From NCBI RefSeq assembly GCF_004363655.1, contig NZ_SNZH01000021.1, positions 1-64,000 of the forward strand: a stretch of 64,000 nucleotides of DNA, in the 5' to 3' direction. The stretch comes from Tahibacter aquaticus. Lineage in GTDB: Bacteria; Pseudomonadota; Gammaproteobacteria; Xanthomonadales; Rhodanobacteraceae. Numbering within the stretch: the first letter of the stretch is position 1; the number at the start of each line of letters is the position of its first letter. The notes beneath the pieces are model-generated. The model made no database searches, had not been told where the DNA came from, and was given only the letters and a program-made list of their open reading frames with translations. Positions 1 to 64,000 of this stretch are shown here, one piece after another. The translations under genes and the position numbers were made by a program.

Positions 1-56
1 CAGAAGCTGAGGCGGCCTACTACCAGCAAATCCGTGAGCTCGCCATGGCGGCGTGA
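1..56 (+). CDS. C-terminal end of an unidentified protein (partial)
   Basis: The window opens inside a reading frame that ends at the TGA at 54-56. Only 17 residues are visible (EAEAAYYQQIRELAMAA), which is too few to identify the family. The frame has no stop before this point, and the next gene starts 60 bases downstream on the same strand, so the two could share a transcript. The call rests only on position and open frame. Confidence 0.4.
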   Translation, partial: EAEAAYYQQIRELAMAA

Positions 57-116
57 CTCACACCAACGAGTCTCCGGGGTTCCCGGGGCGGTTCAATTGT
101 TCAAAAGGGGACTGTC

Positions 117-470
117 ATGGGAATACGGGTTGCAGGTCTGGGGTGGGTGCTGTGGCTGCTGACGACGAACGCCGCCATCGCACAGGATCATCACCATTAC
201 GAATATTACGTGGACGTGCAAAACGGGTTGGGTGAGACCGTCGGGGTGAGCTGCAACGGCAAGCCCGTGGTGCGGGTGCGGCCCAGCGAAATGCGGTCGA
301 TCAACGTGCATGGCGGTGAATCCTTACGCGTTCGTTGCGTTGCGTTCGACCACCATGATCAGCCACTGCAGCGGCAGGCGTTTGCGCTGGATCACCACGA
401 CAACCGCGCGGACTGGCCAATCGGACAGGGCGATCACGACGACGATCACGGGCGCGACGAGCAACGCTGA
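117..470 (+). CDS. Small secreted His/Asp-rich protein, function unknown
   Basis: This 117-residue protein begins with a typical signal peptide (about residues 1-23, hydrophobic core then AIAQ), so it should be exported. The mature part starts with a His/Tyr-rich stretch (DHHHYEYY) and ends in a His/Asp-rich tail (GDHDDDHGRDEQR). These could bind divalent metal, which would fit the copper genes that follow, but no known family was recognised. A purine-rich AAAAGGGG lies a few bases before the ATG and supports this start. The central part has two cysteines, in VSCNG and VRCVA. Confidence 0.6.
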   Translation: MGIRVAGLGWVLWLLTTNAAIAQDHHHYEYYVDVQNGLGETVGVSCNGKPVVRVRPSEMRSINVHGGESLRVRCVAFDHHDQPLQRQAFALDHHDNRADWPIGQGDHDDDHGRDEQR

Positions 471-554
471 CGGCGCCGGAGCGGCGGCGGTCCCGTAGCC
501 ATCGTCGCCGATCCCTGCAGGCCACGCTCCGCCGATACCGCAACGCGAAGCGTC

Positions 555-1448
555 TTAGCGCGACGGCGTGCGCGGTGTGCGTGCGGGCATGAGTGTGTAC
601 GCGGCGGTGAGCGTAGGCACAGCGACACTGCCCTGCGCGCCGATCATCATGAGCGTGAGTAACACGAACACGGCCTGGCGCACCTGTTGGCGGGTGGCCT
701 GGGTGCGGGCGATGCTGTGAGCGATGCGATTGCGCTGCTCAAGCAACGCCTCGAGCGTGCTCGCCAGGCGACTGACCAGCGGCTCGTCGCGCAGGACGTC
801 GCGCTGCACGGCACGCTTGAGCATCAAGTGGAATTTGTCCATCAATTTCAGCCGGCTGACCGGCTCGCGCAGTTCCTCGTACATCGTCAGGTCGCGCAGG
901 GCGTGATTGATCAGGCTGTCGATCGCGGTCACGTAGGCGAACAAGGCCTGCTTCGTGCGGCCGTCGGTGGCGAAGGCGCGCGCTTCGACCGCGGTTTCCT
1001 TGTAAAACTCTGCCGGCAGGTGCTTCTTTTGCAATCCGAGAATACGCAGCCGGGCGATGCAGCGCAGCAGCTCGGCTTCCAGATCCGTGCCGCCGCGCAG
1101 CACGCCCGAGAGCACCACCTGCGCGTCGTGCCGCCGGGGCTCGGCCGTCTCCAATTCCAGCGTGAAGGTGTCGGTCTCTGTCACCAGCGCTGCGCCCGAC
1201 ACACCGTCCGGCTCGACGGTGAAGCCGGCCTCCTCGATTTTAACCGCCTGCACGAACGCGTAGCGCCGGGACAAATCCACCCGCGCCGAGACGACGTGAT
1301 CGTGCGGCATCGAATTCAAGCGCAGCCGGTCGGCGACCTCCAGCGCCAGATCGACGGTTTCGCTATAGATGCGCGCCATGCCAAATTCCCGGAACAGCCG
1401 GGGCAGGGCTTTGATGACGCGTGCCTCGAACGCATCCAGGGCATTCAT
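555..1448 (-). CDS. HEPN-motif protein, putative RNase partner in a two-gene module
   Basis: The protein has 297 residues and no export signal. The C-terminal half is helical and carries RNRIAH at about residues 239-244, which matches the R-x4-H signature of HEPN domains; many of these are metal-independent ribonucleases in toxin-antitoxin, abortive infection and CRISPR-associated systems. The N-terminal half (about 1-130) is mixed alpha/beta and was not recognised. The gene starts 26 bases after the stop of the upstream nuclease-like gene on the same strand, so the two probably form an operon. The HEPN call rests on one motif and the helical context. The last ~25 residues look low-complexity. 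Confidence 0.55.
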   Translation of the reverse strand: MNALDAFEARVIKALPRLFREFGMARIYSETVDLALEVADRLRLNSMPHDHVVSARVDLSRRYAFVQAVKIEEAGFTVEPDGVSGAALVTETDTFTLELETAEPRRHDAQVVLSGVLRGGTDLEAELLRCIARLRILGLQKKHLPAEFYKETAVEARAFATDGRTKQALFAYVTAIDSLINHALRDLTMYEELREPVSRLKLMDKFHLMLKRAVQRDVLRDEPLVSRLASTLEALLEQRNRIAHSIARTQATRQQVRQAVFVLLTLMMIGAQGSVAVPTLTAAYTLMPARTPRTPSR

Positions 1449-1474
1449 GCCGTGCTTCTCCCTGCCGGGGTCAG

Positions 1475-2776
1475 TTAGCGCAGCGCGCGCGCGATGGCCA
1501 GCACGCCCTTCACGCCCGTGCCGAACCGGCCGATGGCATCGCGGTGCGCGGTGAGTTCACTGTAAGGCAAGTAGTGCAGGTTAAGATCGGTCGCCCGGCT
1601 GAAGGCCGGTCGCGCGAACTGCGCACGCACATCGGCCTCGCGCGCGTCGGGCGCAACCAGAAAGTACGCACCGTCCGCGTGCTCGGGCACGCCGAGCGCG
1701 AGATCGAGCATACGCACGATGCCCGAATAGATACTCGTGGAATGTTCCACTTCGAAGGCCGCCGCCACGCGTCCGCTGGCGGCCTCCAGCCACAGCACAT
1801 CGATCAGGCCAAACGTGTCGGCCGCGGCATGCGCGGCCAGCGGCGGAGGCAACTGCGTCAGGCAGCCCTCGCCCAGCGGGGCGTCGGCAAAGAGACGGCC
1901 GCGATCGTTGCTCGCGATCCACACGGCGTAGCCCAGCGCCTTGCCCAGATCGCGCAGCCAGGCCTGGATCTGCGTGTGGGTGTGATCGCCATCGCGGGCG
2001 AGCGCCAGCGCCTTGCGGCTGGCCGTACTCTCCTCGCGCACGACCGCAAGGTCGTGCGACCAGCGCGCCAGCGCCGCGGTGTCGCCTGCACGCGGCGGGG
2101 CCGGATAGCGGCCGCTGCCGACGTCAAACAGCAAGCCCGCGACTGCCCCGAAATCGTTGGAAAACTGCGTCCGATGCCGCGCTATGAGCGCGAGCATGCC
2201 GCGGCGCATGGCCAAGTACTCCTCCCACCGGCCCAGCTTGACCCGAGCCCCGGTCACGGCGTTGTAGCCGTTGACGATCGCCGTATTGAACGGCGGCACG
2301 TGGGTCGGGTGCAGGAAGTACAGCAGGTTCGCCGCCGCCGGCCCCAACCCCTTGATGCGCCGGCGGTCCAAGGCATGGATCGCTTCGAGGATCGCGGCCT
2401 CGCCCGTGCAGCACAGGCACGTGTCCAGGAACCGCCCGAACGCGCGCTGGTGCTCGGCATCCTCGTAGATGTCCGGAATGCGCAGCTTCGGCTTCCACAG
2501 GAACGCGTGATCGGCGCCCTTGAAGATCTGCCGCTGTTCGGCGATCGAACCGACCACGGTTTCCAGCGACGAGCCGCGGTAGGCGCAGCCAAACGAACCC
2601 TCGGCGATTTCGCTGACCACGGCCTGCAGGCCGCGCCGGATCGCCCGAAAATTCTTGAGCCGCTCTTCCCACAAAAACCAGGTGCGGTAGGTGCCGCCCG
2701 GATCCTCCCGCCAGCGGCCAATCAAGGCGCTCAGGGCCTCGGCGTCGGTGACATCGGCCGGCAGGGTCTCGGTCAT
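1475..2776 (-). CDS. Predicted nuclease: helix-hairpin-helix plus PD-(D/E)XK-like domain
   Basis: The protein has 433 residues and is cytoplasmic. The middle contains IKGLGPAAANLLYFL, a helix-hairpin-helix-like stretch of the sort found in DNA glycosylases and other DNA-binding proteins. The C-terminal part has GLIDVLWLE followed by AAFEVEHSTSIYSGI, an Asp then E-x-E arrangement on successive strands that resembles the PD-(D/E)XK restriction endonuclease fold. It is the first gene of a two-gene operon with the HEPN-motif protein downstream. The pairing suggests nucleic-acid targeting, possibly defence. No methyltransferase is visible nearby, which argues against a classical restriction-modification system. 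The fold is inferred from motifs only. Confidence 0.5.
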   Translation of the reverse strand: MTETLPADVTDAEALSALIGRWREDPGGTYRTWFLWEERLKNFRAIRRGLQAVVSEIAEGSFGCAYRGSSLETVVGSIAEQRQIFKGADHAFLWKPKLRIPDIYEDAEHQRAFGRFLDTCLCCTGEAAILEAIHALDRRRIKGLGPAAANLLYFLHPTHVPPFNTAIVNGYNAVTGARVKLGRWEEYLAMRRGMLALIARHRTQFSNDFGAVAGLLFDVGSGRYPAPPRAGDTAALARWSHDLAVVREESTASRKALALARDGDHTHTQIQAWLRDLGKALGYAVWIASNDRGRLFADAPLGEGCLTQLPPPLAAHAAADTFGLIDVLWLEAASGRVAAAFEVEHSTSIYSGIVRMLDLALGVPEHADGAYFLVAPDAREADVRAQFARPAFSRATDLNLHYLPYSELTAHRDAIGRFGTGVKGVLAIARALR

Positions 2777-2898
2777 CGGCGGGCAGTCTCGGCCGGGGCG
2801 GGCGCCAGTTTACCCACCGACCGCATGCCCACGCACGCGGGACGGCGTCCTCGCCGGGCGGCGGCCGGCACGAGCGCGCCGGCGGCCGCTGGGGTGAC

Positions 2899-3240
2899 TC
2901 AGTGCTCCTTGGCCAAGCGCTCCAGATCCGCGATTTCGCGCTTCTGCTGCTCGTTCATTTTCTTCGCCATCGCCTGCAGTTCGGGGTTATGGCCATCGCG
3001 GATTTCCACCTCGGCCATCGCGATGGCCTGACGGTGGTGAGCGATCATCATCGTCGCGAAGTCCTTGTCCACATCGCCGCTCATCGTCATCGACGGCATG
3101 CCGTTCATCATAATTTCGTGCAGTTGCGCCGAGCCGCCTTTGCCGGCCTTGGCCGCGTCCTCGTGCGAAGTGGCCGTGGCGGTGACCGCCAGCAGCGCGA
3201 CGGCGGTTCCGAGCGCGAGGGTTTTCCGTAACATCGACAT
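2899..3240 (-). CDS. DUF305 family periplasmic protein
   Basis: With the start at 3240 the protein has 113 residues. That ATG is preceded by GGAGA at a good distance; an upstream in-frame ATG at 3288 lacks this. Residues 1-23 form a signal peptide. The core motif MMIAHHRQAIAMAEVE with its paired histidines and Met-rich surroundings is characteristic of DUF305, a ferritin-like helical family often found in copper-resistance clusters. A membrane-bound DUF305 paralogue lies divergently at 3767. The role is probably periplasmic metal binding; the exact ligand is not known from sequence. Confidence 0.85.
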   Translation of the reverse strand: MSMLRKTLALGTAVALLAVTATATSHEDAAKAGKGGSAQLHEIMMNGMPSMTMSGDVDKDFATMMIAHHRQAIAMAEVEIRDGHNPELQAMAKKMNEQQKREIADLERLAKEH

Positions 3241-3766
3241 CGGGGTATCTCCTTTGGTGACAGGGGACGCCAGTACCGGTGGGTCCAATGAGCCTGCATC
3301 ACACGATCCGAACCGGCGGCGTGTGGCCGAGTATCGACGCTCGGTGTGAATGTCACGGCAATGCGCGCCTGCGTTGACCGGACCACACTGGTCCCTCTCC
3401 TCGCATCAGACAGTCTCTGGCATCCCGCTGAGTTCCTAGCGCCCCACGACGTTCCAGATCGGTACGCCGCCGGCGGCCGCGCACTCTGCGGCGTGTTCGC
3501 TGCGCCACCGTGCAAACTGCGGGACGTTGCTCGCCATCGCGCGTATTCACCCGCCCTAGAGCTGACTCCAACTCCAGATTTTTCGCGGGTTTTTAGCGCC
3601 ATGAATTACGTGGCGCTTGAAGCGCTTGCCGCTGCCGGCTGCGTGCGACGGACATAGACGCGGTTCGCCGGCGACGGACCAGGGCTTCTGGTACGCGCTC
3701 TGCAATTCATCACTACCCGTGGCCCGCTGCGCGGGTTTTTCCTTATCCCTCGCAAGGAGCGCCCCG
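3241..3766. other. Intergenic stretch between divergent DUF305 genes
   Basis: About 525 bases lie between two divergent DUF305 genes. I see the terminator at 3723-3740 near the right end and presumably promoters for both genes, but no convincing gene. An open frame at 3346-3657 has no homology I recognise and poor codon character. No tRNA cloverleaf could be drawn next to the terminator. Confidence 0.4.
3723..3740 (+). terminator. Rho-independent terminator
   Basis: CCCGC, a TGC loop and GCGGG form a perfect 5-bp GC stem, followed directly by TTTTT. It sits just upstream of the ribosome-binding site of the DUF305 gene at 3767, so it would end transcription coming from the left. No clear gene precedes it on this strand, which makes its source unclear. 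Confidence 0.55.
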
Positions 3767-4294
3767 ATGAAACCTCCGCACGCCGCGCACGCGGCTTCCT
3801 CCAACACGGCAACGCACGCCGGCGACGGTCAGGGGAGCGCGATGAATCACTATCCGCGCTTTGCCGCGATGATCGTCGTGTCCTTCGTCGTGATGTTTGG
3901 CCTGATGTACGTCATGGTCGACCGTTTTGCCCACGTCCTGAGTAACCTCAACCAGGTCTACATGGCCGCGCTGATGGCCGGCGCCATGGTGCTCATCGAG
4001 CTGGCCTTCATGGGCGCGATGTATCCGAATGCCAAACTCAACGGCCTCTTCCTGGCCGTCGCGCTGATCATCGTGGGCGTCAGCTGGTTTGGGGTGCGTT
4101 ACCAGTGGGGCATCGGCGATACGCAATTCCTGCGCTCGATGATTCCGCACCATGCCGGCGCGATCCTCATGTGCGAAGAGGCGACGATCGCTTCGTCAGA
4201 AATCCGCGCGCTGTGCGGAGAAATCCAGCGCTCCCAGCGCGCGGAAATCCTGCAGATGGAGGCCCTGCTGGCTGCCGAGCGGCAACGGCAATGA
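3767..4294 (+). CDS. DUF305 family membrane protein
   Basis: The protein has 175 residues, starting at the ATG at 3767, which has AAGGAG eight bases upstream. Three hydrophobic segments follow (about residues 33-52, 62-82 and 90-108), then a DUF305-type tail with SMIPHHAGAILMCEEA. The His pair, Met and Cys there may bind metal outside the membrane. The stop overlaps the start of the PQQ dehydrogenase-like gene (ATGA at 4291-4294), so the two are translationally coupled. It is a membrane-embedded counterpart to the soluble DUF305 protein at 2899. Confidence 0.8.
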   Translation: MKPPHAAHAASSNTATHAGDGQGSAMNHYPRFAAMIVVSFVVMFGLMYVMVDRFAHVLSNLNQVYMAALMAGAMVLIELAFMGAMYPNAKLNGLFLAVALIIVGVSWFGVRYQWGIGDTQFLRSMIPHHAGAILMCEEATIASSEIRALCGEIQRSQRAEILQMEALLAAERQRQ

Positions 4295-5673
4295 CGCCGG
4301 TAGGCGAGGGCCAGCGCGATGTGCGCCACGGATGCTCCCGCTCGGCGGCGTGGTGGCGGGCGGGCGTAGCGATGCTCGCGGTAGCGAGCCTCGTGGCCTG
4401 CGGCCACACGGCACGTCCGCTCTCAGAATCCACCGGGCCTGACCCGACCTTGCCGCCGCCGTTTCGCTCGCTCATCCCCGTCATCGATATCGCGCCGGCT
4501 ACCGGCTGGGGACCGGACCAAACGCCGGTCGCGACCGACGGACTGCGCGTGCGCGCCTTCGCGCGGGGCCTGGACCACCCGCGCTGGCTGCTGGTGCTGC
4601 CCAACGGCGACGTGCTCGTGGCGCAGAGCGATGCACCGCCGGACTCACGCGCCACCAAAGGCATCAAGGGCGCGGTCATGAAAGCCGTGATGAAGCGCGC
4701 TGGCGCGGGCCTTCCGAGCCCCAACCGCCTCACGCTGCTGCGCGATGCGGACGGCGACGGCGTGGCCGAGACTCGTCATGTCTTCGCCGAGGGGTTGTTT
4801 TCGCCGTTCGGCATGGCGCTCGTCGGCGATACGCTGTACATCGCCAACGCGAACGCGCTGGTGCGCGTGCCCTACCATGACGGCGATCTCACCGCCGCGA
4901 GCGCACCGCAGCTCGTCGTGCCGCTGCCGCACGGGCCGGGGCCGTTGAATCACCACTGGACCAAGAGCCTCCTCGCCAGCGCCGACGGCTCCCGCCTCTA
5001 TGTGGGCGTGGGCTCCAACAGCAACGTCGCCGAAGGCGGCATGGACAAGGAAATCAACCGCGCCGCCGTGCTCGAGATTGATCCACACCAGCGCACGAGC
5101 CGCGTGTTTGCCAGTGGTCTGCGCAATCCCGTCGGACTGGATTGGGAGCCTGCAACCGGCGCCCTGTGGGTCGTCGTCAACGAACGCGATGAACGCGGCA
5201 ACGATCTCGTTCCCGACTACCTGACGCAAGTGGTCGAGCACGCGTTCTACGGCTGGCCGTATCGCTACTTCGGCGATCACGTGGACGACCGCGTCCCTGC
5301 GCCTGCCGCCGGCGAGGTGGTCACCGCGCGTGTGCCCGACTATGCGCTGGGCGCACACACCGCCTCGCTCGGGCTAGCGTTCTCGACGCCGGGCGCGCTC
5401 GCCGGCCGCTACGGCGCTGGAGCGTTTATCGGCCAGCATGGTTCCTGGAACCGCAAGCCGCCCGTCGGCTACCAGGTTATCTTCGTGCCCTTTACCCAGG
5501 GCCGCCCAAGCGGCGCACCACCGCAGGTCGTGCTGGATGGGTTTGTCGATGCCCACGGCAACGCACGCGGCCGGCCTGTCGGCGTAGAACTGACCCACGA
5601 CGGCGCGCTGCTGGTCGCCGACGACGTGGGCGATGCAATCTGGCGGGTCGATGCCGATCCGGCGAGCCGATGA
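4291..5673 (+). CDS. PQQ-dependent sugar dehydrogenase-like lipoprotein
   Basis: The protein has 460 residues. The start at 4291 overlaps the previous stop. A lipobox-like AVASLVAC places the probable lipidated Cys at residue 37, giving a periplasmic lipoprotein. The rest follows the six-bladed propeller of soluble aldose/sorbosone dehydrogenases: GLDHPRWLLVLPNGDVLVAQ near the start of the fold, SPFGMALVGDTLYIAN, SNSNVAEGG, ASGLRNPVGLDW and QHGSWNRKP near the end. Members oxidise sugars with PQQ and pass electrons to the respiratory chain. No PQQ synthesis genes lie in the window. It ends inside the start region of the thioredoxin reductase-like gene. Confidence 0.8.
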   Translation: MTPVGEGQRDVRHGCSRSAAWWRAGVAMLAVASLVACGHTARPLSESTGPDPTLPPPFRSLIPVIDIAPATGWGPDQTPVATDGLRVRAFARGLDHPRWLLVLPNGDVLVAQSDAPPDSRATKGIKGAVMKAVMKRAGAGLPSPNRLTLLRDADGDGVAETRHVFAEGLFSPFGMALVGDTLYIANANALVRVPYHDGDLTAASAPQLVVPLPHGPGPLNHHWTKSLLASADGSRLYVGVGSNSNVAEGGMDKEINRAAVLEIDPHQRTSRVFASGLRNPVGLDWEPATGALWVVVNERDERGNDLVPDYLTQVVEHAFYGWPYRYFGDHVDDRVPAPAAGEVVTARVPDYALGAHTASLGLAFSTPGALAGRYGAGAFIGQHGSWNRKPPVGYQVIFVPFTQGRPSGAPPQVVLDGFVDAHGNARGRPVGVELTHDGALLVADDVGDAIWRVDADPASR

Positions 5674-6597
5674 ATCGCTTGCCCGGAGTCGTGTCGTGCT
5701 CGATTGCCTGATCGTTGGCGGTGGGCCTGCGGGGCTAACAGCGGCCCTCTACCTGGCGCGGTTCGGGCGCTCGTGTACGGTCATCGATGCGGGAGACAGC
5801 CGCGCCGCCCGCATCCCGGTCTCGCACAACCTGCCCGGGTTCCCCGAAGGCATCTCCGGCGAAGCGCTCCTGCTGCGGCTTCGCCGGCAAGCCGCCCACG
5901 TCGGCGTGCCGATCGAGCAGGCCACGGTCGACGCGCTCGCGATCGATCGCGGCGGTTTCATCGCCACGATCGACGAGGAACACCGGCGAGCCACGTCGGT
6001 GCTGCTCGCCACCGGCGTGGCCGACCGGCTGCCGTCGGGCGCGGCGCCATCGCGATGGCATGCGATGACGCTCGACGGTCTCGTGCGCTGGTGCCCGATC
6101 TGCGATGCCTACGAGGTCCGCGATCGGCGCGTGGGTCTCATCGCACCGGCCGGGAGCGCGCTCGGTCATGCGGCCTTTCTGCGCACGTATACGCGCGATC
6201 TGACGCTGATTCTCGCACCGGGCGACGGGGCGCTCACCGCCACCGACCGACATCGCTTGCAAGCCCTCGACGTGCTGGTCATCGAACAGCCGATCGCCGC
6301 CGTCCGCAACACACCGTATGCGATCCTGGTGCAGTTCCCCGACGGCGCGGTGGTGGATTTCGACACGCTCTATCCGCTCGTCGGGTGCACCGGCCGGTCG
6401 CACCTCGCCACGGCGCTCGGCGCCCTGTGTGATGCGCAGGGTGAACTTTTCGTGGACGCCCATCAGTCCACGTCCGTGGCCGGGCTCTACGCGGCGGGGA
6501 TCTGGTCAAGGCCTTGAACCAGATGACCGTCGGCATGGCCCATGCGGCCATCGCCGCAACCGCGATCCATCACCGGTTGGAGACCAACCCGCGCTGA
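5651..6597 (+). pseudogene. Thioredoxin reductase-like flavoprotein, frameshifted near the C-terminus
   Basis: The N-terminal part has the FAD-binding GGGPAG motif, and the middle has the redox-active WCPICDAYE, the CxxC of thioredoxin reductase-type enzymes. The frame breaks at the GGGG run at 6496-6499: as written it reads GLYAAGIWSRP and stops at 6517. One more G would restore GLYAAGDLVKALNQMTVGMA and the rest of the family C-terminus, ending at the TGA at 6595-6597. This is either a real mutation or a homopolymer error. The start is uncertain: ATG at 5633 or 5651, or GTG at 5696, all near or inside the end of the preceding gene. A broken fragment of a second such gene lies at 20926-21075. 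Confidence 0.8.
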
Positions 6598-6728
6598 CCG
6601 GTACGACGCGATACACCGTTTTTGCAAAGGCCCCGCAGCCGCGGTTGGCCGAGGGGATTCGCTAGCATTCCGCGGTTCGCGAGGGCACATTTTGACGTTC
6701 GGCCCCGAGCAGTGCTCACTGCGCGGCT

Positions 6729-6851
6729 ATGGAAAACTTTTCCTTTGTTCACTTCATCGCATTAATGCTGATTCGGCTGCCGCTGGCCGGATCCATTGTC
6801 GTCATCGGCATCGTGATCGGGTTCGCCCAGCGCCAGCAGCAGCGAAACTAG
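6729..6851 (+). CDS. Small single-span membrane protein
   Basis: This short gene encodes 40 residues. Residues 3-33 are almost continuously hydrophobic (with one Arg), starting SFVHFIALMLIRL, and then end in a polar, basic tail AQRQQQRN. It therefore looks like a single-pass inner-membrane peptide. The codon choice is like that of neighbouring genes and no competing gene covers it. No purine-rich ribosome-binding site of full strength is visible. Function unknown; small hydrophobic proteins often partner membrane transporters or oxidases. Confidence 0.45.
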   Translation: MENFSFVHFIALMLIRLPLAGSIVVIGIVIGFAQRQQQRN

Positions 6852-6965
6852 CGAGTTCCGGCCTCGCCCAGCGCGGTCATCGCCTGCGCATCGTTGGACG
6901 AGCCATCGCCGTAGTGGCATGACGCGTACCCGTCAAGCCGAGCGCGCAACGGCGGGCGCGTTGCA

Positions 6966-7316
6966 CTACATTCGCGCGACGTCGCGCGAACGGCTCGTGC
7001 AGAGGCGACAATCCCGGGCGCACTCGGTCAACCCGCCGCGCGCGTCGCACGCGTCGGCGCACTCGCTGCACAAGTCGGCGCAGACGGCGCACAGGGCACC
7101 CGCCTGGGAATTGCCGGTTCGCAGGTATTTGGCGGTCACCTTGCACAGCTCGGCCGTGACGATGAGGAGCTGGCGCACCTCATCGTCGAGCCATGCTTCG
7201 CTCACGCCGCGGTAGGGCAAAAGCCCCGCGCTCATACAGGTGCTGTAACACCGCAGGCACGCCTCCACCGCGCGGGCCGAGGCGGTATCCGGGGAGGGAT
7301 TCAAAAAACGCAGCAC
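6966..7316 (-). CDS. Cys-rich four-helix copper-binding protein (DUF326-like)
   Basis: Read from the GTG at 7316, which follows GGGAGG, the protein has 116 residues; the start is uncertain. Cysteines recur in a helical pattern: EACLRCYSTCM, TAELCKV, LCAVCADLCSECADAC and ECARDCRLC. This matches the DUF326/Csp-type four-helix bundles that store or buffer Cu(I) through Cys side chains. No signal peptide is seen with this start. It follows the frameshifted DUF411 gene on the same strand, with overlapping sequence, so they are likely co-transcribed in a copper-handling operon. Confidence 0.65.
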   Translation of the reverse strand: MLRFLNPSPDTASARAVEACLRCYSTCMSAGLLPYRGVSEAWLDDEVRQLLIVTAELCKVTAKYLRTGNSQAGALCAVCADLCSECADACDARGGLTECARDCRLCTSRSRDVARM

Positions 7317-7374
7317 AACGCCTCCCGCGGGATCCGCGCCACGTCGACCACGTCCGGTGTGCCATGACCGTGCT

Positions 7375-7918
7375 TCATCGGACCGACGCCGTGGCGGGGT
7401 GGTGGGCATACACCGTGGCCTCGCCGTCCCGCGGCAGGGCCCATACGTCGTACGCTTGAGGATGGGGACTTTCCATGCCGGGCGAACCGGCCGGCATGCC
7501 CGCGACGGCCAGGCCGCAGGGGCGGGCGTTCCTGCAGCCAGCGCCGCACGTCCTGCGGGGGCACGTGGCCCTCGATCACGTAGCCCTCGCGCGTCAACGC
7601 GGTATGGCAACTGGCTTTGTTTTCCGGAACACCCAGGCGCAACCGCACCGCATCCAGGTGCGGCTCGTCCTGCACGGCGACGCGAAATCCCGCCTCGCGC
7701 AGGCGCGCGACCCAGGCCAGACAACACACGCAGCCGGGACGCCGGAACACGGTGATCTCGCTGCGCACCGGCATCCCGCGTGCGAGCACCAGGAGCGCGG
7801 CCAGCACCACCAGCCCCGCCGCACCGACCCCCGCGAGCACCGGGAGAGCGAGGGGACGACGCCTCACGGGAGATCGCTGCGTCATCGCGCTCGAGCGAGG
7901 GTCGGTGCGGCGCGTCAT
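7375..7918 (-). pseudogene. DUF411 metal-binding protein, frameshifted
   Basis: The N-terminus has a hydrophobic anchor (about residues 22-47). The DUF411 body follows: TVFRRPGCVCCLAWV with the metal-binding Cys group, SCHTALTREGYVIEGHVP and VRRWLQERP. The family normally continues as GLAVPGMPAGSPGME. Here the frame shifts at the GGGG run at 7519-7522 (CCCC in the coding strand). In the neighbouring frame the expected CGLAVAGMPAGSPGME reads on to a TGA at 7375-7377. As written the frame runs on to an unrelated end at 7301. It lies beside an intact DUF411 copy at 8001. Confidence 0.75.
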
Positions 7919-8000
7919 CGACGCGCACCTCCGGGCCGTGGGGATCGATCCGCCGGCATCGTCGACAGTCGGAACGCCCTCGCCAGGGCCATCGGCCGTC

Positions 8001-8477
8001 TCATTGACCGTGTTGTACGAAGTCGCTGACGGTGCCCTCGCCGTCGATCTGGTGCACGGTGTAGGGCGTCACGCGGCCGTCCGGCAATTCCATGCCAGGC
8101 GATCCTGCCGGCATGCCGGGGACGGCGAGTCCGCGGACCGCGGGCCGCTGCGTCAGCAGTCGCCGGATATCCGCGGCCGGCACATGGCCTTCCACGAAAT
8201 ACCCGCCGACTTCGGCGGTATGGCACGACGCCATCGCGGGAGGCACGCCCAGCCGGCGCTTGGTCGGTGTGACATTGGCCTCGTCGCGCACCTCGACTGT
8301 GAACCCGCTCGCGCGCAGGTGTTCCACCCATTGCACGCAGCAGCCGCAGGTCGGGCTCTTGTGCACGAGCACGTGATCGCTGCCGGCGGACAATGCCGAT
8401 GCCGGCGATTGCGCCGACGCGGGGCCGGCGAAGAACAGCATGAGCAGGCTGAGCGCGCCTGCCCATCGCAAGAGCAT
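8001..8477 (-). CDS. DUF411 family periplasmic metal-binding protein
   Basis: From the ATG at 8477 (GAGGTGG upstream; an ATG six bases earlier is also possible) the protein has 158 residues. A signal peptide ends near residue 22. SPTCGCC (Cys 44, 46 and 47) supplies likely Cu(I) ligands. The rest follows the family: SCHTAEVGGYFVEGHVPA, then RGLAVPGMPAGSPGME. DUF411 proteins occur in copper-resistance clusters and are thought to bind copper in the periplasm. It lies just downstream of the cytochrome c-NTF2 gene, whose stop at 8491 is 13 bases from this start, so they form one operon. Confidence 0.85.
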   Translation of the reverse strand: MLLRWAGALSLLMLFFAGPASAQSPASALSAGSDHVLVHKSPTCGCCVQWVEHLRASGFTVEVRDEANVTPTKRRLGVPPAMASCHTAEVGGYFVEGHVPAADIRRLLTQRPAVRGLAVPGMPAGSPGMELPDGRVTPYTVHQIDGEGTVSDFVQHGQ

Positions 8478-8490
8478 GTTCATTTCCACC

Positions 8491-9507
8491 TCACGAGGTC
8501 TTGTTGGGTCGGGACGACCAATGGATGTGCACAATGCGCCAGCCCAGCGGCGTCTTCTTGAGCACCATGGTTTCGGTGCTGATGAGATCCACGGGCTTGC
8601 TCTTCGCCTGAGCGGTGATGCGCGATTCGCTGCCGACCCAGGCCAGATCGCCCACGGCGTCGCCCGTGCGCGATTGCAGGGCCACGGTCGCCGTCTTCAG
8701 GAACGCTGCATCGCTCGCCAGGTGGTGCGAGGCGTATTCCGCCTTGGACCGCTCGATACCGCCGCTCTCGAAGATCTTGACTTCGGGGTCCAGCAGATCC
8801 GCCGCGGCAGCGGTATCGCCCGACGACACGGCTTTCTGGAACTGCTCCACCACGGCCGTCGGATCGCTGGCGTCGGGCATCGTGTGACTCGCCACTTGCG
8901 CGCTCGCCATGCCGGCCGACGCCCTGCTGTCCATGCCGGCGTGATCCATGCCCTCGTGATCCATTGCCTCGCCACCCTCGCGGGCGGTCAGGATCTGGTA
9001 CTGATCCGGGGTCAAGGTCGGCAGCTTCTGCAGGAATCCCACCATCGCCCAGATGCGCGCATCATCATGGGTGGGCCCCCAGGCGGGCATCGCGGAGGCC
9101 TTGATGCCGTGCTTGATGATCCAGAATTGCCGTGCGGCCGCGCCCTCGGCGAGGTTCTTGGTCAACGGCGCTTGCTGGGACGCGGGCTTGGACAGATTGG
9201 GCGGTGCCGGGTACAGACCCTGCGCCAGATCGGACGTCGCCTTGCCGGGCTTCAGATGGCAGGTCGCGCACATGTCGTTGTAATCGGCACCGCCGGCCAA
9301 CAGCATCGCCGGGTCGTCCAACGGCGGTACTTTCAGGTCGGCGCTGGCGCGGGCAATCGAACGTTCGCGCAGCGTTTCCAGGCCCCAGTAGGTCAGGGCG
9401 TTGTGCGGCGTGTCCGCGCCGATCGGGTACAGCCCCGAGTACAAAAATCCCAGTGCGCCCAACCCGCCAATGAGCCCGAGCACGAGAATCACCTTGAGCG
9501 TTTTCAT
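8491..9507 (-). CDS. Cytochrome c fused to an NTF2/SnoaL-like domain
   Basis: The protein has 338 residues. A hydrophobic N-terminus (1-25) directs export or membrane anchoring. A single heme site, CATCH (Cys80, Cys83, His84), sits in a class I cytochrome c-like domain, and the Met in ASAMPAWG is a candidate sixth ligand. After a Met/His-rich linker (AMDHEGMDHAGMD) comes an NTF2-like region (about 215-335) with AVVEQFQKAVSSGD and GWRIVHIHWS. The linker could bind copper. It lies three bases after the multicopper oxidase gene, so the cytochrome may accept or donate electrons to that oxidase. The domain pairing is unusual. Confidence 0.75.
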   Translation of the reverse strand: MKTLKVILVLGLIGGLGALGFLYSGLYPIGADTPHNALTYWGLETLRERSIARASADLKVPPLDDPAMLLAGGADYNDMCATCHLKPGKATSDLAQGLYPAPPNLSKPASQQAPLTKNLAEGAAARQFWIIKHGIKASAMPAWGPTHDDARIWAMVGFLQKLPTLTPDQYQILTAREGGEAMDHEGMDHAGMDSRASAGMASAQVASHTMPDASDPTAVVEQFQKAVSSGDTAAAADLLDPEVKIFESGGIERSKAEYASHHLASDAAFLKTATVALQSRTGDAVGDLAWVGSESRITAQAKSKPVDLISTETMVLKKTPLGWRIVHIHWSSRPNKTS

Positions 9508-9510
9508 GCG

Positions 9511-10935
9511 CTAGCCTCCTGTGGACTTGCCGTGTTGCGAGTGATCCATCGCCGGCATCGGCTCGGACGCCGGGGCCGGTCGCCTCCCTTTCGCGGGCCC
9601 GTACGGCATGCGCCGATGGGGCTGGCCGAAGTCGGCATCGGTGCTGACGCGGCGCGCGACTCCGTTCTTCGGATAGCGGTACGGACCGGGATCGCGAAAA
9701 TCCCCAGCCGCCAGGTCGTCGCGCACCTTGACCACGGTGAACATGCCGCCCATTTCGATCGGGCCAAACTGGCCTTGCCCGGCCATCATCGGCAAGGTGT
9801 TCTCCGGGCCCGTCAGGCCCATCGCCACGTGCTCGGAATGCTCGGACATGCCGTTTTCACCCATTGCCATGTAGCCGGGCAGCAGCTGACGAATTTGTGC
9901 TTCCACGCCACGCTGATCGACGCCGGTCGGGTTCGGGATGCCGTGACCCATCGGTCCCATCGTGTGATGGGCCATGTGGCAGTGCAGGGCCCAGTCGCCC
10001 GGTTCGGTCGCCACGAATTCAACATCGCGCATCTGCCCGACGCCGATGATCTCGGTGACCTCACGCCGCCACTGCGATCGCGGCCAGCGTCCCGCGTCCG
10101 AACCGGTGACCCAGAACGGGTTGCTGTGCATATGGATGGGATGATTCCACATGGATAAATTGCCAATGCGGATGCGTAGACGCTCACCCGTGCGCATCAC
10201 CAGCGGCTCGATTGCGGGAAACACCTTCGAATTGAAGGTCCACAGATCGAAGTCCTGCATGATGCTCGGGTCGGGCCGATACGTGCCCGGGTGCAACGCC
10301 CAGTTGTGCAGCAGGAAGGCGTAGTCGCGGTCGATCGGCGTTTCTTCGCCGGCGCGCGGATGGATGATGAACAAGCCCATCATGCCGAACGCCATCTGCG
10401 TCATTTCATCGGCATGCGGGTGGTACATGTGCGTGCCGTGCTGCTTGAGCGTGTATTCGTAGACGAAGGTCTCGCCGGGGAGGATGTGCGGCTGGTTGAG
10501 GCCGGCCACGCCGTCGAACCCGTTGGGCAGGTCGATGCCGTGCCAGTGCACCGAGGTCGGCTCCTTCAGCCGGTTCGTCACGAACAGCCGCACGCGATCG
10601 CCTTCGACCGCTTCGATCGTCGGTCCCGGCGTCGTGCCGTTGTAACCCCAGCAAATCGCCCGCGAGCCCGGCGCGAATTCGTGCTCGATCTCTTCGGCCA
10701 CCAGGTGGAATTCCTTGGCGCCGCCGTTCATGCGAAAGGGCAGCGTCCAGCCGTTGAGCGTGCGTATAGGCCGATAGCCTTCCCCTGTCCGCGGCGGGGC
10801 GGGATCGCTCGGGCTGGGCACCGCCGCTGGCCCGTGGCCGGCGGGGTGCTGCGCCCGGGCCGGCGTCACGGCGCCGGCCACCAAGCCCGCGACGCCGACG
10901 CCCATCCATTGCAGCAGTTCGCGTCGTGAGGTCAT
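9511..10935 (-). CDS. Multicopper oxidase, Tat-exported
   Basis: The start at 10935 gives 474 residues. RRELLQW near the N-terminus followed by a hydrophobic segment is a Tat signal. All four copper-binding motifs are present: HWHG (His130/132), HMYHPH (His169/172/174), HPIHMH and HCHMAHH. Such oxidases oxidise Cu(I) or organic substrates in the periplasm while reducing oxygen to water. The length and motif spacing differ from the two CopA-type oxidases in this window (29141 and 56070), so it is a separate subfamily. The start overlaps the upstream stop by one base (TGATG), indicating coupling with the small Met/His-rich gene. Confidence 0.9.
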   Translation of the reverse strand: MTSRRELLQWMGVGVAGLVAGAVTPARAQHPAGHGPAAVPSPSDPAPPRTGEGYRPIRTLNGWTLPFRMNGGAKEFHLVAEEIEHEFAPGSRAICWGYNGTTPGPTIEAVEGDRVRLFVTNRLKEPTSVHWHGIDLPNGFDGVAGLNQPHILPGETFVYEYTLKQHGTHMYHPHADEMTQMAFGMMGLFIIHPRAGEETPIDRDYAFLLHNWALHPGTYRPDPSIMQDFDLWTFNSKVFPAIEPLVMRTGERLRIRIGNLSMWNHPIHMHSNPFWVTGSDAGRWPRSQWRREVTEIIGVGQMRDVEFVATEPGDWALHCHMAHHTMGPMGHGIPNPTGVDQRGVEAQIRQLLPGYMAMGENGMSEHSEHVAMGLTGPENTLPMMAGQGQFGPIEMGGMFTVVKVRDDLAAGDFRDPGPYRYPKNGVARRVSTDADFGQPHRRMPYGPAKGRRPAPASEPMPAMDHSQHGKSTGG

Positions 10936-11267
10936 CAGTGCCCCCCGTGATCGTCGGTCGCGGCCGGCACGTTCTTGTCGTCCTTCTTCGGATCCTTCGC
11001 GGCGTCCTTGGCCGGCGCGTGCCCGTCGCCATGATCGTGCGCGCCGCCGGCGGTGTCGGCCTTGGCACACTTGGCCATCATGGCCTTCATGACCGCATCG
11101 TTCGGGTCCATTTTGGACATGTCCATCGTTTTCATCTTCGCGCAGTCGGGCTTGGCGTTGGCCGCGGCCGCTTCTTTTTCGTGCTCTTTGGGGTCGTGCG
11201 CCGACACGTTCAGGGCGATCGTCAGGCCAGCCAGGGCCATGGCCAGACGCAGGGAAGTCGTATTCAT
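10935..11267 (-). CDS. Small periplasmic Met/His/Lys-rich protein
   Basis: This 110-residue protein has a signal peptide ending at about ALNVSA (23). The mature chain is very hydrophilic: Lys/Asp/Ala-rich with Met and His repeats (KMKTMDMSKMDPNDA, GAHDHGDGHAP, TDDHGGH) and two Cys. It overlaps the TolC-like gene (ATGA) upstream and the multicopper oxidase downstream. The composition suggests a periplasmic copper-binding or chaperone role in the same operon. It belongs to no family I can name. Confidence 0.65.
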   Translation of the reverse strand: MNTTSLRLAMALAGLTIALNVSAHDPKEHEKEAAAANAKPDCAKMKTMDMSKMDPNDAVMKAMMAKCAKADTAGGAHDHGDGHAPAKDAAKDPKKDDKNVPAATDDHGGH

Positions 11268-13150
11268 GAGTGATCTCCGAAGGAAAGAACCAGGGGTGAA
11301 ACGGTGAGGGCACGCCGCGGTGCGGCGGGTACCGCGGACTGGGCGCGGGCAGGGATGCTGGGCATCGACAACAGACGCTGTCCGTCCTCACGCGCCGGCG
11401 CCGGCGGGGTGGCGTCCTTGCTGTGGTCCATGCCCGGCATGCTGTCCTCGTCGGTTGAACGGCCCGTCGCTGGCGGTGACGCCGGCTTTTTCCGAGCGTC
11501 GTTCGCACCGCGTGGCGCTTTCGTGGGTTTGTCGGCTTTGGCGGGGGGCGCTGCGGGTTTCATCGACGACATGTCATGACCGCTGTGATCCATGCCGGGC
11601 ATGCCGGCATCGTGCGCAGGGCTTTCGGGTGGGGGCGTCGAACCGGGTTTCATCGACGACATGTCGTGGCCACCATGATTCATCCCGGGCATCGCCGCGC
11701 CATGGCCGCTGTGGCCGCCGTGGCCAGCCCCAGCGGGGGCGGGCGGCGACAGGATCGTCTCGACCCCGATCGTGCGTTCGCTCACGCTCGCTGCGCTGGG
11801 CAGACGCGTCCCGATCGCGCGCGCCAATTCCACCCGTGCCACCCAGTAGTCGCGCACCGCTTCGAGATAGCCCTGGTAGGCGTCGTATTCCTGTTGCTTA
11901 GCCAGCAGTAGCTCGAACGCGCCGATCAGCATGTAGTTGAGTCGCTCGACCTGGCGCACGACGACGGCTTCGCGCTGGGGAACAAGCGCGGACCGGTACT
12001 GCTCGACGATGGTGCGCTGGGCACTGACCCGCTCCACCCCCAGCCGCACGTCGTTGTCGATCTCCAGTTCGAGCTGGGCCAGCGCGCTCTTGGCCAGCTC
12101 CCACTGCGCCTGCGCACGCGCAATCGCCGCCTGACCCTGGTTGAATAGCGGTATCGCCAAGGACAAGGTCGGGCCCGTCAGTTTCGAACCGTCCGTTTCC
12201 TTCTCGCGCTCCACGCCGACATCGACTGATCCCAGCAGACGCCAGCGCCGCGCCAGGCCCAGTGCGTCGCCGAGCAACTCCACCTCACGCCGCGCCGCGG
12301 CGAGATCCAGCCGCTGTTCGCGGGCCAGGGACTGCAGCGTTTCCAGACCGTCCTCGGCTGGCACCGGAACCGCCAGCGGCACGTCCATCTGCCAGTGGGC
12401 GGCCTGCGCACCGGACAAGCCCATCTGCGTATTGAGCGCGAGCCGCTCGCGCGTGGCGTTCGCCCGTGCCGACAGCGCGGCGATCCGCGCCTGGCTCGCC
12501 GCCGCCTGCTCGAGCTTGAGCTCCAGCGCACTGACGTTGCCCGCATCGAAGAAGCGCTGGGCGAGTTCGGCGGAGGTCGCGGCGGCCGTGGCGACGGCTT
12601 CGCGCATCTGCGCCACCTGCTCGGCGCCGGCGGCCTCATACCACTGCACTTCCACCTCGGAAGCCAGGTTCACCAGATCCGCCGCAATCGCCTGCTGAGC
12701 GCGCTCGTACTCGCCGGCGGCCAAGCGACGCCGGGCGGGCAGCAGCAGCAAATCCGCCAGCGGTGCAGTCAGTCCCGTCGTGATCTTTGACGGGCCGCCG
12801 TCCTTGAGCGCCGAACCGCTGAAGGTCGGATTGCCAATACGGCTGGCCTCGACCACGTCGGCTTGCGCCAACCCCAATCGCGCGTACTGCGCCGCCATGC
12901 GCGGGTGGCGCAGCTGTGCCACCTGAAAGGCCGTGACCGGCGTGATCGGGGCGGCCGTGAGTTCGGCCACGCGCGCATCGATGGCCACCGTCCCCTCGGG
13001 GTCGACGCGCCACTGCACGGCGGCGGGTACGCGTTCGTTCAACAGCATCTGGACGCGATCGGCGCCCTCGCGCCGCGACACCCCCACGCAACCGGCAAGG
13101 ATCGTCAACGCGGCCGCCAGCGGCAGCCGCAACACCATTCGTTCCATCAT
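11264..13150 (-). CDS. TolC-family outer-membrane lipoprotein with Met/His-rich C-terminal tail
   Basis: From the ATG at 13150 the protein has 628 residues; an ATG at 13147 is equally possible. LTILAGC is a lipobox. Residues ~60-450 are long helices of the TolC/CusC type, in two repeats. The tail (about 460-628) is not part of the usual family: it is rich in Gly, His and Met with near-repeats such as MPGMNHGGHDMSSMKP and MPGMDHSGHDMSSMKP, then a third MPGMDHS. These resemble copper-binding Met/His tracts in CopA/CopB. It is first in the operon with the small Met/His-rich protein and the oxidase. No RND pump or adaptor is adjacent. Confidence 0.8.
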   Translation of the reverse strand: MMERMVLRLPLAAALTILAGCVGVSRREGADRVQMLLNERVPAAVQWRVDPEGTVAIDARVAELTAAPITPVTAFQVAQLRHPRMAAQYARLGLAQADVVEASRIGNPTFSGSALKDGGPSKITTGLTAPLADLLLLPARRRLAAGEYERAQQAIAADLVNLASEVEVQWYEAAGAEQVAQMREAVATAAATSAELAQRFFDAGNVSALELKLEQAAASQARIAALSARANATRERLALNTQMGLSGAQAAHWQMDVPLAVPVPAEDGLETLQSLAREQRLDLAAARREVELLGDALGLARRWRLLGSVDVGVEREKETDGSKLTGPTLSLAIPLFNQGQAAIARAQAQWELAKSALAQLELEIDNDVRLGVERVSAQRTIVEQYRSALVPQREAVVVRQVERLNYMLIGAFELLLAKQQEYDAYQGYLEAVRDYWVARVELARAIGTRLPSAASVSERTIGVETILSPPAPAGAGHGGHSGHGAAMPGMNHGGHDMSSMKPGSTPPPESPAHDAGMPGMDHSGHDMSSMKPAAPPAKADKPTKAPRGANDARKKPASPPATGRSTDEDSMPGMDHSKDATPPAPAREDGQRLLSMPSIPARAQSAVPAAPRRALTVSPLVLSFGDHS

Positions 13151-13266
13151 TTCGACTCGTTGGCAGGCACGCGCCACGGCGCCGGACGGCATCGCGCGCA
13201 TGCGAAAAAAGTGACGGTGCGACGCGCGCACCACATCGGCAGCCCGGTCGGGCTGCTAGCCAACGC

Positions 13267-13665
13267 TTAGGCGATCGGAGGTCGCAAGGGCACCGTGTAC
13301 CGCGCGGCGGTCAGGTGTGCGCAGGAGAAATCCCGGCCCTTCACGTCACGGTGCGGCGGCACGGTCACACCAGCCAGCGGCGCGGCGCCGGCCGACATCA
13401 GGCACCCGCAGGCGCATTGGCCGTGAGTGCAGCACGACGGGGTGCTGTGCTTCGATGCGGGGGCTTTTTCCCCGTGCTGGGTATGCCCGGACGCACCGTC
13501 CCTCGCCCCGTCACGTGCCGCGGCATCGCCATGGCACGGCGCATCGGCGACCGCCGCACGCGCCTTCTCCGCCGCGACGTGGTGCTGTGCCATCGCCACG
13601 GGCATGAGAAACCCGTTCAGGCACAACACGATCGCAAGAAGAAAGTGGGTGGCGGTGCGAAGCAC
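13267..13665 (-). CDS. copL: CopL-like Cys/His-rich protein
   Basis: Read from the GTG at 13665, with GGAGA upstream, it has 132 residues; an ATG at 13746 would lengthen it. It has an N-terminal hydrophobic signal, then a His/Cys-rich chain ending SCCTHGQCACGC and a terminal PLRPPIA. This layout matches the CopL proteins of Xanthomonadaceae, which sit before copAB and are needed for copper-dependent expression. Here it lies alone, 116 bases upstream of the TolC-like gene on the same strand rather than next to copAB at 29-32 kb. Confidence 0.65.
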   Translation of the reverse strand: MLRTATHFLLAIVLCLNGFLMPVAMAQHHVAAEKARAAVADAPCHGDAAARDGARDGASGHTQHGEKAPASKHSTPSCCTHGQCACGCLMSAGAAPLAGVTVPPHRDVKGRDFSCAHLTAARYTVPLRPPIA

Positions 13666-13834
13666 GCGCTCTCCGCGGAGGATGAGGACGGCGCATAGAC
13701 TGCGCGCCGGTGCCACAAGTTTCAAGTAGCGCTCCGCGCCGAGCAAAGCGCACCACGGCGGTGCTTGGCCGCCGGTCTAGAGCGTGCCCTGGACGCGCCA
13801 ATTAACATGAGCTCCGGCGTCCGCGGATAGGGGC

Positions 13835-13866
13835 TTGACTCTGGACTAGGGTCCAGACTGCACACT
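13835..13866 (+). promoter_or_regulatory. MerR-type promoter and operator
   Basis: TTGACT at 13835-13840 is a good -35. It is followed by a perfect dyad, TCTGGAC-TAGG-GTCCAGA (13840-13857), and a CACACT -10-like hexamer at 13861-13866. The 19-20 base spacing is longer than normal, as expected for promoters activated by MerR-family proteins. It lies 38 bases before the merR-type gene at 13904, so the regulator probably controls itself and the downstream ATPase. Confidence 0.7.
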
Positions 13867-13903
13867 GTCGGCTCACGCGATCGATGCGTCATCGGAGCAG
13901 ACC

Positions 13904-14308
13904 ATGACGAGCTTCACTATTGGCGAATTGGCCCGGCGGGCTGGCGTGGCCATTGATACCGTTCGCTACTACGAACGCGGCCACCTGCTGGCGCCCGCGC
14001 AGCGCTCAGCCTCGGGCTACCGGCACTACACGCAGACCGAACTCAAGCGCCTGCATTTCATCCGGCGCGCCAAATCCCTGGGCTTTTCGCTCGAGGACAT
14101 TCGAACGCTGCTGGCCTTGAGCGACAACGCCGACGTCGCCCAGGTCAAACGCGCTGCCATCGACAAACTTGCCGACGTCGATCAGCGCATCGCCGAGCTG
14201 ACCCGCATGCGCACCGGATTGCAAACCCTCATCACCGCGTGCCCCGGCCACGGCCGGGCAGACGCCTGTCCGATACTCAATGCCTTATCGCAGGAGGACC
14301 TGCCATGA
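13904..14308 (+). CDS. MerR-family metal-responsive regulator (CueR-like)
   Basis: The protein has 134 residues, typical of the family. The N-terminal winged helix has the canonical [10 protein letters not shown] long dimerisation helix follows. The C-terminal loop [14 protein letters not shown] carries Cys113 and Cys122, the position of the two-Cys metal site in CueR-type sensors, though here the Cys spacing is one residue longer than in CueR. A monovalent ion such as Cu(I) is likely, given the copper ATPase that overlaps its stop (ATGA at 14305-14308). The operator at 13840-13857 suggests self-regulation. Confidence 0.85.
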
Positions 14309-16734
14309 CCGCTCCATCTGAGAAACCCGCATGCTGTCACGCGCCATCCACGCCATCGCCCCCGGCCTCCGCGCCGGGCACCGCCGCAGCGTCGGCGGCC
14401 GGCCCCCACGGCGGGCATCATCCCGGCCATGCCAATGACCCCGCCGCGGGCGCCACGGCGGCGGCCGACCGCGATCCGGTCTGCGGCATGGCGGTCTCCG
14501 CGGACTCGCCCCACCACGCGCACCACGCGGGGCACGACTATCACTTCTGCTCAGCCGGCTGCCGTACCAAATTCGTGGCCGATCCGGCGCGCTATCTGTC
14601 CACCCAGGGCATCCCTGACGCGTCTCGGGCACCGCCGGGCACGACCTACACCTGTCCGATGCACCCGCAGATCGTCCAGGAGAGCCCAGGCGCCTGCCCC
14701 ATTTGTGGTATGGCGCTCGAACCGGTCATGCCCAGCGAGGACGACAGCGAATTGCCGGAGCTCACCGACTTCCGTCGGCGCTTCACCTGGACGCTGCCGC
14801 TGACGCTCGTCGTGCTGGGCCTGGCAATGCTCGGTCATCGCCTGACGGGGTTGTCGACCGAGCTGCGCACGGGCCTGGAACTCGTCTTGGCCACGCCCGT
14901 GGTGGTGTGGGCGGGCTGGCCGTTCTTTGAGCGCTGCATCGCGTCCATCCGCCGTCGCAGCCCCAACATGTGGACGTTGATCGGTATCGGCGTAGGCGCC
15001 GCGTACGGCTACAGCGTGGTCGCGACGGTGGCGCCGGGACTTTTTCCCCATTCCTTCCGGGAGCACGGGCGGGTCGGGGTGTATTTCGAAGCCGCGGCCG
15101 TCATCGTATCGCTCACCTTGCTGGGGCAATTGTTGGAACTGCGAGCGCGCTCGGCCACATCGGCCGCGATCAAGGCACTCCTGCGCTTGGCGCCGAAGAC
15201 TGCCCGTCGCATAAATTCCGATGGCAGCGAGGACGATGTCGCGCTCGAGCAGGTCCATCCGGGCGATCGCCTGCGCGTGCGGCCCGGCGAAAAAATCCCC
15301 GCGGATGGGACCGTGCTCGATGGCCGCTCAAGCGTCGATGAGTCGATGCTGACCGGGGAGTCCCTGCCAATCGAAAAAACGGTCGACGCGCGGGTCATCG
15401 GCGCCACGCTAAACGGGACCGGAAGCTTGGTTATTCGCGCCGACCAAGTCGGATCGGCGACCGTGCTTGCGCAGATCGTCCAGCTCGTTGCGCAAGCGCA
15501 GCGCTCGCGAGCCCCGATGCAGCGCATGGCCGACAAGGTCGCGTATTGGTTTGTCTTGGCGGTGTTGGCCGCTGCGCTAGCGACCTTTTTCGGCTGGGGA
15601 TTTTTCGGTCCCGAGCCCTCCTGGACTTATGCCGTGTTGAACGCCGTCTCGGTGCTGATCATCGCGTGTCCGTGCGCGCTGGGTTTGGCGACGCCGATGT
15701 CGATCATGGTCGCCACCGGGCGCGCCGCGCAGGCGGGCGTGCTGTTTCGTGACGCGGAAGCAATCGAACGGCTACGCACCATTGATACGCTCATCGTCGA
15801 CAAGACCGGGACCCTGACCGAAGGGCGCCCCACGTTCCGCGACGTGCTGGTCGTGCCAGGCTTCACTGCAAACCAGGTCGTGCAGTTTGCGGCGAGCCTG
15901 GAGCAGGGCAGTGAGCACCCGCTCGCATCGGCGATCCTGGCGGAAGCCAAACAACGTTCCCTCACCCTCGCCTCGGCATTGGATTTTTCCTCCGTTACGG
16001 GCCAGGGCGTCGTGGGACGTGTAAATGATCGCGCGCTGGCCTTGGGCAATGGCGCCCTCATGGCGCACGTCGGCGCTGACATGTCTGCCTTGGGTGACCG
16101 CGCGGATGCGCTGCGAGCGCAGGGCGCGACGGTGATGTTCCTTGCGGTCGACCGCCAGCTCGCCGGCGCCGTCGCCGTCGCCGATCCGATCAAGGCATCG
16201 ACACCCGCCGCCCTTTCCGCATTGCGCGAAGCAGGACTGCGCATCGTCATGGCGTCCGGTGACGCCGTGGCGACGGCTCAGGCGGTGGCCAAAACGTTGG
16301 CGATCGATGAGGTGTACGGAGAGATCAAACCGGCCGAAAAAGTCGCGCTGGTCGAACGGTTGAAGGCACAAGGCCGGCGGGTGGCGATGGCGGGCGATGG
16401 CGTAAACGACGCTCCCGCACTCGCCGCCGCCGACGTCGGCATCGCGATGGGAACGGGTACCGACGTGGCCATGTCGAGCGCCGCCGTCACGCTGGTCAAG
16501 GGCGACCTGGGCCGCATTTTGGAAGCGCGGGCGATTTCCAACGAGGCGGTGCGCAACATGAAACAAAACCTCGGTTTTGCGTTTTTGTACAATGCCCTCG
16601 GCGTGCCGATAGCGGCCGGCCTGTTCTATCCCGTCTTCGGCTGGCTCTTGAGTCCGATGATCGCGGCCCTGGCGATGAGTTTGAGTTCCGTCTCCGTGGT
16701 CACCAACGCGTTGCGCTTGGGCAAAACGCGTTGA
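14305..16734 (+). CDS. Cu(I)-exporting P1B-type ATPase with YHS and metal-binding domains
   Basis: The start at 14305 overlaps the regulator stop and has AGGAGG upstream, giving 809 residues. The N-terminus holds a His-rich stretch, then a YHS-like domain (DPVCGM, HFCSAGC) and a heavy-metal-binding module ([16 protein letters not shown]). The ATPase core has TGES, CPC at residues 455-457 in the sixth membrane helix, DKTGTLTEG with the phosphorylated Asp499, and [13 protein letters not shown] is the hallmark of Cu+ (P1B-1) pumps, which export copper from the cytoplasm. The classical N-terminal HMA domain is replaced by the YHS and metal-binding modules. Confidence 0.93.
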
Positions 16735-17125
16735 GATTCACGGCGGCGCGGATCGGCGGCAATGACGTGAATCGACTGGCAGGTGGTGGGCGGCAGCTGC
16801 CCGGCCCGGCCGAAAAATCTCGCTCAACCCGCGCCCGCCTTGAACTCACCGTACCACGGTGCGGCGAAGGCGTGTCCGGTTTTAGAGCGGTGCTGTCAGG
16901 CGCGATGGGCATGACCGGTTTTCGTCGAATCGCGAGTCGGTGTCAGCTCGACGATTGCGCGGCGGGGTCGGCAGGCCGCAATGCAAGGCGGGTGTGGTGG
17001 CTCGCGCAAGGCGAGGGCCACCGGAAGTTCCCAGGCCGAAATCGCCGTCCGCCAGCGCCGGTGGCGACCACCATTGAGCCCGGCACCCGTGCGCATTTTC
17101 TCGCATGGCGTCCGAACCGAACCAT
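16735..17125. other. Intergenic stretch after the ATPase
   Basis: About 390 bases separate two convergent genes. GGGC and GCCC flank a GC-rich loop near 16790, but there is no T-run, so I do not call a terminator. No gene is convincing here: the frames present are short and differ in character from the neighbours. Confidence 0.3.
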
Positions 17126-18157
17126 TCATTGCGCGCCGCGATCCACCGCCTCTTCAAGCACTGGCAGAGTAAATCCACCGACGGGCTGGCGCTCTGCATC
17201 GAGGTACAGCCAATCATCGACATCCTCCCGACGGATGTGCAGGTCTTGACCGCGTTTGAACGATGGGAGTGCCGTCGGGACGTTGTCGAGCGTGCCGTGG
17301 ACTTGATCGCGATCCAACGCCGTCACGGACAACCACATATGTTCAACAAGCTGCCCTTCAACGAGGCGCCCCTTCACCGCAAACTGCGTGCCACGGCGAT
17401 GCTCAAACGCATCGACGAAGCGCGTCCATTGATCGCGCGCCTGCGTGCTCGCCACAACCAATTTTTGATCGTCATCTCGGATCGACACCACGCCAACATC
17501 GTTGACCGACGTGTCGAACACGACGAGCGGGTCGTCACTCGCGAGCGACGACAGGACGCGTTCGTTGTACGCACCAAATTGGCCAAGGTCCGGACTGTAG
17601 AGAGCCACCGCGTTGGGCCCGGCCAAGGCGACGATCAATTTGCCGATGTCCCCATAAGCCTGTCGCAGATCGTTCGGCTCTTTGTTGGCGGCCCAATCGA
17701 CCGACATCCATGCCCGGTGACCCGCCACCGCGTCGCGCAATCGCCCATCGGAGATGGAGGCAATGCTCGGGTCGTTCGCCGGTAAGTAGGGTTCGTCGAT
17801 GTCATTGACGACGTACGACCCCGAGGGCAAGCGAACCCGGAAGTACGGCGGCATGGATACCACCGGCGCTGGGTCGTTGTTGAGACCGCCGTGTCCACCA
17901 ATCTGCGCGGCCGCTTCCGCCACATCTCGCTCGCCCAATTCCCGCGGAACCTTCAGCAGCACCACGATCGAGATCAACCGACCCTCCTCGCTGGGTCGCG
18001 AGGCGGCCGAGGAACGTGCGGCCATCGAGTCAGAGGGTTTCGCGCGCGGCGGTTCGACGTCGTGCGCCATGACACCCATGGCGCCAATTCCACTGAAGAG
18101 CCAACCAACCAAGGATCGGCCAATAACACGCGAGAAGTTGCGGCACCGTGCGGTCAT
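17126..18157 (-). CDS. Exported DUF2314-domain protein
   Basis: The start at 18157 has AAGGAGG eight bases upstream, giving 343 residues. The N-terminal ~35 residues are basic then hydrophobic, a likely signal. The C-terminal region, RGQDLHIRREDVDDWLYLD followed by VGGFTLPVL, is a DUF2314 domain. The central part (about 60-230) reads as an alpha/beta domain with LISIVVLLKVPRELGERDVAEA and was not named. It sits 14 bases after a small secreted protein on the same strand. Function unknown. Confidence 0.7.
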   Translation of the reverse strand: MTARCRNFSRVIGRSLVGWLFSGIGAMGVMAHDVEPPRAKPSDSMAARSSAASRPSEEGRLISIVVLLKVPRELGERDVAEAAAQIGGHGGLNNDPAPVVSMPPYFRVRLPSGSYVVNDIDEPYLPANDPSIASISDGRLRDAVAGHRAWMSVDWAANKEPNDLRQAYGDIGKLIVALAGPNAVALYSPDLGQFGAYNERVLSSLASDDPLVVFDTSVNDVGVVSIRDDDQKLVVASTQARDQWTRFVDAFEHRRGTQFAVKGRLVEGQLVEHMWLSVTALDRDQVHGTLDNVPTALPSFKRGQDLHIRREDVDDWLYLDAERQPVGGFTLPVLEEAVDRGAQ

Positions 18158-18171
18158 GTCGAGCGCCTCCT

Positions 18172-18522
18172 TCAATGATCGAACCGGTTTAGATAGGCAT
18201 CACGACGATTGCGGTGCCCACGCGACCGAGACGTATCGAGGTGCAGGTCAATGGACGCACCTCGATAGCCGTGTCCGTACGCCGCGGTGTACCCGTAACC
18301 ACTGCGTCGTCCGTGATTGTCGGCTCGGCCTGACCCATGGCGGTTGCCGACGCGAGCGCCGTGGCCGGACGAATGCGTCGAGCCGTAATATCCCTGGTCG
18401 CGATAACTTTGCGGGGAGTAGTGCTGTGGGGAGTAGCCGTGATCGGTGCGGTGCTGTCCGCGCGCCATCGAACCGAACACGATCATCAAGGACGCGAGCA
18501 GCAAGACGATGGATAGTTTCAT
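18172..18522 (-). CDS. Small secreted Gly/His/Tyr-rich protein
   Basis: The ATG at 18522 gives 116 residues with a clear signal peptide (MKLSIVLLLASLMIVFGSMA, then ARGQ). The mature chain is low in complexity: His, Tyr, Gly, Ser and Arg dominate, with repeats such as SPQHYSPQSY and YGHGYRG. It ends LNRFDH. It may bind metal or be an envelope protein, but no family was recognised. The DUF2314 gene follows after 14 bases, so the two are probably co-transcribed. Confidence 0.6.
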   Translation of the reverse strand: MKLSIVLLLASLMIVFGSMARGQHRTDHGYSPQHYSPQSYRDQGYYGSTHSSGHGARVGNRHGSGRADNHGRRSGYGYTAAYGHGYRGASIDLHLDTSRSRGHRNRRDAYLNRFDH

Positions 18523-18742
18523 GGCGAAAATTCCTGCACCAGCGGAGATTACGGGGAGGCGGTGTGACGAATCTAACCAGACCACATCTTTTCACCTCGC
18601 TTCTACGCTGCGATTCCCGAACGTTCAATGAATTCCCGTCAGATGATCCGCAATCAAAACTCTTGATCCAGCTCCAGAATGTGGTGCGATTTCGGTCAGC
18701 CCCGTGGCTCCCGCGGGGACGCCGAAGTCCGTCTCATAGGGA

Positions 18743-18766
18743 ACAAAGGTAGGTGTACCTTTGTTA
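18743..18766. repeat. Perfect inverted repeat, possible operator
   Basis: AACAAAGGTA at 18743-18752 pairs with TACCTTTGTT at 18757-18766 around a four-base GGTG loop. A ten-base perfect match in this GC-rich DNA is unlikely by chance. No T-run follows, so a protein-binding site is as likely as a terminator. It lies about 220 bases upstream of the start at 18522. Confidence 0.5.
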
Positions 18767-18907
18767 CGGATCAGGTAAGAAACACCGCCTGCAAGCAGGA
18801 ATCGAAGTGTTGCGAGGGCTTAGAACAACGCATCCTTTGCACGCGTGTACACGCTGGAAAACGGGTGGCTCCCGTGCGGATCCGCACAGTCCCCGCGATA
18901 CCGTCCA

Positions 18908-18925
18908 ATCCGCTCATGAGCGGAT
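18908..18925. repeat. Perfect 18-base palindrome, possible operator
   Basis: ATCCGCTCATGAGCGGAT is a perfect palindrome with no loop. It is 37 bases beyond the stop of the PepSY gene (minus strand). Loopless symmetric sequences are typical of dimeric regulator sites. No gene that it obviously controls could be assigned. Confidence 0.45.
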
Positions 18926-18961
18926 AACGGGACTTTTGCAGTTTGTACGCTTGTCCGTGGC

Positions 18962-20368
18962 CTAGGCCGTCACTCGTCGCTGCCGGGGTGCGCGCCATCG
19001 CCGCCACAGCAGAAGTAACCCGGATACCGACAGGCACGTGCCCCCAAACGCGACGGCGATGAGCAGCGGATGGTTGAAGTTCTCGCGCGCACGATAGTCC
19101 ATGATATGCAGCATCCAGGCGATGTCAAAGAGCCTCCACACGCGATTGCGTCGCTCGACGATGCTACCGGTTTGCGCCGATACGTAAATCGTCGTCCGTA
19201 AATCGTCGTCGATTCGAACGCGCCAGAACCCACCTTCATGACCGCGCGTTTCCAAATCCGCGGCGGCGAGCCACTCCGGCGTTTGGAGGCGACCAGGACC
19301 TGCGTAGTCGGCTGCCACGGCTGAGTGTGCGACGGCGGCCGTGACGGGTTGCGGCACGCCGGTGTGCGCGTTGTAGCGGTACGCACCGGATGGTGTCGTG
19401 ACCACATAGACCGGGCCATCCACCGCCGTTTGAAAAGCAACGCTGCGGGCTTGGCCGGCATGATGCGCAGCGATCACGCTGGGCGCCAGCAGCGACGAAT
19501 AGTCGATGGCAGCGGCGGGGGCCGGCGGCCGAGCGTACGTATGCCCTTCAACCACCGAATGATCCAACAGGCTCATCGTCAATCCGCTACCCACCCAGAC
19601 GAGCAGCTGCGCCCCGATCGCCCATCCCGCCACCCGATGAATGCGCGTGCGCAAAGGACGTCGGGGCAACCGAACCGAGGGGACCGTGCGCGGCCGGCGC
19701 CGCGACACCGCGAGAAGTGCGGCACCGCTCAGAACAAAGGCCAGGGCGATGCCGGCAGCAATTCGCAGTAGCCAATTGTTAACGTTGCTACGTGTTGCAT
19801 AATCCATAATATGCAACATCCACAACGCGTCGAAGACGCGCCAGCCAGCGAAGCGTTTTGCCAGCAGTTCGCCCGTGAACGGCGAGTAGTACAGCGTCGG
19901 CGCGGAGGCGCCGTCAAACCTGACGCGCCACAACGGAGCGGGACGGCCGCTGACCTCACCCGGTGCTTTGTCGAGCCAATCGATCGATCGGATGGCGCGC
20001 GGGTGGGCAAAGCGCGCCTGTGCCAGGGTGCGCACCGCGGTCGCATCCAGCGGCGGGCGCGTAACGCCGGAAACCCCGTCAACCAACACGATCGCGTTGG
20101 GGCGATGCACCTCGTAGACCGTTTGCCCGAACAAGGTCTTCAGCGTAAATCGCATACTGTCGGGAAATTGCTGTTGGAGGTGAGCGGAGGAGACCACGGC
20201 CGTGGGCAGCACTACCCGCGCATCGGGCCAAACCCAGTGGTCGCCATGAATCCAGTCGATGGGTGCCGTGCTCATGTAGAGGCCGGATAGCATCCACAGC
20301 ACGAATTGAACGCCAATCAGCCAGGCCAGCCGGGAATGCCATAGTCGAATCAGGCGATGAGAGAGCAC
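18962..20368 (-). CDS. PepSY-domain membrane protein with internal duplication
   Basis: The protein has 468 residues and about four membrane spans (near 15-35, 195-220, 250-275 and 440-460). Each half ends with a similar segment: RVFDALWMLHIMDYATRSN in the first and RLFDIAWMLHIMDYRAREN in the second. The HIMDY core is present in both. This points to an internal duplication, as in PepSY-TM proteins, some of which act in siderophore or metal reduction. The periplasmic domains contain PepSY-like YNAHTG and YYSPFTG turns. It lies alone on the minus strand. Confidence 0.75.
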   Translation of the reverse strand: MLSHRLIRLWHSRLAWLIGVQFVLWMLSGLYMSTAPIDWIHGDHWVWPDARVVLPTAVVSSAHLQQQFPDSMRFTLKTLFGQTVYEVHRPNAIVLVDGVSGVTRPPLDATAVRTLAQARFAHPRAIRSIDWLDKAPGEVSGRPAPLWRVRFDGASAPTLYYSPFTGELLAKRFAGWRVFDALWMLHIMDYATRSNVNNWLLRIAAGIALAFVLSGAALLAVSRRRPRTVPSVRLPRRPLRTRIHRVAGWAIGAQLLVWVGSGLTMSLLDHSVVEGHTYARPPAPAAAIDYSSLLAPSVIAAHHAGQARSVAFQTAVDGPVYVVTTPSGAYRYNAHTGVPQPVTAAVAHSAVAADYAGPGRLQTPEWLAAADLETRGHEGGFWRVRIDDDLRTTIYVSAQTGSIVERRNRVWRLFDIAWMLHIMDYRARENFNHPLLIAVAFGGTCLSVSGLLLLWRRWRAPRQRRVTA

Positions 20369-20701
20369 AACATTCCTTTAGGCGCGACACCGCGCGATGG
20401 TTTCGGAGGCACGATCGCCAATGGTAGCGAATGCGGCGACCGACGTTGATGCCAAATGCTGGGCGTGCCCGGGCCGCCGGCGCCCGCGACGCGTCACCCC
20501 CCTCGGTGCGTCGGGGGAGATGCCCGTCTCACGAACGGTGCGATTCGGATGGGTCGCTGGCGGGCCGAGCGCGGTCATAACAATTTGCCTTGCAGTCCAG
20601 CATGTCAGCATTGACGCACGGCAGTTTCGTTGCCCCATAAGCTGGGCGTGCGCGACCGTGGCATAGCGTGATGACGCCGGCATTCCCCTGGAGAAGTGCG
20701 T
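20369..20701. other. Intergenic stretch, no gene seen
   Basis: About 330 bases between the PepSY gene start and the fragment at 20702. No frame with convincing protein character was found. The region begins a longer patch (to 21964) that contains gene remnants. Confidence 0.3.
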
Positions 20702-20917
20702 TCAGTCCCGCACGATCGCGAGCACGTCACCAACCGCGGGTGGGGGCGCGTAGTGAAGGCACAATTCCAGCGCGCTGCTGTCGACATTTTTGACGAGGCC
20801 ATCACGACTGCGGTCCGGTAGGGCTGCCTGCGCGGATGCAACGGAATTACCAAAAGCAACAACGGTAAAACATAAGATTAGCGTTTCAAATGAGCCTCCT
20901 GCGGGAATCAATGGCAC
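20702..20917 (-). pseudogene. Truncated paralogue of the lipoprotein at 23573
   Basis: The frame ends at ...GDVLAIVRD and a stop. Its last ~33 residues (GLVKNVDSSALELCL, VGDVLAIVRD) match the central part of the lipoprotein at 23573 (GQVLSVDGNSLVVCV, VGQELAVIRN), which carries on for another ~60 residues. None of the other frames continues the homology. A signal-like segment ILCFTVVAFGNSVASAQA precedes it, but the AGGAGG at the 5' end leads to a TTG in another frame, as if a base were lost there too. I therefore treat it as a remnant, though a short functional protein cannot be excluded. Confidence 0.45.
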
Positions 20918-20925
20918 GTGGATGC

Positions 20926-21075
20926 GAGCTGCTGGTCGATGAAAAACAGGGCGCGACAGTTCCAGGAGTGCATGGAGCTGACGGCTTGGTCAGTGTCTTG
21001 AATCAGATGTCAGTCGGTACGGCGCGTGCAGCGATTGCGGGCAACGCGATCCCCATCGACTGGATTCCAAGGTGA
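20926..21075 (+). pseudogene. C-terminal remnant of a thioredoxin reductase-like gene
   Basis: The frame reads ELLVDEKQGATVPGVHGADG then LVSVLNQMSVGTARAAIAGN and a stop. This is the conserved C-terminus of thioredoxin reductase-type flavoproteins (compare DVVKALNQMSVG in the family). The FAD- and NAD-binding parts are absent, so only about 50 residues of the gene remain. The related copy at 5651-6597 retains the whole family length apart from one frameshift. Confidence 0.7.
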
Positions 21076-21964
21076 GTTCGTTCCCGGGCATTAGCGTCCC
21101 GTCGAGCGGTGTAGCCGACCCTCGGCGTTCGTGCATTGCGCCCGCTAGCGCCCACCTGCATCGACAGACTGCATGGGGCGCGCCCAAAGCAAACGTTGGA
21201 GCTGGTTCCAGAGTCAAGATTCTGCTCGCCGGGTGTGCGCCGAGTCAGGTCAAGAATGACGCCATTTTTCCGGCCCGCCGGTCTGCTAGTCGACGAAATC
21301 GCGCGACGAACACGAACGCGATGACATCGTGGCATATCGCATGCAGCGACGTCTATCGCCCTCACACCGCAACGATGCCGCATACCATGTTTATCCACAA
21401 TGAAATATCGGGGCCATGGTAGAGGCCCAGAGGCTTTCAGCGACCGCCTACTGTCACACCAGCACCTGCGGTGTGGACAAGGCAGAAGCAGGGCGCCAAA
21501 AATGACATGACCGATCACGCCGCGACGCTGGGCGTGACCGGAATGGCCGACGTGTCCATGAAGAGTTCTTTCGTTGCGTATAACACCAGCCGTAAAGACT
21601 TCGGCACTCGTAACAGCCGGAAGCCATCGAATCATTCTCGGCGTGTCGGCTGCCGTGGTGAAGGGCTTCTGGTTTGGCATTGTCGACCAGGCGACGGTCG
21701 ACAATTCTTGCGGTCGCAGATTCCCGACCACGCAAGGGGCATTTTAATGTGAGAGCAAACGGCAACTGTCGATCCGGAAATCCGTCAGTTGTGCGCGGGC
21801 ATCGTGTCATCGCAAGGCGCCGATCCTTGAACGGAAATGTAACACGCAGTGCCGCATTTGATGGCTCCTCGCGACTCGTCGCGAGGACCACGCAACGCTC
21901 GGTGGTCCGCACGACGCGGATCGGTGAGTGAAGCCCAGGAACGTGACGAAAAAGGATTTTATGC
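21076..21964. other. Gene-poor degenerate region
   Basis: About 890 bases with no supported gene. Open frames on both strands lack recognisable domains and conserved starts. Together with the two remnants at 20702-21075 this looks like decayed sequence. The right end must hold the promoter of the catalase-like gene at 21965. Confidence 0.4.
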
Positions 21965-23200
21965 ATGCTTACCATCGCCTCATTGCTATGCGCTCGATTA
22001 TCCGGTGGGATCGCAGGGATCATGACCATCGGCCACTGCGCCGCCGTGGCGATTCCAGAAACATCTGCACAGACGCCAGATGCGTCGGCATACCCAACCG
22101 CGGACGCGACGCTGGGCGAGGTGCTGTTTCCTAACGAGTCGAGCATGGCCGAGCAGATCAGCCTCGCGATCGAAGATACGATACGTCGCGACTACGCGCC
22201 CGGTAGTGCGCGACGCGACGCGCACCCCAAAGCCCATGGTTGCGTCAAAGCGGAATTTGCCGTCGCGGCCTCATTACCGAAGTCGTTGGTCCACGGCGTT
22301 TTCATTCCCGGAACCACGTACTCGGCATGGATCCGGTTTTCGAACGGCAACAAGGACGCGACACGCGCTGACATCAAAGGCGATGCGCGTGGCATGGCGA
22401 TCAAGCTGCTCGACGTGCCGGGAAAGAAACTGCTCGATGCCGTTGATCAAGCGACAACGCAGGACTTCATTCTGATCAGCCACCCGGTGTTTTTTGCCAA
22501 CGATCCGAACCGGTATCTTTCACTGATCCGGGACGGCAGCAGTGGCGGAGTATTCGCGACACTGCGCATTCCTTTCGACTTGGGTTTTCGCGGTCTCATG
22601 ATCGCCCGCAAGACCGCCAGCAAGACCATTTCCAATCCGCTGCAAACACGTTACTGGTCCACCGTGCCCTATCAGCTCGGTGTGGGCGACGACCGGCAAG
22701 CCGTCAAGTACTCCGTCCGTTCCTGTGCAGCGACCTTGGACCCGATCCCGAAGAAGCCGGGCAACGACTATTTGCGTGGTGCGTTGCGCGCAAGCCTCGA
22801 AACGGGCGATGCGTGCATGGAGTTTTTGGTGCAACCGCGAACCTCACCGCGCATGGGCGTGGAAGACGTCATGACGGAGTGGGATGAATCCGATGCTCCG
22901 TCTTATCCCGTTGCGTCGATTCGCATTCCTCGACAGACGTTTGATACCCCCGAACAGAACGCCTTTTGCGAGGCGTTGTCATTCAACCCCTGGCACGCGC
23001 TGCCGGCGCACAAACCGCTCGGCGTGATGAACCGATTACGCAAAGTGATCTACGAACGGATAAGCCAAGTCCGGCATGCGATGAATGCGGTCGGAATGCG
23101 GTCGGCCATTCCGCTAGAATCAGCGACGGCTCTATCTACGGCGTCCCCGCCGCAGGCAATAGCGGTTCCTCCGCGACACGGGAGAATCCGTTCGCCGTAG
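21965..23200 (+). CDS. Catalase-family protein (heme-binding), exported
   Basis: The protein has 411 residues. AAAGGA lies eight bases before the ATG. The N-terminal 20-40 residues look like a signal. The chain has catalase-superfamily features: AHGCVKAEFAV, a heme-contacting region IRFSNGNKDATRADIKGDARG, DFILISHPVFFANDP, and LRASLETGDACMEFLVQP. Such small catalase-related proteins (SrpA-like) have peroxidase or lipid-related roles; the full catalase C-terminal domain is lacking. It precedes the lipoprotein and the electron-transfer module on the same strand, separated by 372 bases. Confidence 0.75.
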   Translation: MLTIASLLCARLSGGIAGIMTIGHCAAVAIPETSAQTPDASAYPTADATLGEVLFPNESSMAEQISLAIEDTIRRDYAPGSARRDAHPKAHGCVKAEFAVAASLPKSLVHGVFIPGTTYSAWIRFSNGNKDATRADIKGDARGMAIKLLDVPGKKLLDAVDQATTQDFILISHPVFFANDPNRYLSLIRDGSSGGVFATLRIPFDLGFRGLMIARKTASKTISNPLQTRYWSTVPYQLGVGDDRQAVKYSVRSCAATLDPIPKKPGNDYLRGALRASLETGDACMEFLVQPRTSPRMGVEDVMTEWDESDAPSYPVASIRIPRQTFDTPEQNAFCEALSFNPWHALPAHKPLGVMNRLRKVIYERISQVRHAMNAVGMRSAIPLESATALSTASPPQAIAVPPRHGRIRSP

Positions 23201-23572
23201 AGAGCACGAAGTGCGGGCAACCGGAATGCGCGCCATCCCGAGGGAGCTGTGGGGGCAGCGTCGGATCGCAGCGCAAGCGGAGAAGGGAATCATAATTGGG
23301 TTTGGTTGATGCAGATCAAATGCACACCGTCGAACCTGATGCAGATTCGACTCGCAGTACTTGAACCTTGTAGGGGTTGAGCGTATGCCCATCTCATTGA
23401 CAGGTCCCAGTCGCCTCCACGTTGGATGTGTGATTCATCGTTCGCGCTCTCCTCGCGGTGTCAGTACGCGCAAACCGTGGGACGATTCTGTGCCGCTCGC
23501 GCGCGGTGCAGTCAAGCCATGTAGGTCCCGGGTACACAGATACCCAATTTGCTGTCGAAGGAAGGTCTTGCC
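23201..23572. other. Intergenic region holding an FNR-type site
   Basis: About 370 bases between the catalase-like gene and the lipoprotein gene. It holds the FNR/Anr-like site at 23306-23319 and the decamer TGATGCAGAT twice (near 23308 and 23338). I see no gene in it. Confidence 0.4.
23306..23319 (+). promoter_or_regulatory. FNR/Anr-type binding site
   Basis: TTGAT-GCAG-ATCAA matches the FNR/CRP-family anaerobic consensus (TTGAT-N4-ATCAA) without a mismatch. It is 254 bases before the lipoprotein ATG at 23573 and would put a class II promoter start near 23354. The downstream genes are the lipoprotein and the electron-transfer module, so low-oxygen control is plausible. Confidence 0.55.
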
Positions 23573-23983
23573 ATGAACACGCATTTGGAAGTTGAAACCA
23601 CGCAGCAAGGTATTCTGACATCGACGCGTCGTGCGAGATTGTGCCTGGTACTGGGCGCCGCACTCACCGTGCAGCTGGTAGCCGGCTGCGCCTCCAGCCC
23701 TACGTACCATCGGTACTTCATGCAGGGCCAAGTATTGTCGGTGGATGGCAATTCCCTGGTTGTGTGCGTCGGCTCGCGTGACGGCGCCCAGGTTGGCCAA
23801 GAGCTCGCCGTTATCAGAAATGTTGCCCAGGCGCCACAGCCGAAGTCCGGCGCCATCAATTTCCGGCGTGAGTCGATCGGAAAAGTTCGAGTAACGACAG
23901 TGCTTGATGAACACTATGCGAGTGCCGAAGTCCTCACGGGTAGTCCACGAACCAATGACGTGGTGGAGCTGGAACGTCAGTAG
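23573..23983 (+). CDS. Small periplasmic lipoprotein
   Basis: The ATG at 23573 follows GAAGGAAGG and gives 136 residues. The N-terminus is polar, then hydrophobic, ending in LVAGC, a lipobox, so the mature lipoprotein starts at that Cys. The rest is a beta-rich stretch with QGQVLSVDGNSLVVCV, VGQELAVIRN and GKVRVTTVLDEHYASAEVL; such folds occur in FlgT-like and other small periplasmic proteins. A truncated relative lies at 20702. It is 319 bases upstream of the reductase gene. Function unknown; it may serve the same redox module. Confidence 0.65.
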   Translation: MNTHLEVETTQQGILTSTRRARLCLVLGAALTVQLVAGCASSPTYHRYFMQGQVLSVDGNSLVVCVGSRDGAQVGQELAVIRNVAQAPQPKSGAINFRRESIGKVRVTTVLDEHYASAEVLTGSPRTNDVVELERQ

Positions 23984-24302
23984 CGCGGCTGGAGCGAGGC
24001 AGGGGCGATCGATTTCGTGGAACGGCTGTATTCAACCGGCGTATCAGCTCTCAAACGCCGCGGCGGTCGTCATCGTCGCAGCTCGCAGATCACCTCTAAC
24101 GCGCACGCAATTCTGCGGGCTGCTAAGCAGTGGCGGTTAGGTTTGCGTAGTACCCAGGTTCCGCGCAGACAATCCGAGTCGTATCGGTGATTCACCTGTT
24201 CAATGGCGCGGACCGACACTCCATGGTGCGGCGATTCACAGAGCTCGGCTCCGACTGTCCTTCAGCCGCTTAGGACCTGAACATCGACTAGGTGGTTGCA
24301 CG
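23984..24302. other. Intergenic stretch before the reductase
   Basis: About 320 bases with no supported gene. It probably holds the promoter of the reductase at 24303. No FNR-type site is visible within it. Confidence 0.3.
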
Positions 24303-26186
24303 ATGAAATTTGATGTTCCGACAGCCGCAACGCACTGCCAGTTCACCGCCGTCCTGTTGGCGGGGGTGTTGTTCTCGGTGTCGGTCGCGGGCCAAACACC
24401 CGACGAGCACGCGAGCCATCATCCCGCTCCCGCTCCCGCTGCCGGCATTCCGGCCGCCACTCCAGCGACTGGCGGAACTATGCCTGGTCCCGCTGCCACG
24501 GGGGGCGCCGGAATGATGGACGACATGATGCGTCAGATGGGGGCGCCACCGCGCAAGGAACTCTACCCCTCACTCATGGAGGTCGAAGCATTCACACCCG
24601 ACAAGCGACAGCAATTTGAACGGCTGGCTCGCGAGCGCATGAAATCGGGCACCGCGCTGATGTCATCGGGCCTGGAGAAGCTCAGCGCGCCCTCGTCAGA
24701 GCAAGATCTTCCGGCCATGCGGGAGGCCACCGCGCTTATGCGCCAAGGCGTCGTGCAATTCGACACGGGAATCTCCTCGCTCCAGGCAATCTCCGAAGGC
24801 AAACCGCCACGGGCAGTGGCCCTGGATTGGTTCAAGCAAAATATGAGTCTGTTGCCGAGTGCCGATATGCAGCGGCCGCACGGAATTTTCGGACTGTCCG
24901 GCTTTCACTACTTCACAATGTTCCTTCTGTTGGCATTTGCCGCCACCATGATCTGGATCAACCTGAAGAAGATGCAACGGGCTCAGGCACTCGCAGCCCG
25001 CCTCACACCACAACCGGGCGCGGTGTTGCCGGAGAGGACGCTCACGCCGGCCGCGCAGAGCATACCCCCGTCGCTCCTACCGGAAGATGCGCCGTCGAAA
25101 TCCAACGCGTGGACGGGGCTGCTGCGAGTAGTCCAGATCTTCGAGGAAAGCCCGAATGTCGTGACGTTGCGCCTCACCGATCCCTCGGGAGGCAGCCTGC
25201 CATTTCGCCACCTGCCGGGGCAGTTTGTCACCTTCACCGTCAAGCCCAACGACCAGATGGTGAAGCGCTCCTACACGATCGCCTCTTCACCCACGCGCCG
25301 CGACTATGTCGAGGTAACCGTCAAACGCGAGGAGCACGGGACGGTCTCCGGATTCCTGCACAGCGTGCGTGTCGGTGACACGCTGCAAACGACCGGGCCG
25401 TCTGGAAACTTTACCTTTGTCGGCGATGGCGCCAACAGCATTGTGCTCATCTCCGGCGGCGTTGGCATCACGCCGATGATGAGTGTTGTGCGCTACCTGA
25501 CGGATCGTTCCTGGCCGAGCGACATTTTTTTCATCTTTGGTTGTCGTGGAGAAAAAGATGTGATCTATCGCGAGGAGCTGGAGTACCTGCAGCGCCGACA
25601 TCCCAACCTGCATCTCGCCATCACCGCGATCGACGTGGCTTCTGCCGATTGGCCTTACGCCCGGGGAAACATCACGAAGGAACTGCTCAGCCAGGCCGTT
25701 CCACACATTGAGATTCGCCGAGTGCACTTGTGCGGTCCGAAACCGATGATGGACGCACTGAAGCCAGTGCTGATCGAATTGGGCGTGCCCCTCGAGCAGA
25801 TCAAGACGGAAATCTTCATCGGAAAGGAACGTCCGGCGACGCCCCCAACCCTTGCCGAAGGTGTCACGGGGTCGGAGCAATCCCAGCCGACTACCACTCC
25901 CGTCGAAGGCGCAGAGACCGCCGGCGTCGCGGTCGCGACATTTGCTCGTTCCAAGCGAACGGCGCTGTTCCCGCCCAGCAAGACCCTATTGGAAGTATCC
26001 GAAGACGTCGGCGTCAATATCGACTACTCCTGCCGCGTCGGCACGTGCGGCGTGTGCAAGGTCAAGCTGCTGAGCGGGAGCGTCACGATGGAGGTTCAGG
26101 ACTCGCTCGATGCGGCTGACAAGGAGAACAACATCATTCTCGCCTGCCAGGCGAAGACCCGCGGCGACGTCAGTGTCGACGCATAG
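24303..26186 (+). CDS. Membrane-anchored NADH:FAD:[2Fe-2S] reductase with periplasmic domain
   Basis: The protein has 627 residues in a multi-domain layout. Residues ~1-31 are a signal. About 32-200 form a Met/Pro/His-containing, helix-rich periplasmic domain. A membrane span lies near 203-222 (FTMFLLLAFAATMIWIN). The cytoplasmic part has a ferredoxin-NADP reductase-type core: FAD motif RSYTIASS (~322), NAD motif GGVGITPMMS (~384) and HLCGPKPMMDAL. The C-terminal plant-type ferredoxin domain has Cys577, 582, 585 and 615 as [2Fe-2S] ligands. It would pass electrons from NADH to the membrane. It precedes a cytochrome b-like gene and a multiheme cytochrome gene. Confidence 0.85.
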   Translation: MKFDVPTAATHCQFTAVLLAGVLFSVSVAGQTPDEHASHHPAPAPAAGIPAATPATGGTMPGPAATGGAGMMDDMMRQMGAPPRKELYPSLMEVEAFTPDKRQQFERLARERMKSGTALMSSGLEKLSAPSSEQDLPAMREATALMRQGVVQFDTGISSLQAISEGKPPRAVALDWFKQNMSLLPSADMQRPHGIFGLSGFHYFTMFLLLAFAATMIWINLKKMQRAQALAARLTPQPGAVLPERTLTPAAQSIPPSLLPEDAPSKSNAWTGLLRVVQIFEESPNVVTLRLTDPSGGSLPFRHLPGQFVTFTVKPNDQMVKRSYTIASSPTRRDYVEVTVKREEHGTVSGFLHSVRVGDTLQTTGPSGNFTFVGDGANSIVLISGGVGITPMMSVVRYLTDRSWPSDIFFIFGCRGEKDVIYREELEYLQRRHPNLHLAITAIDVASADWPYARGNITKELLSQAVPHIEIRRVHLCGPKPMMDALKPVLIELGVPLEQIKTEIFIGKERPATPPTLAEGVTGSEQSQPTTTPVEGAETAGVAVATFARSKRTALFPPSKTLLEVSEDVGVNIDYSCRVGTCGVCKVKLLSGSVTMEVQDSLDAADKENNIILACQAKTRGDVSVDA

Positions 26187-26207
26187 AGGCATGGGAGAGC
26201 CGCAGTC

Positions 26208-26969
26208 ATGACACGCCAACGGACCGCGCTGAGCACGCTGATCGTGCTTCTGCTTGTCTTGTGGGCGGGCTTCATCGTTCATCGCTCGCCGCGTTTTCCG
26301 GGCAGTTTGACGGGCGGCGTACTCGCCGTTTCCGGTGCCAGCCTCATCGTTGTGTTTTCGGTTTTCTATTCGGCGGTCAAGCGGTTCCCCGCGTTAAGGC
26401 AAGCGTTCAGTAAATATCTGTCCATGCAACAACTTCTCAGCGTGCATGTGTATACCGGAGCGCTCGGGGCGATCCTGGTTTTGCTGCATACGGGGCATCG
26501 GTTTGAAAGCAACCTCGGCATCGCCTTGACGAGCAGCATGTTGTTCTCGGTGCTGAGTGGTTACGTAGGTGGGCATTTGCTCGGACGCGTATCAGTTGAG
26601 CTTCGTGAAAAACAGAGTCTTCTGGTGCAGCTTGAAACGGCTTACAACGCGGCCGTGGATGAACTCGCGCGCAAACCAGAATCGCCAATCGCGCCGGTCA
26701 TACCTGATAGTCCCTTTTCATTCGCACGAATGCGTTCCGCAATCGCTCCGAAGATTTCCACCTCGGGCTCAGAGCGCGCTCCGGGTGACGCAGCCGGAAT
26801 AGCCAGCTCGATAGCCGAGCTTGAATACTCGATCCGCTCTCATGAACGCGTCAAGCGCCTTTCTAGTCGCTGGCTAGTGCTGCACATCGGGACCTCGCTC
26901 GTGTTCTACGTTCTGCTCGCATTGCACGTCTGGGCATCGATTCATTTTGGATTGAGGTGGTTTCAGTGA
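26208..26969 (+). CDS. Membrane cytochrome b-like protein
   Basis: The protein has 253 residues with about five hydrophobic segments: near 8-23, 38-56, 82-100, 104-125 and 230-248. Histidines in VHVYTGALGAILVLLHTGHRF lie in the first pair, and WLVLHIGTSLVFYVLLALHVW in the last; both are on membrane helices in positions suitable for heme b. A soluble stretch (about 130-225) with a coiled-coil-like ELEYSIRSHERVKR lies between. It follows the reductase by 21 bases, so it probably carries electrons from the reductase across the membrane. Family name not assigned. Confidence 0.6.
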   Translation: MTRQRTALSTLIVLLLVLWAGFIVHRSPRFPGSLTGGVLAVSGASLIVVFSVFYSAVKRFPALRQAFSKYLSMQQLLSVHVYTGALGAILVLLHTGHRFESNLGIALTSSMLFSVLSGYVGGHLLGRVSVELREKQSLLVQLETAYNAAVDELARKPESPIAPVIPDSPFSFARMRSAIAPKISTSGSERAPGDAAGIASSIAELEYSIRSHERVKRLSSRWLVLHIGTSLVFYVLLALHVWASIHFGLRWFQ

Positions 26970-26979
26970 GGCCGCGCAC

Positions 26980-27798
26980 ATGAAAAGCGCGCGCCTGCTG
27001 GTCGCTCTTCTGGCGAGTGCGATCGTGGCGTTTGCGCTGTGGCAAGCGGTCGCGACGCCCGATCGGCTAACTGCCCTTCAGCGGCAGGCAAGCCCAGGCG
27101 ACCTGTCATCGGCGCATGCCGCTTTGCAGAACCATTGCGAGGCCTGTCACACGTCGGTCGAAGGGCCCGACGATACCAAATGCATCGGTTGTCACGCGAA
27201 CAACACGCGTATCTTGCAGCGACAACCGACGGCGTTCCACGTGAGCATCGGCAACTGCGCGCGTTGTCACATTGAGCATCAGGGCAAGTCCGCGAACTTG
27301 AGGCAGATGGACCACACGACATTGGCGCGCGTGGGCTTGCAGCGACTTGAAGCGATGGGGACGCAAGGCGACGTGCAAGGTCGAGCCGACCTGCGGCACT
27401 GGTTGCAACAGCACCCCTCAGCGACATCACACACGCCGAGTCATCCGCAGGTCAGTCCCTTGGAGATGACCTTGAATTGCCGGGCGTGTCATGCGACGAA
27501 AGATCCTCACTCCGGGCTATTTGGCCAAGAATGCGCAAGCTGCCACGCCACGACCGAGTGGACGCTCGCACAGTTTAGACACCCGTCACCGGGATCCTTC
27601 GATTGTGCGCAATGTCACCAAGCTCCGCCCAGCCATTACATGATGCACTTCCAGATGATCTCCAAGAAAATTGCGGGTCAGGAGGATGTGCAGGTCTCCC
27701 AGTGCTGTGGGCCGGCCCAAGTCAACCAGTGTTATCGCTGCCATCAAACGACATCCTGGAACGACATCAAGGGGGTGGGATGGTACAAGCACCACTAA
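26980..27798 (+). CDS. Periplasmic seven-heme cytochrome c
   Basis: The protein has 272 residues with an N-terminal signal or anchor (1-25). Seven CxxCH motifs are visible: CEACH, CIGCH, CARCH, CRACH, CASCH, CAQCH and CYRCH. Free histidines between motifs offer distal ligands. Such multiheme proteins carry electrons in the periplasm. It starts 10 bases after the cytochrome b-like gene, so the two are co-transcribed with the reductase. The terminal acceptor is not evident; the neighbours suggest a link to copper or peroxide handling. Confidence 0.85.
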   Translation: MKSARLLVALLASAIVAFALWQAVATPDRLTALQRQASPGDLSSAHAALQNHCEACHTSVEGPDDTKCIGCHANNTRILQRQPTAFHVSIGNCARCHIEHQGKSANLRQMDHTTLARVGLQRLEAMGTQGDVQGRADLRHWLQQHPSATSHTPSHPQVSPLEMTLNCRACHATKDPHSGLFGQECASCHATTEWTLAQFRHPSPGSFDCAQCHQAPPSHYMMHFQMISKKIAGQEDVQVSQCCGPAQVNQCYRCHQTTSWNDIKGVGWYKHH

Positions 27799-28101
27799 CG
27801 CCACATATAGAACGCGGCACCAACTATTCGAGCAATGTCTGTGTCCAGGGCGCTGGTGTTCATTCGCCGTGTGCTAAGAAACGGACATCGGAAACAGGTT
27901 CCTGCACATTCTTTGCGCGCATCCGCTGACGTGCTTTGGAGTCACTCGTGAAACGGACCGGCAACCTCGATCTGGCGAGTCGCTCGAGCGTTTTCGTCGA
28001 TCGTGTCGCAAGTTGATGAACGCGCTGATAAACGCGTGGATAAGTACCCAAAGCTGAGTTAGAGATACTTTAGCAGCACCCTTCTTTTACGAGGACTACC
28101 C
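27799..28101. other. Intergenic stretch
   Basis: About 300 bases with no supported gene. It should contain the promoter for the Met-rich protein at 28102. No terminator with a T-run or clear operator was seen. Confidence 0.3.
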
Positions 28102-29031
28102 ATGAAACTCCATTCAAGCAATCGAATAGCGGCGCTGACAAGTGGCGCGATGCTGTGCCTGGTCATCGCATCAGCGGGTGCGCAAACGCCGGACCCCGCA
28201 TCAACTCACGCCCAGCATGCGGCGAGCAATTCACCCGCCGCGTCGACGGAAACGGCACAGATGCAACAAGAGTTGGCGAAGCTTCGTGATCAAATGCGGC
28301 AACTCGATCAGCGGATGCAGGCGTCTTCGCCGGCTAAAATGCCAGCGAGCGGCGCAATGGCGCCACCCGCAAAGGCCGGGGCGGCGATGGGCGGCATGGC
28401 GAAAATGGAAAACGAGATGGCCATGCCAAAACCCGGCATGAATTCCGCATCCAGCATGCCCAAGCCCGCTGCCAGCACAGGGATGGGCATGATGCAGATG
28501 ATGGAGAGCATGCATCCAAAAATGGGCGACGGCGGCATGATGGGAATGGGGGCGATGGGCGGCATGAACAGCCCCGCCGCGATGGCGACGCCGTCAGCGC
28601 TACCCGGATTTCCTGGGCAGTCCCACGTGTATCACATCGGCGCCACGGACTTCTTTCTTGATCATCCCCAGCACATCGCCTTGACGACGCAACAACAACA
28701 GACACTCGCGCAGCAAAAACAACAGTCGCTCCTCAAACAAAGCGAATTGCAAAAGCAGATCGATGCCGCCGAGCAGGAATTGTGGCAGCTCACCGGTGCG
28801 GATCAGCCGCAGATCGCGGACATCGAGAAGAAAGCTCGCCAGATCGAGCGTCTGCGTGGCGATCAGCGCGTCGCCTTCATTCGCGCGGTGGGTGATGCCG
28901 GAAAGGTGCTCACCGACGAACAGCGCAAACAGCTCACGGGCCTTGCGCCCGCCGCCTCGATGGCCGATCCAGCTTCGATGCCCATGCAAGATGACAACAT
29001 GCCCAAGCCCGACAGCATGGGCGACATGTGA
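28102..29031 (+). CDS. Met-rich Spy/CpxP-like periplasmic protein
   Basis: The protein has 309 residues and a signal peptide (1-27). The first half is rich in Met, Pro and Gly (MGGMAKMENEMAMPKPGMN), typical of copper-binding tracts. The C-terminal half is helical with two LTxxQ motifs (LTTQQQQTL and LTDEQRKQL), the signature of Spy/CpxP chaperones and CnrX/ZraP-type metal proteins. It is 109 bases upstream of copA on the same strand. A role as a periplasmic copper-binding chaperone is likely. Confidence 0.7.
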   Translation: MKLHSSNRIAALTSGAMLCLVIASAGAQTPDPASTHAQHAASNSPAASTETAQMQQELAKLRDQMRQLDQRMQASSPAKMPASGAMAPPAKAGAAMGGMAKMENEMAMPKPGMNSASSMPKPAASTGMGMMQMMESMHPKMGDGGMMGMGAMGGMNSPAAMATPSALPGFPGQSHVYHIGATDFFLDHPQHIALTTQQQQTLAQQKQQSLLKQSELQKQIDAAEQELWQLTGADQPQIADIEKKARQIERLRGDQRVAFIRAVGDAGKVLTDEQRKQLTGLAPAASMADPASMPMQDDNMPKPDSMGDM

Positions 29032-29140
29032 ATCAGTAGTACGGTGATGGCCCCGGCCGAGCGGTCAGTGCCCGCCGGCCGAGAACCCATTTCCGATTGG
29101 CACGGCGACCTTTTCGCCGGCACCTGGAAAGGAGATTTCC

Positions 29141-31018
29141 ATGCCACCCGAAATTTTCGGCATTGAAGCCGACGGGCCGTTTAAGCTGTCCCGCCGACAC
29201 TTCGTACAAGGACTTGCCGCGGGCGGCGCCATTGCCAGCTTGGGGCTCTGGCCGAGGCAGGCCTGGGCGCTTAAATCGCCGGGCCAACCGAATGTGCTTT
29301 CTGGCACCGAGTTCGATCTCTCGATCGGCGAGACGCCGATGAATTTCACCGGTCGGACCCGCACCGCAATCACCGTGAACGGCTCGCTGCCAGCGCCGGT
29401 TCTGCGCTGGCGCGAAGGCGACAACGTGACCCTGCGGGTCTCCAACCGATTGCCACCGGGCTCGATCCACGGTCAAGACACCTCCATCCACTGGCACGGG
29501 ATTTTGTTGCCCGCGAACATGGATGGCGTGCCGGGTCTGAGCTTTAACGCAATTGCTCTTGGTGAGGCTTACCTCTACCGGTTCCAGGTCCGCCAAGGCG
29601 GCACGTACTGGTATCACAGTCATTCGGCATCGCAGGAACAGGGCGGTCTCTACGGCGCGATCATCATCGACCCGCTCGAAGCCGAACCGTTCACCTACGA
29701 TCGCGACTACGTCGTCCTGTTGTCCGACTGGACCGACCTCGATCCCACCGCATTGTTCTCGCGCCTCAAGAAAATGCCCGGGTACGACAATTACTACAAA
29801 CGCACCGTTAGTGATTTTTTCCATGACATGCAGTCCAAGGGACTGGGTGCCACGATCGAAGACCGCAAGGCGTGGGGAAAAATGCGGATGACGCCGACCG
29901 ATATGTCAGACGTCAACGCCAACACCTACACCTATTTGATGAACGGAACGACCGCGCTCGGCAACTGGACCGGCCTGTTCCGCTCCGGCGAGAAAGTGCG
30001 GCTGCGTTTTATCAATGGGTCTGCGATGACCTATTTCGATGTGCGAATTCCCGGTCTGAAAATGACCGTGGTCGCCGCTGACGGGCAATACGTGCACCCG
30101 GTCACCATCGACGAGTTCCGAATAGCCGTGGCCGAGACGTTCGATGTCATTGTGGAACCGTCCGGGCAAGACGCTTTTACCATCTTTGCGCAAGACATGG
30201 GCCGCACCGGTCATGTCAGCGGCACGCTGGCCGTACGCGAAGGCTTGCGCGCGCCCGTGCCTGCCGTTGATCCCCGCCCGATCATGACCATGGCTGACAT
30301 GGGACACGGCGGGATGGGTGGCGGCCACGACATGAGCCGCATGAATCCTGGCGATAGCGCCACGATGACTCAGGATGTGCCGGCCACGGCCAGGCAACCA
30401 GCCGCTACCACGATGTCCGGAATGCCAGCTGGTCATGACATGGCATCGATGAGCGCAGGATCGACGTCCGGCATGGGCGGCAGCGCCAGCATCATGCAGG
30501 GCCACCCGGCTAGTGAGAACGGCAATCCTCTGGTCGACATGCAGACGATGTCTCCGCGCCCGAAGCTGGACGATCCGGGCATGGGTCTGATGAACAATGG
30601 ACGTCAGGTGTTGACCTACGCGGCGCTCAAAAGCGCATTCGACGATCCCGATGGCCGCGACCCCGGCCGCGACGTCGAACTGCATCTGACGGGACACATG
30701 GAGAGGTTCGCCTGGTCGTTCGATGGCCTCAAGTTCTCCAGTGTCGAACCGCTGCGACTGACTTACGGCGAGCGCATGCGCATCGTGCTGGTCAACGACA
30801 CGATGATGGCCCACCCGATCCATTTGCACGGCATGTGGAGCGACTTGGAGGACGAACAAGGCAATTTCCATTTGCGCAAGCACACCATCGACATGCCGCC
30901 GGGCAGCAAGCGCACCTATCGTGTTCGAGCCGACGCATTGGGACGCTGGGCCTACCACTGCCATCTGCTTTACCACATGGAGGCAGGCATGATGCGGGAA
31001 GTGAGGGTCGAGGAATGA
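29141..31018 (+). CDS. copA: Copper resistance multicopper oxidase CopA
   Basis: The protein has 625 residues, the normal CopA length. LSRRHFVQG near the N-terminus is a Tat signal. The four copper motifs are present: HWHG (His117/119), YWYHSHS, HPIHLHG and YHCHLLYHM. Between the second and third cupredoxin domains is a Met/His-rich segment (HGGMGGGHDMSRMNPG and following), which binds copper in CopA. The stop overlaps the copB start (ATGA at 31015-31018), giving a classical copAB operon. Two other multicopper oxidases lie at 9511 and 56070. Confidence 0.95.
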   Translation: MPPEIFGIEADGPFKLSRRHFVQGLAAGGAIASLGLWPRQAWALKSPGQPNVLSGTEFDLSIGETPMNFTGRTRTAITVNGSLPAPVLRWREGDNVTLRVSNRLPPGSIHGQDTSIHWHGILLPANMDGVPGLSFNAIALGEAYLYRFQVRQGGTYWYHSHSASQEQGGLYGAIIIDPLEAEPFTYDRDYVVLLSDWTDLDPTALFSRLKKMPGYDNYYKRTVSDFFHDMQSKGLGATIEDRKAWGKMRMTPTDMSDVNANTYTYLMNGTTALGNWTGLFRSGEKVRLRFINGSAMTYFDVRIPGLKMTVVAADGQYVHPVTIDEFRIAVAETFDVIVEPSGQDAFTIFAQDMGRTGHVSGTLAVREGLRAPVPAVDPRPIMTMADMGHGGMGGGHDMSRMNPGDSATMTQDVPATARQPAATTMSGMPAGHDMASMSAGSTSGMGGSASIMQGHPASENGNPLVDMQTMSPRPKLDDPGMGLMNNGRQVLTYAALKSAFDDPDGRDPGRDVELHLTGHMERFAWSFDGLKFSSVEPLRLTYGERMRIVLVNDTMMAHPIHLHGMWSDLEDEQGNFHLRKHTIDMPPGSKRTYRVRADALGRWAYHCHLLYHMEAGMMREVRVEE

Positions 31019-32139
31019 ACGCCCTGATCGCTAAGACCAACGCGCTTCGCGTGGGCTTGCTGAGCGTAATCTTCGCACTGGTCGTGCAACCACGCGTTGG
31101 CGCTTCGCAAACGATAGACCACTCTCAAATGCAGATGCCCGCGGAAAAGCCAGCGTCCGCACAAGATCCCGAGCGCAGAAGGTCCGCTGACCCGCCCGCC
31201 GAACCGAATTCGAGCGGGACAAACATTCCCGCGTCGGCAATCGCTCCAGCGATGCAACACGGTTCGAGGAGCGCTGAACCGACGTCCGTACCGCAGGCCA
31301 AGGCGATCGATCATTCGGCGATGGGCCATGCAACGGGCACGACGTCCACCGAAACTCCGCAATCGCAGGACACTCTGATCACGAATCACGCGGCCATGGA
31401 GCACGACCCAGCGACGATGCCGACCGAGCCGCTCACGCCGATCCCTGAGTTGACGGATGCCGATCGCACGGCGGCATTTCCACCAGTCGACGGACACACG
31501 CTCCACGACAATACGATCCAGTACTTCGTGTTGCTGGACCGTCTGGACACGTGGGACGCGGATCCCGGTACGGGCGTCGAATGGGAAGGTCAAGCGTGGG
31601 TTGGCACCGACCTCAATCGCTTGTGGCTGCGCAGCGAAGGCGAACGGATCGACGGCCGTATCGAGCGTGCCGATCTGCAGGTGCTGTACGGTCGCAGTGT
31701 GGCCCGCTGGTGGGACGTGGTCGCCGGTATCCGCCATGATTTCAAGCCAGGCGCTTCTCAGGACTTTGCGGCCTTTGGCATCGTCGGGCTCGCGCCGTAC
31801 AAATTCGAGGTTGAGGCTACGGCCTATGTCGGCCAGTCCGGCCAGACGGCGGTGCGTTTCGAGGCCGCGTACGAAACCCTGCTGACCAACCGTTTGATCC
31901 TGCAGCCGCTGATCGAGGTCAACGCGTACGGCCAGGATGATGCGCGCCGCAGCATCGGCTCGGGCCTTAGTACCGTCGAGGCCGGACTGCGTTTGCGCTA
32001 CGAGTTCACTCGCAAGTTCGCTCCCTATGTCGGCGTGGTCCGCGGGCGCGCCTTCGGTCGAACCGCCGATTTCCGGCGCGCCGATGGCGAACGCATTGAC
32101 GAAACCCGCATCGTTGCCGGGCTCCGCATGTGGTTCTGA
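31015..32139 (+). CDS. copB: Copper resistance outer-membrane protein CopB
   Basis: The start at 31015 overlaps copA, giving 374 residues. It has a signal, then a long linker with Met/His (DHSQMQM, DHSAMGHA, NHAAMEHD), then the CopB beta-barrel part from about residue 155: FVLLDRLDTWDADPGTG, WVGTDLNRLWLRSEGE, VAGIRHDFKPG and a C-terminal aromatic VAGLRMWF. CopB works with CopA in copper tolerance. The family is well supported. Confidence 0.93.
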   Translation: MNALIAKTNALRVGLLSVIFALVVQPRVGASQTIDHSQMQMPAEKPASAQDPERRRSADPPAEPNSSGTNIPASAIAPAMQHGSRSAEPTSVPQAKAIDHSAMGHATGTTSTETPQSQDTLITNHAAMEHDPATMPTEPLTPIPELTDADRTAAFPPVDGHTLHDNTIQYFVLLDRLDTWDADPGTGVEWEGQAWVGTDLNRLWLRSEGERIDGRIERADLQVLYGRSVARWWDVVAGIRHDFKPGASQDFAAFGIVGLAPYKFEVEATAYVGQSGQTAVRFEAAYETLLTNRLILQPLIEVNAYGQDDARRSIGSGLSTVEAGLRLRYEFTRKFAPYVGVVRGRAFGRTADFRRADGERIDETRIVAGLRMWF

Positions 32140-32330
32140 AAAGCGCATTGGCCTTCCAGTGAAACCGAGAAAATTCGACGCCATGCCCGCTGTGGACTTG
32201 GCGGATTGGGCCTGTGAAACGAGTCGCGACGGCAATGGTGCGCCGACTCGTCAATGATCAACGAGATCTTGCCTTGCCTTGACCATTCGGTCTGTGGCTA
32301 GGGGCTGATCCGAAGCTCGAGGAGAGCGCA

Positions 32331-33068
32331 TTGCTCATTCCAGCCGAAGTTGTGTTTCTGCTCGATGTCGACAACACGCTGCTCGATAAGGATCGTTTTG
32401 TCGCCGACCTTACGTCACAGCTGGATCGTGCCTTCGGAATGCAGGAGCGTGAGCGATATTGGGCGATCTATGCTGATCTGCGCGGCAAACTGGGCTACGC
32501 CGACTATTTGGGCGCACTGCAGACGTTCCGCATCGGCATAGAAACGGACCCAGCACTGCTGCAAATGTCGAAGTTCCTGCTCGACTATTGCTTCAGCGAG
32601 CGACTGTATTCCGGCGCTCTTGCCGCTGTCGAACAGCTGAGTCGATGGGGGACGACCGTAATCCTTTCAGATGGCGACATCGTGTTCCAGCCTCGAAAAA
32701 TCATGCGATCCGGTCTGTGGGATGCCACGGGTGGTCGGGTCTTGGTCTACCGACACAAGGAGCAAATGCTCGACGTCGTTCAACGGCTCTTTCCTGCTCG
32801 GCATTTCGTCATGATCGACGATAAGCCCCGATTGCTCGCTGCCATGAAGCCGATAATGGGCGACCGGCTAACGACCGTGTTTGTCCAGCAAGGTCATTAC
32901 GCCGCCGAAGCAAAGAGCGTCGCCATCGACCCCACCCCCGACGTGACCATCGAACACATCGCCGATCTGCGCCGCTTTGCGATGTCCGATTTTCATGCCA
33001 CAGAGGCGTCCATTGTAGGTGCACGTACCCAGCAATTTCCCGGTTCGACATCGGCGGAGCAGGCATGA
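32331..33068 (+). CDS. HAD-superfamily hydrolase
   Basis: A TTG start at 32331 follows GAGGAGAG and gives 245 residues. The catalytic DVDNT motif (Asp12, Asp14) opens the HAD fold, with LSDGD as motif II and IDDKPR as motif IV. The substrate is unknown. The stop overlaps the transaldolase start (ATGA), so the enzyme probably serves the same sugar-phosphate module, perhaps as a phosphatase. Confidence 0.8.
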   Translation: MLIPAEVVFLLDVDNTLLDKDRFVADLTSQLDRAFGMQERERYWAIYADLRGKLGYADYLGALQTFRIGIETDPALLQMSKFLLDYCFSERLYSGALAAVEQLSRWGTTVILSDGDIVFQPRKIMRSGLWDATGGRVLVYRHKEQMLDVVQRLFPARHFVMIDDKPRLLAAMKPIMGDRLTTVFVQQGHYAAEAKSVAIDPTPDVTIEHIADLRRFAMSDFHATEASIVGARTQQFPGSTSAEQA

Positions 33069-34210
33069 AACCGACTCTACAATTACACAATCTCGGTCAG
33101 AGACTGTGGCTGGACAACATTACCCGCGAGATGCTGGATGACGGCAGTTTGCGCCGTTATATCGACGATTTCTCGATCACGGGCCTGACGTCGAACCCCA
33201 CCATCTTCGACGGCGCGATCGGCGGCGGTAGCGCCTATGACGACGGCATTCGCGCCAAAGTTCACAATGAAAAATCTCGGGAAGCTGTTTTCACGGAGTT
33301 GGCGCTGGAGGATCTGCGCCGTGCGGCGGATTTGTTCCGCCCCGTGTTCGAGGCGAGCCGCCATGTCGATGGATGGGTCTCCATGGAAGTCTCGCCGCTG
33401 CTTGCCCACGACACCGATGGCAGCATCGACGCCGCGCGGCTGATCCACCAGCAGGCCGATCGCCCGAACTTGCTGGTGAAAATTCCTGGCACGCCGGAAG
33501 GAATTCCAGCGATTGAGGCCTCGATTTTTGCGGGCGTGCCCATCAATATCACTCTGCTCTTCTCCCGCGAGCAGTATCTCGCCGCCGCCGAGGCCTATCT
33601 GCGCGGCATCGAGCGGCGAGTCGATGCGGGGCTTGACCCGCGCGTGGGCTCGGTCGCGTCGCTGTTCATCAGTCGCTGGGACGCAGCAGTCCAGAACAAG
33701 GTGCCTGCGGAACTGCGCAACAAACTCGGAATTTCGATCGGCCAGCGCACCTATCGAACCTATCGCGAGCTGCTGGCTTCGGCGCGGTGGCGAAAGCTCG
33801 CCGAGGTGGGGGCACTTCCTCAGCGCCTGCTCTGGGCGAGTACAAGAACTAAAGACCCCGCGGCTTCTGACACCCTCTATATCGAAGCGCTCGCCGCGCC
33901 AGACACGATCAACACCATGCCCGAGAAAACCTTGCATGCTTTTGCGCAACGTGGGGTGCTCAGGGGCGCAATGGCAGCGGACGGTGGCGACGCCGAGGCC
34001 ATACTGGCGCGCTTCGCACAGGCCAACGTCGACATCGATGCGTTGGCGATCCAATTGCAGCACGAGGGTGCGCAATCGTTCGTCAAATCCTGGCAGCATC
34101 TGCTTCAGCGCATTGCCGACAAGGGTGCCGCGCTGGGCAGCGCTGGCGAGAAGACCGCTGGCGAAATTCAGCGCCGGCAAAGAAGCCGGAGGCCTGGTCG
34201 CAATGGTTAG
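33065..34210 (+). CDS. tal: Transaldolase
   Basis: The protein has 381 residues. TGLTSNPTIFDGAI and the Lys of LLVKIPGTPEG, which forms the Schiff base, are characteristic, as are VPINITLLFS and VGSVASLFISRWD. The enzyme moves a three-carbon unit between sugar phosphates in the pentose phosphate pathway. It overlaps the HAD gene and lies opposite the glucoamylase remnants. The last ~25 residues are basic and may be a local extension. Confidence 0.92.
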   Translation: MKPTLQLHNLGQRLWLDNITREMLDDGSLRRYIDDFSITGLTSNPTIFDGAIGGGSAYDDGIRAKVHNEKSREAVFTELALEDLRRAADLFRPVFEASRHVDGWVSMEVSPLLAHDTDGSIDAARLIHQQADRPNLLVKIPGTPEGIPAIEASIFAGVPINITLLFSREQYLAAAEAYLRGIERRVDAGLDPRVGSVASLFISRWDAAVQNKVPAELRNKLGISIGQRTYRTYRELLASARWRKLAEVGALPQRLLWASTRTKDPAASDTLYIEALAAPDTINTMPEKTLHAFAQRGVLRGAMAADGGDAEAILARFAQANVDIDALAIQLQHEGAQSFVKSWQHLLQRIADKGAALGSAGEKTAGEIQRRQRSRRPGRNG

Positions 34211-34293
34211 CCCGAGTGCGGAGAAACCGCCACGGCAGTCGCTTTTGATTGATGTGCTGAAACTGCTTGCCGCCGCGGTCCACTCTCAAGCCA

Positions 34294-34529
34294 TCACAGC
34301 CAGCCGCCCGTGAAACCGGCTTTCCGCAAGCCAGTGACGATGTACGGGCAGCTGCGCATCCATTGCCACGCCAAGCCGCTGCGATAGTTCTCGATCATCA
34401 GCACAACAGGGCCTTCGTTAATCCCGAAATGCCACGGCGAGACCCACCAGCCATGCGGATTGCCGGGCTTCCCCGGATGCGATGGATTGAAGGACGCTTT
34501 GAAGCCGTAGTCGGTGAACTCGGTCAACT
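34294..34529 (-). pseudogene. Glucoamylase-family gene, C-terminal fragment cut off by IS66
   Basis: This reads EFTDYGFKASFNP, NPHGWWVSPWHFGINEGPVV and MRSCPYIVTGLRKAGF with the stop at 34294-34296. It is the C-terminus of a glycoamylase (PF10091-type) protein. The fragment is separated from the middle part by the IS66 element; the target duplication GGTCAACT is at 34522-34529. Joined to 36923-37839 and 39488-39644 it gives one 433-residue frame. Confidence 0.85.
34522..34529. repeat. IS66 target-site duplication (left copy)
   Basis: GGTCAACT here is repeated at 36923-36930 on the far side of the IS66 element. An 8-base direct repeat is what IS66-family transposition makes. Confidence 0.9.
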
Positions 34530-34608
34530 GTAAGCGTACGCCCTCGCCACCTTTCCCAACTACAGCAAAGCGCCAATGCTCGCCTCTCCATCCGCAGAGG
34601 CGCCGAGC

Positions 34609-34917
34609 ATGGCAATTCCGAAGCCAGAGCGATTCTGGCAACAGCACGTTGATACGTGGCGTGAGAGTGGCCTGACGCAGAAGCAGTACATCAAGCGGCA
34701 CGGGCTCAATGCGATGACACTGGCGAAGTGGAGCAGCGTGCTGCAGCGTCGCTTGCGCGCGACGCCGGGTCAGGCGCTGGTGCCTGTTCGTGTCGTGGGC
34801 GAACAGGTCCCAGCGTCGGCGATCGAAGTGCGGCGGGGCGCGCTGCGTCTTTTGGTGCCGGTGGGAACGGACCCGCACTGGGTGGCTGCGCTGCTGCGCG
34901 AAATGCCCGCATGTTGA
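34609..34917 (+). CDS. tnpA: IS66 accessory protein TnpA
   Basis: The ATG at 34609 gives 102 residues. WQQHVDTWRESGLTQKQYIK is the helix-turn-helix region of IS66 orf1 proteins, which help transposase bind DNA. Its stop overlaps the tnpB start region (ATG at 34911), indicating coupled translation. Confidence 0.85.
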   Translation: MAIPKPERFWQQHVDTWRESGLTQKQYIKRHGLNAMTLAKWSSVLQRRLRATPGQALVPVRVVGEQVPASAIEVRRGALRLLVPVGTDPHWVAALLREMPAC

Positions 34918-35249
34918 GTCCGACGTCATGGTGGATTGCGGTCGAACCGATCGACCTGCGTCGCGGCATGGATGGATTGCTGACGACGATCGCGGCGCAG
35001 TTTGGACACGATGGGTTGGCCGGTGGCGCGTACGTATTCCGCAATCGCAGTGGTACGCGCATCAAGGTGATCTGCGCGGATGCGCACGGCGTGTGGATGT
35101 GCGTTCGACGCTTGCGCGAAGGTCGATTCGTGTGGCCGCGTCGCAGCGATCAGGTGTGTGAGATTGACGCGCAGGCGTTTGCCTGGCTATGCACCGGTGT
35201 CGATTGGCATCGCTTGTGCGCGAAGCCTCTGGCCGGCGAACTGGTGTGA
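34911..35249 (+). CDS. tnpB: IS66 accessory protein TnpB
   Basis: The protein has 112 residues and matches IS66 orf2: PIDLRRGMDGL, YVFRNRSGTRIKVI and GFVWP-like GRFVWP. It is required for IS66 transposition but its exact role is unknown. The ATG at 34911 overlaps the end of tnpA. Confidence 0.9.
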   Translation: MLSPTSWWIAVEPIDLRRGMDGLLTTIAAQFGHDGLAGGAYVFRNRSGTRIKVICADAHGVWMCVRRLREGRFVWPRRSDQVCEIDAQAFAWLCTGVDWHRLCAKPLAGELV

Positions 35250-35264
35250 CTTTACTATCGACAC

Positions 35265-36872
35265 ATGAGCATCGATGCCCCTGCCACCGACGATCTGCCT
35301 GCGCAATTGCGCGCAGCATTGGCGGCAGTTGCTGAACGCGATGCGGTGATTGCTCGGCGTGATGCGCTGCTGGCGCTGCGTGATGCACAGATCGCCGAGA
35401 TGACCACGATCGGGGCGTATCGCGAAGCACGGATCAAGGCGCTGGAGTCGCAGCTGGCGGCCATGAACCGCCAGCGCTTCGGTCGTCGTTCCGAGCAGAT
35501 GGATCCGGCGCAGCGGCTGTTGTTCGAGGAGACACTCGACGAAGACATTGCCGCGATCGAGAACGAACTGGCCTCGCTGCGTTCAACACCCTCGCCGCGT
35601 CGTCCGCCCAAGCGGCTGCCGCTGCCGGAGCACCTGCCGCGCGTGGAGGTACGTCACGAGCCGGAAGCGTGCACGTGTGAGAGCTGCGGCGGCGCGCTCG
35701 TGGCGATGGGCGAAGACGTGACGGAACGGCTGGACTGCAAACCCGCCGAGTTCTGGGTGGAACGACACATCTATCCGAAGTACGCGTGTCGTGCGTGCGA
35801 GACGATCACCGTAGAACCCAGCGTGCCGAGTGTCATCGAGCGCGGACGTGCGGCGCCGGGTTTGCTGGCACACGTGCTGATCAGCAAATACGCCGATCAT
35901 CTGCCGCTGTATCGCCAGCAGCAGATCTATCAGCGCAGCGGCATCGATCTGGCTCGCTCGACGCTGGCCGACTGGACCGGTGCCGCCGGCGTGGCGCTGA
36001 TGCCGCTGGTGGCCGCGATGAAGGCCGCCCTGCTGCAGCAGCCCGTGATTCACGCGGATGAAACGCCGGTCGCGCTGCTCGATCCGGGCGCCGGTAAGAC
36101 GGCGCGCGCGTATCTGTTTGCGTATACCGCGGCTAACGGACCGCCCATCACGATCTTTGACTTCTGCACGAGCCGCAGCGGCGAACACGCGCAGCGCTTC
36201 CTCGGCGTTGCCGCGCACGCCGATGCCACTGGTGCCGGCGCGGCCGCGTTCCGCGGCAGTCTCGTGGTCGACGATTACAGTGGCTACAAGGCGCTGTTCG
36301 CCGGCGGCATCACCGAGGTCGGCTGCTGGGCACACGTCCGACGGCTGTACTTCGAACTCCACGCTGCCCAAGCCAGTACGCAAGCCGAACACGCGCTGCG
36401 CTTCATTGCTGAGCTGTATCGCATCGAGACCGAAGCCAAAGGCCTGGACCCGCCCGCACGCCAGGCGCTGCGACACCACAAGGCACGCCCCGTCCTCGAC
36501 GAGTTCCAGCGCTGGATCGTCGACGTCTCCTCACGCGTACTGCCCAACAGCGGCCTGGCCAAAGCCCTTGCGCATACGCGCAAGCGCTGGCCGGCGCTCG
36601 TTCGCTACATCGACGACGGCTTGCTGCCGATCGACAACAACCCGGTCGAGCGCGCCATCCGCCCTGTCGCCGTGGGCCGCAAGAACTGGCTCTTCGCCGG
36701 ATCCAAAGCCGCCGGCGAGCGCGCCGCCGCGATCATGAGCCTGATCGCCACCGCCAAGCAAAATGGGCACGAACCGTATGCCTATCTCAAAGATGTGCTG
36801 ACCCGACTGCCGACACATCCCTACCGCCGCATCGCCGAGTTGCTGCCACACCGCTGGCAGCTGGCGGGGTAA
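35265..36872 (+). CDS. tnpC: IS66 transposase TnpC
   Basis: The protein has 535 residues. After a coiled coil and a zinc-binding segment (CTCESCG, CRACE), the DDE catalytic core has HADETPV, VVDDYSGYKALF and NNPVERAIRPVAVGRKNW, where the Glu is the third catalytic residue. The length and motifs indicate a complete enzyme. It starts 15 bases after tnpB. Confidence 0.95.
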   Translation: MSIDAPATDDLPAQLRAALAAVAERDAVIARRDALLALRDAQIAEMTTIGAYREARIKALESQLAAMNRQRFGRRSEQMDPAQRLLFEETLDEDIAAIENELASLRSTPSPRRPPKRLPLPEHLPRVEVRHEPEACTCESCGGALVAMGEDVTERLDCKPAEFWVERHIYPKYACRACETITVEPSVPSVIERGRAAPGLLAHVLISKYADHLPLYRQQQIYQRSGIDLARSTLADWTGAAGVALMPLVAAMKAALLQQPVIHADETPVALLDPGAGKTARAYLFAYTAANGPPITIFDFCTSRSGEHAQRFLGVAAHADATGAGAAAFRGSLVVDDYSGYKALFAGGITEVGCWAHVRRLYFELHAAQASTQAEHALRFIAELYRIETEAKGLDPPARQALRHHKARPVLDEFQRWIVDVSSRVLPNSGLAKALAHTRKRWPALVRYIDDGLLPIDNNPVERAIRPVAVGRKNWLFAGSKAAGERAAAIMSLIATAKQNGHEPYAYLKDVLTRLPTHPYRRIAELLPHRWQLAG

Positions 36873-36922
36873 GGATCGCTTCGATCTGTTCGCGCTGGAA
36901 GGTGGGCTGGGCGGACGGTTAC

Positions 36923-36930
36923 GGTCAACT
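36923..36930. repeat. IS66 target-site duplication (right copy)
   Basis: GGTCAACT matches 34522-34529 exactly and directly follows the IS66 right end. Confidence 0.9.
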
Positions 36931-37839
36931 TGGCTTCATGCACGCAATAGTGCAGCGTAGCGAACACGATTTCCGGGGCGAATGGCAGCGATGCGACGAC
37001 GCCCCATGGCGCCAAAGTCCCATCATCTGGCCCGAAGGGGACACCGCGTCCCACGTAGTCGAAGAATTCGCGATCGATGCCGTCAACATTGAGGTTCTCA
37101 GGACCCGGCCCTTCGCTGGCGGTGATGCCCCAACAATTCTTCGCGTAACCCTTGAAACCGAGTGGATTGTCGATTGCGTACTGTTGTTGCGCATAGGTTG
37201 CGCGGCGGCTGTTCTCGAAGTAGTCGATGCCCTTGTCGCGCATGAAGGCGTCCTGGATTCCGCGGAAGTCGATCCAGATGTGCGAGAGCTGATGGATGAA
37301 AAGAGGGCCCGCGTGCAAGTATTCCTGTCCGCAAACATGCTCCCATCGGTAGGTAGACGTCCACGCGGCGTAGCTGTACTCGGGCAGCGGATATGTCGGA
37401 GAGCCCAACCCCAGGACATACAGCAGCAAAGCCTCGTCGTAGCCTTCCCATCGGTAAGGAAGAAAACCGCTTTCCGGTTTCCAACCATGCGTGAGGGTTG
37501 CTCCGCCGTTTTGCGCCCATTGCCAATCCGCGCGACGATAGAGCGCGTCGGCCAAGGTGCGGATTTCGGTCTCGTCGCCGGAGCTTGCGTCAAAGTAAAT
37601 TCCCGCCGTCAACGCGCCGGCGAGAAGGAACGCCCTGTCGACGGTAGACAGTTCACATTGCCAGACGCGGCGGCCCGTCTGTATGTCGAGAAAATGATAG
37701 TAAACCCCTCGGTATCCCGTGGCATCGGGCTCGGGTCCTTGCGGGCTGTTCCAGAAAAACCGCAACGTCGCCAGCGTCCTCTCGACTGCCGCCGTGCGCG
37801 TCATAAGCGCGCGTTCGACAGCAACCGGGTAACAAGCCA

Positions 37840-37843
37840 ATGC
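37840..37843. repeat. IS3-family target-site duplication (left copy)
   Basis: ATGC here and at 39488-39491 flank the element. Collapsing them rejoins the glucoamylase codons GGC CTT GCA TTG GCT (GLALA) in frame, which fixes the boundaries. Confidence 0.75.
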
Positions 37844-37921
37844 CCTACGCGCCTATGATCTCTGCGACAGTGACGCCGTAAGTTATCCCTCATTCTAGGG
37901 CGGCTTTGATTGGAGATCGAC

Positions 37922-38341
37922 ATGCCAAAGCCGTTGCGGGTTAGTCCGCCTGATTCAGCGTCATCGCTTGAAGTGCAAGCACCACGGACCAAGAGCAGGC
38001 GGAAGTTTAGTGCTGCCGAGAAGCAACGTCTGCTGCGTGCCGCGGATGCTTGTGCGCATGGCGCGCTTGGCGCGTTGTTGCGCAAGGAAGGCATCTACCA
38101 TTCGCAGTTGGCGGATTGGCGCAGGCAGCTGGCCACGTCGGGCAGTGCTGGCCTTGGCCCCAAGAAGACAGGCCCGGTGCCGAAGTACGATGCGAAGGAT
38201 CGGGAGATTCTGGCGTTGAACAGCAAGGTCAGGAAATTGGAGAAAGAGCTTGGCATCGTCAATGGCCTGGTCGAGCTCCAAAAAAAAGCACAGGCCTTGA
38301 TCGCCGCGATGCGCGAGGAAGATGCCTCATGCACGCGCTGA
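37922..38341 (+). CDS. IS3-family OrfA
   Basis: The protein has 139 residues. It has a helix-turn-helix-like N-terminal half (RRKFSAAEKQRLLRAADAC) and a leucine-rich coiled coil in the C-terminal part (LNSKVRKLEKELGIVNGLVE), as in IS3 OrfA proteins. Its end overlaps the orfB start at 38329, and an A-run (AAAAAAA near 38280-38287) may allow frameshifting. Confidence 0.8.
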   Translation: MPKPLRVSPPDSASSLEVQAPRTKSRRKFSAAEKQRLLRAADACAHGALGALLRKEGIYHSQLADWRRQLATSGSAGLGPKKTGPVPKYDAKDREILALNSKVRKLEKELGIVNGLVELQKKAQALIAAMREEDASCTR

Positions 38342-39447
38342 TTCGTGACGGCAGCGTGCCGCGCACTCGGGCCTATTTGGCGTTGGGTCTGGCACCGGCA
38401 ACCGCGTATCGACAACAGCGGCCCAAGCCGGCGCGCCATGGCGTGCGCAACGCGTCACATCGACGCCTGAGCGAAGCGCAGCGGGCCGCGATTCTGAGCG
38501 CGCTGCACAGTCCACGCTTCCGCGATCAGACACCCGCACACACGTATCACACGCTGCTTGGCGAAGGGATCTTCCTGGCGTCGGTCCGCACCATGCATCG
38601 GCTGCTCAAGGGTGCTGGCGAGGCGCGCGAACGACGCCCTATCCGTCCCGCGCAGACGCACGCCGTGCCGCGCCTGCAGGCCACCGCAGCCAATCAGGTG
38701 TGGACCTGGGACATCACCAAGCTGGCCCTGCGAGAACGCGGTGCTTGGCTCTATCTGTACGTGCTCATCGACCTCTACAGCCGCTACGTCATCGGCTGGA
38801 TGATTGCCGGCACCGAGAACAGCGCGCTCGCCTGCCGATTTGTCGGCACCTGCGCCGCCAATCATCAGATTCCACCCAACACGCTCACCGTGCACCAGGA
38901 CCGCGGCGCGCCGATGACCGCCAACAATTTCATCAATCTGCTCGCTGAGCTGAAGATTGACTGCAGTCACTCAAGGCCGCGCGTGAGCAACGACAACGCG
39001 TTCTCCGAAGCGCACTTCAAGACGCTCAAGACCCAGCCTGACTACCCGGCGCGATTCAACGACAGCACTCACGCACGCAGCTGGTGCGGCGACTTCTTTG
39101 ACTGGCACAACGACGAGCATCAGCACAGCGGATTGAACGGGCATATCCCGGCTGATGTCTTCTACGGTCGTGCTCAAGCGATCACAGCCATCAAACAGAC
39201 GGCGCTTGATGACGCCTATTGCCGTCATCCCGAACGCTTCGTCAACGGTGCGCCCAAAGCCAAAGCACCACCCGAAGTCGTGTCGATCAACCCGCTCCCC
39301 GCATCGATCATCAGCTTGCCTACGCCGATGCGAAACGCAGAAATTCAGAGCGACGCCGAGCCGCCGAATCGCTCGCAGACGCTTGTTCGCATCGCACCTC
39401 AAACGCGTTGGAGTCACGCGCCCAACGAGGTGGCAAAACTACATTGA
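38329..39447 (+). CDS. IS3-family transposase OrfB
   Basis: The protein has 372 residues with an rve-type DDE core: WTWDITKL (first Asp), VHQDRGAPM (second Asp) and SNDNAFSEAHFKTLK (Glu). LYSRYVIGWM is the typical strand. It can start at its own ATG at 38329 or be made by frameshifting from OrfA. It is complete and ends 40 bases from the element end. Confidence 0.9.
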   Translation: MHALIRDGSVPRTRAYLALGLAPATAYRQQRPKPARHGVRNASHRRLSEAQRAAILSALHSPRFRDQTPAHTYHTLLGEGIFLASVRTMHRLLKGAGEARERRPIRPAQTHAVPRLQATAANQVWTWDITKLALRERGAWLYLYVLIDLYSRYVIGWMIAGTENSALACRFVGTCAANHQIPPNTLTVHQDRGAPMTANNFINLLAELKIDCSHSRPRVSNDNAFSEAHFKTLKTQPDYPARFNDSTHARSWCGDFFDWHNDEHQHSGLNGHIPADVFYGRAQAITAIKQTALDDAYCRHPERFVNGAPKAKAPPEVVSINPLPASIISLPTPMRNAEIQSDAEPPNRSQTLVRIAPQTRWSHAPNEVAKLH

Positions 39448-39487
39448 ACTCTTGAACCAACTGTCTCAAAGCTATTGACGCGTTCCG

Positions 39488-39644
39488 ATGCAAGGCCCGT
39501 GGCGGCAATGCTCGCAGGCCAATTCTCGGCGGTTTTGTCGATCACCAGGCCATTGACAGGATTTGTCTCGTGCAAGAAATAACCGAACGTCTCGCGCTGC
39601 AGTTGCTCCATCAGGGCATCCCGGGTCAATGGCTTGCAGCGCAT
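39488..39644 (-). pseudogene. Glucoamylase-family gene, N-terminal fragment cut off by IS3 element
   Basis: From the ATG at 39644, with GGAAGGA upstream, it reads LQRETFGYFLHETNPVNG, then IDKTAENWPASIAATGLA, the N-terminus of the glycoamylase family, and then meets the IS3-family end. No signal peptide is seen, suggesting a cytoplasmic protein. The three fragments total 157, 917 and 228 bases once the duplications are collapsed, that is 434 codons including the stop. Confidence 0.88.
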
Positions 39645-40031
39645 GATTCCTTCCAGTCACCGCTTGCGGGCGAATATACGCGACCCAGTGCCGACAGTTG
39701 CGAAGGGCGCGCGATGTCGGATGCGAGGCAGCCTACTGCGGCCAAGACCGATGACTTCGTGGCCCTCATGCCGCCGTAGCCGGAACACCTGGCGTATCCC
39801 TGACGCGCTTTATTCGGGCCGGTACCCACTTCCACGCGCTGGCGACGCACGTCTGCCACGCGAGTGCGCAGTTTTGTTGCCAGATCCTGGTAACCACTGC
39901 AGCGCAGTGCCGAACTGCATGCAAGGCTGACCAGCGAACTCTGATGCAACCGGGGGCAGCGTTGTGAACGACGCCGAATCTGGCCAATGTTTGAGCCATT
40001 GTCGCCAGGTGCACAATGAAACATTGAGCGC
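39645..40031. other. Intergenic stretch
   Basis: About 390 bases between the glucoamylase start and the stop of gnd (both minus strand). An open frame continues through part of it but no family is recognised, and it has no start or ribosome-binding site that I trust. Confidence 0.3.
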
Positions 40032-40937
40032 TTACGTTGACTTGATGGCGTGCCCGCCGAACTGGTTGCGCATGGCCGCCAGCAGCTTGTCGGCAAAGGA
40101 GTCTGCATCCCGTGAACGCAGGCGCTCCAATAGCGATAGTGTGATGACCGGGGCTGACACATTGAGTTCGATGGCCTCAGCCACGGTCCAACGGCCTTCG
40201 CCGGAATCCGAAACGAACGGAGCAATCCCCGTCATCGCGGGGTTCTTTTCGAGCGCGGCAGCAGTTAGGTCCAGCAGCCATGAACGAACCACGCTGCCGT
40301 AGCGCCAGATCTCCGCAACCTGGTGAAGGTCTAGACCAAATTCACTCTTGTGCTGCAGGATCGAGAAGCCTTCCGCGTAGGCCTGCATCAATCCGTATTC
40401 GATGCCATTGTGGATCATCTTGGTGAAGTGGCCGGAGCCGACGGGACCGACGCGGCCCCAGCCCTGATCCTTGGCGGGAGCCAACGTTTCGAAGATCGAC
40501 CGCAACCGCTCGACCGGCGCTTCGCCGCCGCCAATCATCAGGCTGTAGCCTCCGGTCAGCCCCCACACCCCGCCGCTGGTACCACAATCGATATAGTGGA
40601 TTTTTTCGGCGTCAAACGTTTGGGCTCGACGCTGCGTGTCCCTGTAATTGGAATTGCCGCCGTCGATGACGGTGTCCCCGGGAGCCAGCAGCGGCCGCAG
40701 ACTTGCGAGGGTGGCATCGGTGATTTCTCCCGAGGGCACCATCAGCCACAGCGTGCGCGGCGCCGGTAGTTTCGCGACGAGCCTGGCCAGCGAATCTGCG
40801 GATTCTGCGCCTCGTCCCTCCAGGTCTTTGCGCGCTTCCGGCCTCGGATCGAAACCCACCACTTCATGTCCGCCGCTCACCAGTCGCTGCGCCATGTTGG
40901 CGCCCATGCGACCCAGGCCAATCATGCCAAGTTTCAT
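40032..40937 (-). CDS. gnd: 6-phosphogluconate dehydrogenase, decarboxylating
   Basis: The protein has 301 residues, as in the short YqeC/GndA-type enzymes. GLGRMGANMA is the NAD(P)-binding motif. DGGNSNYRDT, DCGTSGGVWGLTGGYSLMIG and KMIHNGIEYGLMQAYAEGF match substrate-binding and catalytic regions. It oxidises 6-phosphogluconate to ribulose-5-phosphate. Its start overlaps the PRPP synthetase-like stop (ATGA), so it is expressed with the upstream nucleotide genes. Confidence 0.92.
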   Translation of the reverse strand: MKLGMIGLGRMGANMAQRLVSGGHEVVGFDPRPEARKDLEGRGAESADSLARLVAKLPAPRTLWLMVPSGEITDATLASLRPLLAPGDTVIDGGNSNYRDTQRRAQTFDAEKIHYIDCGTSGGVWGLTGGYSLMIGGGEAPVERLRSIFETLAPAKDQGWGRVGPVGSGHFTKMIHNGIEYGLMQAYAEGFSILQHKSEFGLDLHQVAEIWRYGSVVRSWLLDLTAAALEKNPAMTGIAPFVSDSGEGRWTVAEAIELNVSAPVITLSLLERLRSRDADSFADKLLAAMRNQFGGHAIKST

Positions 40938-41950
40938 GTGTTTTCCCCGGTTGCGATCACGGCCGCAGCAGCAGCGACAGTAAGGTTAGGAGATGCATTC
41001 TCGACAGCGCCGCTGCCGTAGTGGATCGTTGCTGGGGCGTCGTCTATGTTCGTCGCACGAAGGCCACCGAACAGTTCGCCGCTAGCCTGTGCAAGCAGAT
41101 CGGCGATGGAAATGCCGTTGGAGGAATGAGTGATCGAGTCGGTGCTCACAATTCGTGCAGCACCGGCCGCAAGGATTCGCTCGTAAGCGGCGTCGGCGAA
41201 CACGGCGTGAATCACGACGCAAATCGCCGCTGGAAGCCCGAGTCGCTCCAGGTGCCCCAGGGTTTCGATGACGGTTCGCCCCGACGAAACGATGTCGTCA
41301 ACAATGACCGGCGTCCGTCCCCGAGCGATCTCAAACGCGGGCAGGCTCACCTCAACATCGCGATCACCCCGGCGGATCTTGTTCAGTACTTGGTACGGAA
41401 CACCGGCACGCTGGGCGATATCGGATACCCATTGGCCGCTTTCGCTGTCCGGGCCGATCACAACAGCGTCAGGAACATGGACGCGAATCCAGTCTGCCAA
41501 CAGCGGAGCCGTCGCAACGCGTCGAGTCGGAATCCGATAGAGACTGGCGAGCTCCGGAATGCGGTGCAAGTGCGGATCCGCGGTCACCAGCCAGTCGAAG
41601 GTCTCTTCGACAAATTTGGCAAAAAGTGGAGCGCTGACCGATTCGCCCGGCTGAAATCGCCGGTCCTGTCGCATATAGGCCAGGTACGGGGCGATCAGCC
41701 CCACGGAACGCGCGCCGAACTCCCGGGCGGTGGCTGCCGTGAATCGAAGCGCCAGCGCCATTTCATCGGGGTGGTGCAAACTGGCGAGTATCGCCACGTT
41801 CGCGTCGCCCAGGTCTTCGTCGATGGCGACCAGTGATTCACCGTCGGGAAAGCGGCGCCAATCCAACCGGCCGATGCGCGCACCTAGCGACGGCGCCAAG
41901 ATTTTGGCCTGCGCTTGCTGAGTCGGAAACGCAAGCAACACACGATTCAT
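40934..41950 (-). CDS. Ribose-phosphate pyrophosphokinase-like protein
   Basis: The protein has 338 residues. DDIVSSGRT is the PRPP-binding loop near residue 218, and TADPHLHRI stands where PRPP synthetases have the ATP/metal region (TVDLHA in the canonical enzyme). It probably makes PRPP from ribose-5-phosphate or acts on a related substrate. Divergence from the canonical loop leaves the exact reaction open. It overlaps gnd downstream and the phosphorylase upstream by four bases each. Confidence 0.75.
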   Translation of the reverse strand: MNRVLLAFPTQQAQAKILAPSLGARIGRLDWRRFPDGESLVAIDEDLGDANVAILASLHHPDEMALALRFTAATAREFGARSVGLIAPYLAYMRQDRRFQPGESVSAPLFAKFVEETFDWLVTADPHLHRIPELASLYRIPTRRVATAPLLADWIRVHVPDAVVIGPDSESGQWVSDIAQRAGVPYQVLNKIRRGDRDVEVSLPAFEIARGRTPVIVDDIVSSGRTVIETLGHLERLGLPAAICVVIHAVFADAAYERILAAGAARIVSTDSITHSSNGISIADLLAQASGELFGGLRATNIDDAPATIHYGSGAVENASPNLTVAAAAAVIATGENT

Positions 41951-43461
41951 GGAGCGTCCTCCGCGATGCCGAAGATGTCTGCATTCTTGGCCGCGTAGTC
42001 CAATGCGTATTCCAGTTCTCCGGGTGTCTGCGCACAGACTTGGAACAGCGGCTCGCCAGCGCGGATGGTGTGACCGATGCGCAATCGACAGTCGACGCCC
42101 GCAGTGGCGCTGATCGGAGCACCAGCCAGCTTTGCGACCTTTGCCAGCCGACGATTGTCGACGTCTCGAACGTGGCCACCATGGATCGCGAGGACCGGAG
42201 CCCGATGAGGCGCCACGGTGGGTTCGGTAAACCCGCCTTGTGCCTCACAGATCGCAAGGAATTTTTTCAGGGCCGCGCCGCTGTCGAGCAGGGTCCGTGC
42301 GAGGTTTCGACCACTCCCCGGTTCTGCGTCCGGTGCGATGTCGAGCAGGGCTGCGGCCAGATCGAGTGCGCGTTCGCGAAGATCGCGTGGCGCATCCGGA
42401 TTCACTCGCAGGACGCTGAGAACATCTCGCGCCTCCAGCGCCGGACCGATGCCATAGCCGACGGGTTGGCGACCGTCGGTTCGCAGCACCGACAAGGTTA
42501 GTCCCAGGTCGCGCGCGGTCGCCAGCAATCGCGCCTCCAGCGAGTCGGCGGATTTCGCCGAACGCACCTTCGCAGTGGGACCCACCGGGATATCGATGAG
42601 CACATGCGAGGAGCCGGCTGCGGCCTTCTTGGACAGCACGCTGGCGACCAGTTGCCCGTCGCTGTCGAAATCGAGGGGGCGCTCGATCCGGATCAGCACG
42701 TCGTCGGCCGGGCTCAATCTCACGTTGCCGCCCCACACGATACAACCCCCTTCCTGCTCGACGACGCGCCGCATCGAGGCCAGATCCAGCCCCACGGGTG
42801 CCATGACTTCCATGGTGTCCGCCGTGCCAGCCGGTGAAGTGATCGCTCGCGACGATGTCTTGGGAATCCGATGTCCGGCGGCGGCAACGATCGCGACGAC
42901 GATGGGGGTCGTGCGGTTGCCTGGCAGTCCACCGACGCAGTGCTTGTCGAGCACCGGTCCTCCGCCCCAGTTGATGCGTTGGCCGATGGCCAACATCGCT
43001 CGAGTGAGGCCAATGGTTTCTTGGAGATCGAGCCGTTCCCCGGCGCACGCGGTCACGAACGCGGCCAGCTCGATGTCGGAAAGTCGGTTGTCGGCCGTGT
43101 CACGCATCAAGTCGAGGAAGTTCTGTTCGTTGAGACGACGTCCGAACACCTTGGCTCGCAGCGCAGGCGCCGATTGGGGCGGCTCTGGATGGCTAAAGAC
43201 AGCCCACGCATCGGCCTCGGGCTGCAGCGCATTCCAGGCAGCCTCCGACAAGCCCGCCACATCCGCCCCCAAGCGATCATCGGTGATCACATTGAGCGTC
43301 GCGACCACTTCGCGGCCACCACACTGAATGTGCACGCGCGCCAGAACGTTGAATCCTTCGGAACGGCAGACACTGCAATTGCGGTGCATGTACACCACCG
43401 GTTGCTGGTACGTGTCGATGCCTGCGCGCACCAAGCGCAGCCGGTTAGGGGTGCCGCTCAT
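41947..43461 (-). CDS. Thymidine phosphorylase/AMP phosphorylase-like protein
   Basis: The ATG at 43461 gives 504 residues, longer than E. coli DeoA and like the archaeal-type thymidine/AMP phosphorylase family. KHCVGGLPGNRTTPIVVAIV is the phosphate-binding loop, and TSPAGTADTMEVMAP matches the nucleoside site. The enzyme should split a nucleoside or nucleotide to a ribose phosphate, feeding the neighbouring PRPP and pentose-phosphate enzymes. The preferred substrate cannot be read from sequence. It overlaps the MBL gene upstream (ATGA). Confidence 0.8.
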   Translation of the reverse strand: MSGTPNRLRLVRAGIDTYQQPVVYMHRNCSVCRSEGFNVLARVHIQCGGREVVATLNVITDDRLGADVAGLSEAAWNALQPEADAWAVFSHPEPPQSAPALRAKVFGRRLNEQNFLDLMRDTADNRLSDIELAAFVTACAGERLDLQETIGLTRAMLAIGQRINWGGGPVLDKHCVGGLPGNRTTPIVVAIVAAAGHRIPKTSSRAITSPAGTADTMEVMAPVGLDLASMRRVVEQEGGCIVWGGNVRLSPADDVLIRIERPLDFDSDGQLVASVLSKKAAAGSSHVLIDIPVGPTAKVRSAKSADSLEARLLATARDLGLTLSVLRTDGRQPVGYGIGPALEARDVLSVLRVNPDAPRDLRERALDLAAALLDIAPDAEPGSGRNLARTLLDSGAALKKFLAICEAQGGFTEPTVAPHRAPVLAIHGGHVRDVDNRRLAKVAKLAGAPISATAGVDCRLRIGHTIRAGEPLFQVCAQTPGELEYALDYAAKNADIFGIAEDAP

Positions 43462-44843
43462 TGGCGCGCATCCAGTGCGACGCGTTCCAACTGCTCTGGC
43501 ACGCGCGCCCGCCAACCCAGCTCGCGCGCGATGCGTGCACGCATCGCGTCGGCGGCATCGGGTTCGCCGTGAGTGACGTATACGATACTCGGCTTCCGCG
43601 TTGCCCCCTGCATCCAGGCGAGGACTTCGTCGCCATCGGCATGCCCGGAAAAACTTTGCATCGCGACCACTTCGGCGCGAATTGGAACATCCTGCCCGAA
43701 GATTCGCAGTCGATCGGCGCCACCGACCAGCGTCGCGCCACGCGTGCCGCCCGCTTGGTAACCCGAGAGCAGAATCGCATTGCGCGAATCGGATCCGAAA
43801 GCCACCAGATGGTGCAGGACGCGTCCGCCGGTAAGCATGCCGCTCGCGGAGATGATGATCATCGGGCCTCTGCGCAGGTTCAATGCCTTCGACTCCTCCA
43901 CGGTCCGGACCATGGTCGCCAATTCGTACATCGCCAGGCACTCGGCATCGGTCACGTGGTGTTCGTTGTGATAGCGGTGGTAGATGTCCGTTGCGTCAAT
44001 TGCCATGGGACTGTTGAGAAAGACCGGAACGGCCGGAATCTCGCCGCGTTGGCGCAAACGGGAAATGTGCAACATGAGTCCCTGGGCACGGCCGACGGCG
44101 AATGCGGGGATCACGATCACCCCACCGCGGGCGGCAACCCGGCGGATGATCGGTGCGAGCTCGGCCTCCGCGTCGACGCGGGTGTGCTGGCGGTTGCCGT
44201 ACGTCGACTCACAAATGAGCACATCGGCTTGTTGCAGGGGCTGCGGCGGTCGCAACAGCGGGTCCTGTGCGCGGCCCAGGTCACCGCTGAAGTGAACGAT
44301 CGTCCCCTCCACGTCGAGGCTGATCTGCGCTGCCCCTAGCAGGTGACCCGCGTGGTGGAAGCGGGCGCGAATTCCAGAACCCAGTTCAAGTTCCGAATCG
44401 AAGTCTTGGACGACGAACCGATCGAGCGCCGCCTCGGCATCGGCGAGCGTATAGAGCGGCGTGGGATTGGTGTGTTTGGAATAGCCGTGCTTCCTGGCGT
44501 GTTTTACTTCTTCTTCCTGCAGATGGCCGCTGTCCGGCAGCAACAACGCGCACAGGTCGCGCGTGGCCGGCGTGCAAATCACCTTGCCGCGAAATCCGTT
44601 GCGCACGAGCGCGGGAATGTAGCCGGAATGGTCCAGGTGCGCGTGCGTCAGCAGCACCGTATCGATGGTGTCCGGCGGCACCGGAAACTCGGCCCGATTG
44701 CGTTCGCGCAGCTGTTTGTAGCCTTGAAAGAGACCGCAGTCCACAAGCACACGTTGTCCGGCGGATTCGAGCAAGTAACGAGAGCCCGTGACAGTGCCGG
44801 TGGCGCCGAGGAACTGGAGGGTCGGTCTTGAGGGTCGTTCCAT
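43458..44843 (-). CDS. MBL-fold RNase-like protein with RMMBL domain
   Basis: From the ATG at 44843 (GGAGA upstream) the protein has 461 residues. LTHAHLDHSGYIP is the HxHxDH zinc motif. The beta-CASP part has CESTYGNR and PAFAVGRAQGL. The C-terminus, AEVVAMQSFSGHADGDEVL, is the RMMBL domain of metal-dependent RNA-processing enzymes (RNase J/CPSF-like). It stands in a metabolic operon rather than with RNA genes. Its role there is unclear; it may regulate transcripts of the cluster. Confidence 0.85.
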   Translation of the reverse strand: MERPSRPTLQFLGATGTVTGSRYLLESAGQRVLVDCGLFQGYKQLRERNRAEFPVPPDTIDTVLLTHAHLDHSGYIPALVRNGFRGKVICTPATRDLCALLLPDSGHLQEEEVKHARKHGYSKHTNPTPLYTLADAEAALDRFVVQDFDSELELGSGIRARFHHAGHLLGAAQISLDVEGTIVHFSGDLGRAQDPLLRPPQPLQQADVLICESTYGNRQHTRVDAEAELAPIIRRVAARGGVIVIPAFAVGRAQGLMLHISRLRQRGEIPAVPVFLNSPMAIDATDIYHRYHNEHHVTDAECLAMYELATMVRTVEESKALNLRRGPMIIISASGMLTGGRVLHHLVAFGSDSRNAILLSGYQAGGTRGATLVGGADRLRIFGQDVPIRAEVVAMQSFSGHADGDEVLAWMQGATRKPSIVYVTHGEPDAADAMRARIARELGWRARVPEQLERVALDARQ

Positions 44844-44933
44844 GAGTGTCTCCTGCAATGTGCAACGTGTGGACAACTGGATTACCGCGCATGTGAGTCG
44901 CCAGCGGCCGTGTTCACCGGGTGCAATAGAGGC

Positions 44934-45386
44934 CTAGCTGCCTTGACCGTCGAGTTGTGCGACGTAGAAGACCAGACCTGCCAGCCAGACCAACGCCGGG
45001 CCCAACAGCAACCATCGAAAATCGGAATGGAGCACGAAATTCAGGGTGCTCATCAGTCCAACCGTGAGCGCGCCCGACAGCGCGATCGCCCATGCCGAAC
45101 CCTTCAATCGTGCCGGCATGGTGGCCGCAACAAACACCGTGAGCACCCCGGCACCGGCCATAAATCCGCCGAGGACGGTAAACACGTGTGCCAACCAACT
45201 CTCAAGACCAGGCACGCCAAGCCGAATCTGTGCGAGGCTTGCGCCCATGAAGCGCAGGTCTTCTGGCAGTAGTGGCGGCCGAATGACGATGAAATAGAAA
45301 CCGAGAACCACCAGCCAGACTCCACAGGCAACGAGCATCCACGTCGAGACGTGGCGATTTCTGCTGACGACGCGTCGGGTCTTCAT
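44934..45386 (-). CDS. Small integral membrane protein
   Basis: The ATG at 45386 gives 150 residues with about four hydrophobic spans (near 18-36, 65-87, 98-117 and 124-142). The N-terminus is basic. No family was recognised. It lies 26 bases after the CPD-type ATPase gene and 90 before the MBL gene, all on the minus strand, so it is probably co-transcribed. Confidence 0.6.
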   Translation of the reverse strand: MKTRRVVSRNRHVSTWMLVACGVWLVVLGFYFIVIRPPLLPEDLRFMGASLAQIRLGVPGLESWLAHVFTVLGGFMAGAGVLTVFVAATMPARLKGSAWAIALSGALTVGLMSTLNFVLHSDFRWLLLGPALVWLAGLVFYVAQLDGQGS

Positions 45387-45412
45387 GTTCGAGGACCGGG
45401 TGGATGGGCCGT

Positions 45413-47887
45413 TCACGCCGATACACGCGCGGACGGAGGCGCTTCGGTTAAGTAGGTACTGGGCGATCGCACGCTTTTGATGCCAGCGAGCTTGATGCGC
45501 TTCAGCAGGAGCGCATTGATGGCCACGACCGCCGAGCTGCCGGACATCGACAACGCTGCGATTTCTGGGGACAGCGTGAAGGGATAGAACACGCCTGCGG
45601 CCAGTGGGAAAGCGATCACGTTGTAGCCGACGGCCCACCACAAATTCTGGTGCATCTTGCGCAGCGTGGCGCGCGACAACTCAATGGCGCCGACGATGTC
45701 GTATGGATCGCTCTTCATCAGAACGACCTGGGCGCTTTCCATCGCCACGTCGGTGCCAGCGCCGATCGCGAAACCCACATCGGCCTGCGTCAAGGCCGGT
45801 GCGTCGTTGATCCCGTCGCCAACCATACCCACTTTGTTGCCCTGGTCCTGCAGCGCCTTGATCTCGGCCGCCTTCTGCCCAGGCAGGACATCGGCCAGTA
45901 CGATGTCGATGCCCAGCTCCTTGCCGATGCGTTCGGCGGTCGCCTGATTGTCGCCCGTCAGCATCGCGACTTTCACACCGCGTTCTTGCAATTTGGCGAT
46001 CGTCGCCTTCGACGTGGGACGCACCGCGTCGGCAATCGCGATCAGCCCGATGAGCGTGCCGGCGCGCGCGACATGCACCACCGTACGACCACCGCCTTCG
46101 AGCCGGTCGGCCTCAGCCGCCAGTGCATCGAGGTTCACATTTTCGGACTGCATCAACCGGCGGTTCCCGAGCAACACGGCGTCTGCACCGAGCTTGGCGC
46201 GAGCGCCTTGCCCATCGATATTGGTGAACTCGGATGCAATTTCGGTGGGGGCTGAGCCGGCACGCTTAAGAACCGCCAGCGCGAGGGGATGTTCCGAGAA
46301 CTTCTCGACCGCTGCCGCGATAGAGAGCAACTGCGTCTCGGTGACGCCGGAGGCAGTCACTAGCTCGACCACATCGGGTTGCCCGAGGGTCAGCGTGCCG
46401 GTCTTGTCGAAAACGATGACTGTCAGCTTGGTGGCGTTCTCCAGCGCAGCGGCATTCTTGAACAGAATACCGTTCATCGCCCCCAGCCCGGTCCCCACCA
46501 TGATGGCCATCGGAGTGGCTAGCCCGAGCGCGTCGGGGCAGGCGATCACGAACACCGTGATCGTCAGGGTCAACGCGAAGAGCAGCGGCTGGCCGACGAC
46601 CCAGAACCACACACCAAACGTGAGGAGGCCGACGGCTATGGCCGCCAGAACCAACCACTGCGACGCTCGGTCCGCGAGCAATTGGCCCGGTGCCTTGGAG
46701 TTCTGCGCTTCCTGCACGAGCTTGACGATTTGTGCGAGCGCGGTGTCGGTGCCGACTTTTGTTGCCTTGTAGCGGAAGCTGCCGCTTTTGTTGATCGTGG
46801 CACCAATAACGGAATCACCCACGATCTTCTTCACCGGCATCGACTCGCCGGTCAACATGGATTCGTCGACTTGCGAGCTGCCTTCGGTAATCTCGCCATC
46901 GACCGGAATTTTGTCACCCGGCTTGACGACGACGATTTCGCCGACGAGAACGTCCGCGGTCGGAACCTTAGTCTCACTGCCGCCACGGACAATCGTGGCC
47001 ATCGGCGGGGCCAGATCCATCAGCGCGCGTATCGCATCCGAAGCACCGGCGCGCGCCCGCATTTCCAGCCAATGTCCCAGCAGAATGAACACCAGGAGCA
47101 CGGCTGAGGCTTCGTAAAACACATCGCCGTCGTAGAAGAAGGTTGCGCCCACACTGAAGAGATAGCCGGTACCCACCGATAGCACGATCAGTGTCGCCAT
47201 ATTGGCGACCTTGTTGCGGGCGGCGCGCCATGCAGCAACCAGGAACGGCCAGACGGGATAGGCGATGGCGCCGGTGGCGACGATGAACAGGAAGAGCTTG
47301 CGGTCCAGCCCAAAGGGGCTCGGGAAATCGCCGAACATTTTTCCCATTGGCGAATAAAGGAAAACGGGAACGGCGAACACCAGTGCCACCAAGAAGCGGT
47401 TGCGCATGTCGCGCGCCATATCCTGCATCGACATGCCTGGTGCATGACCCATGTCATGCATCATGTCGGCTTTTTGGTCGCCTGAGTCATGTGTCGTAGC
47501 ACGCGTGCCGTGATCGCCATGACCCGTATGAACGTCGTTCACACGTGTTGCGGTCCCCTTTGCGTTCGCAGTGATCGCTTCGCCTTGGCTTCCTGCGATG
47601 TCATGCGTTGCATGCCCCTTGTGGGCAGGTCCGGACGGGATTTGCTCTGGCTGCCGGCAGACGTGGATAGGAACGAGCTCACCGCGGCAGTGATAGCCGC
47701 AGTCGATCACCCGCTGCTGGATAGCGACAAGGGCGATTCGCGATTCGTCATAGTGAACCGTCGCGCTGCCGGCAACGTAGTTCACATCGACATGATGGAC
47801 GCCGGCGAGCGTCGACAGTTGCGACCTGACGCCTTCCGCGCTCAGGCTGGAGACCAGTTCGCCGACTTCGATCGTGCTTGTTTTCAC
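45413..47887 (-). CDS. P1B-type ATPase with CPD motif
   Basis: The protein has 824 residues. The N-terminal HMA-like region (1-70) has no CxxC, so the usual metal-binding pair is missing; a His/Met-rich linker follows ([17 protein letters not shown]). The core is normal: TGES, DKTGTLT with the phosphorylated Asp494, and [10 protein letters not shown]. In the sixth membrane helix the motif is CPD (residues 450-452, codons TGC CCC GAC on the minus strand) instead of the CPC of Cu+ pumps. That change could alter ion choice. The gene lies between two small membrane genes in the phosphorylase region. Confidence 0.88.
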
Positions 47888-48025
47888 AATGTCACCTCTG
47901 CGGATGCAATTCCATTCACCCGGCGCTTGGCGTCGACGCTACCCGGCGAAAACGTCTCCGCGTGGTACCTGTGCGCAGTACGCGCGGATGGCTATGGCGT
48001 CTGCATTGCCACGAATCGCGCGCTT

Positions 48026-48676
48026 TCAGGCAGCCTCTGCCTTCGTTCGCAACGAGGGCAAGAAGCGCGGAGTGTGTTTCGCGTAGACCTCGTATTCGGC
48101 GCCGAATCGTTTGCGCATTTCTTCCTCTTCCGTGATCGCGAGTCGCACGTACATGACGACCAGGATCGGGAACATCAGCAACGTAAGCAATGTCGGCCAC
48201 TGCAGCAGGAAGCCGAACAGGATCAGGACGAAAGCCGCGTACTGCGGGTGACGAATGCGCGCGTAGGGGCCTGCCTTGGCTAGTGCGTTGTGGTGTTGCG
48301 CCTGAAACAGGACGCTCCAGGCGTGGGATAACAGGTAGAACCCGAAACCCAGGAATACATAACTCGCGATATGCAGCGGGCCGAAGTGGGGATTGCCCTT
48401 TTCGCCCAGCAACGTGGACCACAGATGACCGGCGTCGTGGGACAACAGATCAGTGCCCGGGTAGTGGCTCTGCAGCCAGCCCGACATCAGGTAAATCGTC
48501 AGCGGAAAGCCGTACATCTCGACGAAGAGCGCGATGATGAACGCCGAGAATGCGCCAAAGCTCCTCCAGTCGCGCGCCGTCTGCGGCTTGAAGAAGCTGA
48601 ACGCAAACAGGATGAAGATCGCCGAGTTGAAAATGACCAGCATCCACAATCCGTAGGCGGGGCCATCATGGGTCAT
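48026..48676 (-). CDS. Isoprenylcysteine carboxyl methyltransferase-like membrane protein
   Basis: The start at 48676 gives 216 residues. Several hydrophobic segments cover most of the chain. GPYARIRHPQYAAFVLILFG is the methyltransferase motif (RHPxY) of the ICMT/PEMT family. These membrane enzymes methylate lipids, isoprenoids or amines; the substrate here is unknown. The gene overlaps the DUF2933 gene upstream (ATGA at 48676) and precedes the ATPase by 138 bases. Confidence 0.8.
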   Translation of the reverse strand: MTHDGPAYGLWMLVIFNSAIFILFAFSFFKPQTARDWRSFGAFSAFIIALFVEMYGFPLTIYLMSGWLQSHYPGTDLLSHDAGHLWSTLLGEKGNPHFGPLHIASYVFLGFGFYLLSHAWSVLFQAQHHNALAKAGPYARIRHPQYAAFVLILFGFLLQWPTLLTLLMFPILVVMYVRLAITEEEEMRKRFGAEYEVYAKHTPRFLPSLRTKAEAA

Positions 48677-48969
48677 GACCGTTCTCCCGTCTTGCTGGGC
48701 TTCGGGGCTACCAACGTATCCGAGCCTGATTCGCGACCCGATGGGTGACCATGCTCGCCGCCATGACCCGTGTGACCGTGATGCATAAATACGTGCATCA
48801 GTGGACACGCGAGCAACAGCAGGTACGGCAAGGCGCCAAGGAAGTGAGCACGGTGCTCGCTCAATAGGAAATACGTGGCGATGGCTCCAAAAACCAGCAG
48901 ACCTATCGAGTAGCGCGAGCGCCAGAAGGACCGGGGTTCCGAGCCGTGTTGGGAATGGTTGTGAGTCAT
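48673..48969 (-). CDS. DUF2933 membrane protein
   Basis: The protein has 98 residues. Two hydrophobic spans (about 23-38 and 45-62) are followed by a His/Gly-rich tail with MHVFMHHGHTGHGGEHGHP. That layout fits DUF2933, a family found with heavy-metal transporters. The tail could bind metal. It is second in the operon that leads to the ATPase. Confidence 0.8.
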   Translation of the reverse strand: MTHNHSQHGSEPRSFWRSRYSIGLLVFGAIATYFLLSEHRAHFLGALPYLLLLACPLMHVFMHHGHTGHGGEHGHPSGRESGSDTLVAPKPSKTGERS

Positions 48970-48994
48970 TGGCGTTTCCCAGAAACAGAAATGA

Positions 48995-49255
48995 TCAACG
49001 TGTCAGTCGGTTGGCGAGCCAGGCATAGAACATGCCGACAAACAGTGCCCAGGTGCTCAGCACGAGCAGCGCCACGACGAAACCCGGCCAAGCAAATGGC
49101 CGCGCTCGGACCATGCTGCTGAAATCCATGCCGTGGAACAGGTTGTTCATGAAACTCAGAAATGGGCCGGGCGCCAGAGCCCAGGCCACGGTGCAAAGGC
49201 CATAGAACAGCCCGACGGTGATGGCTAGCGTGACGCCTGTGCGAATGGGTGACAT
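48995..49255 (-). CDS. DUF5676 membrane protein
   Basis: The protein has 86 residues and two membrane spans: VTLAITVGLFYGLCTVAWAL and the second near 55-75 (FVVALLVLSTWALFVGMFYA). This matches DUF5676, small proteins found with copper ATPases. It is first in the operon that continues through DUF2933, the methyltransferase-like gene and the CPD ATPase. The FNR-type site at 49475-49488 lies about 220 bases upstream. Confidence 0.75.
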   Translation of the reverse strand: MSPIRTGVTLAITVGLFYGLCTVAWALAPGPFLSFMNNLFHGMDFSSMVRARPFAWPGFVVALLVLSTWALFVGMFYAWLANRLTR

Positions 49256-49509
49256 GGGGATTCCTCGGCTATTTCACTCTATGGTCTTGCTCTTCACTGA
49301 TCCACGTTTCTATCGAACTGGGTGTGCCATCAAACGGGCTTTTCATGCGGCGATCGCAACCAATAATCCACATATTAACCTGAAGCAAATGAGCCAGCGC
49401 GCGAATCCGGAAGATGGGTGCGACGCGATAGTCAGCCGAGCAAATCCAGACTACTCGTTTCGAGGGTGCTTCAATTGATCCAAATCAACTGCAAAGAGTG
49501 GAGTCGAGT
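49256..49509. promoter_or_regulatory. Upstream region of the DUF5676-ATPase operon
   Basis: This region is about 250 bases. It holds the FNR/Anr-like site at 49475-49488. On the minus strand TAGTCT at 49448-49453 has the TAnnnT form of a -10 and is about 31 bases from the site centre, as expected for an FNR-activated promoter. No gene is seen. Confidence 0.45.
49475..49488. promoter_or_regulatory. FNR/Anr-type binding site
   Basis: TTGAT-CCAA-ATCAA matches the FNR/CRP-family anaerobic consensus exactly. It lies upstream of the minus-strand operon starting at 49255 and of the remnant frame at 49510. Together with 23306-23319 it is the second perfect site in the window. Confidence 0.6.
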
Positions 49510-49650
49510 CTAGACTTGGATCCAAGGTTCAGTGGCTTCAATTCGAACTCCTTCGCCATCTCGGGAGATGAAAAATCCCACGCCCATCGATGGATAGTCG
49601 ACAGCCGCCACTCGTAAATTTTGACCCTTGTGCTCCACGGAGAAATCCAT
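49510..49650 (-). CDS. Short protein or 3' remnant, unknown
   Basis: The frame from the ATG at 49650 encodes 46 residues with protein-like composition (MDFSVEHKGQNLRVAAVDYP, then GVGFFISRDGEGVRIEATEP). The same frame is open for another ~18 codons upstream (NTLTFGGTIQTNVGRIR), ending at a stop at 49705-49707. It may be the end of a decayed gene. No family recognised. Confidence 0.35.
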   Translation of the reverse strand: MDFSVEHKGQNLRVAAVDYPSMGVGFFISRDGEGVRIEATEPWIQV

Positions 49651-49965
49651 ACGTATACGCCCAACGTTTGTCTGGATCGTGCCACCAAAAGTCAGGGTGT
49701 TCGCTTAGCCGATCGCATCGTTCTGAATGTCCGAAATACGCATTCGGAAGGGGCGAGGTGCACCGCAGGCATCACGCGCCGGACGTCCGCGCAGTCACGG
49801 ATGTGGGACTGAATGTGGCGTATCTACTCTGACTCGGATCGCGAATCCGTTGTGCGCTCCGCTGGTCGCGCGTCACTCATCGGGTGGCGGGTACGCAGGA
49901 TGCCTTCGCGTTTTGTGGCCGGGGCTTTTTCGATGCGGCAGATTGCGGCAGCTCGCGAGGCTTCG

Positions 49966-50937
49966 CTACAGGATTACGTCTTTCGGCATTACTGGAAGCT
50001 GTGATTCGATGAGTTGTTGTGCAAAAGCATCTTTCCCGTCGATGTAGCGCATGGCCGAGTGCACGTCTTTCCAACCCACGTACTGCATCAGCGTTTTCAC
50101 ATCCCAGCCGTTGGCGTCGGCCCAACCCGCGAATCCACGGCGCAAGGAATGGCTGCTATAGGTTTCGGGTGAGGCGAGGCCTGCGCGCGAAAGCATGCGT
50201 CGAAACAGTGGAATGAGGCTGTTGGCGTGCAATGGATGCTCGGACAGACCACCCCAACGATCGATGCCGCCAAATACGGGGCCCTGCGTGAGGGAAGCTG
50301 TCGTCACCCACGCAGCGACTGCCGCTACTGGGCACCAGCGCGATAGCGCGGGCACCTTGTAGGTTCTGCCCGCGTTTTCTCGATCGCCTTTGGTTCGAGC
50401 GAGAAAGCACGTCATGCCTTGACCCGGCACCACGTGCAAATGTTCAACGCGCAGCGCCAACAATTCGTCACCGCGAAAGCCGCGCCAGAACCCGAGCAAC
50501 ATCAGCGCACGGTCACGCAGATACCGTAGTTCGCTGGCGCGATCGCCACGAGTCTGGGCGGAATTGCCTGCGTTCTCCAGCCAGTCGGCAACAAGGCCTA
50601 GCTGAGTTAGCTGCAGCGGTGGAGCCTGCTTCTCGACGTTGACATGGACAGCCTGGATTCCCTTTAGCACCTTGCGAACGATCGGAGTGCGAGTCGGATC
50701 CGCGAAGCCATGATCGGCATGCCATTTTGCCAACGCCGCCAGACGGTGCTTGAGCGTATTGATGGCGAGGTCCCCCGCGTAGTGGGCGAGGTACCGAGCG
50801 ACGCTATCGGGCGTCGCCGGCAGATGGCCACCCCATTCGATTTCGAAATGGCGTGTGGCCTGTTCATAGCTACGGCGCGTGTTCGGCCGCGTAGCCGCGT
50901 CCAAGTACTGATCGAGTTTGGACACGGAGCTGTTCAC
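49966..50937 (-). CDS. Tyrosine recombinase (integrase)
   Basis: The protein has 323 residues. The N-terminal SAM-like domain is followed by the catalytic domain. Expected residues are seen: Arg in FWRGFRGDELLALRVEHL, HSLRRGFAG with the His and Arg, and the likely nucleophile Tyr in AMRYIDGKD. It belongs to the phage/ICE-type integrases and marks the mobile character of the region. Small accessory genes (51031-54995) lie just beyond it. No attachment site was identified. Confidence 0.9.
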   Translation of the reverse strand: MNSSVSKLDQYLDAATRPNTRRSYEQATRHFEIEWGGHLPATPDSVARYLAHYAGDLAINTLKHRLAALAKWHADHGFADPTRTPIVRKVLKGIQAVHVNVEKQAPPLQLTQLGLVADWLENAGNSAQTRGDRASELRYLRDRALMLLGFWRGFRGDELLALRVEHLHVVPGQGMTCFLARTKGDRENAGRTYKVPALSRWCPVAAVAAWVTTASLTQGPVFGGIDRWGGLSEHPLHANSLIPLFRRMLSRAGLASPETYSSHSLRRGFAGWADANGWDVKTLMQYVGWKDVHSAMRYIDGKDAFAQQLIESQLPVMPKDVIL

Positions 50938-51030
50938 AGACGCGGTCGTCCTGCTACCGGAAGAATCCGGTGGCAGAGTGTCAGCATCTTGCCCGTGACC
51001 TGCGCCATGAGAGATCTCTCGCCGAAGCGT

Positions 51031-51279
51031 CTAACGCGACTTCTTGCTTTTCTGCGTCAGCACGCTGCCCGCCAAGGTTTTCGGTGCCGGACTGGTGCGC
51101 CCATCGTTCAACGCGTTGGCCGCCGTATGTGCGGTCGTGGCTGATGATTGCTTGGTGGTGCGGAATTGCGACAGCGCGCTACCGGCCAACGATTTCGCCG
51201 CCTTGCTGGCGCTCGAATCGCGCAGGACCGAGGATGCGATCTTGGTCACCGGTGAGCTGGTCTTCTCATTCTTTGCCAT
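51031..51279 (-). CDS. Small basic protein with internal repeat
   Basis: The ATG at 51279 has GGAGA upstream and gives 82 residues. The chain is Ser/Ala/Lys-rich: MAKNEKTSSPVTKIASS. Two segments resemble each other: SKAAKSLAGSALSQ and SPAPKTLAGSVLTQ, an internal repeat. Such small basic proteins occur next to integrases in mobile islands. No function is known to me. Confidence 0.6.
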   Translation of the reverse strand: MAKNEKTSSPVTKIASSVLRDSSASKAAKSLAGSALSQFRTTKQSSATTAHTAANALNDGRTSPAPKTLAGSVLTQKSKKSR

Positions 51280-51365
51280 GATCGTTCTCCAATCAGATGG
51301 GGGGAATGCGCGAAAAACCGACACGCAACATCGCTAACACGTGCACAAAAGCATTATTTATTCGC

Positions 51366-51845
51366 CTAGGCGACTTTCTTTACAACCTGCTGCAGTTCCA
51401 TTACGTCCAACGTGAAATCCAGCGGGATCTGAATGGGGTCGGCGGGACACCGTTTCTCATTGTAGACATTGACGTCCGTCGTTAGCTGCACGCAGTCGCC
51501 AACAATTTGCAGGCGCCGCTGACCGAATGATTTGACGAAGTGCGCGTGGGGCGCGTTCGGATCGTCGAGATCCGCCCAAAGCGACAATGTTTGGTTCCCG
51601 CGCTTCTGGGGTGCCGCGTGCTTGGCGCGATACCGTCGCCCGTGTCGATCGACCCGATATTCCTCGCGAAATACCTGTGCAATGTCACTGGCGATCGCAT
51701 CAATGACGGTCTTGATATTGGGCTTATGCAGTCCGTTACGGTATGCCCATTCCGCAACCGCGTGAGGATCGAGCAAGCCGTCCCCACCCATTTCGGCCTG
51801 GTAGCGCTCGACGTATTCCTTGACCGCGTTCGTATAGCCAGACAT
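51366..51845 (-). CDS. Hypothetical accessory protein
   Basis: From the ATG at 51845 (GGAGAAGG upstream) the protein has 159 residues, is soluble and has a helical N-terminal part (AVKEYVERYQAEM, IDAIASDIAQVFREEY) and a beta-rich end. RVDRHGRRYRAKHAA in the middle is basic. No family was identified. It begins 25 bases after the HigA-like gene on the same strand. Confidence 0.55.
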   Translation of the reverse strand: MSGYTNAVKEYVERYQAEMGGDGLLDPHAVAEWAYRNGLHKPNIKTVIDAIASDIAQVFREEYRVDRHGRRYRAKHAAPQKRGNQTLSLWADLDDPNAPHAHFVKSFGQRRLQIVGDCVQLTTDVNVYNEKRCPADPIQIPLDFTLDVMELQQVVKKVA

Positions 51846-51870
51846 CGCCTTCTCCTCTACTTCTCTACCT

Positions 51871-52983
51871 CTACACAGCGTGAACCACACCCCAGCCATC
51901 CGTCAGCGTCGATGACGTGACTGCCTGGCGCACTTTGACTTGATGCTTTCGGAACAGGTCGTAGCGCCCGAGTCGACGCTGCAGCTGTCCAACCACCAAG
52001 CCTGGATGAATGCCAAGCCGCTGGGCAAACAGCAGAACACGGTCCTCCGCAAAAAACGGAGCGACTCGGGCAACAAAATTTCGTATTTCTGCCTGCGAGA
52101 CGCAAAATTCAGCCGCCTCGGTATTCGCGATGACTTCTTCCTCATTGACCTGGTCCGCTGCCGTGCCTTCGATGTCTTGATCCAGGATGTAACTGCCTTG
52201 ACCATGACGACGAAGTACGTGTTCCAGCTCATGCCGGAGTACGAACCAAAAATTATCGATACGATCCAAGCGCAGGGTCAACGCGATGACGGGCTGCACG
52301 TCCGTGAGCCAAAAACAGGCACCATCGATTTTCGCGCCGGGAATCGGTTCGACAACGACAAAGCGCACCCCACACTCGCCGAGCACGCGAGCCACGTGGC
52401 GGGTTTCTTCCGGTGCCGTCAACAGCGCCGACAAGCGAGGCAATGCGTGGCGCAGGGCCGCCTCCGTGTACGGACCTAGCACGAGTTCCGACGCAATCCG
52501 GCGAGCCCGGCACAGCCAGGCCAGTTGCAGAACGCTGGGTTGCTCGTGCGTGTTCGTTTTCTTGGCCGCGTGACAGAACGGGATTTCCGCATCCACGCTC
52601 TCCACGCCAAAGAAGGCCATGAACTGCTGTTCGAGCACGTCGATACTTTTGGTCGCTTCGATCCAGCCGCGGCGGATCATTTCGCGCACGGGAAACCGTT
52701 CGTAGAGTTTTGCCCGACGAGCAATCAGCCCATCGGTCGAACGAACCTTGGAGAGCTGGTATTGGCTCTCCAGGTTCATCCACACCTCCGGCCCGGTACC
52801 GAGCGAGTCACCGAGTTGAACCGCCGTCTCCGGCGTAATCGCCTTCTTCCCGGCAATCAGCTCGTTGATCAGTCGGACGGGGCGACCAATAATCTCCGCC
52901 AGCTCGGTCTGCGACCACCCGCGAGCTTCCAACTCGTCCCGCAAGAATTCGCCCGGTGGGAAAATTTCAGCAACAGTGTTCAT
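51871..52983 (-). CDS. HigA-type antitoxin fused to ImmA/IrrE-like metallopeptidase
   Basis: The protein has 370 residues. Residues ~10-65 are an XRE/HigA helix-turn-helix (WSQTELAEIIGRPVRLINEL). The C-terminal half has a HELEH zinc-metallopeptidase motif in RHELEHVLRRHG, as in ImmA/IrrE proteins. HigA antitoxins are often ~100 residues, so this fused form is notable. It follows the HigB-like gene by 19 bases; a palindrome at 53342-53360 is the likely operator. It may also sense stress by proteolysis. Confidence 0.85.
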   Translation of the reverse strand: MNTVAEIFPPGEFLRDELEARGWSQTELAEIIGRPVRLINELIAGKKAITPETAVQLGDSLGTGPEVWMNLESQYQLSKVRSTDGLIARRAKLYERFPVREMIRRGWIEATKSIDVLEQQFMAFFGVESVDAEIPFCHAAKKTNTHEQPSVLQLAWLCRARRIASELVLGPYTEAALRHALPRLSALLTAPEETRHVARVLGECGVRFVVVEPIPGAKIDGACFWLTDVQPVIALTLRLDRIDNFWFVLRHELEHVLRRHGQGSYILDQDIEGTAADQVNEEEVIANTEAAEFCVSQAEIRNFVARVAPFFAEDRVLLFAQRLGIHPGLVVGQLQRRLGRYDLFRKHQVKVRQAVTSSTLTDGWGVVHAV

Positions 52984-53002
52984 GGGGTCATCCTGGGAAA
53001 GG

Positions 53003-53299
53003 TTAGTGATAATCGATGATGGAAATGATCACGACTGTCTTCCCGTCCTCGGTTTGCTGCAGACGCAAGAGCAACCGCCACTGATCGTTCAACCGCATCG
53101 AACATTGACCGTCCCGGTCGCCTCTGAGTTTTTCGTAGTGAAGGGACTTCATGGCGTAAAAAACACGTTCATCAGGTGCCGCACGAATCAGCTGCAGTCG
53201 TTTTCGGAAGGCTTTCACGATCGCAGCCTCGTAACCCGCCGTGAACCTCGGGTCTGCCTCAAGCCTCTTGAGCGAGGCGTCTTCGAAGTCCACGTCCAT
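53003..53299 (-). CDS. HigB/RelE-type toxin
   Basis: From the ATG at 53299 the protein has 98 residues. MKSLHYEKLRGDRDGQCSMR then LNDQWRLLLR is the conserved basic core of RelE/HigB ribosome-dependent mRNases. The toxin gene precedes the antitoxin gene, the order typical of higBA. An ATG at 53368 upstream is less likely. It is paired with the HigA-ImmA fusion. Confidence 0.85.
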   Translation of the reverse strand: MDVDFEDASLKRLEADPRFTAGYEAAIVKAFRKRLQLIRAAPDERVFYAMKSLHYEKLRGDRDGQCSMRLNDQWRLLLRLQQTEDGKTVVIISIIDYH

Positions 53300-53341
53300 G
53301 TCACCGAGCGTAAATCCGTCGCTGATACTTGTCAATGACCC

Positions 53342-53360
53342 TATTACACTAAGTGTAATA
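53342..53360. promoter_or_regulatory. Inverted repeat, likely HigBA operator
   Basis: TATTACACT-A-AGTGTAATA is perfectly symmetric. It lies 43 bases before the higB start, where an autorepressing antitoxin would bind. HigA-type antitoxins bind such AT-rich palindromes. Confidence 0.65.
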
Positions 53361-53527
53361 GCAGTCAATCATGATTAAGGGCGCCGATCGGTGTGGCTCT
53401 AAGGCGCCGGGTTTTTCCGCTGAAGCAGTGCAATGCGGGGTAAAGGACCCGATCTGGTCGCGTCGCTGGCCAATCGCCATTTCGTACCGAATTCCGACGA
53501 TTCCGGTCACGGAGCGGTTCTAAGGCG

Positions 53528-53546
53528 GGATAATTCACCATTATCC
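53528..53546. repeat. Inverted repeat upstream of kfrA-like gene
   Basis: GGATAAT-TCACC-ATTATCC is a perfect seven-base pair with a five-base loop. It has no T-run and could be a regulator site or a mobile-element end. Confidence 0.4.
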
Positions 53547-53599
53547 TGCGTTGGAAATCTGCCTCAATTCGATCAATTCAGCACATTGAACATTACGTA

Positions 53600-53616
53600 A
53601 TTACATAGTATGTAAT
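53600..53616. promoter_or_regulatory. Inverted repeat, likely KfrA-type operator
   Basis: ATTACAT-AGT-ATGTAAT lies 30 bases before the ATG at 53646. KfrA proteins bind symmetric sites near their own promoter, so autoregulation is likely. Confidence 0.6.
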
Positions 53617-53645
53617 GCCGTACGAAATACATCGAGGACAAACAG

Positions 53646-54683
53646 ATGGCACGCGGCGGTGTCTACAAGAGCGAGGTCGAGAAGGCGCGCAATGCGCTCC
53701 TGGCGCAGGGCAAGCACCCTTCCGTGGACGCGCTACGCGTTGCACTCGGCAACACCGGTTCCAAGACGACGATCCACCGCTACCTGAAGGAGCTGGAAGC
53801 GGAAGATGCACAAGGCGTCGGCGGGAAATTCCCGCTGAGCGATGCGCTCGCGGACCTGGTCAGTCGGCTGGCTGGTCAGTTGAATGCGGAAGCCGACGAA
53901 CGCATCGCCGACGCCCAAGCTCGATGCGACGCCCAGCTGCGCGATTGCACGGCCGCGGTAGAACAGGCCCGACAGGAAAGCGCTACGCTGACGGCGCAGT
54001 TGCGCCGCACTGAGGACATGCTGCAGGCCGAGCAGGCCGAGCACAAAGCCGCCCAGGCCAGCCTGGCGGCCGCCACGAACACCATTGGTCAGCTCGAGGA
54101 ACGAATTGCTGGGCTCTCGGCGCGCTTGAGCGAGCACGAAGCGCACGCGCAGTCGCTGGAACAAAAGCACACGCATGCCCGCGAGGCGCTGGAGCACTAT
54201 CGAGCTTCGGTGAGGGAACAGCGCGACCAGGACCAGCGCCGGCATGAACATCAGGTGCAGCAGCTGCAGATCGATCTGCGCGAGGCTCGCGATAGCGTCA
54301 CCAGCAAGAACCAGGAACTGCTGCAGCTCAACCGCGATAACGTCCGTCTCACCGAGCAGGCCGGCCAGCAAGACCGCGACGTGCGGGAGCTTCGCGCGCA
54401 AGTACGCCGGCTGGACGAGGAAGTCCAAGCACTACGCCCCCTCCCTCGGGAACTCGACGGACTACAGATCCGCTGGGCAAACGAACAACTGGCCGGCGAA
54501 GCACTACGCGCCGACCTGACCGCCGTCCGCGAAGCGTTGGCGCACGAACAGGCATCGCGCCAAGCGGCTGAAACGGCCGCAGCGCTCGCGACCGCACGCG
54601 CCCAGGCCTTCGAAGACATGCTCGCCCGGCGCGCGCCGATCTCAACCGATGAGACGCCATCGACGTCGACCCTCGGCTCCTAA
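53646..54683 (+). CDS. KfrA-like DNA-binding coiled-coil protein
   Basis: The protein has 345 residues. The N-terminal ~75 residues form a helix-turn-helix (HPSVDALRVALGNTGSKTTI), the KfrA N-domain. The rest, about 90-330, is an alanine/glutamine/glutamate-rich coiled coil with heptads (EQARQESATLTAQLRR). KfrA is an autoregulated DNA-binding protein of broad-host-range plasmids and ICEs. Its presence beside an integrase and toxin-antitoxin supports a mobile origin for this part of the window. Confidence 0.8.
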   Translation: MARGGVYKSEVEKARNALLAQGKHPSVDALRVALGNTGSKTTIHRYLKELEAEDAQGVGGKFPLSDALADLVSRLAGQLNAEADERIADAQARCDAQLRDCTAAVEQARQESATLTAQLRRTEDMLQAEQAEHKAAQASLAAATNTIGQLEERIAGLSARLSEHEAHAQSLEQKHTHAREALEHYRASVREQRDQDQRRHEHQVQQLQIDLREARDSVTSKNQELLQLNRDNVRLTEQAGQQDRDVRELRAQVRRLDEEVQALRPLPRELDGLQIRWANEQLAGEALRADLTAVREALAHEQASRQAAETAAALATARAQAFEDMLARRAPISTDETPSTSTLGS

Positions 54684-54773
54684 ACTCGACGCAACCGCTC
54701 CAGTCCGAGTTTCTTTGCAGCCTGAAATTCGCCCGTCTACACTGGTCCCACCTCAGATCCTTGGAGCAACGCG

Positions 54774-54995
54774 ATGGCAAAGAAAGATGCCCCCGGCATG
54801 CGCGGCCAGCGGTCGCGAAACGACAGCGGTCCTCTGCGCCAGAAACGCGGTGACACCAACGTCAGCACAATCGAAGCACAGTACGGGCGCGACTTCGGCG
54901 TGCGTGGTGACATGCACCTAAAGACGCTACTGGAGCGCACCGGTCATGAATCGCTGAACGACCTGATTCAGAGCAACACCGGAAAGAAATCCTAG
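54774..54995 (+). CDS. Hypothetical small basic protein
   Basis: The protein has 73 residues. The first third is Lys/Arg-rich and polar (KKDAPGMRGQRSRNDSGPLR), and the end has TLLERTGHESLNDLIQ. It resembles small conserved proteins of mobile islands. It lies 18 bases upstream of the NAD synthase gene. Function unknown. Confidence 0.5.
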   Translation: MAKKDAPGMRGQRSRNDSGPLRQKRGDTNVSTIEAQYGRDFGVRGDMHLKTLLERTGHESLNDLIQSNTGKKS

Positions 54996-55013
54996 ACGCC
55001 GAGGCCCAGCGCC

Positions 55014-55868
55014 GTGGACACGGACCCGTTCGCTGCACAGCGCGAAATTGCTGCGGCGCTCGACGTCGCTGAGCATTTTGATATCGAGACCGAGTGGCGC
55101 TGTCGGGTGGCGTTCCTAGCCGAAGAACTTCAACGCGCCGGTCGAAAATCCCTGGTACTGGGCATCAGCGGCGGCGTGGATTCGTTGACCGCCGGACGGC
55201 TGTGCCAGTTGGTGGTCGCCGGGCTTCGGACCCAGGGGTATGACGCGCGCTTCGTCGCCATGCGCTTGCCCTATGGCGAGCAGCGCGACGCGCATGACGC
55301 GGAAGCCGCGATCGCCTTCATCGAGCCCGACCAGATCCTGCGCGTCGACATACAACCCGCCGTCGACGCGACGCTGCAGTCGATGATCGACGCCGGCGCA
55401 TCGTTTGGCGACGCGCACGCCGCGGACCTTATCGCCGGCAACGTGCGAGCCCGTCAGCGCATGATCGTCCAATATGCCGCCGCCAATGCGCTGCACGGCT
55501 TGGTCATCGGCACCGATCACGCGGCAGAAGCCGTAATGGGGTTCTTCACTAAACACGGTGATGGCGCCTGTGATCTCGCGCCGTTGACCGGGCTTACCAA
55601 ACGTCGGGTTCGTGCGCTGGCCGAGCACCTGGGTGCGCCGTTTAACCTGGTGCAGAAGATCCCGACCGCGGACCTCGAGCTCTTGCGTCCGTTGCACCCG
55701 GACGAAATGGCTCTGGGTGTCCGCTACGACGCCATCGACGACTTTCTTGAGGGACGGCCGGTGGGACGAGAAGTGGCCGAACGCATCGTGTCGGTATACC
55801 GGAACACCGAACATAAGCGGGCGGGCCCCCGAACGCCGCCGAGCCGTCGCGTCAGCTGGGAGGACTGA
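55014..55868 (+). CDS. nadE: NAD+ synthase (ammonia-dependent type)
   Basis: The GTG start at 55014 gives 284 residues. SGGVDS at residues 52-57 is the PP-loop that adenylates deamido-NAD. VIGTDHAAEAVMGFFTKHGD and DLAPLTGLTKRRVRAL are conserved in NadE. The glutaminase domain is absent, so ammonia should be the donor. It ends the plus-strand genes of this accessory region and is likely a cargo gene. Confidence 0.9.
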   Translation: MDTDPFAAQREIAAALDVAEHFDIETEWRCRVAFLAEELQRAGRKSLVLGISGGVDSLTAGRLCQLVVAGLRTQGYDARFVAMRLPYGEQRDAHDAEAAIAFIEPDQILRVDIQPAVDATLQSMIDAGASFGDAHAADLIAGNVRARQRMIVQYAAANALHGLVIGTDHAAEAVMGFFTKHGDGACDLAPLTGLTKRRVRALAEHLGAPFNLVQKIPTADLELLRPLHPDEMALGVRYDAIDDFLEGRPVGREVAERIVSVYRNTEHKRAGPRTPPSRRVSWED

Positions 55869-56001
55869 GCTCGGCTTCATCCGTTCGGAACCTATCCGGC
55901 TCAGGAGGAAAGCCTGCTTGCGCACCTTAAGTACGCATTCTGTTCCGTTGCTCCAAAACCCCAGTATCGGCTCATTTCAATTTTCTAACTTACTGTAAGA
56001 G

Positions 56002-56017
56002 AAGGAATTTATTCCTT
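56002..56017. repeat. AT-rich perfect palindrome
   Basis: AAGGAAT-TT-ATTCCTT lies in a 100-base AT-rich patch (55960-56035) that stands out from the GC-rich surroundings, between convergent genes. It may be a structural or mobile-element scar. No T-run follows, so it is not a clear terminator. Confidence 0.4.
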
Positions 56018-56069
56018 ATTGGAATCTATCGGGGGATGGGCAAAAATAGCCAACCTGTGATTGAGCGCG

Positions 56070-57821
56070 TCATGCGACCACCACCTCGCGGAACATGCCC
56101 GCGGCCATGTGGTAGAGCAGGTGGCAGTGGAAGGCCCAGCGTCCGGGCGCATCGGCCGTCACGGCGAAACTCACACGCTGGGCGGGTTGTACCGAGACCG
56201 TGTGCTTGCGCACCTGGAACACGCCCTGCGGCGATTCGAGCTCGCTCCACATCCCGTGCAGGTGCATCGGATGCGCCATGGTCGAATCGTTGACCAGGGT
56301 GACCCGCAGGCGCTCATCCTTGCGGAAGTGGATTGGTTTGGCGTCGTTGAGCTTGACGCCGTCGAGCGACCAGATGAAGCGTTCCATGTTGCCGGTCAAA
56401 TGCAGCTCCAACTCGCGCTGTGGCTCGCGGGCGTCGAGCGAACCACCGATCGTGCGCAGGTCGGCGTAGGTCAGCACACGGCGGCCGTTGGCGCGCAGGC
56501 CCGTGCCTGGGTCATCGAGGTTGTCGCGGGGGTAGTCCACCCGCATGTCGGTCGTGGCGCCATACTCTGTGCGCGCATGGCGCGCCCGTGCCGGCCGCTC
56601 GACCATCCCATGCCCGGCATGCGGGCCGGCGCCGCCGGCCATGTCGGGCAGGCTGCCCATGGCCGCCATCGCGCCCATCATGTCGATCGGGTCGAGCCAG
56701 GCCGGCGACTCCAGCGGCGGCGGTTCAGCGGTCATGCCGGCCCGGGGCGCAAGGGTGCCTCGGGCGAAACCCGTTCGGTCCATCGACTGGGCGTAGATCG
56801 AATAGGCGCGCTCATCCGGTAGTTGCACCAGGACGTCGTAGGTTTCCCCCGGACCGATCCGGAACTCATCGACCTCCACCGGCTCGACCGCCTGACCGTC
56901 GGTGGCCACGACGGTGAGCTTGAGTCCAGGAATGCGCACGTCGAAGTAGGTCGCGGTACCAGCACCGATGAAGCGCAAGCGCACACGTTCGCCCGGCTGG
57001 GCCAAGGCCGTCCAGTTGCCGGCGGGCGAGGCACCGTTCATCAGGTAGGTGTAGGTGGCCGCCGACACATCACTGAAGTCCGTCGGACTCATGCGCGAGC
57101 GGTTCCACATGCGCCGTTTTTCGAGGGCAGCAGCCAGTCCCGCGCGCGAGACGTCCGCCAGCAAGTCGCCGACGGTGGGTTGGGCGAAGTTGTAGTAGCC
57201 CCCCATCTTCTTGAGGTTCAGGAACACCTGAAGGGGGTCCTCGTCGGTCCAGTCCGCGAGGATCACCGGATAGTCGCGGTCGACCACCACCGGGTCGGCC
57301 ACGCGCGGTTCGACAATCAACGCGCCATAGAGTCCGGTTTGTTCGTGCAGGGTGTGGGCGTGGTACCAGTAGGTGCCGCTCTGTACCAGAGTGAAGCGGT
57401 ACGTGAACGTCTCCCCCGGCGCGATGCCGGGGAAGCTGATGCCCGGCACGCCATCCATCTCGGGCGGCAGGATCACACCGTGCCAGTGGATCGCGGTCAT
57501 CTCCCGCAGTCGGTTGGTGACGCGCAGCGTGACCGTGTCACCTTCGCGCACGCGCAGGACCGGACCGGGCAGACGCCCGTTGACGACCGTGGCGATCCGG
57601 GGCGTGCCGGTAAAGTTCACCGGCAACTCGTCGATGACCAGATCAAACGTCGTACCGCTCAGCTGCTCAGGTCCGGCAGGCTGCGCCCAGGCGGCGCGTC
57701 CGGGGAGGCCGGATGCGCACACCGCCGCCAAGGCGGTCATGCCCTGGACGAACCGCCGCCGGCCGGAGGACGGCAGGGCGACGGAACCGGCGGGAAGGGA
57801 AAGGGGCTTGGGGGGTCGCAT
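56070..57821 (-). CDS. CopA-type multicopper oxidase
   Basis: From the ATG at 57821 the protein has 583 residues. GRRRFVQGMTAL at the N-terminus is a Tat signal. The copper motifs are HWHG, YWYHAH, HPMHLHG and FHCHLLYHM. The Met/His-rich segment between the second and third domains is short (MMGAMAAMGSLPDMAGGAGP). It belongs to the CopA group and is the last gene of the operon that starts with phosphoketolase. The link of a copper oxidase with this metabolic operon is unusual. Confidence 0.92.
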   Translation of the reverse strand: MRPPKPLSLPAGSVALPSSGRRRFVQGMTALAAVCASGLPGRAAWAQPAGPEQLSGTTFDLVIDELPVNFTGTPRIATVVNGRLPGPVLRVREGDTVTLRVTNRLREMTAIHWHGVILPPEMDGVPGISFPGIAPGETFTYRFTLVQSGTYWYHAHTLHEQTGLYGALIVEPRVADPVVVDRDYPVILADWTDEDPLQVFLNLKKMGGYYNFAQPTVGDLLADVSRAGLAAALEKRRMWNRSRMSPTDFSDVSAATYTYLMNGASPAGNWTALAQPGERVRLRFIGAGTATYFDVRIPGLKLTVVATDGQAVEPVEVDEFRIGPGETYDVLVQLPDERAYSIYAQSMDRTGFARGTLAPRAGMTAEPPPLESPAWLDPIDMMGAMAAMGSLPDMAGGAGPHAGHGMVERPARARHARTEYGATTDMRVDYPRDNLDDPGTGLRANGRRVLTYADLRTIGGSLDAREPQRELELHLTGNMERFIWSLDGVKLNDAKPIHFRKDERLRVTLVNDSTMAHPMHLHGMWSELESPQGVFQVRKHTVSVQPAQRVSFAVTADAPGRWAFHCHLLYHMAAGMFREVVVA

Positions 57822-57840
57822 CGCGAGGTCTCCTTGTGAC

Positions 57841-58359
57841 TCAGTGGCCGGCGTGGCCGGGCGCCGCGCTCGCCAGGGCCTGCTGCAGGCGCGCCTCGAT
57901 ATCGGCCGGCAGCGAGGTCTTGAGCACACGCCCGCCCGTGCCCTCGAGCTCAGCGATCACCTTGTCGGTGGTCATCGACCGGACGAGCACGAACAAGGCC
58001 GAACAGCACGGCTCGACCTCGGCGCTCAATTCGCGGATGAACTCATCGTCGATGCCGTAGTCGCTCTGCCGCGCCGCCAACGCGCCGAGCCCGGCGCCGC
58101 CCAAGCCACCCACCGCCAGGCCCAACGGCCCGGCGAAGATGACGCCGACCAACAGGCCCCAAAAGGCCCCGGTCGCGGCGCCCGCCGAGATCAGGTTGAT
58201 GGACTGCTGCAGATGCAGCTTGCCGTCGGCGTTTCGTCGCACGATCACCGCATCTTCCAGCGCGATCAGGTACTCGCGCTGCAGGTCTTGCAGTCGTGCC
58301 AGCGTCTGGGCGGCAGCGTCTTCCTGGTGCTTGTAGATCACGGCAATGAGGGTGTTCAT
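57841..58359 (-). CDS. DUF1269 membrane protein
   Basis: The start at 58359 gives 172 residues. A glycine-zipper pair of membrane helices (about 60-100, GAFWGLLVGVIFAGPLGLAV) stands between two soluble parts. This is the DUF1269 layout, a family linked to stress but of unknown function. It is 19 bases before the multicopper oxidase gene and 68 after cfa. Confidence 0.8.
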   Translation of the reverse strand: MNTLIAVIYKHQEDAAAQTLARLQDLQREYLIALEDAVIVRRNADGKLHLQQSINLISAGAATGAFWGLLVGVIFAGPLGLAVGGLGGAGLGALAARQSDYGIDDEFIRELSAEVEPCCSALFVLVRSMTTDKVIAELEGTGGRVLKTSLPADIEARLQQALASAAPGHAGH

Positions 58360-58427
58360 GGAGGGACTCCGGTGAAGTGGGTGGGGGTAACGGACGGGCA
58401 GGAACAAGGAAGCCGAGACCACGGGAC

Positions 58428-59567
58428 TCAGCGAGGGGCGACATACCCCCCGCGCACACCGCGGGGGGAGAGCACGAGTTGCCAGAGCTGGGCCTGTCGG
58501 ACCCGGAACAGGGCCATGCTCGAGGCCAGGTAGAACCGCCACATGCGGCGGAACCGCTCGTCGTAGCGCGCGGGCAGACGGCTCCACCCGGCTTCGATGT
58601 TGTCCCGCCACGCTTGCAGGGTGCGGTCGTAGTCGGCGCCGAAGTTGTGCCAGTCCTCCAGCACGAAGCGGCCTTCCAGGGCGGCGGTGATCTGCGCGGC
58701 CGAGGGCAGCATCGAGTTGGGGAAGATGTAGCGGTCGATCCAGGGGTCGGTATGGGTGGTGGATCGGTTGGTACCAATCGTGTGCAGCACAATCAGGCCG
58801 TCATCTGGCAGGTTGCGGGCCGCAAGCTCGAAATACTGGGCGTAGTTGCGCACGCCAACATGCTCGAACATGCCGATCGAGAAAATCCGATCGACCGGTT
58901 CATGGAAGTCGCGGTAGTCCTGCACGCGGATTTCGATGGGCAGCCCCCGGCAGCGCTCCCGGGCATAGGCGGCCTGCTCGCACGAGACCGTCAGCCCGAC
59001 ACCGTGAACGCCGTAGCGCTCGGCCGCGTATCGCAGCGCCTCGCCCCAGCCGCAGCCGATGTCCAGGACCCGCTGGCCGGGCTCGAGCTTGAGCTTGCGG
59101 CAGACCAGGTCGAGCTTGGCTTCCTGCGCTTCCTCCAAGTCCTGGGCCTGCCGCCAGTAGCCACAGCTATAGACCATGCGATCGCCCAGCATCACCCGAT
59201 ACAGGTCATTGCCCAGGTCATAGTGCTGCTCGCCCACGATGAAGGCCCGGCGACCGGCCTGGAGGTTGATCAGTCGCGCACGCAGCGCGTCCCAGCGGTC
59301 GCGCCAGCCCAGCACCCGGCGGTCCAGGCCGGCGGCGAGCAGCCGTGCCACCAAGCCGTCCAGGTCGGCCGCGTCCCAGGCGCCGTCCATATAAGCCTCA
59401 CCAAACCCCAGCGAGCCCTGCGCCAGCACGCGGGCAAACAGGCCCGGATCGTGCACCTGCAGATCCCAGGGGCGAGGGCCAGCGAGTTGCGCGTCGGCCG
59501 TGGCCAACAAGCGGGCGACCGTCGCCTCGCCGGGGCGGGCGCGGGTCAGTGTCATTTCCGTACTCAC
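58428..59567 (-). CDS. cfa: Cyclopropane-fatty-acyl-phospholipid synthase
   Basis: The protein has 379 residues. A GTG at 59567 overlaps the acetate kinase stop (GTGA); an ATG at 59555 is another start. VLDIGCGWGEALRYAAERYG is the SAM-binding loop. GMFEHVGVRNYAQYFE and RSTTHTDPWIDRYIFPN match the lipid-binding and catalytic parts. The enzyme adds a methylene bridge to unsaturated lipids, a membrane-stress response. Confidence 0.93.
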   Translation of the reverse strand: MSTEMTLTRARPGEATVARLLATADAQLAGPRPWDLQVHDPGLFARVLAQGSLGFGEAYMDGAWDAADLDGLVARLLAAGLDRRVLGWRDRWDALRARLINLQAGRRAFIVGEQHYDLGNDLYRVMLGDRMVYSCGYWRQAQDLEEAQEAKLDLVCRKLKLEPGQRVLDIGCGWGEALRYAAERYGVHGVGLTVSCEQAAYARERCRGLPIEIRVQDYRDFHEPVDRIFSIGMFEHVGVRNYAQYFELAARNLPDDGLIVLHTIGTNRSTTHTDPWIDRYIFPNSMLPSAAQITAALEGRFVLEDWHNFGADYDRTLQAWRDNIEAGWSRLPARYDERFRRMWRFYLASSMALFRVRQAQLWQLVLSPRGVRGGYVAPR

Positions 59568-60679
59568 GCACGCTCCTCGGCCAGCGCGGCCTCCAGTAAT
59601 TCGTCTTCTTCATTGACGTGGAACACCCAGGCACTGACCGTGGCGTGGTCGGCATGCACCGCGGGGCCGCCGCGTTGATTGGCTTCGGGGTCAAGCTCGA
59701 TGCCCATCCAGCGCAGCGGCGCGGCGATCTGGGCGCGTACAGCCGCCGCGCCGGCCCCGATGCCCCCCGAAAAGACGATGGCGTCCACACCGCCCAGGCT
59801 CGTGGCCATTGCCGCCATCGCCTGGGCCACGCGCCGCGCGTAGTGCTCGCGGGCGAGCGCGGCAGCCTCCCCGGGATCGGCCTGGAGTTCGCGCATGTCG
59901 CCGCTCAACCCGGACAGGCCCTTGAGGCCCGATTCGCGCCACAGCACCTGTTCGATTTCGGGCCAAGGCATCCGCAGGGCGTGGGTCAGGTAGCCAATCA
60001 CGCCAGGATCCAGGCTGCCCGACCGCGTCGCCATCGGGACGCCATCGAGCGGCGTCAGCCCCATCGTGGTGTCGATGCTGCGCCCATCGTGCACGGCGCA
60101 CAGGCTCGACCCGCCGCCCAGGTGGGCCATGACGAGCCGCCGATGGGCCAGCGCCGGGGCCTGGGCCTTCAGTTGTCGCCAGGCCGATTGGTAGGCGAGA
60201 CCATGGAATCCATACCGCATGACGCCGGCGGTATGCAGCCCCTGGGGCAGTGGCAGCCGGCGGGACCACGGCGCCAGATGCGCGTGCCAACTGGTGTCGA
60301 AGGCGGCAAACTGGCGGGCTCGCGGCCAGCGTCTTGCGGCTAGTTCCACCAGCGCCAGCGCCGGGGGTTGGTGCAAGGGGGCCATGGGGGCCAGGGCCGT
60401 CAGCTCGGCACACTGTGCCGGGGTCAGCACGACCGCACCGGCGCGTCGGCCGCCGTGAACCACCCGGTGCACAATCGCCTGCGGCTGTTGCGCCGCCGCG
60501 GGTAGTCGGGTCAACGCGGTGCTGAGCGCCGCGTCAACGTCAGCATCGTCACCCAGGGGAATCGTGACGCGGTGGCTGGCACCGGCCCTCTCGCCATCCC
60601 CATCCACGGTGTAGACGGCCACCTTGAGCGTGGCCGACCCCACGTTCATTACCAGCCAGTTGCGGGTCGACGCACTCAT
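59564..60679 (-). CDS. ackA: Acetate/propionate-family kinase
   Basis: From the ATG at 60679 the protein has 371 residues, slightly short of the usual ~400. NVGSATLK (phosphate loop), HRVVHGG, MRYGFHGLAYQ and AHLGGGSSLCA are all family motifs. It converts acetyl-phosphate plus ADP to acetate plus ATP, which would complete the phosphoketolase reaction encoded upstream. It overlaps both neighbours by four bases. Confidence 0.93.
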   Translation of the reverse strand: MSASTRNWLVMNVGSATLKVAVYTVDGDGERAGASHRVTIPLGDDADVDAALSTALTRLPAAAQQPQAIVHRVVHGGRRAGAVVLTPAQCAELTALAPMAPLHQPPALALVELAARRWPRARQFAAFDTSWHAHLAPWSRRLPLPQGLHTAGVMRYGFHGLAYQSAWRQLKAQAPALAHRRLVMAHLGGGSSLCAVHDGRSIDTTMGLTPLDGVPMATRSGSLDPGVIGYLTHALRMPWPEIEQVLWRESGLKGLSGLSGDMRELQADPGEAAALAREHYARRVAQAMAAMATSLGGVDAIVFSGGIGAGAAAVRAQIAAPLRWMGIELDPEANQRGGPAVHADHATVSAWVFHVNEEDELLEAALAEERA

Positions 60680-62283
60680 AAATGCCCCGACCGCGAAATG
60701 GCGCGCACCAGCCGCCAGGACAGCACCAGCGCGGCCGCGAACGCCAGCGCCGAGAGCACCGGCAGATGGCCCCACAGGCGCGGCCCGGCGCCGTGCAGCA
60801 TTATCACCGACCCGGCCAGGTACAGGCCCAGCGTCACCAGCGCCAGGGCCAGGCGATTGCCGGTGCGCGCCAGCGTCGTTTCCAGCGGCTCCAGGCCGCG
60901 ATGGTGCAGCGACAGCGCGGGCCGCCCCTCGTCCAGTCGCAGCTGCCGAAGCACCTGCATCGCCACGACCGGCAACTGCTCGGCACCCTTGATCAACTTT
61001 TCGTGCAACGGGCGCCCGGTTGACTGCTGTTGCAGCGTCTGCACGATGCGTTCGGCCCGATCCCCCAGAGCCCGCAGAAGGTCCAGCTCCGGATCCAGGG
61101 ACCGCAGGGTGTTTTCGGCCAGGAACAGCGTGCGCATCAGGACCAACAGATGACGCGGCAGCCGGAAGTGCGCGCCCGCCCCGATCCGCGCCACCCGCCA
61201 GATCGCATCTGCCATGGACCATTCGTTCAAGGGCAGGGTGGCCAGGCTGCTGAGGATTTCACTGATGGCGCGGACGTAAGCCTGACGGTCAACCGGACCC
61301 GAGATGAACCCCATGGCCACTACGGCGTCGAGTACATCCTGGGGTTCGTTGGCGACCAAGCCCTCAATGAGTTGCGCGAAGGCCATGCGCGCCGCGGGGT
61401 CCAGGAAACCGATGGACCCAAAGTCGTGGAAGCACAGACGACCGTCCGGGAGCTCAAACAAGTTGCCGGGATGGGGATCGGCGTGGAACACCCCGGACCC
61501 CATCAGCTGGTGCACATAGGCATCGAGCAGCCGTCCGGCCAGCTCGCGCCCACGCGGCGTGCGATTCCGGGACGCGATGGGTGCTCCGTGGCTGAATTCC
61601 TGGACGATCACGGCGGCCCCCACCCATGGCTCGACCACGTGGGGCAACGAGAGGTAGGGGAGCGGGTCGAGCGTGTGGGCCAGACGGCGCATGTTGCGCG
61701 CTTCCTGGACCATGTCGATCTCCTGCTGCAGGGACTGCCCGAGTTCGTCGACCAGCTCCAGCGGCTGATAGCGCCGCAGACCCGGCACCAGCCACTGGCT
61801 GACGCGCACGAAGCGCCGCAGCAGCCGCAGGTCGGCATGCACCTGGGCCACGATGCCAGGCCTTCGCACCTTGACCGCGACCGTGCGCCCGTCCGGCAGC
61901 TGGGCCCGATGCACCTGGGCGACCGACGCGGCGGCAAAAGGCACCAGCTCGAACTCGGCGAAGAGTTGGTCCACGGGCTGGCCGAACGCCGATTCGATCG
62001 CCGCCACGGCCAAGGCCGACTCGAACGGGGGCACGTGGGCATGTAGCGCTTCCAGTTCCGACAGGTACGGTGCCGGCAACAGGTCCCGCCGCAGGCTCAA
62101 CCCCTGGCCCAGTTTGACGAAGGTCGTGCCCAAGCCTTCGAGGGTCTCGCGCAGGCGCGCCGGCAGGCTTTCCGGGGCGCGCCGATGGCGCCGCCACCAG
62201 GTCCAGCCGAAGCCGCCCAGGGCCACGGCGATCTGCAGGCTGCGGGGCAGGCGCGAGGTAGGCGTTGGCTGAGGGGTGTTCAT
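60676..62283 (-). CDS. AarF/UbiB-family kinase-like protein (ABC1 family)
   Basis: The protein has 535 residues. TTFVKLGQGLSLR is the KxGQ motif of the ABC1/UbiB family, and HADPHPGNLF plus FHDFGSIG are the catalytic and metal motifs. Two hydrophobic segments sit at the C-terminus (about 478-525). UbiB-type proteins support ubiquinone synthesis or lipid handling. The gene overlaps phosphoketolase and acetate kinase by four bases, so it is tightly coupled to them. Confidence 0.88.
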   Translation of the reverse strand: MNTPQPTPTSRLPRSLQIAVALGGFGWTWWRRHRRAPESLPARLRETLEGLGTTFVKLGQGLSLRRDLLPAPYLSELEALHAHVPPFESALAVAAIESAFGQPVDQLFAEFELVPFAAASVAQVHRAQLPDGRTVAVKVRRPGIVAQVHADLRLLRRFVRVSQWLVPGLRRYQPLELVDELGQSLQQEIDMVQEARNMRRLAHTLDPLPYLSLPHVVEPWVGAAVIVQEFSHGAPIASRNRTPRGRELAGRLLDAYVHQLMGSGVFHADPHPGNLFELPDGRLCFHDFGSIGFLDPAARMAFAQLIEGLVANEPQDVLDAVVAMGFISGPVDRQAYVRAISEILSSLATLPLNEWSMADAIWRVARIGAGAHFRLPRHLLVLMRTLFLAENTLRSLDPELDLLRALGDRAERIVQTLQQQSTGRPLHEKLIKGAEQLPVVAMQVLRQLRLDEGRPALSLHHRGLEPLETTLARTGNRLALALVTLGLYLAGSVIMLHGAGPRLWGHLPVLSALAFAAALVLSWRLVRAISRSGHL

Positions 62284-64000
62284 GCCGGGCGCGTGATCAG
62301 GGTCGGGTCGCCGCGGCCGGCCAGGGCGGCTTGCTCGTCGGCGCGCAGTCCGTCATTGAGGGGGCGACCCAGCACTGCCAGCGCCGCCGCCACCGTATGC
62401 GCCCAGGTGCAGCCGTTGGCGAACAGCAGCCCGGGCACGTCCAGCGTGCCGCCTTGGTTCACAAAGCCCAGCGCCCGCGTGGTGGCGGGCCCGGTATCGA
62501 TCCGGCGCAGCGCGCCCAGGTAGGGCTCGGGCCGGGTGTGAGTCACGAACACGCGCGGAATGCCGACCGGGAAGTGACGCAGCACCACCGCATCGGGCAG
62601 CACGTAGGCCGCCTCCCGCGCGTCGCGCCCGGTCCGCAGTCGCCCCGGCTCACCGACGTAAATCACCGCCGCAGTGATGCCGGCCTCGTGTAGACGCCGA
62701 TGCGCCCGCAAAACCTCGCCAAGTTGGTAGCTGCCCGTGGCGGCCAACAATACGGCAGCCGTGTCGGGGTCGCCGTGCAGCAAGAGCAGGCCCTCGTCTG
62801 CCAACAGGCGGGCCTGCGCCGGCGTCAGCCGATTCGGGACCTCGCGTTTGGGCACGACCAGCGCCGTGATCGTGCCCAGGGCTTGGATACTGTGGGTAAG
62901 GGCCGCCATGGCGCTGTTGCCGTCGGGCGGGAAACACACGCGCGCACCGTCCGCCATTTCGCCGAGCAAGGCCTCGGCCAGGGTCGGGTCCTGATGCGAC
63001 TGCTCGTTCTTGGCGTTTTCCCAGGTGTGCGAGGTCAGCACGACCGGCACGCCCAGCCAGCCCGGCGACCGACCTGCCTCGCGCTGATGCCGCGCGAAGA
63101 TGAGTTCCTGGCGAAGGGCCCCGAGCATCTTGGGCGCAAAGGCTTCGTAGGTGACCACGAGGTTGAGCCCGCCCTTGTTGGCCAAGGCCGCGCAGACCAC
63201 GGCCTCTTCGTTGAGCGCCGTAATCACGGCGCCAGTCCGCGATTCCGCCACTCCTGGCTCGGGGACGTGCACCCGGTGCTTGAGCAGGTCCAAGGTCGTA
63301 TCGAGCTTGTTGCTGCGCAGCTCGTCGGGATTGCCCACGCGCGGCCGCAGATGGGGATTGGCCTGCACGAGCCGTACGAACTGGCCGTCCAAGGCGGCCA
63401 TGGGCGATCCCGCGGAACCGGCTTCGGCCCACGCCGGTGTCGGCGCGGCCTGCAAGATGACCTGACGCGCGGCGAGGGCGTGGTCCCGCTCCCGCGGTCG
63501 GCCCTGGGCGCCATGCGTGTTGAGGGCCGCGACCGCCGAGAGCAACTCGGCGGCCGGCACATACAGGGGCGCGCAGCCGGCATTGAACTGGTCGCGCGCC
63601 GCAGCGTCGCGGTGGGGATTGCCGGACAGGGGCAGGTTGTGAGCGGCGTTCGTGCCGGCACCCGGGAACCCGAAGCCCTTGGGCGCTTCGGCCACGCCGT
63701 AACGCAGTGGGATCCGGAAATCGCCCTCGGGATGCAGCGCCGCCGCCTCGGCGCAGGCCTGCAGCCGCGACTCGATCACGTGGATACCCCAGGCAATGCT
63801 GGCCGGATCGCGGCCGTCCAGGCCAATGGGCTCGAAGCCATTGAGCCGCAGGTGGCGGTACAGCCAGTCCTCGCCGCCCTGTTGCTCGATCTGGCTGCGT
63901 TGCTCGATGCGCCGGCCGTTGAGCACCATGATCGGCGCCACCAGCCCCGAATCGTCGGGGCGCCACCAGCGCGGCGCCCAGTCGCCGCCGCGCTGCTCTT
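62280..64000 (-). CDS. xfp: Phosphoketolase, C-terminal part (start beyond window)
   Basis: The frame is open to the window edge and covers about 573 residues of a ~790-residue enzyme. WRPDDSGLVAPIM at the edge, EDWLYRHLRLNGFEP, VFVTHTRPEPYLGAL and LGFVNQGGTLDVPGLLFANG are characteristic of xylulose-5-phosphate/fructose-6-phosphate phosphoketolase. It splits a sugar phosphate to acetyl-phosphate plus a shorter sugar phosphate. It is the first seen gene of the tight operon running to 56070. Confidence 0.93.
   Translation of the reverse strand, partial: EQRGGDWAPRWWRPDDSGLVAPIMVLNGRRIEQRSQIEQQGGEDWLYRHLRLNGFEPIGLDGRDPASIAWGIHVIESRLQACAEAAALHPEGDFRIPLRYGVAEAPKGFGFPGAGTNAAHNLPLSGNPHRDAAARDQFNAGCAPLYVPAAELLSAVAALNTHGAQGRPRERDHALAARQVILQAAPTPAWAEAGSAGSPMAALDGQFVRLVQANPHLRPRVGNPDELRSNKLDTTLDLLKHRVHVPEPGVAESRTGAVITALNEEAVVCAALANKGGLNLVVTYEAFAPKMLGALRQELIFARHQREAGRSPGWLGVPVVLTSHTWENAKNEQSHQDPTLAEALLGEMADGARVCFPPDGNSAMAALTHSIQALGTITALVVPKREVPNRLTPAQARLLADEGLLLLHGDPDTAAVLLAATGSYQLGEVLRAHRRLHEAGITAAVIYVGEPGRLRTGRDAREAAYVLPDAVVLRHFPVGIPRVFVTHTRPEPYLGALRRIDTGPATTRALGFVNQGGTLDVPGLLFANGCTWAHTVAAALAVLGRPLNDGLRADEQAALAGRGDPTLITRPA

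Follow-up and report, generated by a model that had tools for sequence, protein, structure and literature searches.

Members of the NOX/ferric reductase superfamily (PF01794) move electrons across the membrane, from NAD(P)H in the cytoplasm to the outer side, and have a FAD/NAD domain that follows an outside-to-inside helix. The cited account of this superfamily describes histidine pairs spaced H-x13-H in helices 3 and 5, and places the heme histidines of NOX2 at 101/115 and 209/222 (PMC3591440). Membrane cytochromes of the DUF4405, MsrQ and PepSY types also hold intramembrane heme b on conserved histidines and feed an extracytosolic carrier; those described in the cited portions of two reports serve flavinylated proteins, siderophore reduction or methionine-sulfoxide reductase (PMC11334425, PMC8238504). 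Cu(II) reduction has been proposed for CcoG, stated in the cited text to have two tetranuclear Fe-S clusters and an unknown donor (PMC7558416), and for RclA, stated there to be a Cu(II) reductase that protects against HOCl with intracellular copper (PMC7527725); in those portions of the two papers neither is described as an NAD(P)H-to-periplasm heme chain. Finally, genes orf1 and cyt upstream of hynD in Alteromonas macleodii, treated in the cited part of one paper as hydrogenase accessory genes (PMC3102683), apparently correspond, as matched by gene order alone, to genes 2 and 3 of the Alteromonas copy (L012) of the system analyzed here.

The locus under study lies in a stretch of 64,000 nucleotides from Tahibacter aquaticus (hereafter the window). 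A sequence-only reading had proposed three adjacent ORFs in it: a reductase with signal peptide, Met-containing periplasmic domain, membrane span, FAD/NAD domains and [2Fe-2S] domain, a membrane protein with paired helix histidines, and a cytochrome with seven CxxCH motifs. All three ORFs are present on the plus strand with gaps of 21 and 10 bases, and each of the proposed features withstood closer analysis. Our principal reading, to which we assign a probability of roughly 0.6, is that their products would form one inner-membrane complex that takes electrons from NAD(P)H in the cytoplasm and delivers them to the periplasm, in the service of periplasmic copper stress.

Table 1. Features of the three-gene operon and of the copper-related genes in the window
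Feature	Position	Strand	Evidence
Heavy-metal P-type ATPase, about 8 kb upstream	14239..16734	+	E1-E2_ATPase, HMBD, YHS
Gene 1: NAD(P)H:acceptor reductase subunit, 627 aa	24303..26186	+	Pfam domains and conservation
HxxHH motif, putative metal site (H36, H39, H40)	24408..24422	+	59/60 sequences
MxxMMxxM motif, putative metal site (M72, M75, M76, M79)	24516..24539	+	50/60 sequences
Gene 1 membrane helix, with H202	24897..24962	+	Hydropathy, charges
Gene 1 FAD and NAD domains	25128..25760	+	Pfam
Gene 1 [2Fe-2S] domain, Cys 577/582/585/615	25947..26156	+	Pfam Fer2
Gene 2: five-helix membrane protein, putative di-heme b carrier, 253 aa	26208..26969	+	AlphaFold2 mean pLDDT 85.5, invariant His
Gene 3: heptaheme c-type cytochrome, membrane-anchored or exported, 272 aa	26980..27798	+	CxxCH count, Cytochrome_C7
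Met-rich protein, Metal_resist-like	28102..29031	+	Pfam 0.0013, below cut-off
CopA multicopper oxidase	29141..31018	+	TIGR01480, 1033.8 bits, cut-off 479
CopB	30835..32139	+	PF05275 2.3e-85

Gene 1 encodes, in this order, a signal peptide, a periplasmic His/Met domain, one membrane helix, FAD and NAD domains and a [2Fe-2S] domain. Its N-terminus is hydrophobic, and a second hydrophobic segment (residues 194-214) is followed by a positive stretch; judged from this positive C-terminal side, the helix is predicted to run from outside to inside. FAD_binding_6 (3.8e-14), NAD_binding_1 (4.9e-21) and Fer2 (4.5e-14) all exceeded their Pfam cut-offs and, together with the cluster cysteines, identify the protein as an FNR-type reductase with a plant-type ferredoxin domain. 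Conservation was assessed in sets filtered by length and coverage and including the window (60 sequences for gene 1, 75 for gene 2 and 86 for gene 3), a filter that leaves out DUF547 fusions, contig-end pieces and split copies of gene 1. All four cluster cysteines, and H202 in the membrane helix, were kept in 60 of 60 sequences. The periplasmic domain proved more specific than the Met content first noticed: HxxHH lies within residues 1–90 (rate 0.0016 after shuffling) and is followed by MxxMMxxM, located within residues 1–200 (rate 0.0048 after shuffling), a combination that would be of the copper-site type.

Gene 1 is split into pieces at 15 of the 76 three-gene loci found among the best 80 of 388 gene-3 matches, some of these copies being likely frameshifts, insertions or assembly errors. 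The break falls between the membrane helix and the FAD domain in 11 of the 15, in agreement with a protein built of an extracytoplasmic and a cytoplasmic portion, and five of nine junctions examined showed a clean second start inside a proline-rich linker. The exceptions are L041, L055 and L108, broken within the reductase, and L037, broken at its edge.

In the five-helix AlphaFold model of gene 2, H80 and H94 lie in helix 3 and H226 and H240 in helix 5, each pair spaced H-x13-H. The four histidines are invariant in 75/75 family sequences (window included) and 10/10 remote relatives, 85 of 85 in all. Four histidines in TM3 and TM5, 13–14 residues apart, is the FRD/NOX-type arrangement. Nevertheless, the window protein passed no Pfam cut-off and was not matched by the PF01794 profile, which gave weak matches in 16 of 62 family members (best E 0.0012), and hhalign of the gene 2 family against 20 PF01794 proteins returned a probability of 0.6% (E 0.1), with two reversed controls close by (0.2%). 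Membership of the ferric reductase family by sequence was ruled out because the protein lacks both a Pfam assignment and profile homology, its similar layout notwithstanding. A Foldseek search of the model against the PDB gave nothing at E ≤ 0.001, although its long cytoplasmic helices could hide a similarity; among the non-significant hits b561 ranked 10th (E 1.3) and SpNOX 27th (E 2.3). DUF4405 (PF14358) did not match the window protein; it scored at best 26.5 bits (cut-off 26.7) among ten family members scanned, all of which thus stayed below the cut-off, and matched 28 of 62 members weakly, the best of these (E 6.4e-07) being one that may pass. DUF4405 proteins also differ in having six helices instead of five. 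MsrQ of the MsrPQ system, a PF01794 protein paired with the molybdopterin protein MsrP, was rejected as an identity for gene 2 given the missing PF01794 match; the sole PF01794 match of the source genome lies on another contig, adjoining an ORF recognised by eye as MsrP-like. The gene 2 family, without a passing Pfam assignment here, is likely an electron carrier in the membrane and directly testable by spectroscopy.

Seven CxxCH motifs were counted in gene 3, against a mean of 0.07 in 20,000 shuffles, none of which reached seven. Among the 80 best loci, 79 homologues carry seven motifs and one carries six, and the seven motifs and ten further histidines each recur in 99% or more of the 86 sequences. 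Cytochrome_C7 (PF14522) passed its cut-off (26.0 bits against 24.8), which places the protein with the c7/c3-like multiheme cytochromes c, and Cytochrom_c3_2 fell slightly short (24.6 against 25). The structure model (mean pLDDT 56.8) was too poor for a fold search.

A survey of other genomes had been suggested beforehand as a check on the gene set, and co-occurrence held. Seeded with gene 3, it recovered the complete set, in unchanged order, at 76 of 80 loci, these being the best 80 of 388 gene-3-matching stretches and hence biased toward close relatives; both gaps were ≤ 200 bp at 72 of the 76. The 80 loci are partly redundant, with eight from Legionella, three from Dyadobacter, one Planctomycete and one cyanobacterial bin represented twice each, and two Nitrospira bins with identical proteins. 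Seeded with gene 2, a survey of 398 genomes gave seven positives, all seven with the complete set. Going by record titles, the three-gene copies span at least 12 phyla, and in remote relatives the reductase paired with gene-2-like and gene-3-like proteins is a different one, of NAD(P)H or FAD type. These results support the three genes being a real functional unit. In a tree that carried a long-branch warning, and whose phylum names are submitters' titles, some from bins, the window falls among Bacteroidota and Acidobacteriota rows; the fork itself is weak (91/49) and the surrounding set of 14 rows is at 99/92. Two apparent second copies in the same genome (L004 and L007) were set aside; the L004 ORFs were read by eye as sulfite-reductase-type proteins.

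Copper-related genes surround the operon in the window (Table 1), where the true start of CopB probably lies later than the GTG at 30835, which overlaps copA. Elsewhere, neighbours were grouped by single-linkage BLAST clustering, most groups being named from one representative; that of the multicopper oxidase group was named by eye and then checked by phmmer with the window CopA. The commonest partner among the groups counted was a homologue of the Metal_resist-like protein, near 40 of the 80 best loci. BLAST clustering places a multicopper oxidase beside 33 of these 80 loci and phmmer beside 32; among the 47 loci with full flanks the count is 26 by both. In a subset of 20 loci, from genomes that we chose out of the 80, both methods found it at 11 against about 0.4 expected, a figure that assumes an even genomic spread (149 HMM matches in 126.1 Mb, with 20 loci of about 18.7 kb each) and probably errs upward because the 149 HMM pieces outnumber genes. 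At least one of the five copper-type neighbour groups counted is present at 44 of 47 full-flank loci and absent from the other 3; among the 80 best loci, 16 have none.

Combined, domain order and conserved ligands fit the NADH-to-periplasm electron path first proposed from the sequence. Electrons would pass from NAD(P)H to FAD and to the [2Fe-2S] cluster, all in the cytoplasmic half of gene 1, then to two b hemes stacked through the membrane in gene 2, the inner one on H80/H226 and the outer one on H94/H240, and finally to the heptaheme cytochrome of gene 3. Such a layout would correspond to a NOX/ferric reductase cut in two, in which gene 2 supplies helices 1–5 and helix 6 of NOX/FRE is replaced by the lone helix of gene 1, which runs from outside into the FAD domain and is preceded by the metal-binding periplasmic domain. 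It differs from that superfamily in the five-helix gene 2 protein, the reductase on another chain, the extra [2Fe-2S] domain, the heptaheme c output and the lack of detectable profile homology. The job would most likely be reduction of Cu(II), or of another oxidised metal or a copper-generated oxidant, the conduit acting perhaps as a cupric reductase.

As acceptor, copper or peroxide had been suggested; the copper half of this suggestion is favoured and the peroxide half less likely, because gene 1 carries the His/Met motif and a multicopper oxidase is frequent nearby, while relatives of the catalase-like gene upstream of the operon in the window, the sole point in favour of peroxide, were found near none of the 80 best loci (phmmer E ≤ 1e-8, that family alone searched). 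More broadly, the same conduit might deliver its electrons to an acceptor other than copper, such as peroxide, a different oxidised metal, some organic oxidant or a general electron pool in the periplasm. The diversity of neighbours speaks for this: NiFe hydrogenase genes shortly downstream of the Alteromonas copy, so that copper-gene linkage by itself does not identify the substrate, and among the 80 best loci G6PD near 15 and glutamate dehydrogenase near 16. The His/Met motif and the prevalence of copper-type genes at full-flank loci tell against it, and we consider it unlikely.

The multicopper oxidase could itself be the destination, with electrons passing from NAD(P)H through heme b and heptaheme c to CopA and O2, which would lower oxygen or keep CopA turning over at scarce Cu(I). 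It is among the commonest neighbours and lies shortly downstream in the window, but the flanks analysed, at most 9 kb per side and often shorter, lack it at 47 of the 80 best loci and at 21 of 47 with full flanks, and we know of no CopA that accepts electrons from cytochrome c; we hold this reading to be distinctly improbable. Its vicinity bears on the cupric reductase reading too, since generating Cu(I) next to an enzyme that oxidises it could amount to a futile cycle.

Inward flow, in which a periplasmic donor such as H2 would reduce gene 3 and the complex would make NAD(P)H, draws on the Alteromonas hydrogenase genes and appears very improbable: no hydrogenase was seen among the window ORFs scanned, and the cited part of the Alteromonas work reports Orf1 and Cyt to be dispensable for maximal HynSL activity in E. 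coli, an assay of hydrogenase activity and not of electron routing (PMC3102683). Least credible is that three separate metal-stress genes merely share an operon, given the order retained across phyla, cofactor types that line up as one continuous path and the coupling of remote relatives to other reductases.

The outward, copper-serving complex would make the unit, widely shared, carried on plasmids and near copper-resistance genes, a cytoplasm-to-periplasm electron line added to copper resistance, and might explain sugar-phosphate dehydrogenases such as G6PD in these regions as a possible reductant supply. The belief that no such gene set had been described agrees with a search of the open literature, which found no account of the three genes as a system save possibly orf1/cyt in the hydrogenase papers. 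At slightly short of even odds, we tentatively propose that these operons represent a class of NAD(P)H:heptaheme-c oxidoreductase that has escaped description and has spread horizontally. At its core would be a new family of membrane di-heme b proteins; it would act in at least 12 bacterial phyla as a periplasmic reductase dedicated to metal (copper), and would form one branch of wider 'membrane b + multiheme c' modules with different reductases.

A scan of positions 23900-28150 returned no promoter-like sites (shuffles 1.2) and eight terminator-like sites against 3.9 (s.d. 2.3) in shuffles, most of them intragenic by coordinates. The source genome encodes CcmE, a component of the c-type cytochrome maturation system.

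Three closely spaced genes, encoding an NAD(P)H reductase (gene 1, 627 aa), a five-helix membrane protein that would carry two b hemes (gene 2, 253 aa) and a heptaheme c-type cytochrome (gene 3, 272 aa), form a real, conserved and apparently uncharacterised unit, which its anatomy and linkage mark as a putative transmembrane electron conduit. Its role is most likely in periplasmic copper stress. The three ORFs found coincided exactly with the coordinates given in a sequence-only reading, and the gaps of 21 and 10 bases between them were confirmed. The FAD, NAD and [2Fe-2S] domains ascribed to gene 1 each scored above the Pfam cut-off (FAD_binding_6, NAD_binding_1 and Fer2), and all seven proposed CxxCH motifs were counted in gene 3, which also matched Cytochrome_C7 (Pfam) slightly above cut-off. 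Gene 2 of the window matched no Pfam or NCBIfam family above cut-off. In agreement with that reading, no description of such a system appeared among the top-listed matches in open PubMed Central papers.

Co-occurrence in other genomes, proposed in the same reading as a check, was surveyed from two seeds. With gene 3, 84,980 species genomes were scanned, giving 388 matching stretches, and in 76 of the best 80 of these genes 1 and 2 lay upstream on the same strand, with both gaps at most 200 bp in 72 of the 76. Three of the other four loci (L076, L093 and L103) were close to a contig end; in the fourth, L061, genes 1 and 2 were absent within 9 kb of gene 3. With gene 2 (E <= 1e-20), 398 genomes sampled from the window's phylum yielded seven with a match, window genome included, and genes 1 and 3 flanked gene 2 in all seven. 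Gene 1 searched against plasmids gave 48 records with at least 80% of the query covered; profile searches found genes 1, 2 and 3 in order in all seven regions examined (Pontibacter, Legionella, Methylocystis, Alteromonas, Sphingobium, Bradyrhizobium and Variovorax). Gene 2 of the Legionella anisa plasmid (L010) is split over two frames and may be broken. In locus L015, a further fragment similar to the gene 3 end lies 3' of an intact operon. In a tree of genes 2 and 3 (79 rows), 12 phyla by record titles were interleaved, which suggests, short of proof, transfer of the unit between phyla; the closest rows to the window were Acidobacteriota and Bacteroidota, its own fork being weak.

An AlphaFold2 model of gene 2 (mean pLDDT 85.5) showed five long helices matching the five hydrophobic segments, helices 4 and 5 continuing far past their hydrophobic stretch and into a long loop region. 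The paired helix histidines noticed earlier are H80/H94 in helix 3 and H226/H240 in helix 5, each pair 14 residues apart and present in 75/75 family members and 10/10 remote relatives. H25 and H97 are likewise present in all 75 members, and in nine and none of the ten remote relatives, respectively. The arrangement is similar to that of the ferric reductase superfamily (PF01794), for which PMC3591440 gives the NOX2 histidines as 101/115 (TM3) and 209/222 (TM5). However, matches to Ferric_reduct were weak and limited to 16 of 62 gene 2 members (DUF4405: 28 of 62, likewise weak). Compared profile to profile with 20 ferric reductases, gene 2 scored a probability of 0.6%, versus 0.2% for two reversed controls, and Foldseek with the gene 2 model returned no significant match. 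Membership of gene 2 in that family by sequence was therefore rejected, the likeness being one of layout. Five loci (L064, L068, L072, L085 and L087) have a gene 2 extended at its C-terminus by a domain of roughly 290 residues, identified as DUF547 in L072, alike by eye in L064 and by length only in the others.

Gene 1 consists of a hydrophobic N-terminal segment, an HxxHH motif (59/60 sequences; shuffled rate 0.0016), an MxxMMxxM motif (50/60; 0.0048), a helix with H202 (60/60), a positively charged segment, a linker and the reductase. Helix 6 of NOX proteins leads into the FAD domain. We infer that gene 2 would provide helices 1-5, with the helix of gene 1 in the position of NOX helix 6 and H25, H97 and H202 near the outer face. 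Gene 1 is split into two or more ORFs in 15 of the 76 three-gene loci, the break falling between helix and FAD domain in 11 and at or within the reductase in four. Of nine junctions inspected, five (L054, L073, L074, L097 and L050) have a clean start for the second ORF within the proline-rich linker; in the other four (L045, L071, L081 and L105) the start was called farther 5', within overlapping sequence, and is uncertain. In gene 3, the seven motifs and ten non-motif histidines are kept in at least 99% of 86 sequences, the ten exceeding the seven required as second ligands; its structure model was poor.

Related modules were found elsewhere. One in the window's own genome (L116) comprises a 947-aa cNMP-binding/FAD (Pyr_redox)/4Fe-4S protein, a 302-aa gene 2 relative and a cytochrome of 560 aa bearing ten CxxCH; a family of nine around the 302-aa protein matched gene 2 by hhalign (98% probability, E 6e-14), and related genomes repeatedly contain gene-2-like frames some 300 aa long. 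Another, in a different genome of the same family (L035), combines a shorter FNR/Fer2 reductase lacking the periplasmic domain with a gene-2-like protein and a ten-CxxCH cytochrome. From these modules, the pair of membrane b protein and multiheme c cytochrome looks like a reusable exit line.

Features and coordinates (window unless stated)
Feature	Location	Position	Strand
Gene 1	window	24303-26186	+
Gene 2	window	26208-26969	+
Gene 3	window	26980-27798	+
PepSY_TM membrane protein, shortly 5' of operon	window	18962-20368	-
Catalase-like protein, shortly 5' of operon	window	21965-23200	+
Heavy-metal P-type ATPase, just beyond lower-G+C stretch	window	14239 on	
Heavy-metal P-type ATPase, inside lower-G+C stretch	window	45413-47887	
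IS66 genes	window	34728-36872	
Phage-type integrase	window	49966-50937	
Sugar-phosphate genes	window	33065-34210; 40032-43941	
Split gene 2	L010	8599-9358	
Gene-3-end-like fragment	L015	11213-11404	
Reductase, gene 2 relative, cytochrome	L116 (G000:C12:158000-168000)	1420-6977	
Reductase, gene-2-like protein, cytochrome	L035 (G010:C11)	140-2813	

In the window, gene 3 is followed by a Met-rich Metal_resist-like protein (below cut-off), CopA and CopB. Among the best 80 of the 388 gene 3 matches, a Metal_resist-like homologue was near 40 (neighbour groups and phmmer agreeing), a multicopper oxidase near 33 by neighbour groups and 32 by phmmer, a P-type ATPase like that of the window near 23 and 24, respectively, and CopB near 17 (phmmer from window proteins); phmmer found relatives of the window's catalase-like and PepSY proteins near none of the 80. 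Metal_resist-like proteins and multicopper oxidases each accompanied 26 of the 47 loci with full flanks, and in 44 of the 47 one or more of five neighbour groups of copper type were present. Broad transporter families are among these groups, so the firmer figure is that for multicopper oxidase: 11 of 20 loci, where the 149 matches across 126.1 Mb of the genomes carrying these loci would predict about 0.4. A pure copper role is disfavoured, because G6PD (15/80), glutamate dehydrogenase (16/80) and glycogen-binding CBM48 (20/80) also recur near these best 80 loci and the Alteromonas copy lies 5' of hydrogenase genes. PMC3102683 lists Alteromonas genes as orf1/cyt/orf2/hynD/hupH and states that HynSL reached maximal activity in E. 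coli without orf1 and cyt; as this is the order in locus L012, these two probably correspond to genes 2 and 3. An Alteromonas copper island contains hydrogenase genes (PMC8478169), and the word "cytochrome" is absent from the main text of that paper.

The wider region of the window holds the two heavy-metal P-type ATPases, IS66 genes, integrase and sugar-phosphate genes. G+C is 57-64% at 16-56 kb and 66-71% elsewhere, and this lower-G+C stretch with copper genes (16000-56000) looks island-like. Its sugar-phosphate genes encode transaldolase, 6-phosphogluconate dehydrogenase, and PRPP-synthase-like and pyrimidine-phosphorylase-like proteins, and could possibly supply reductant.
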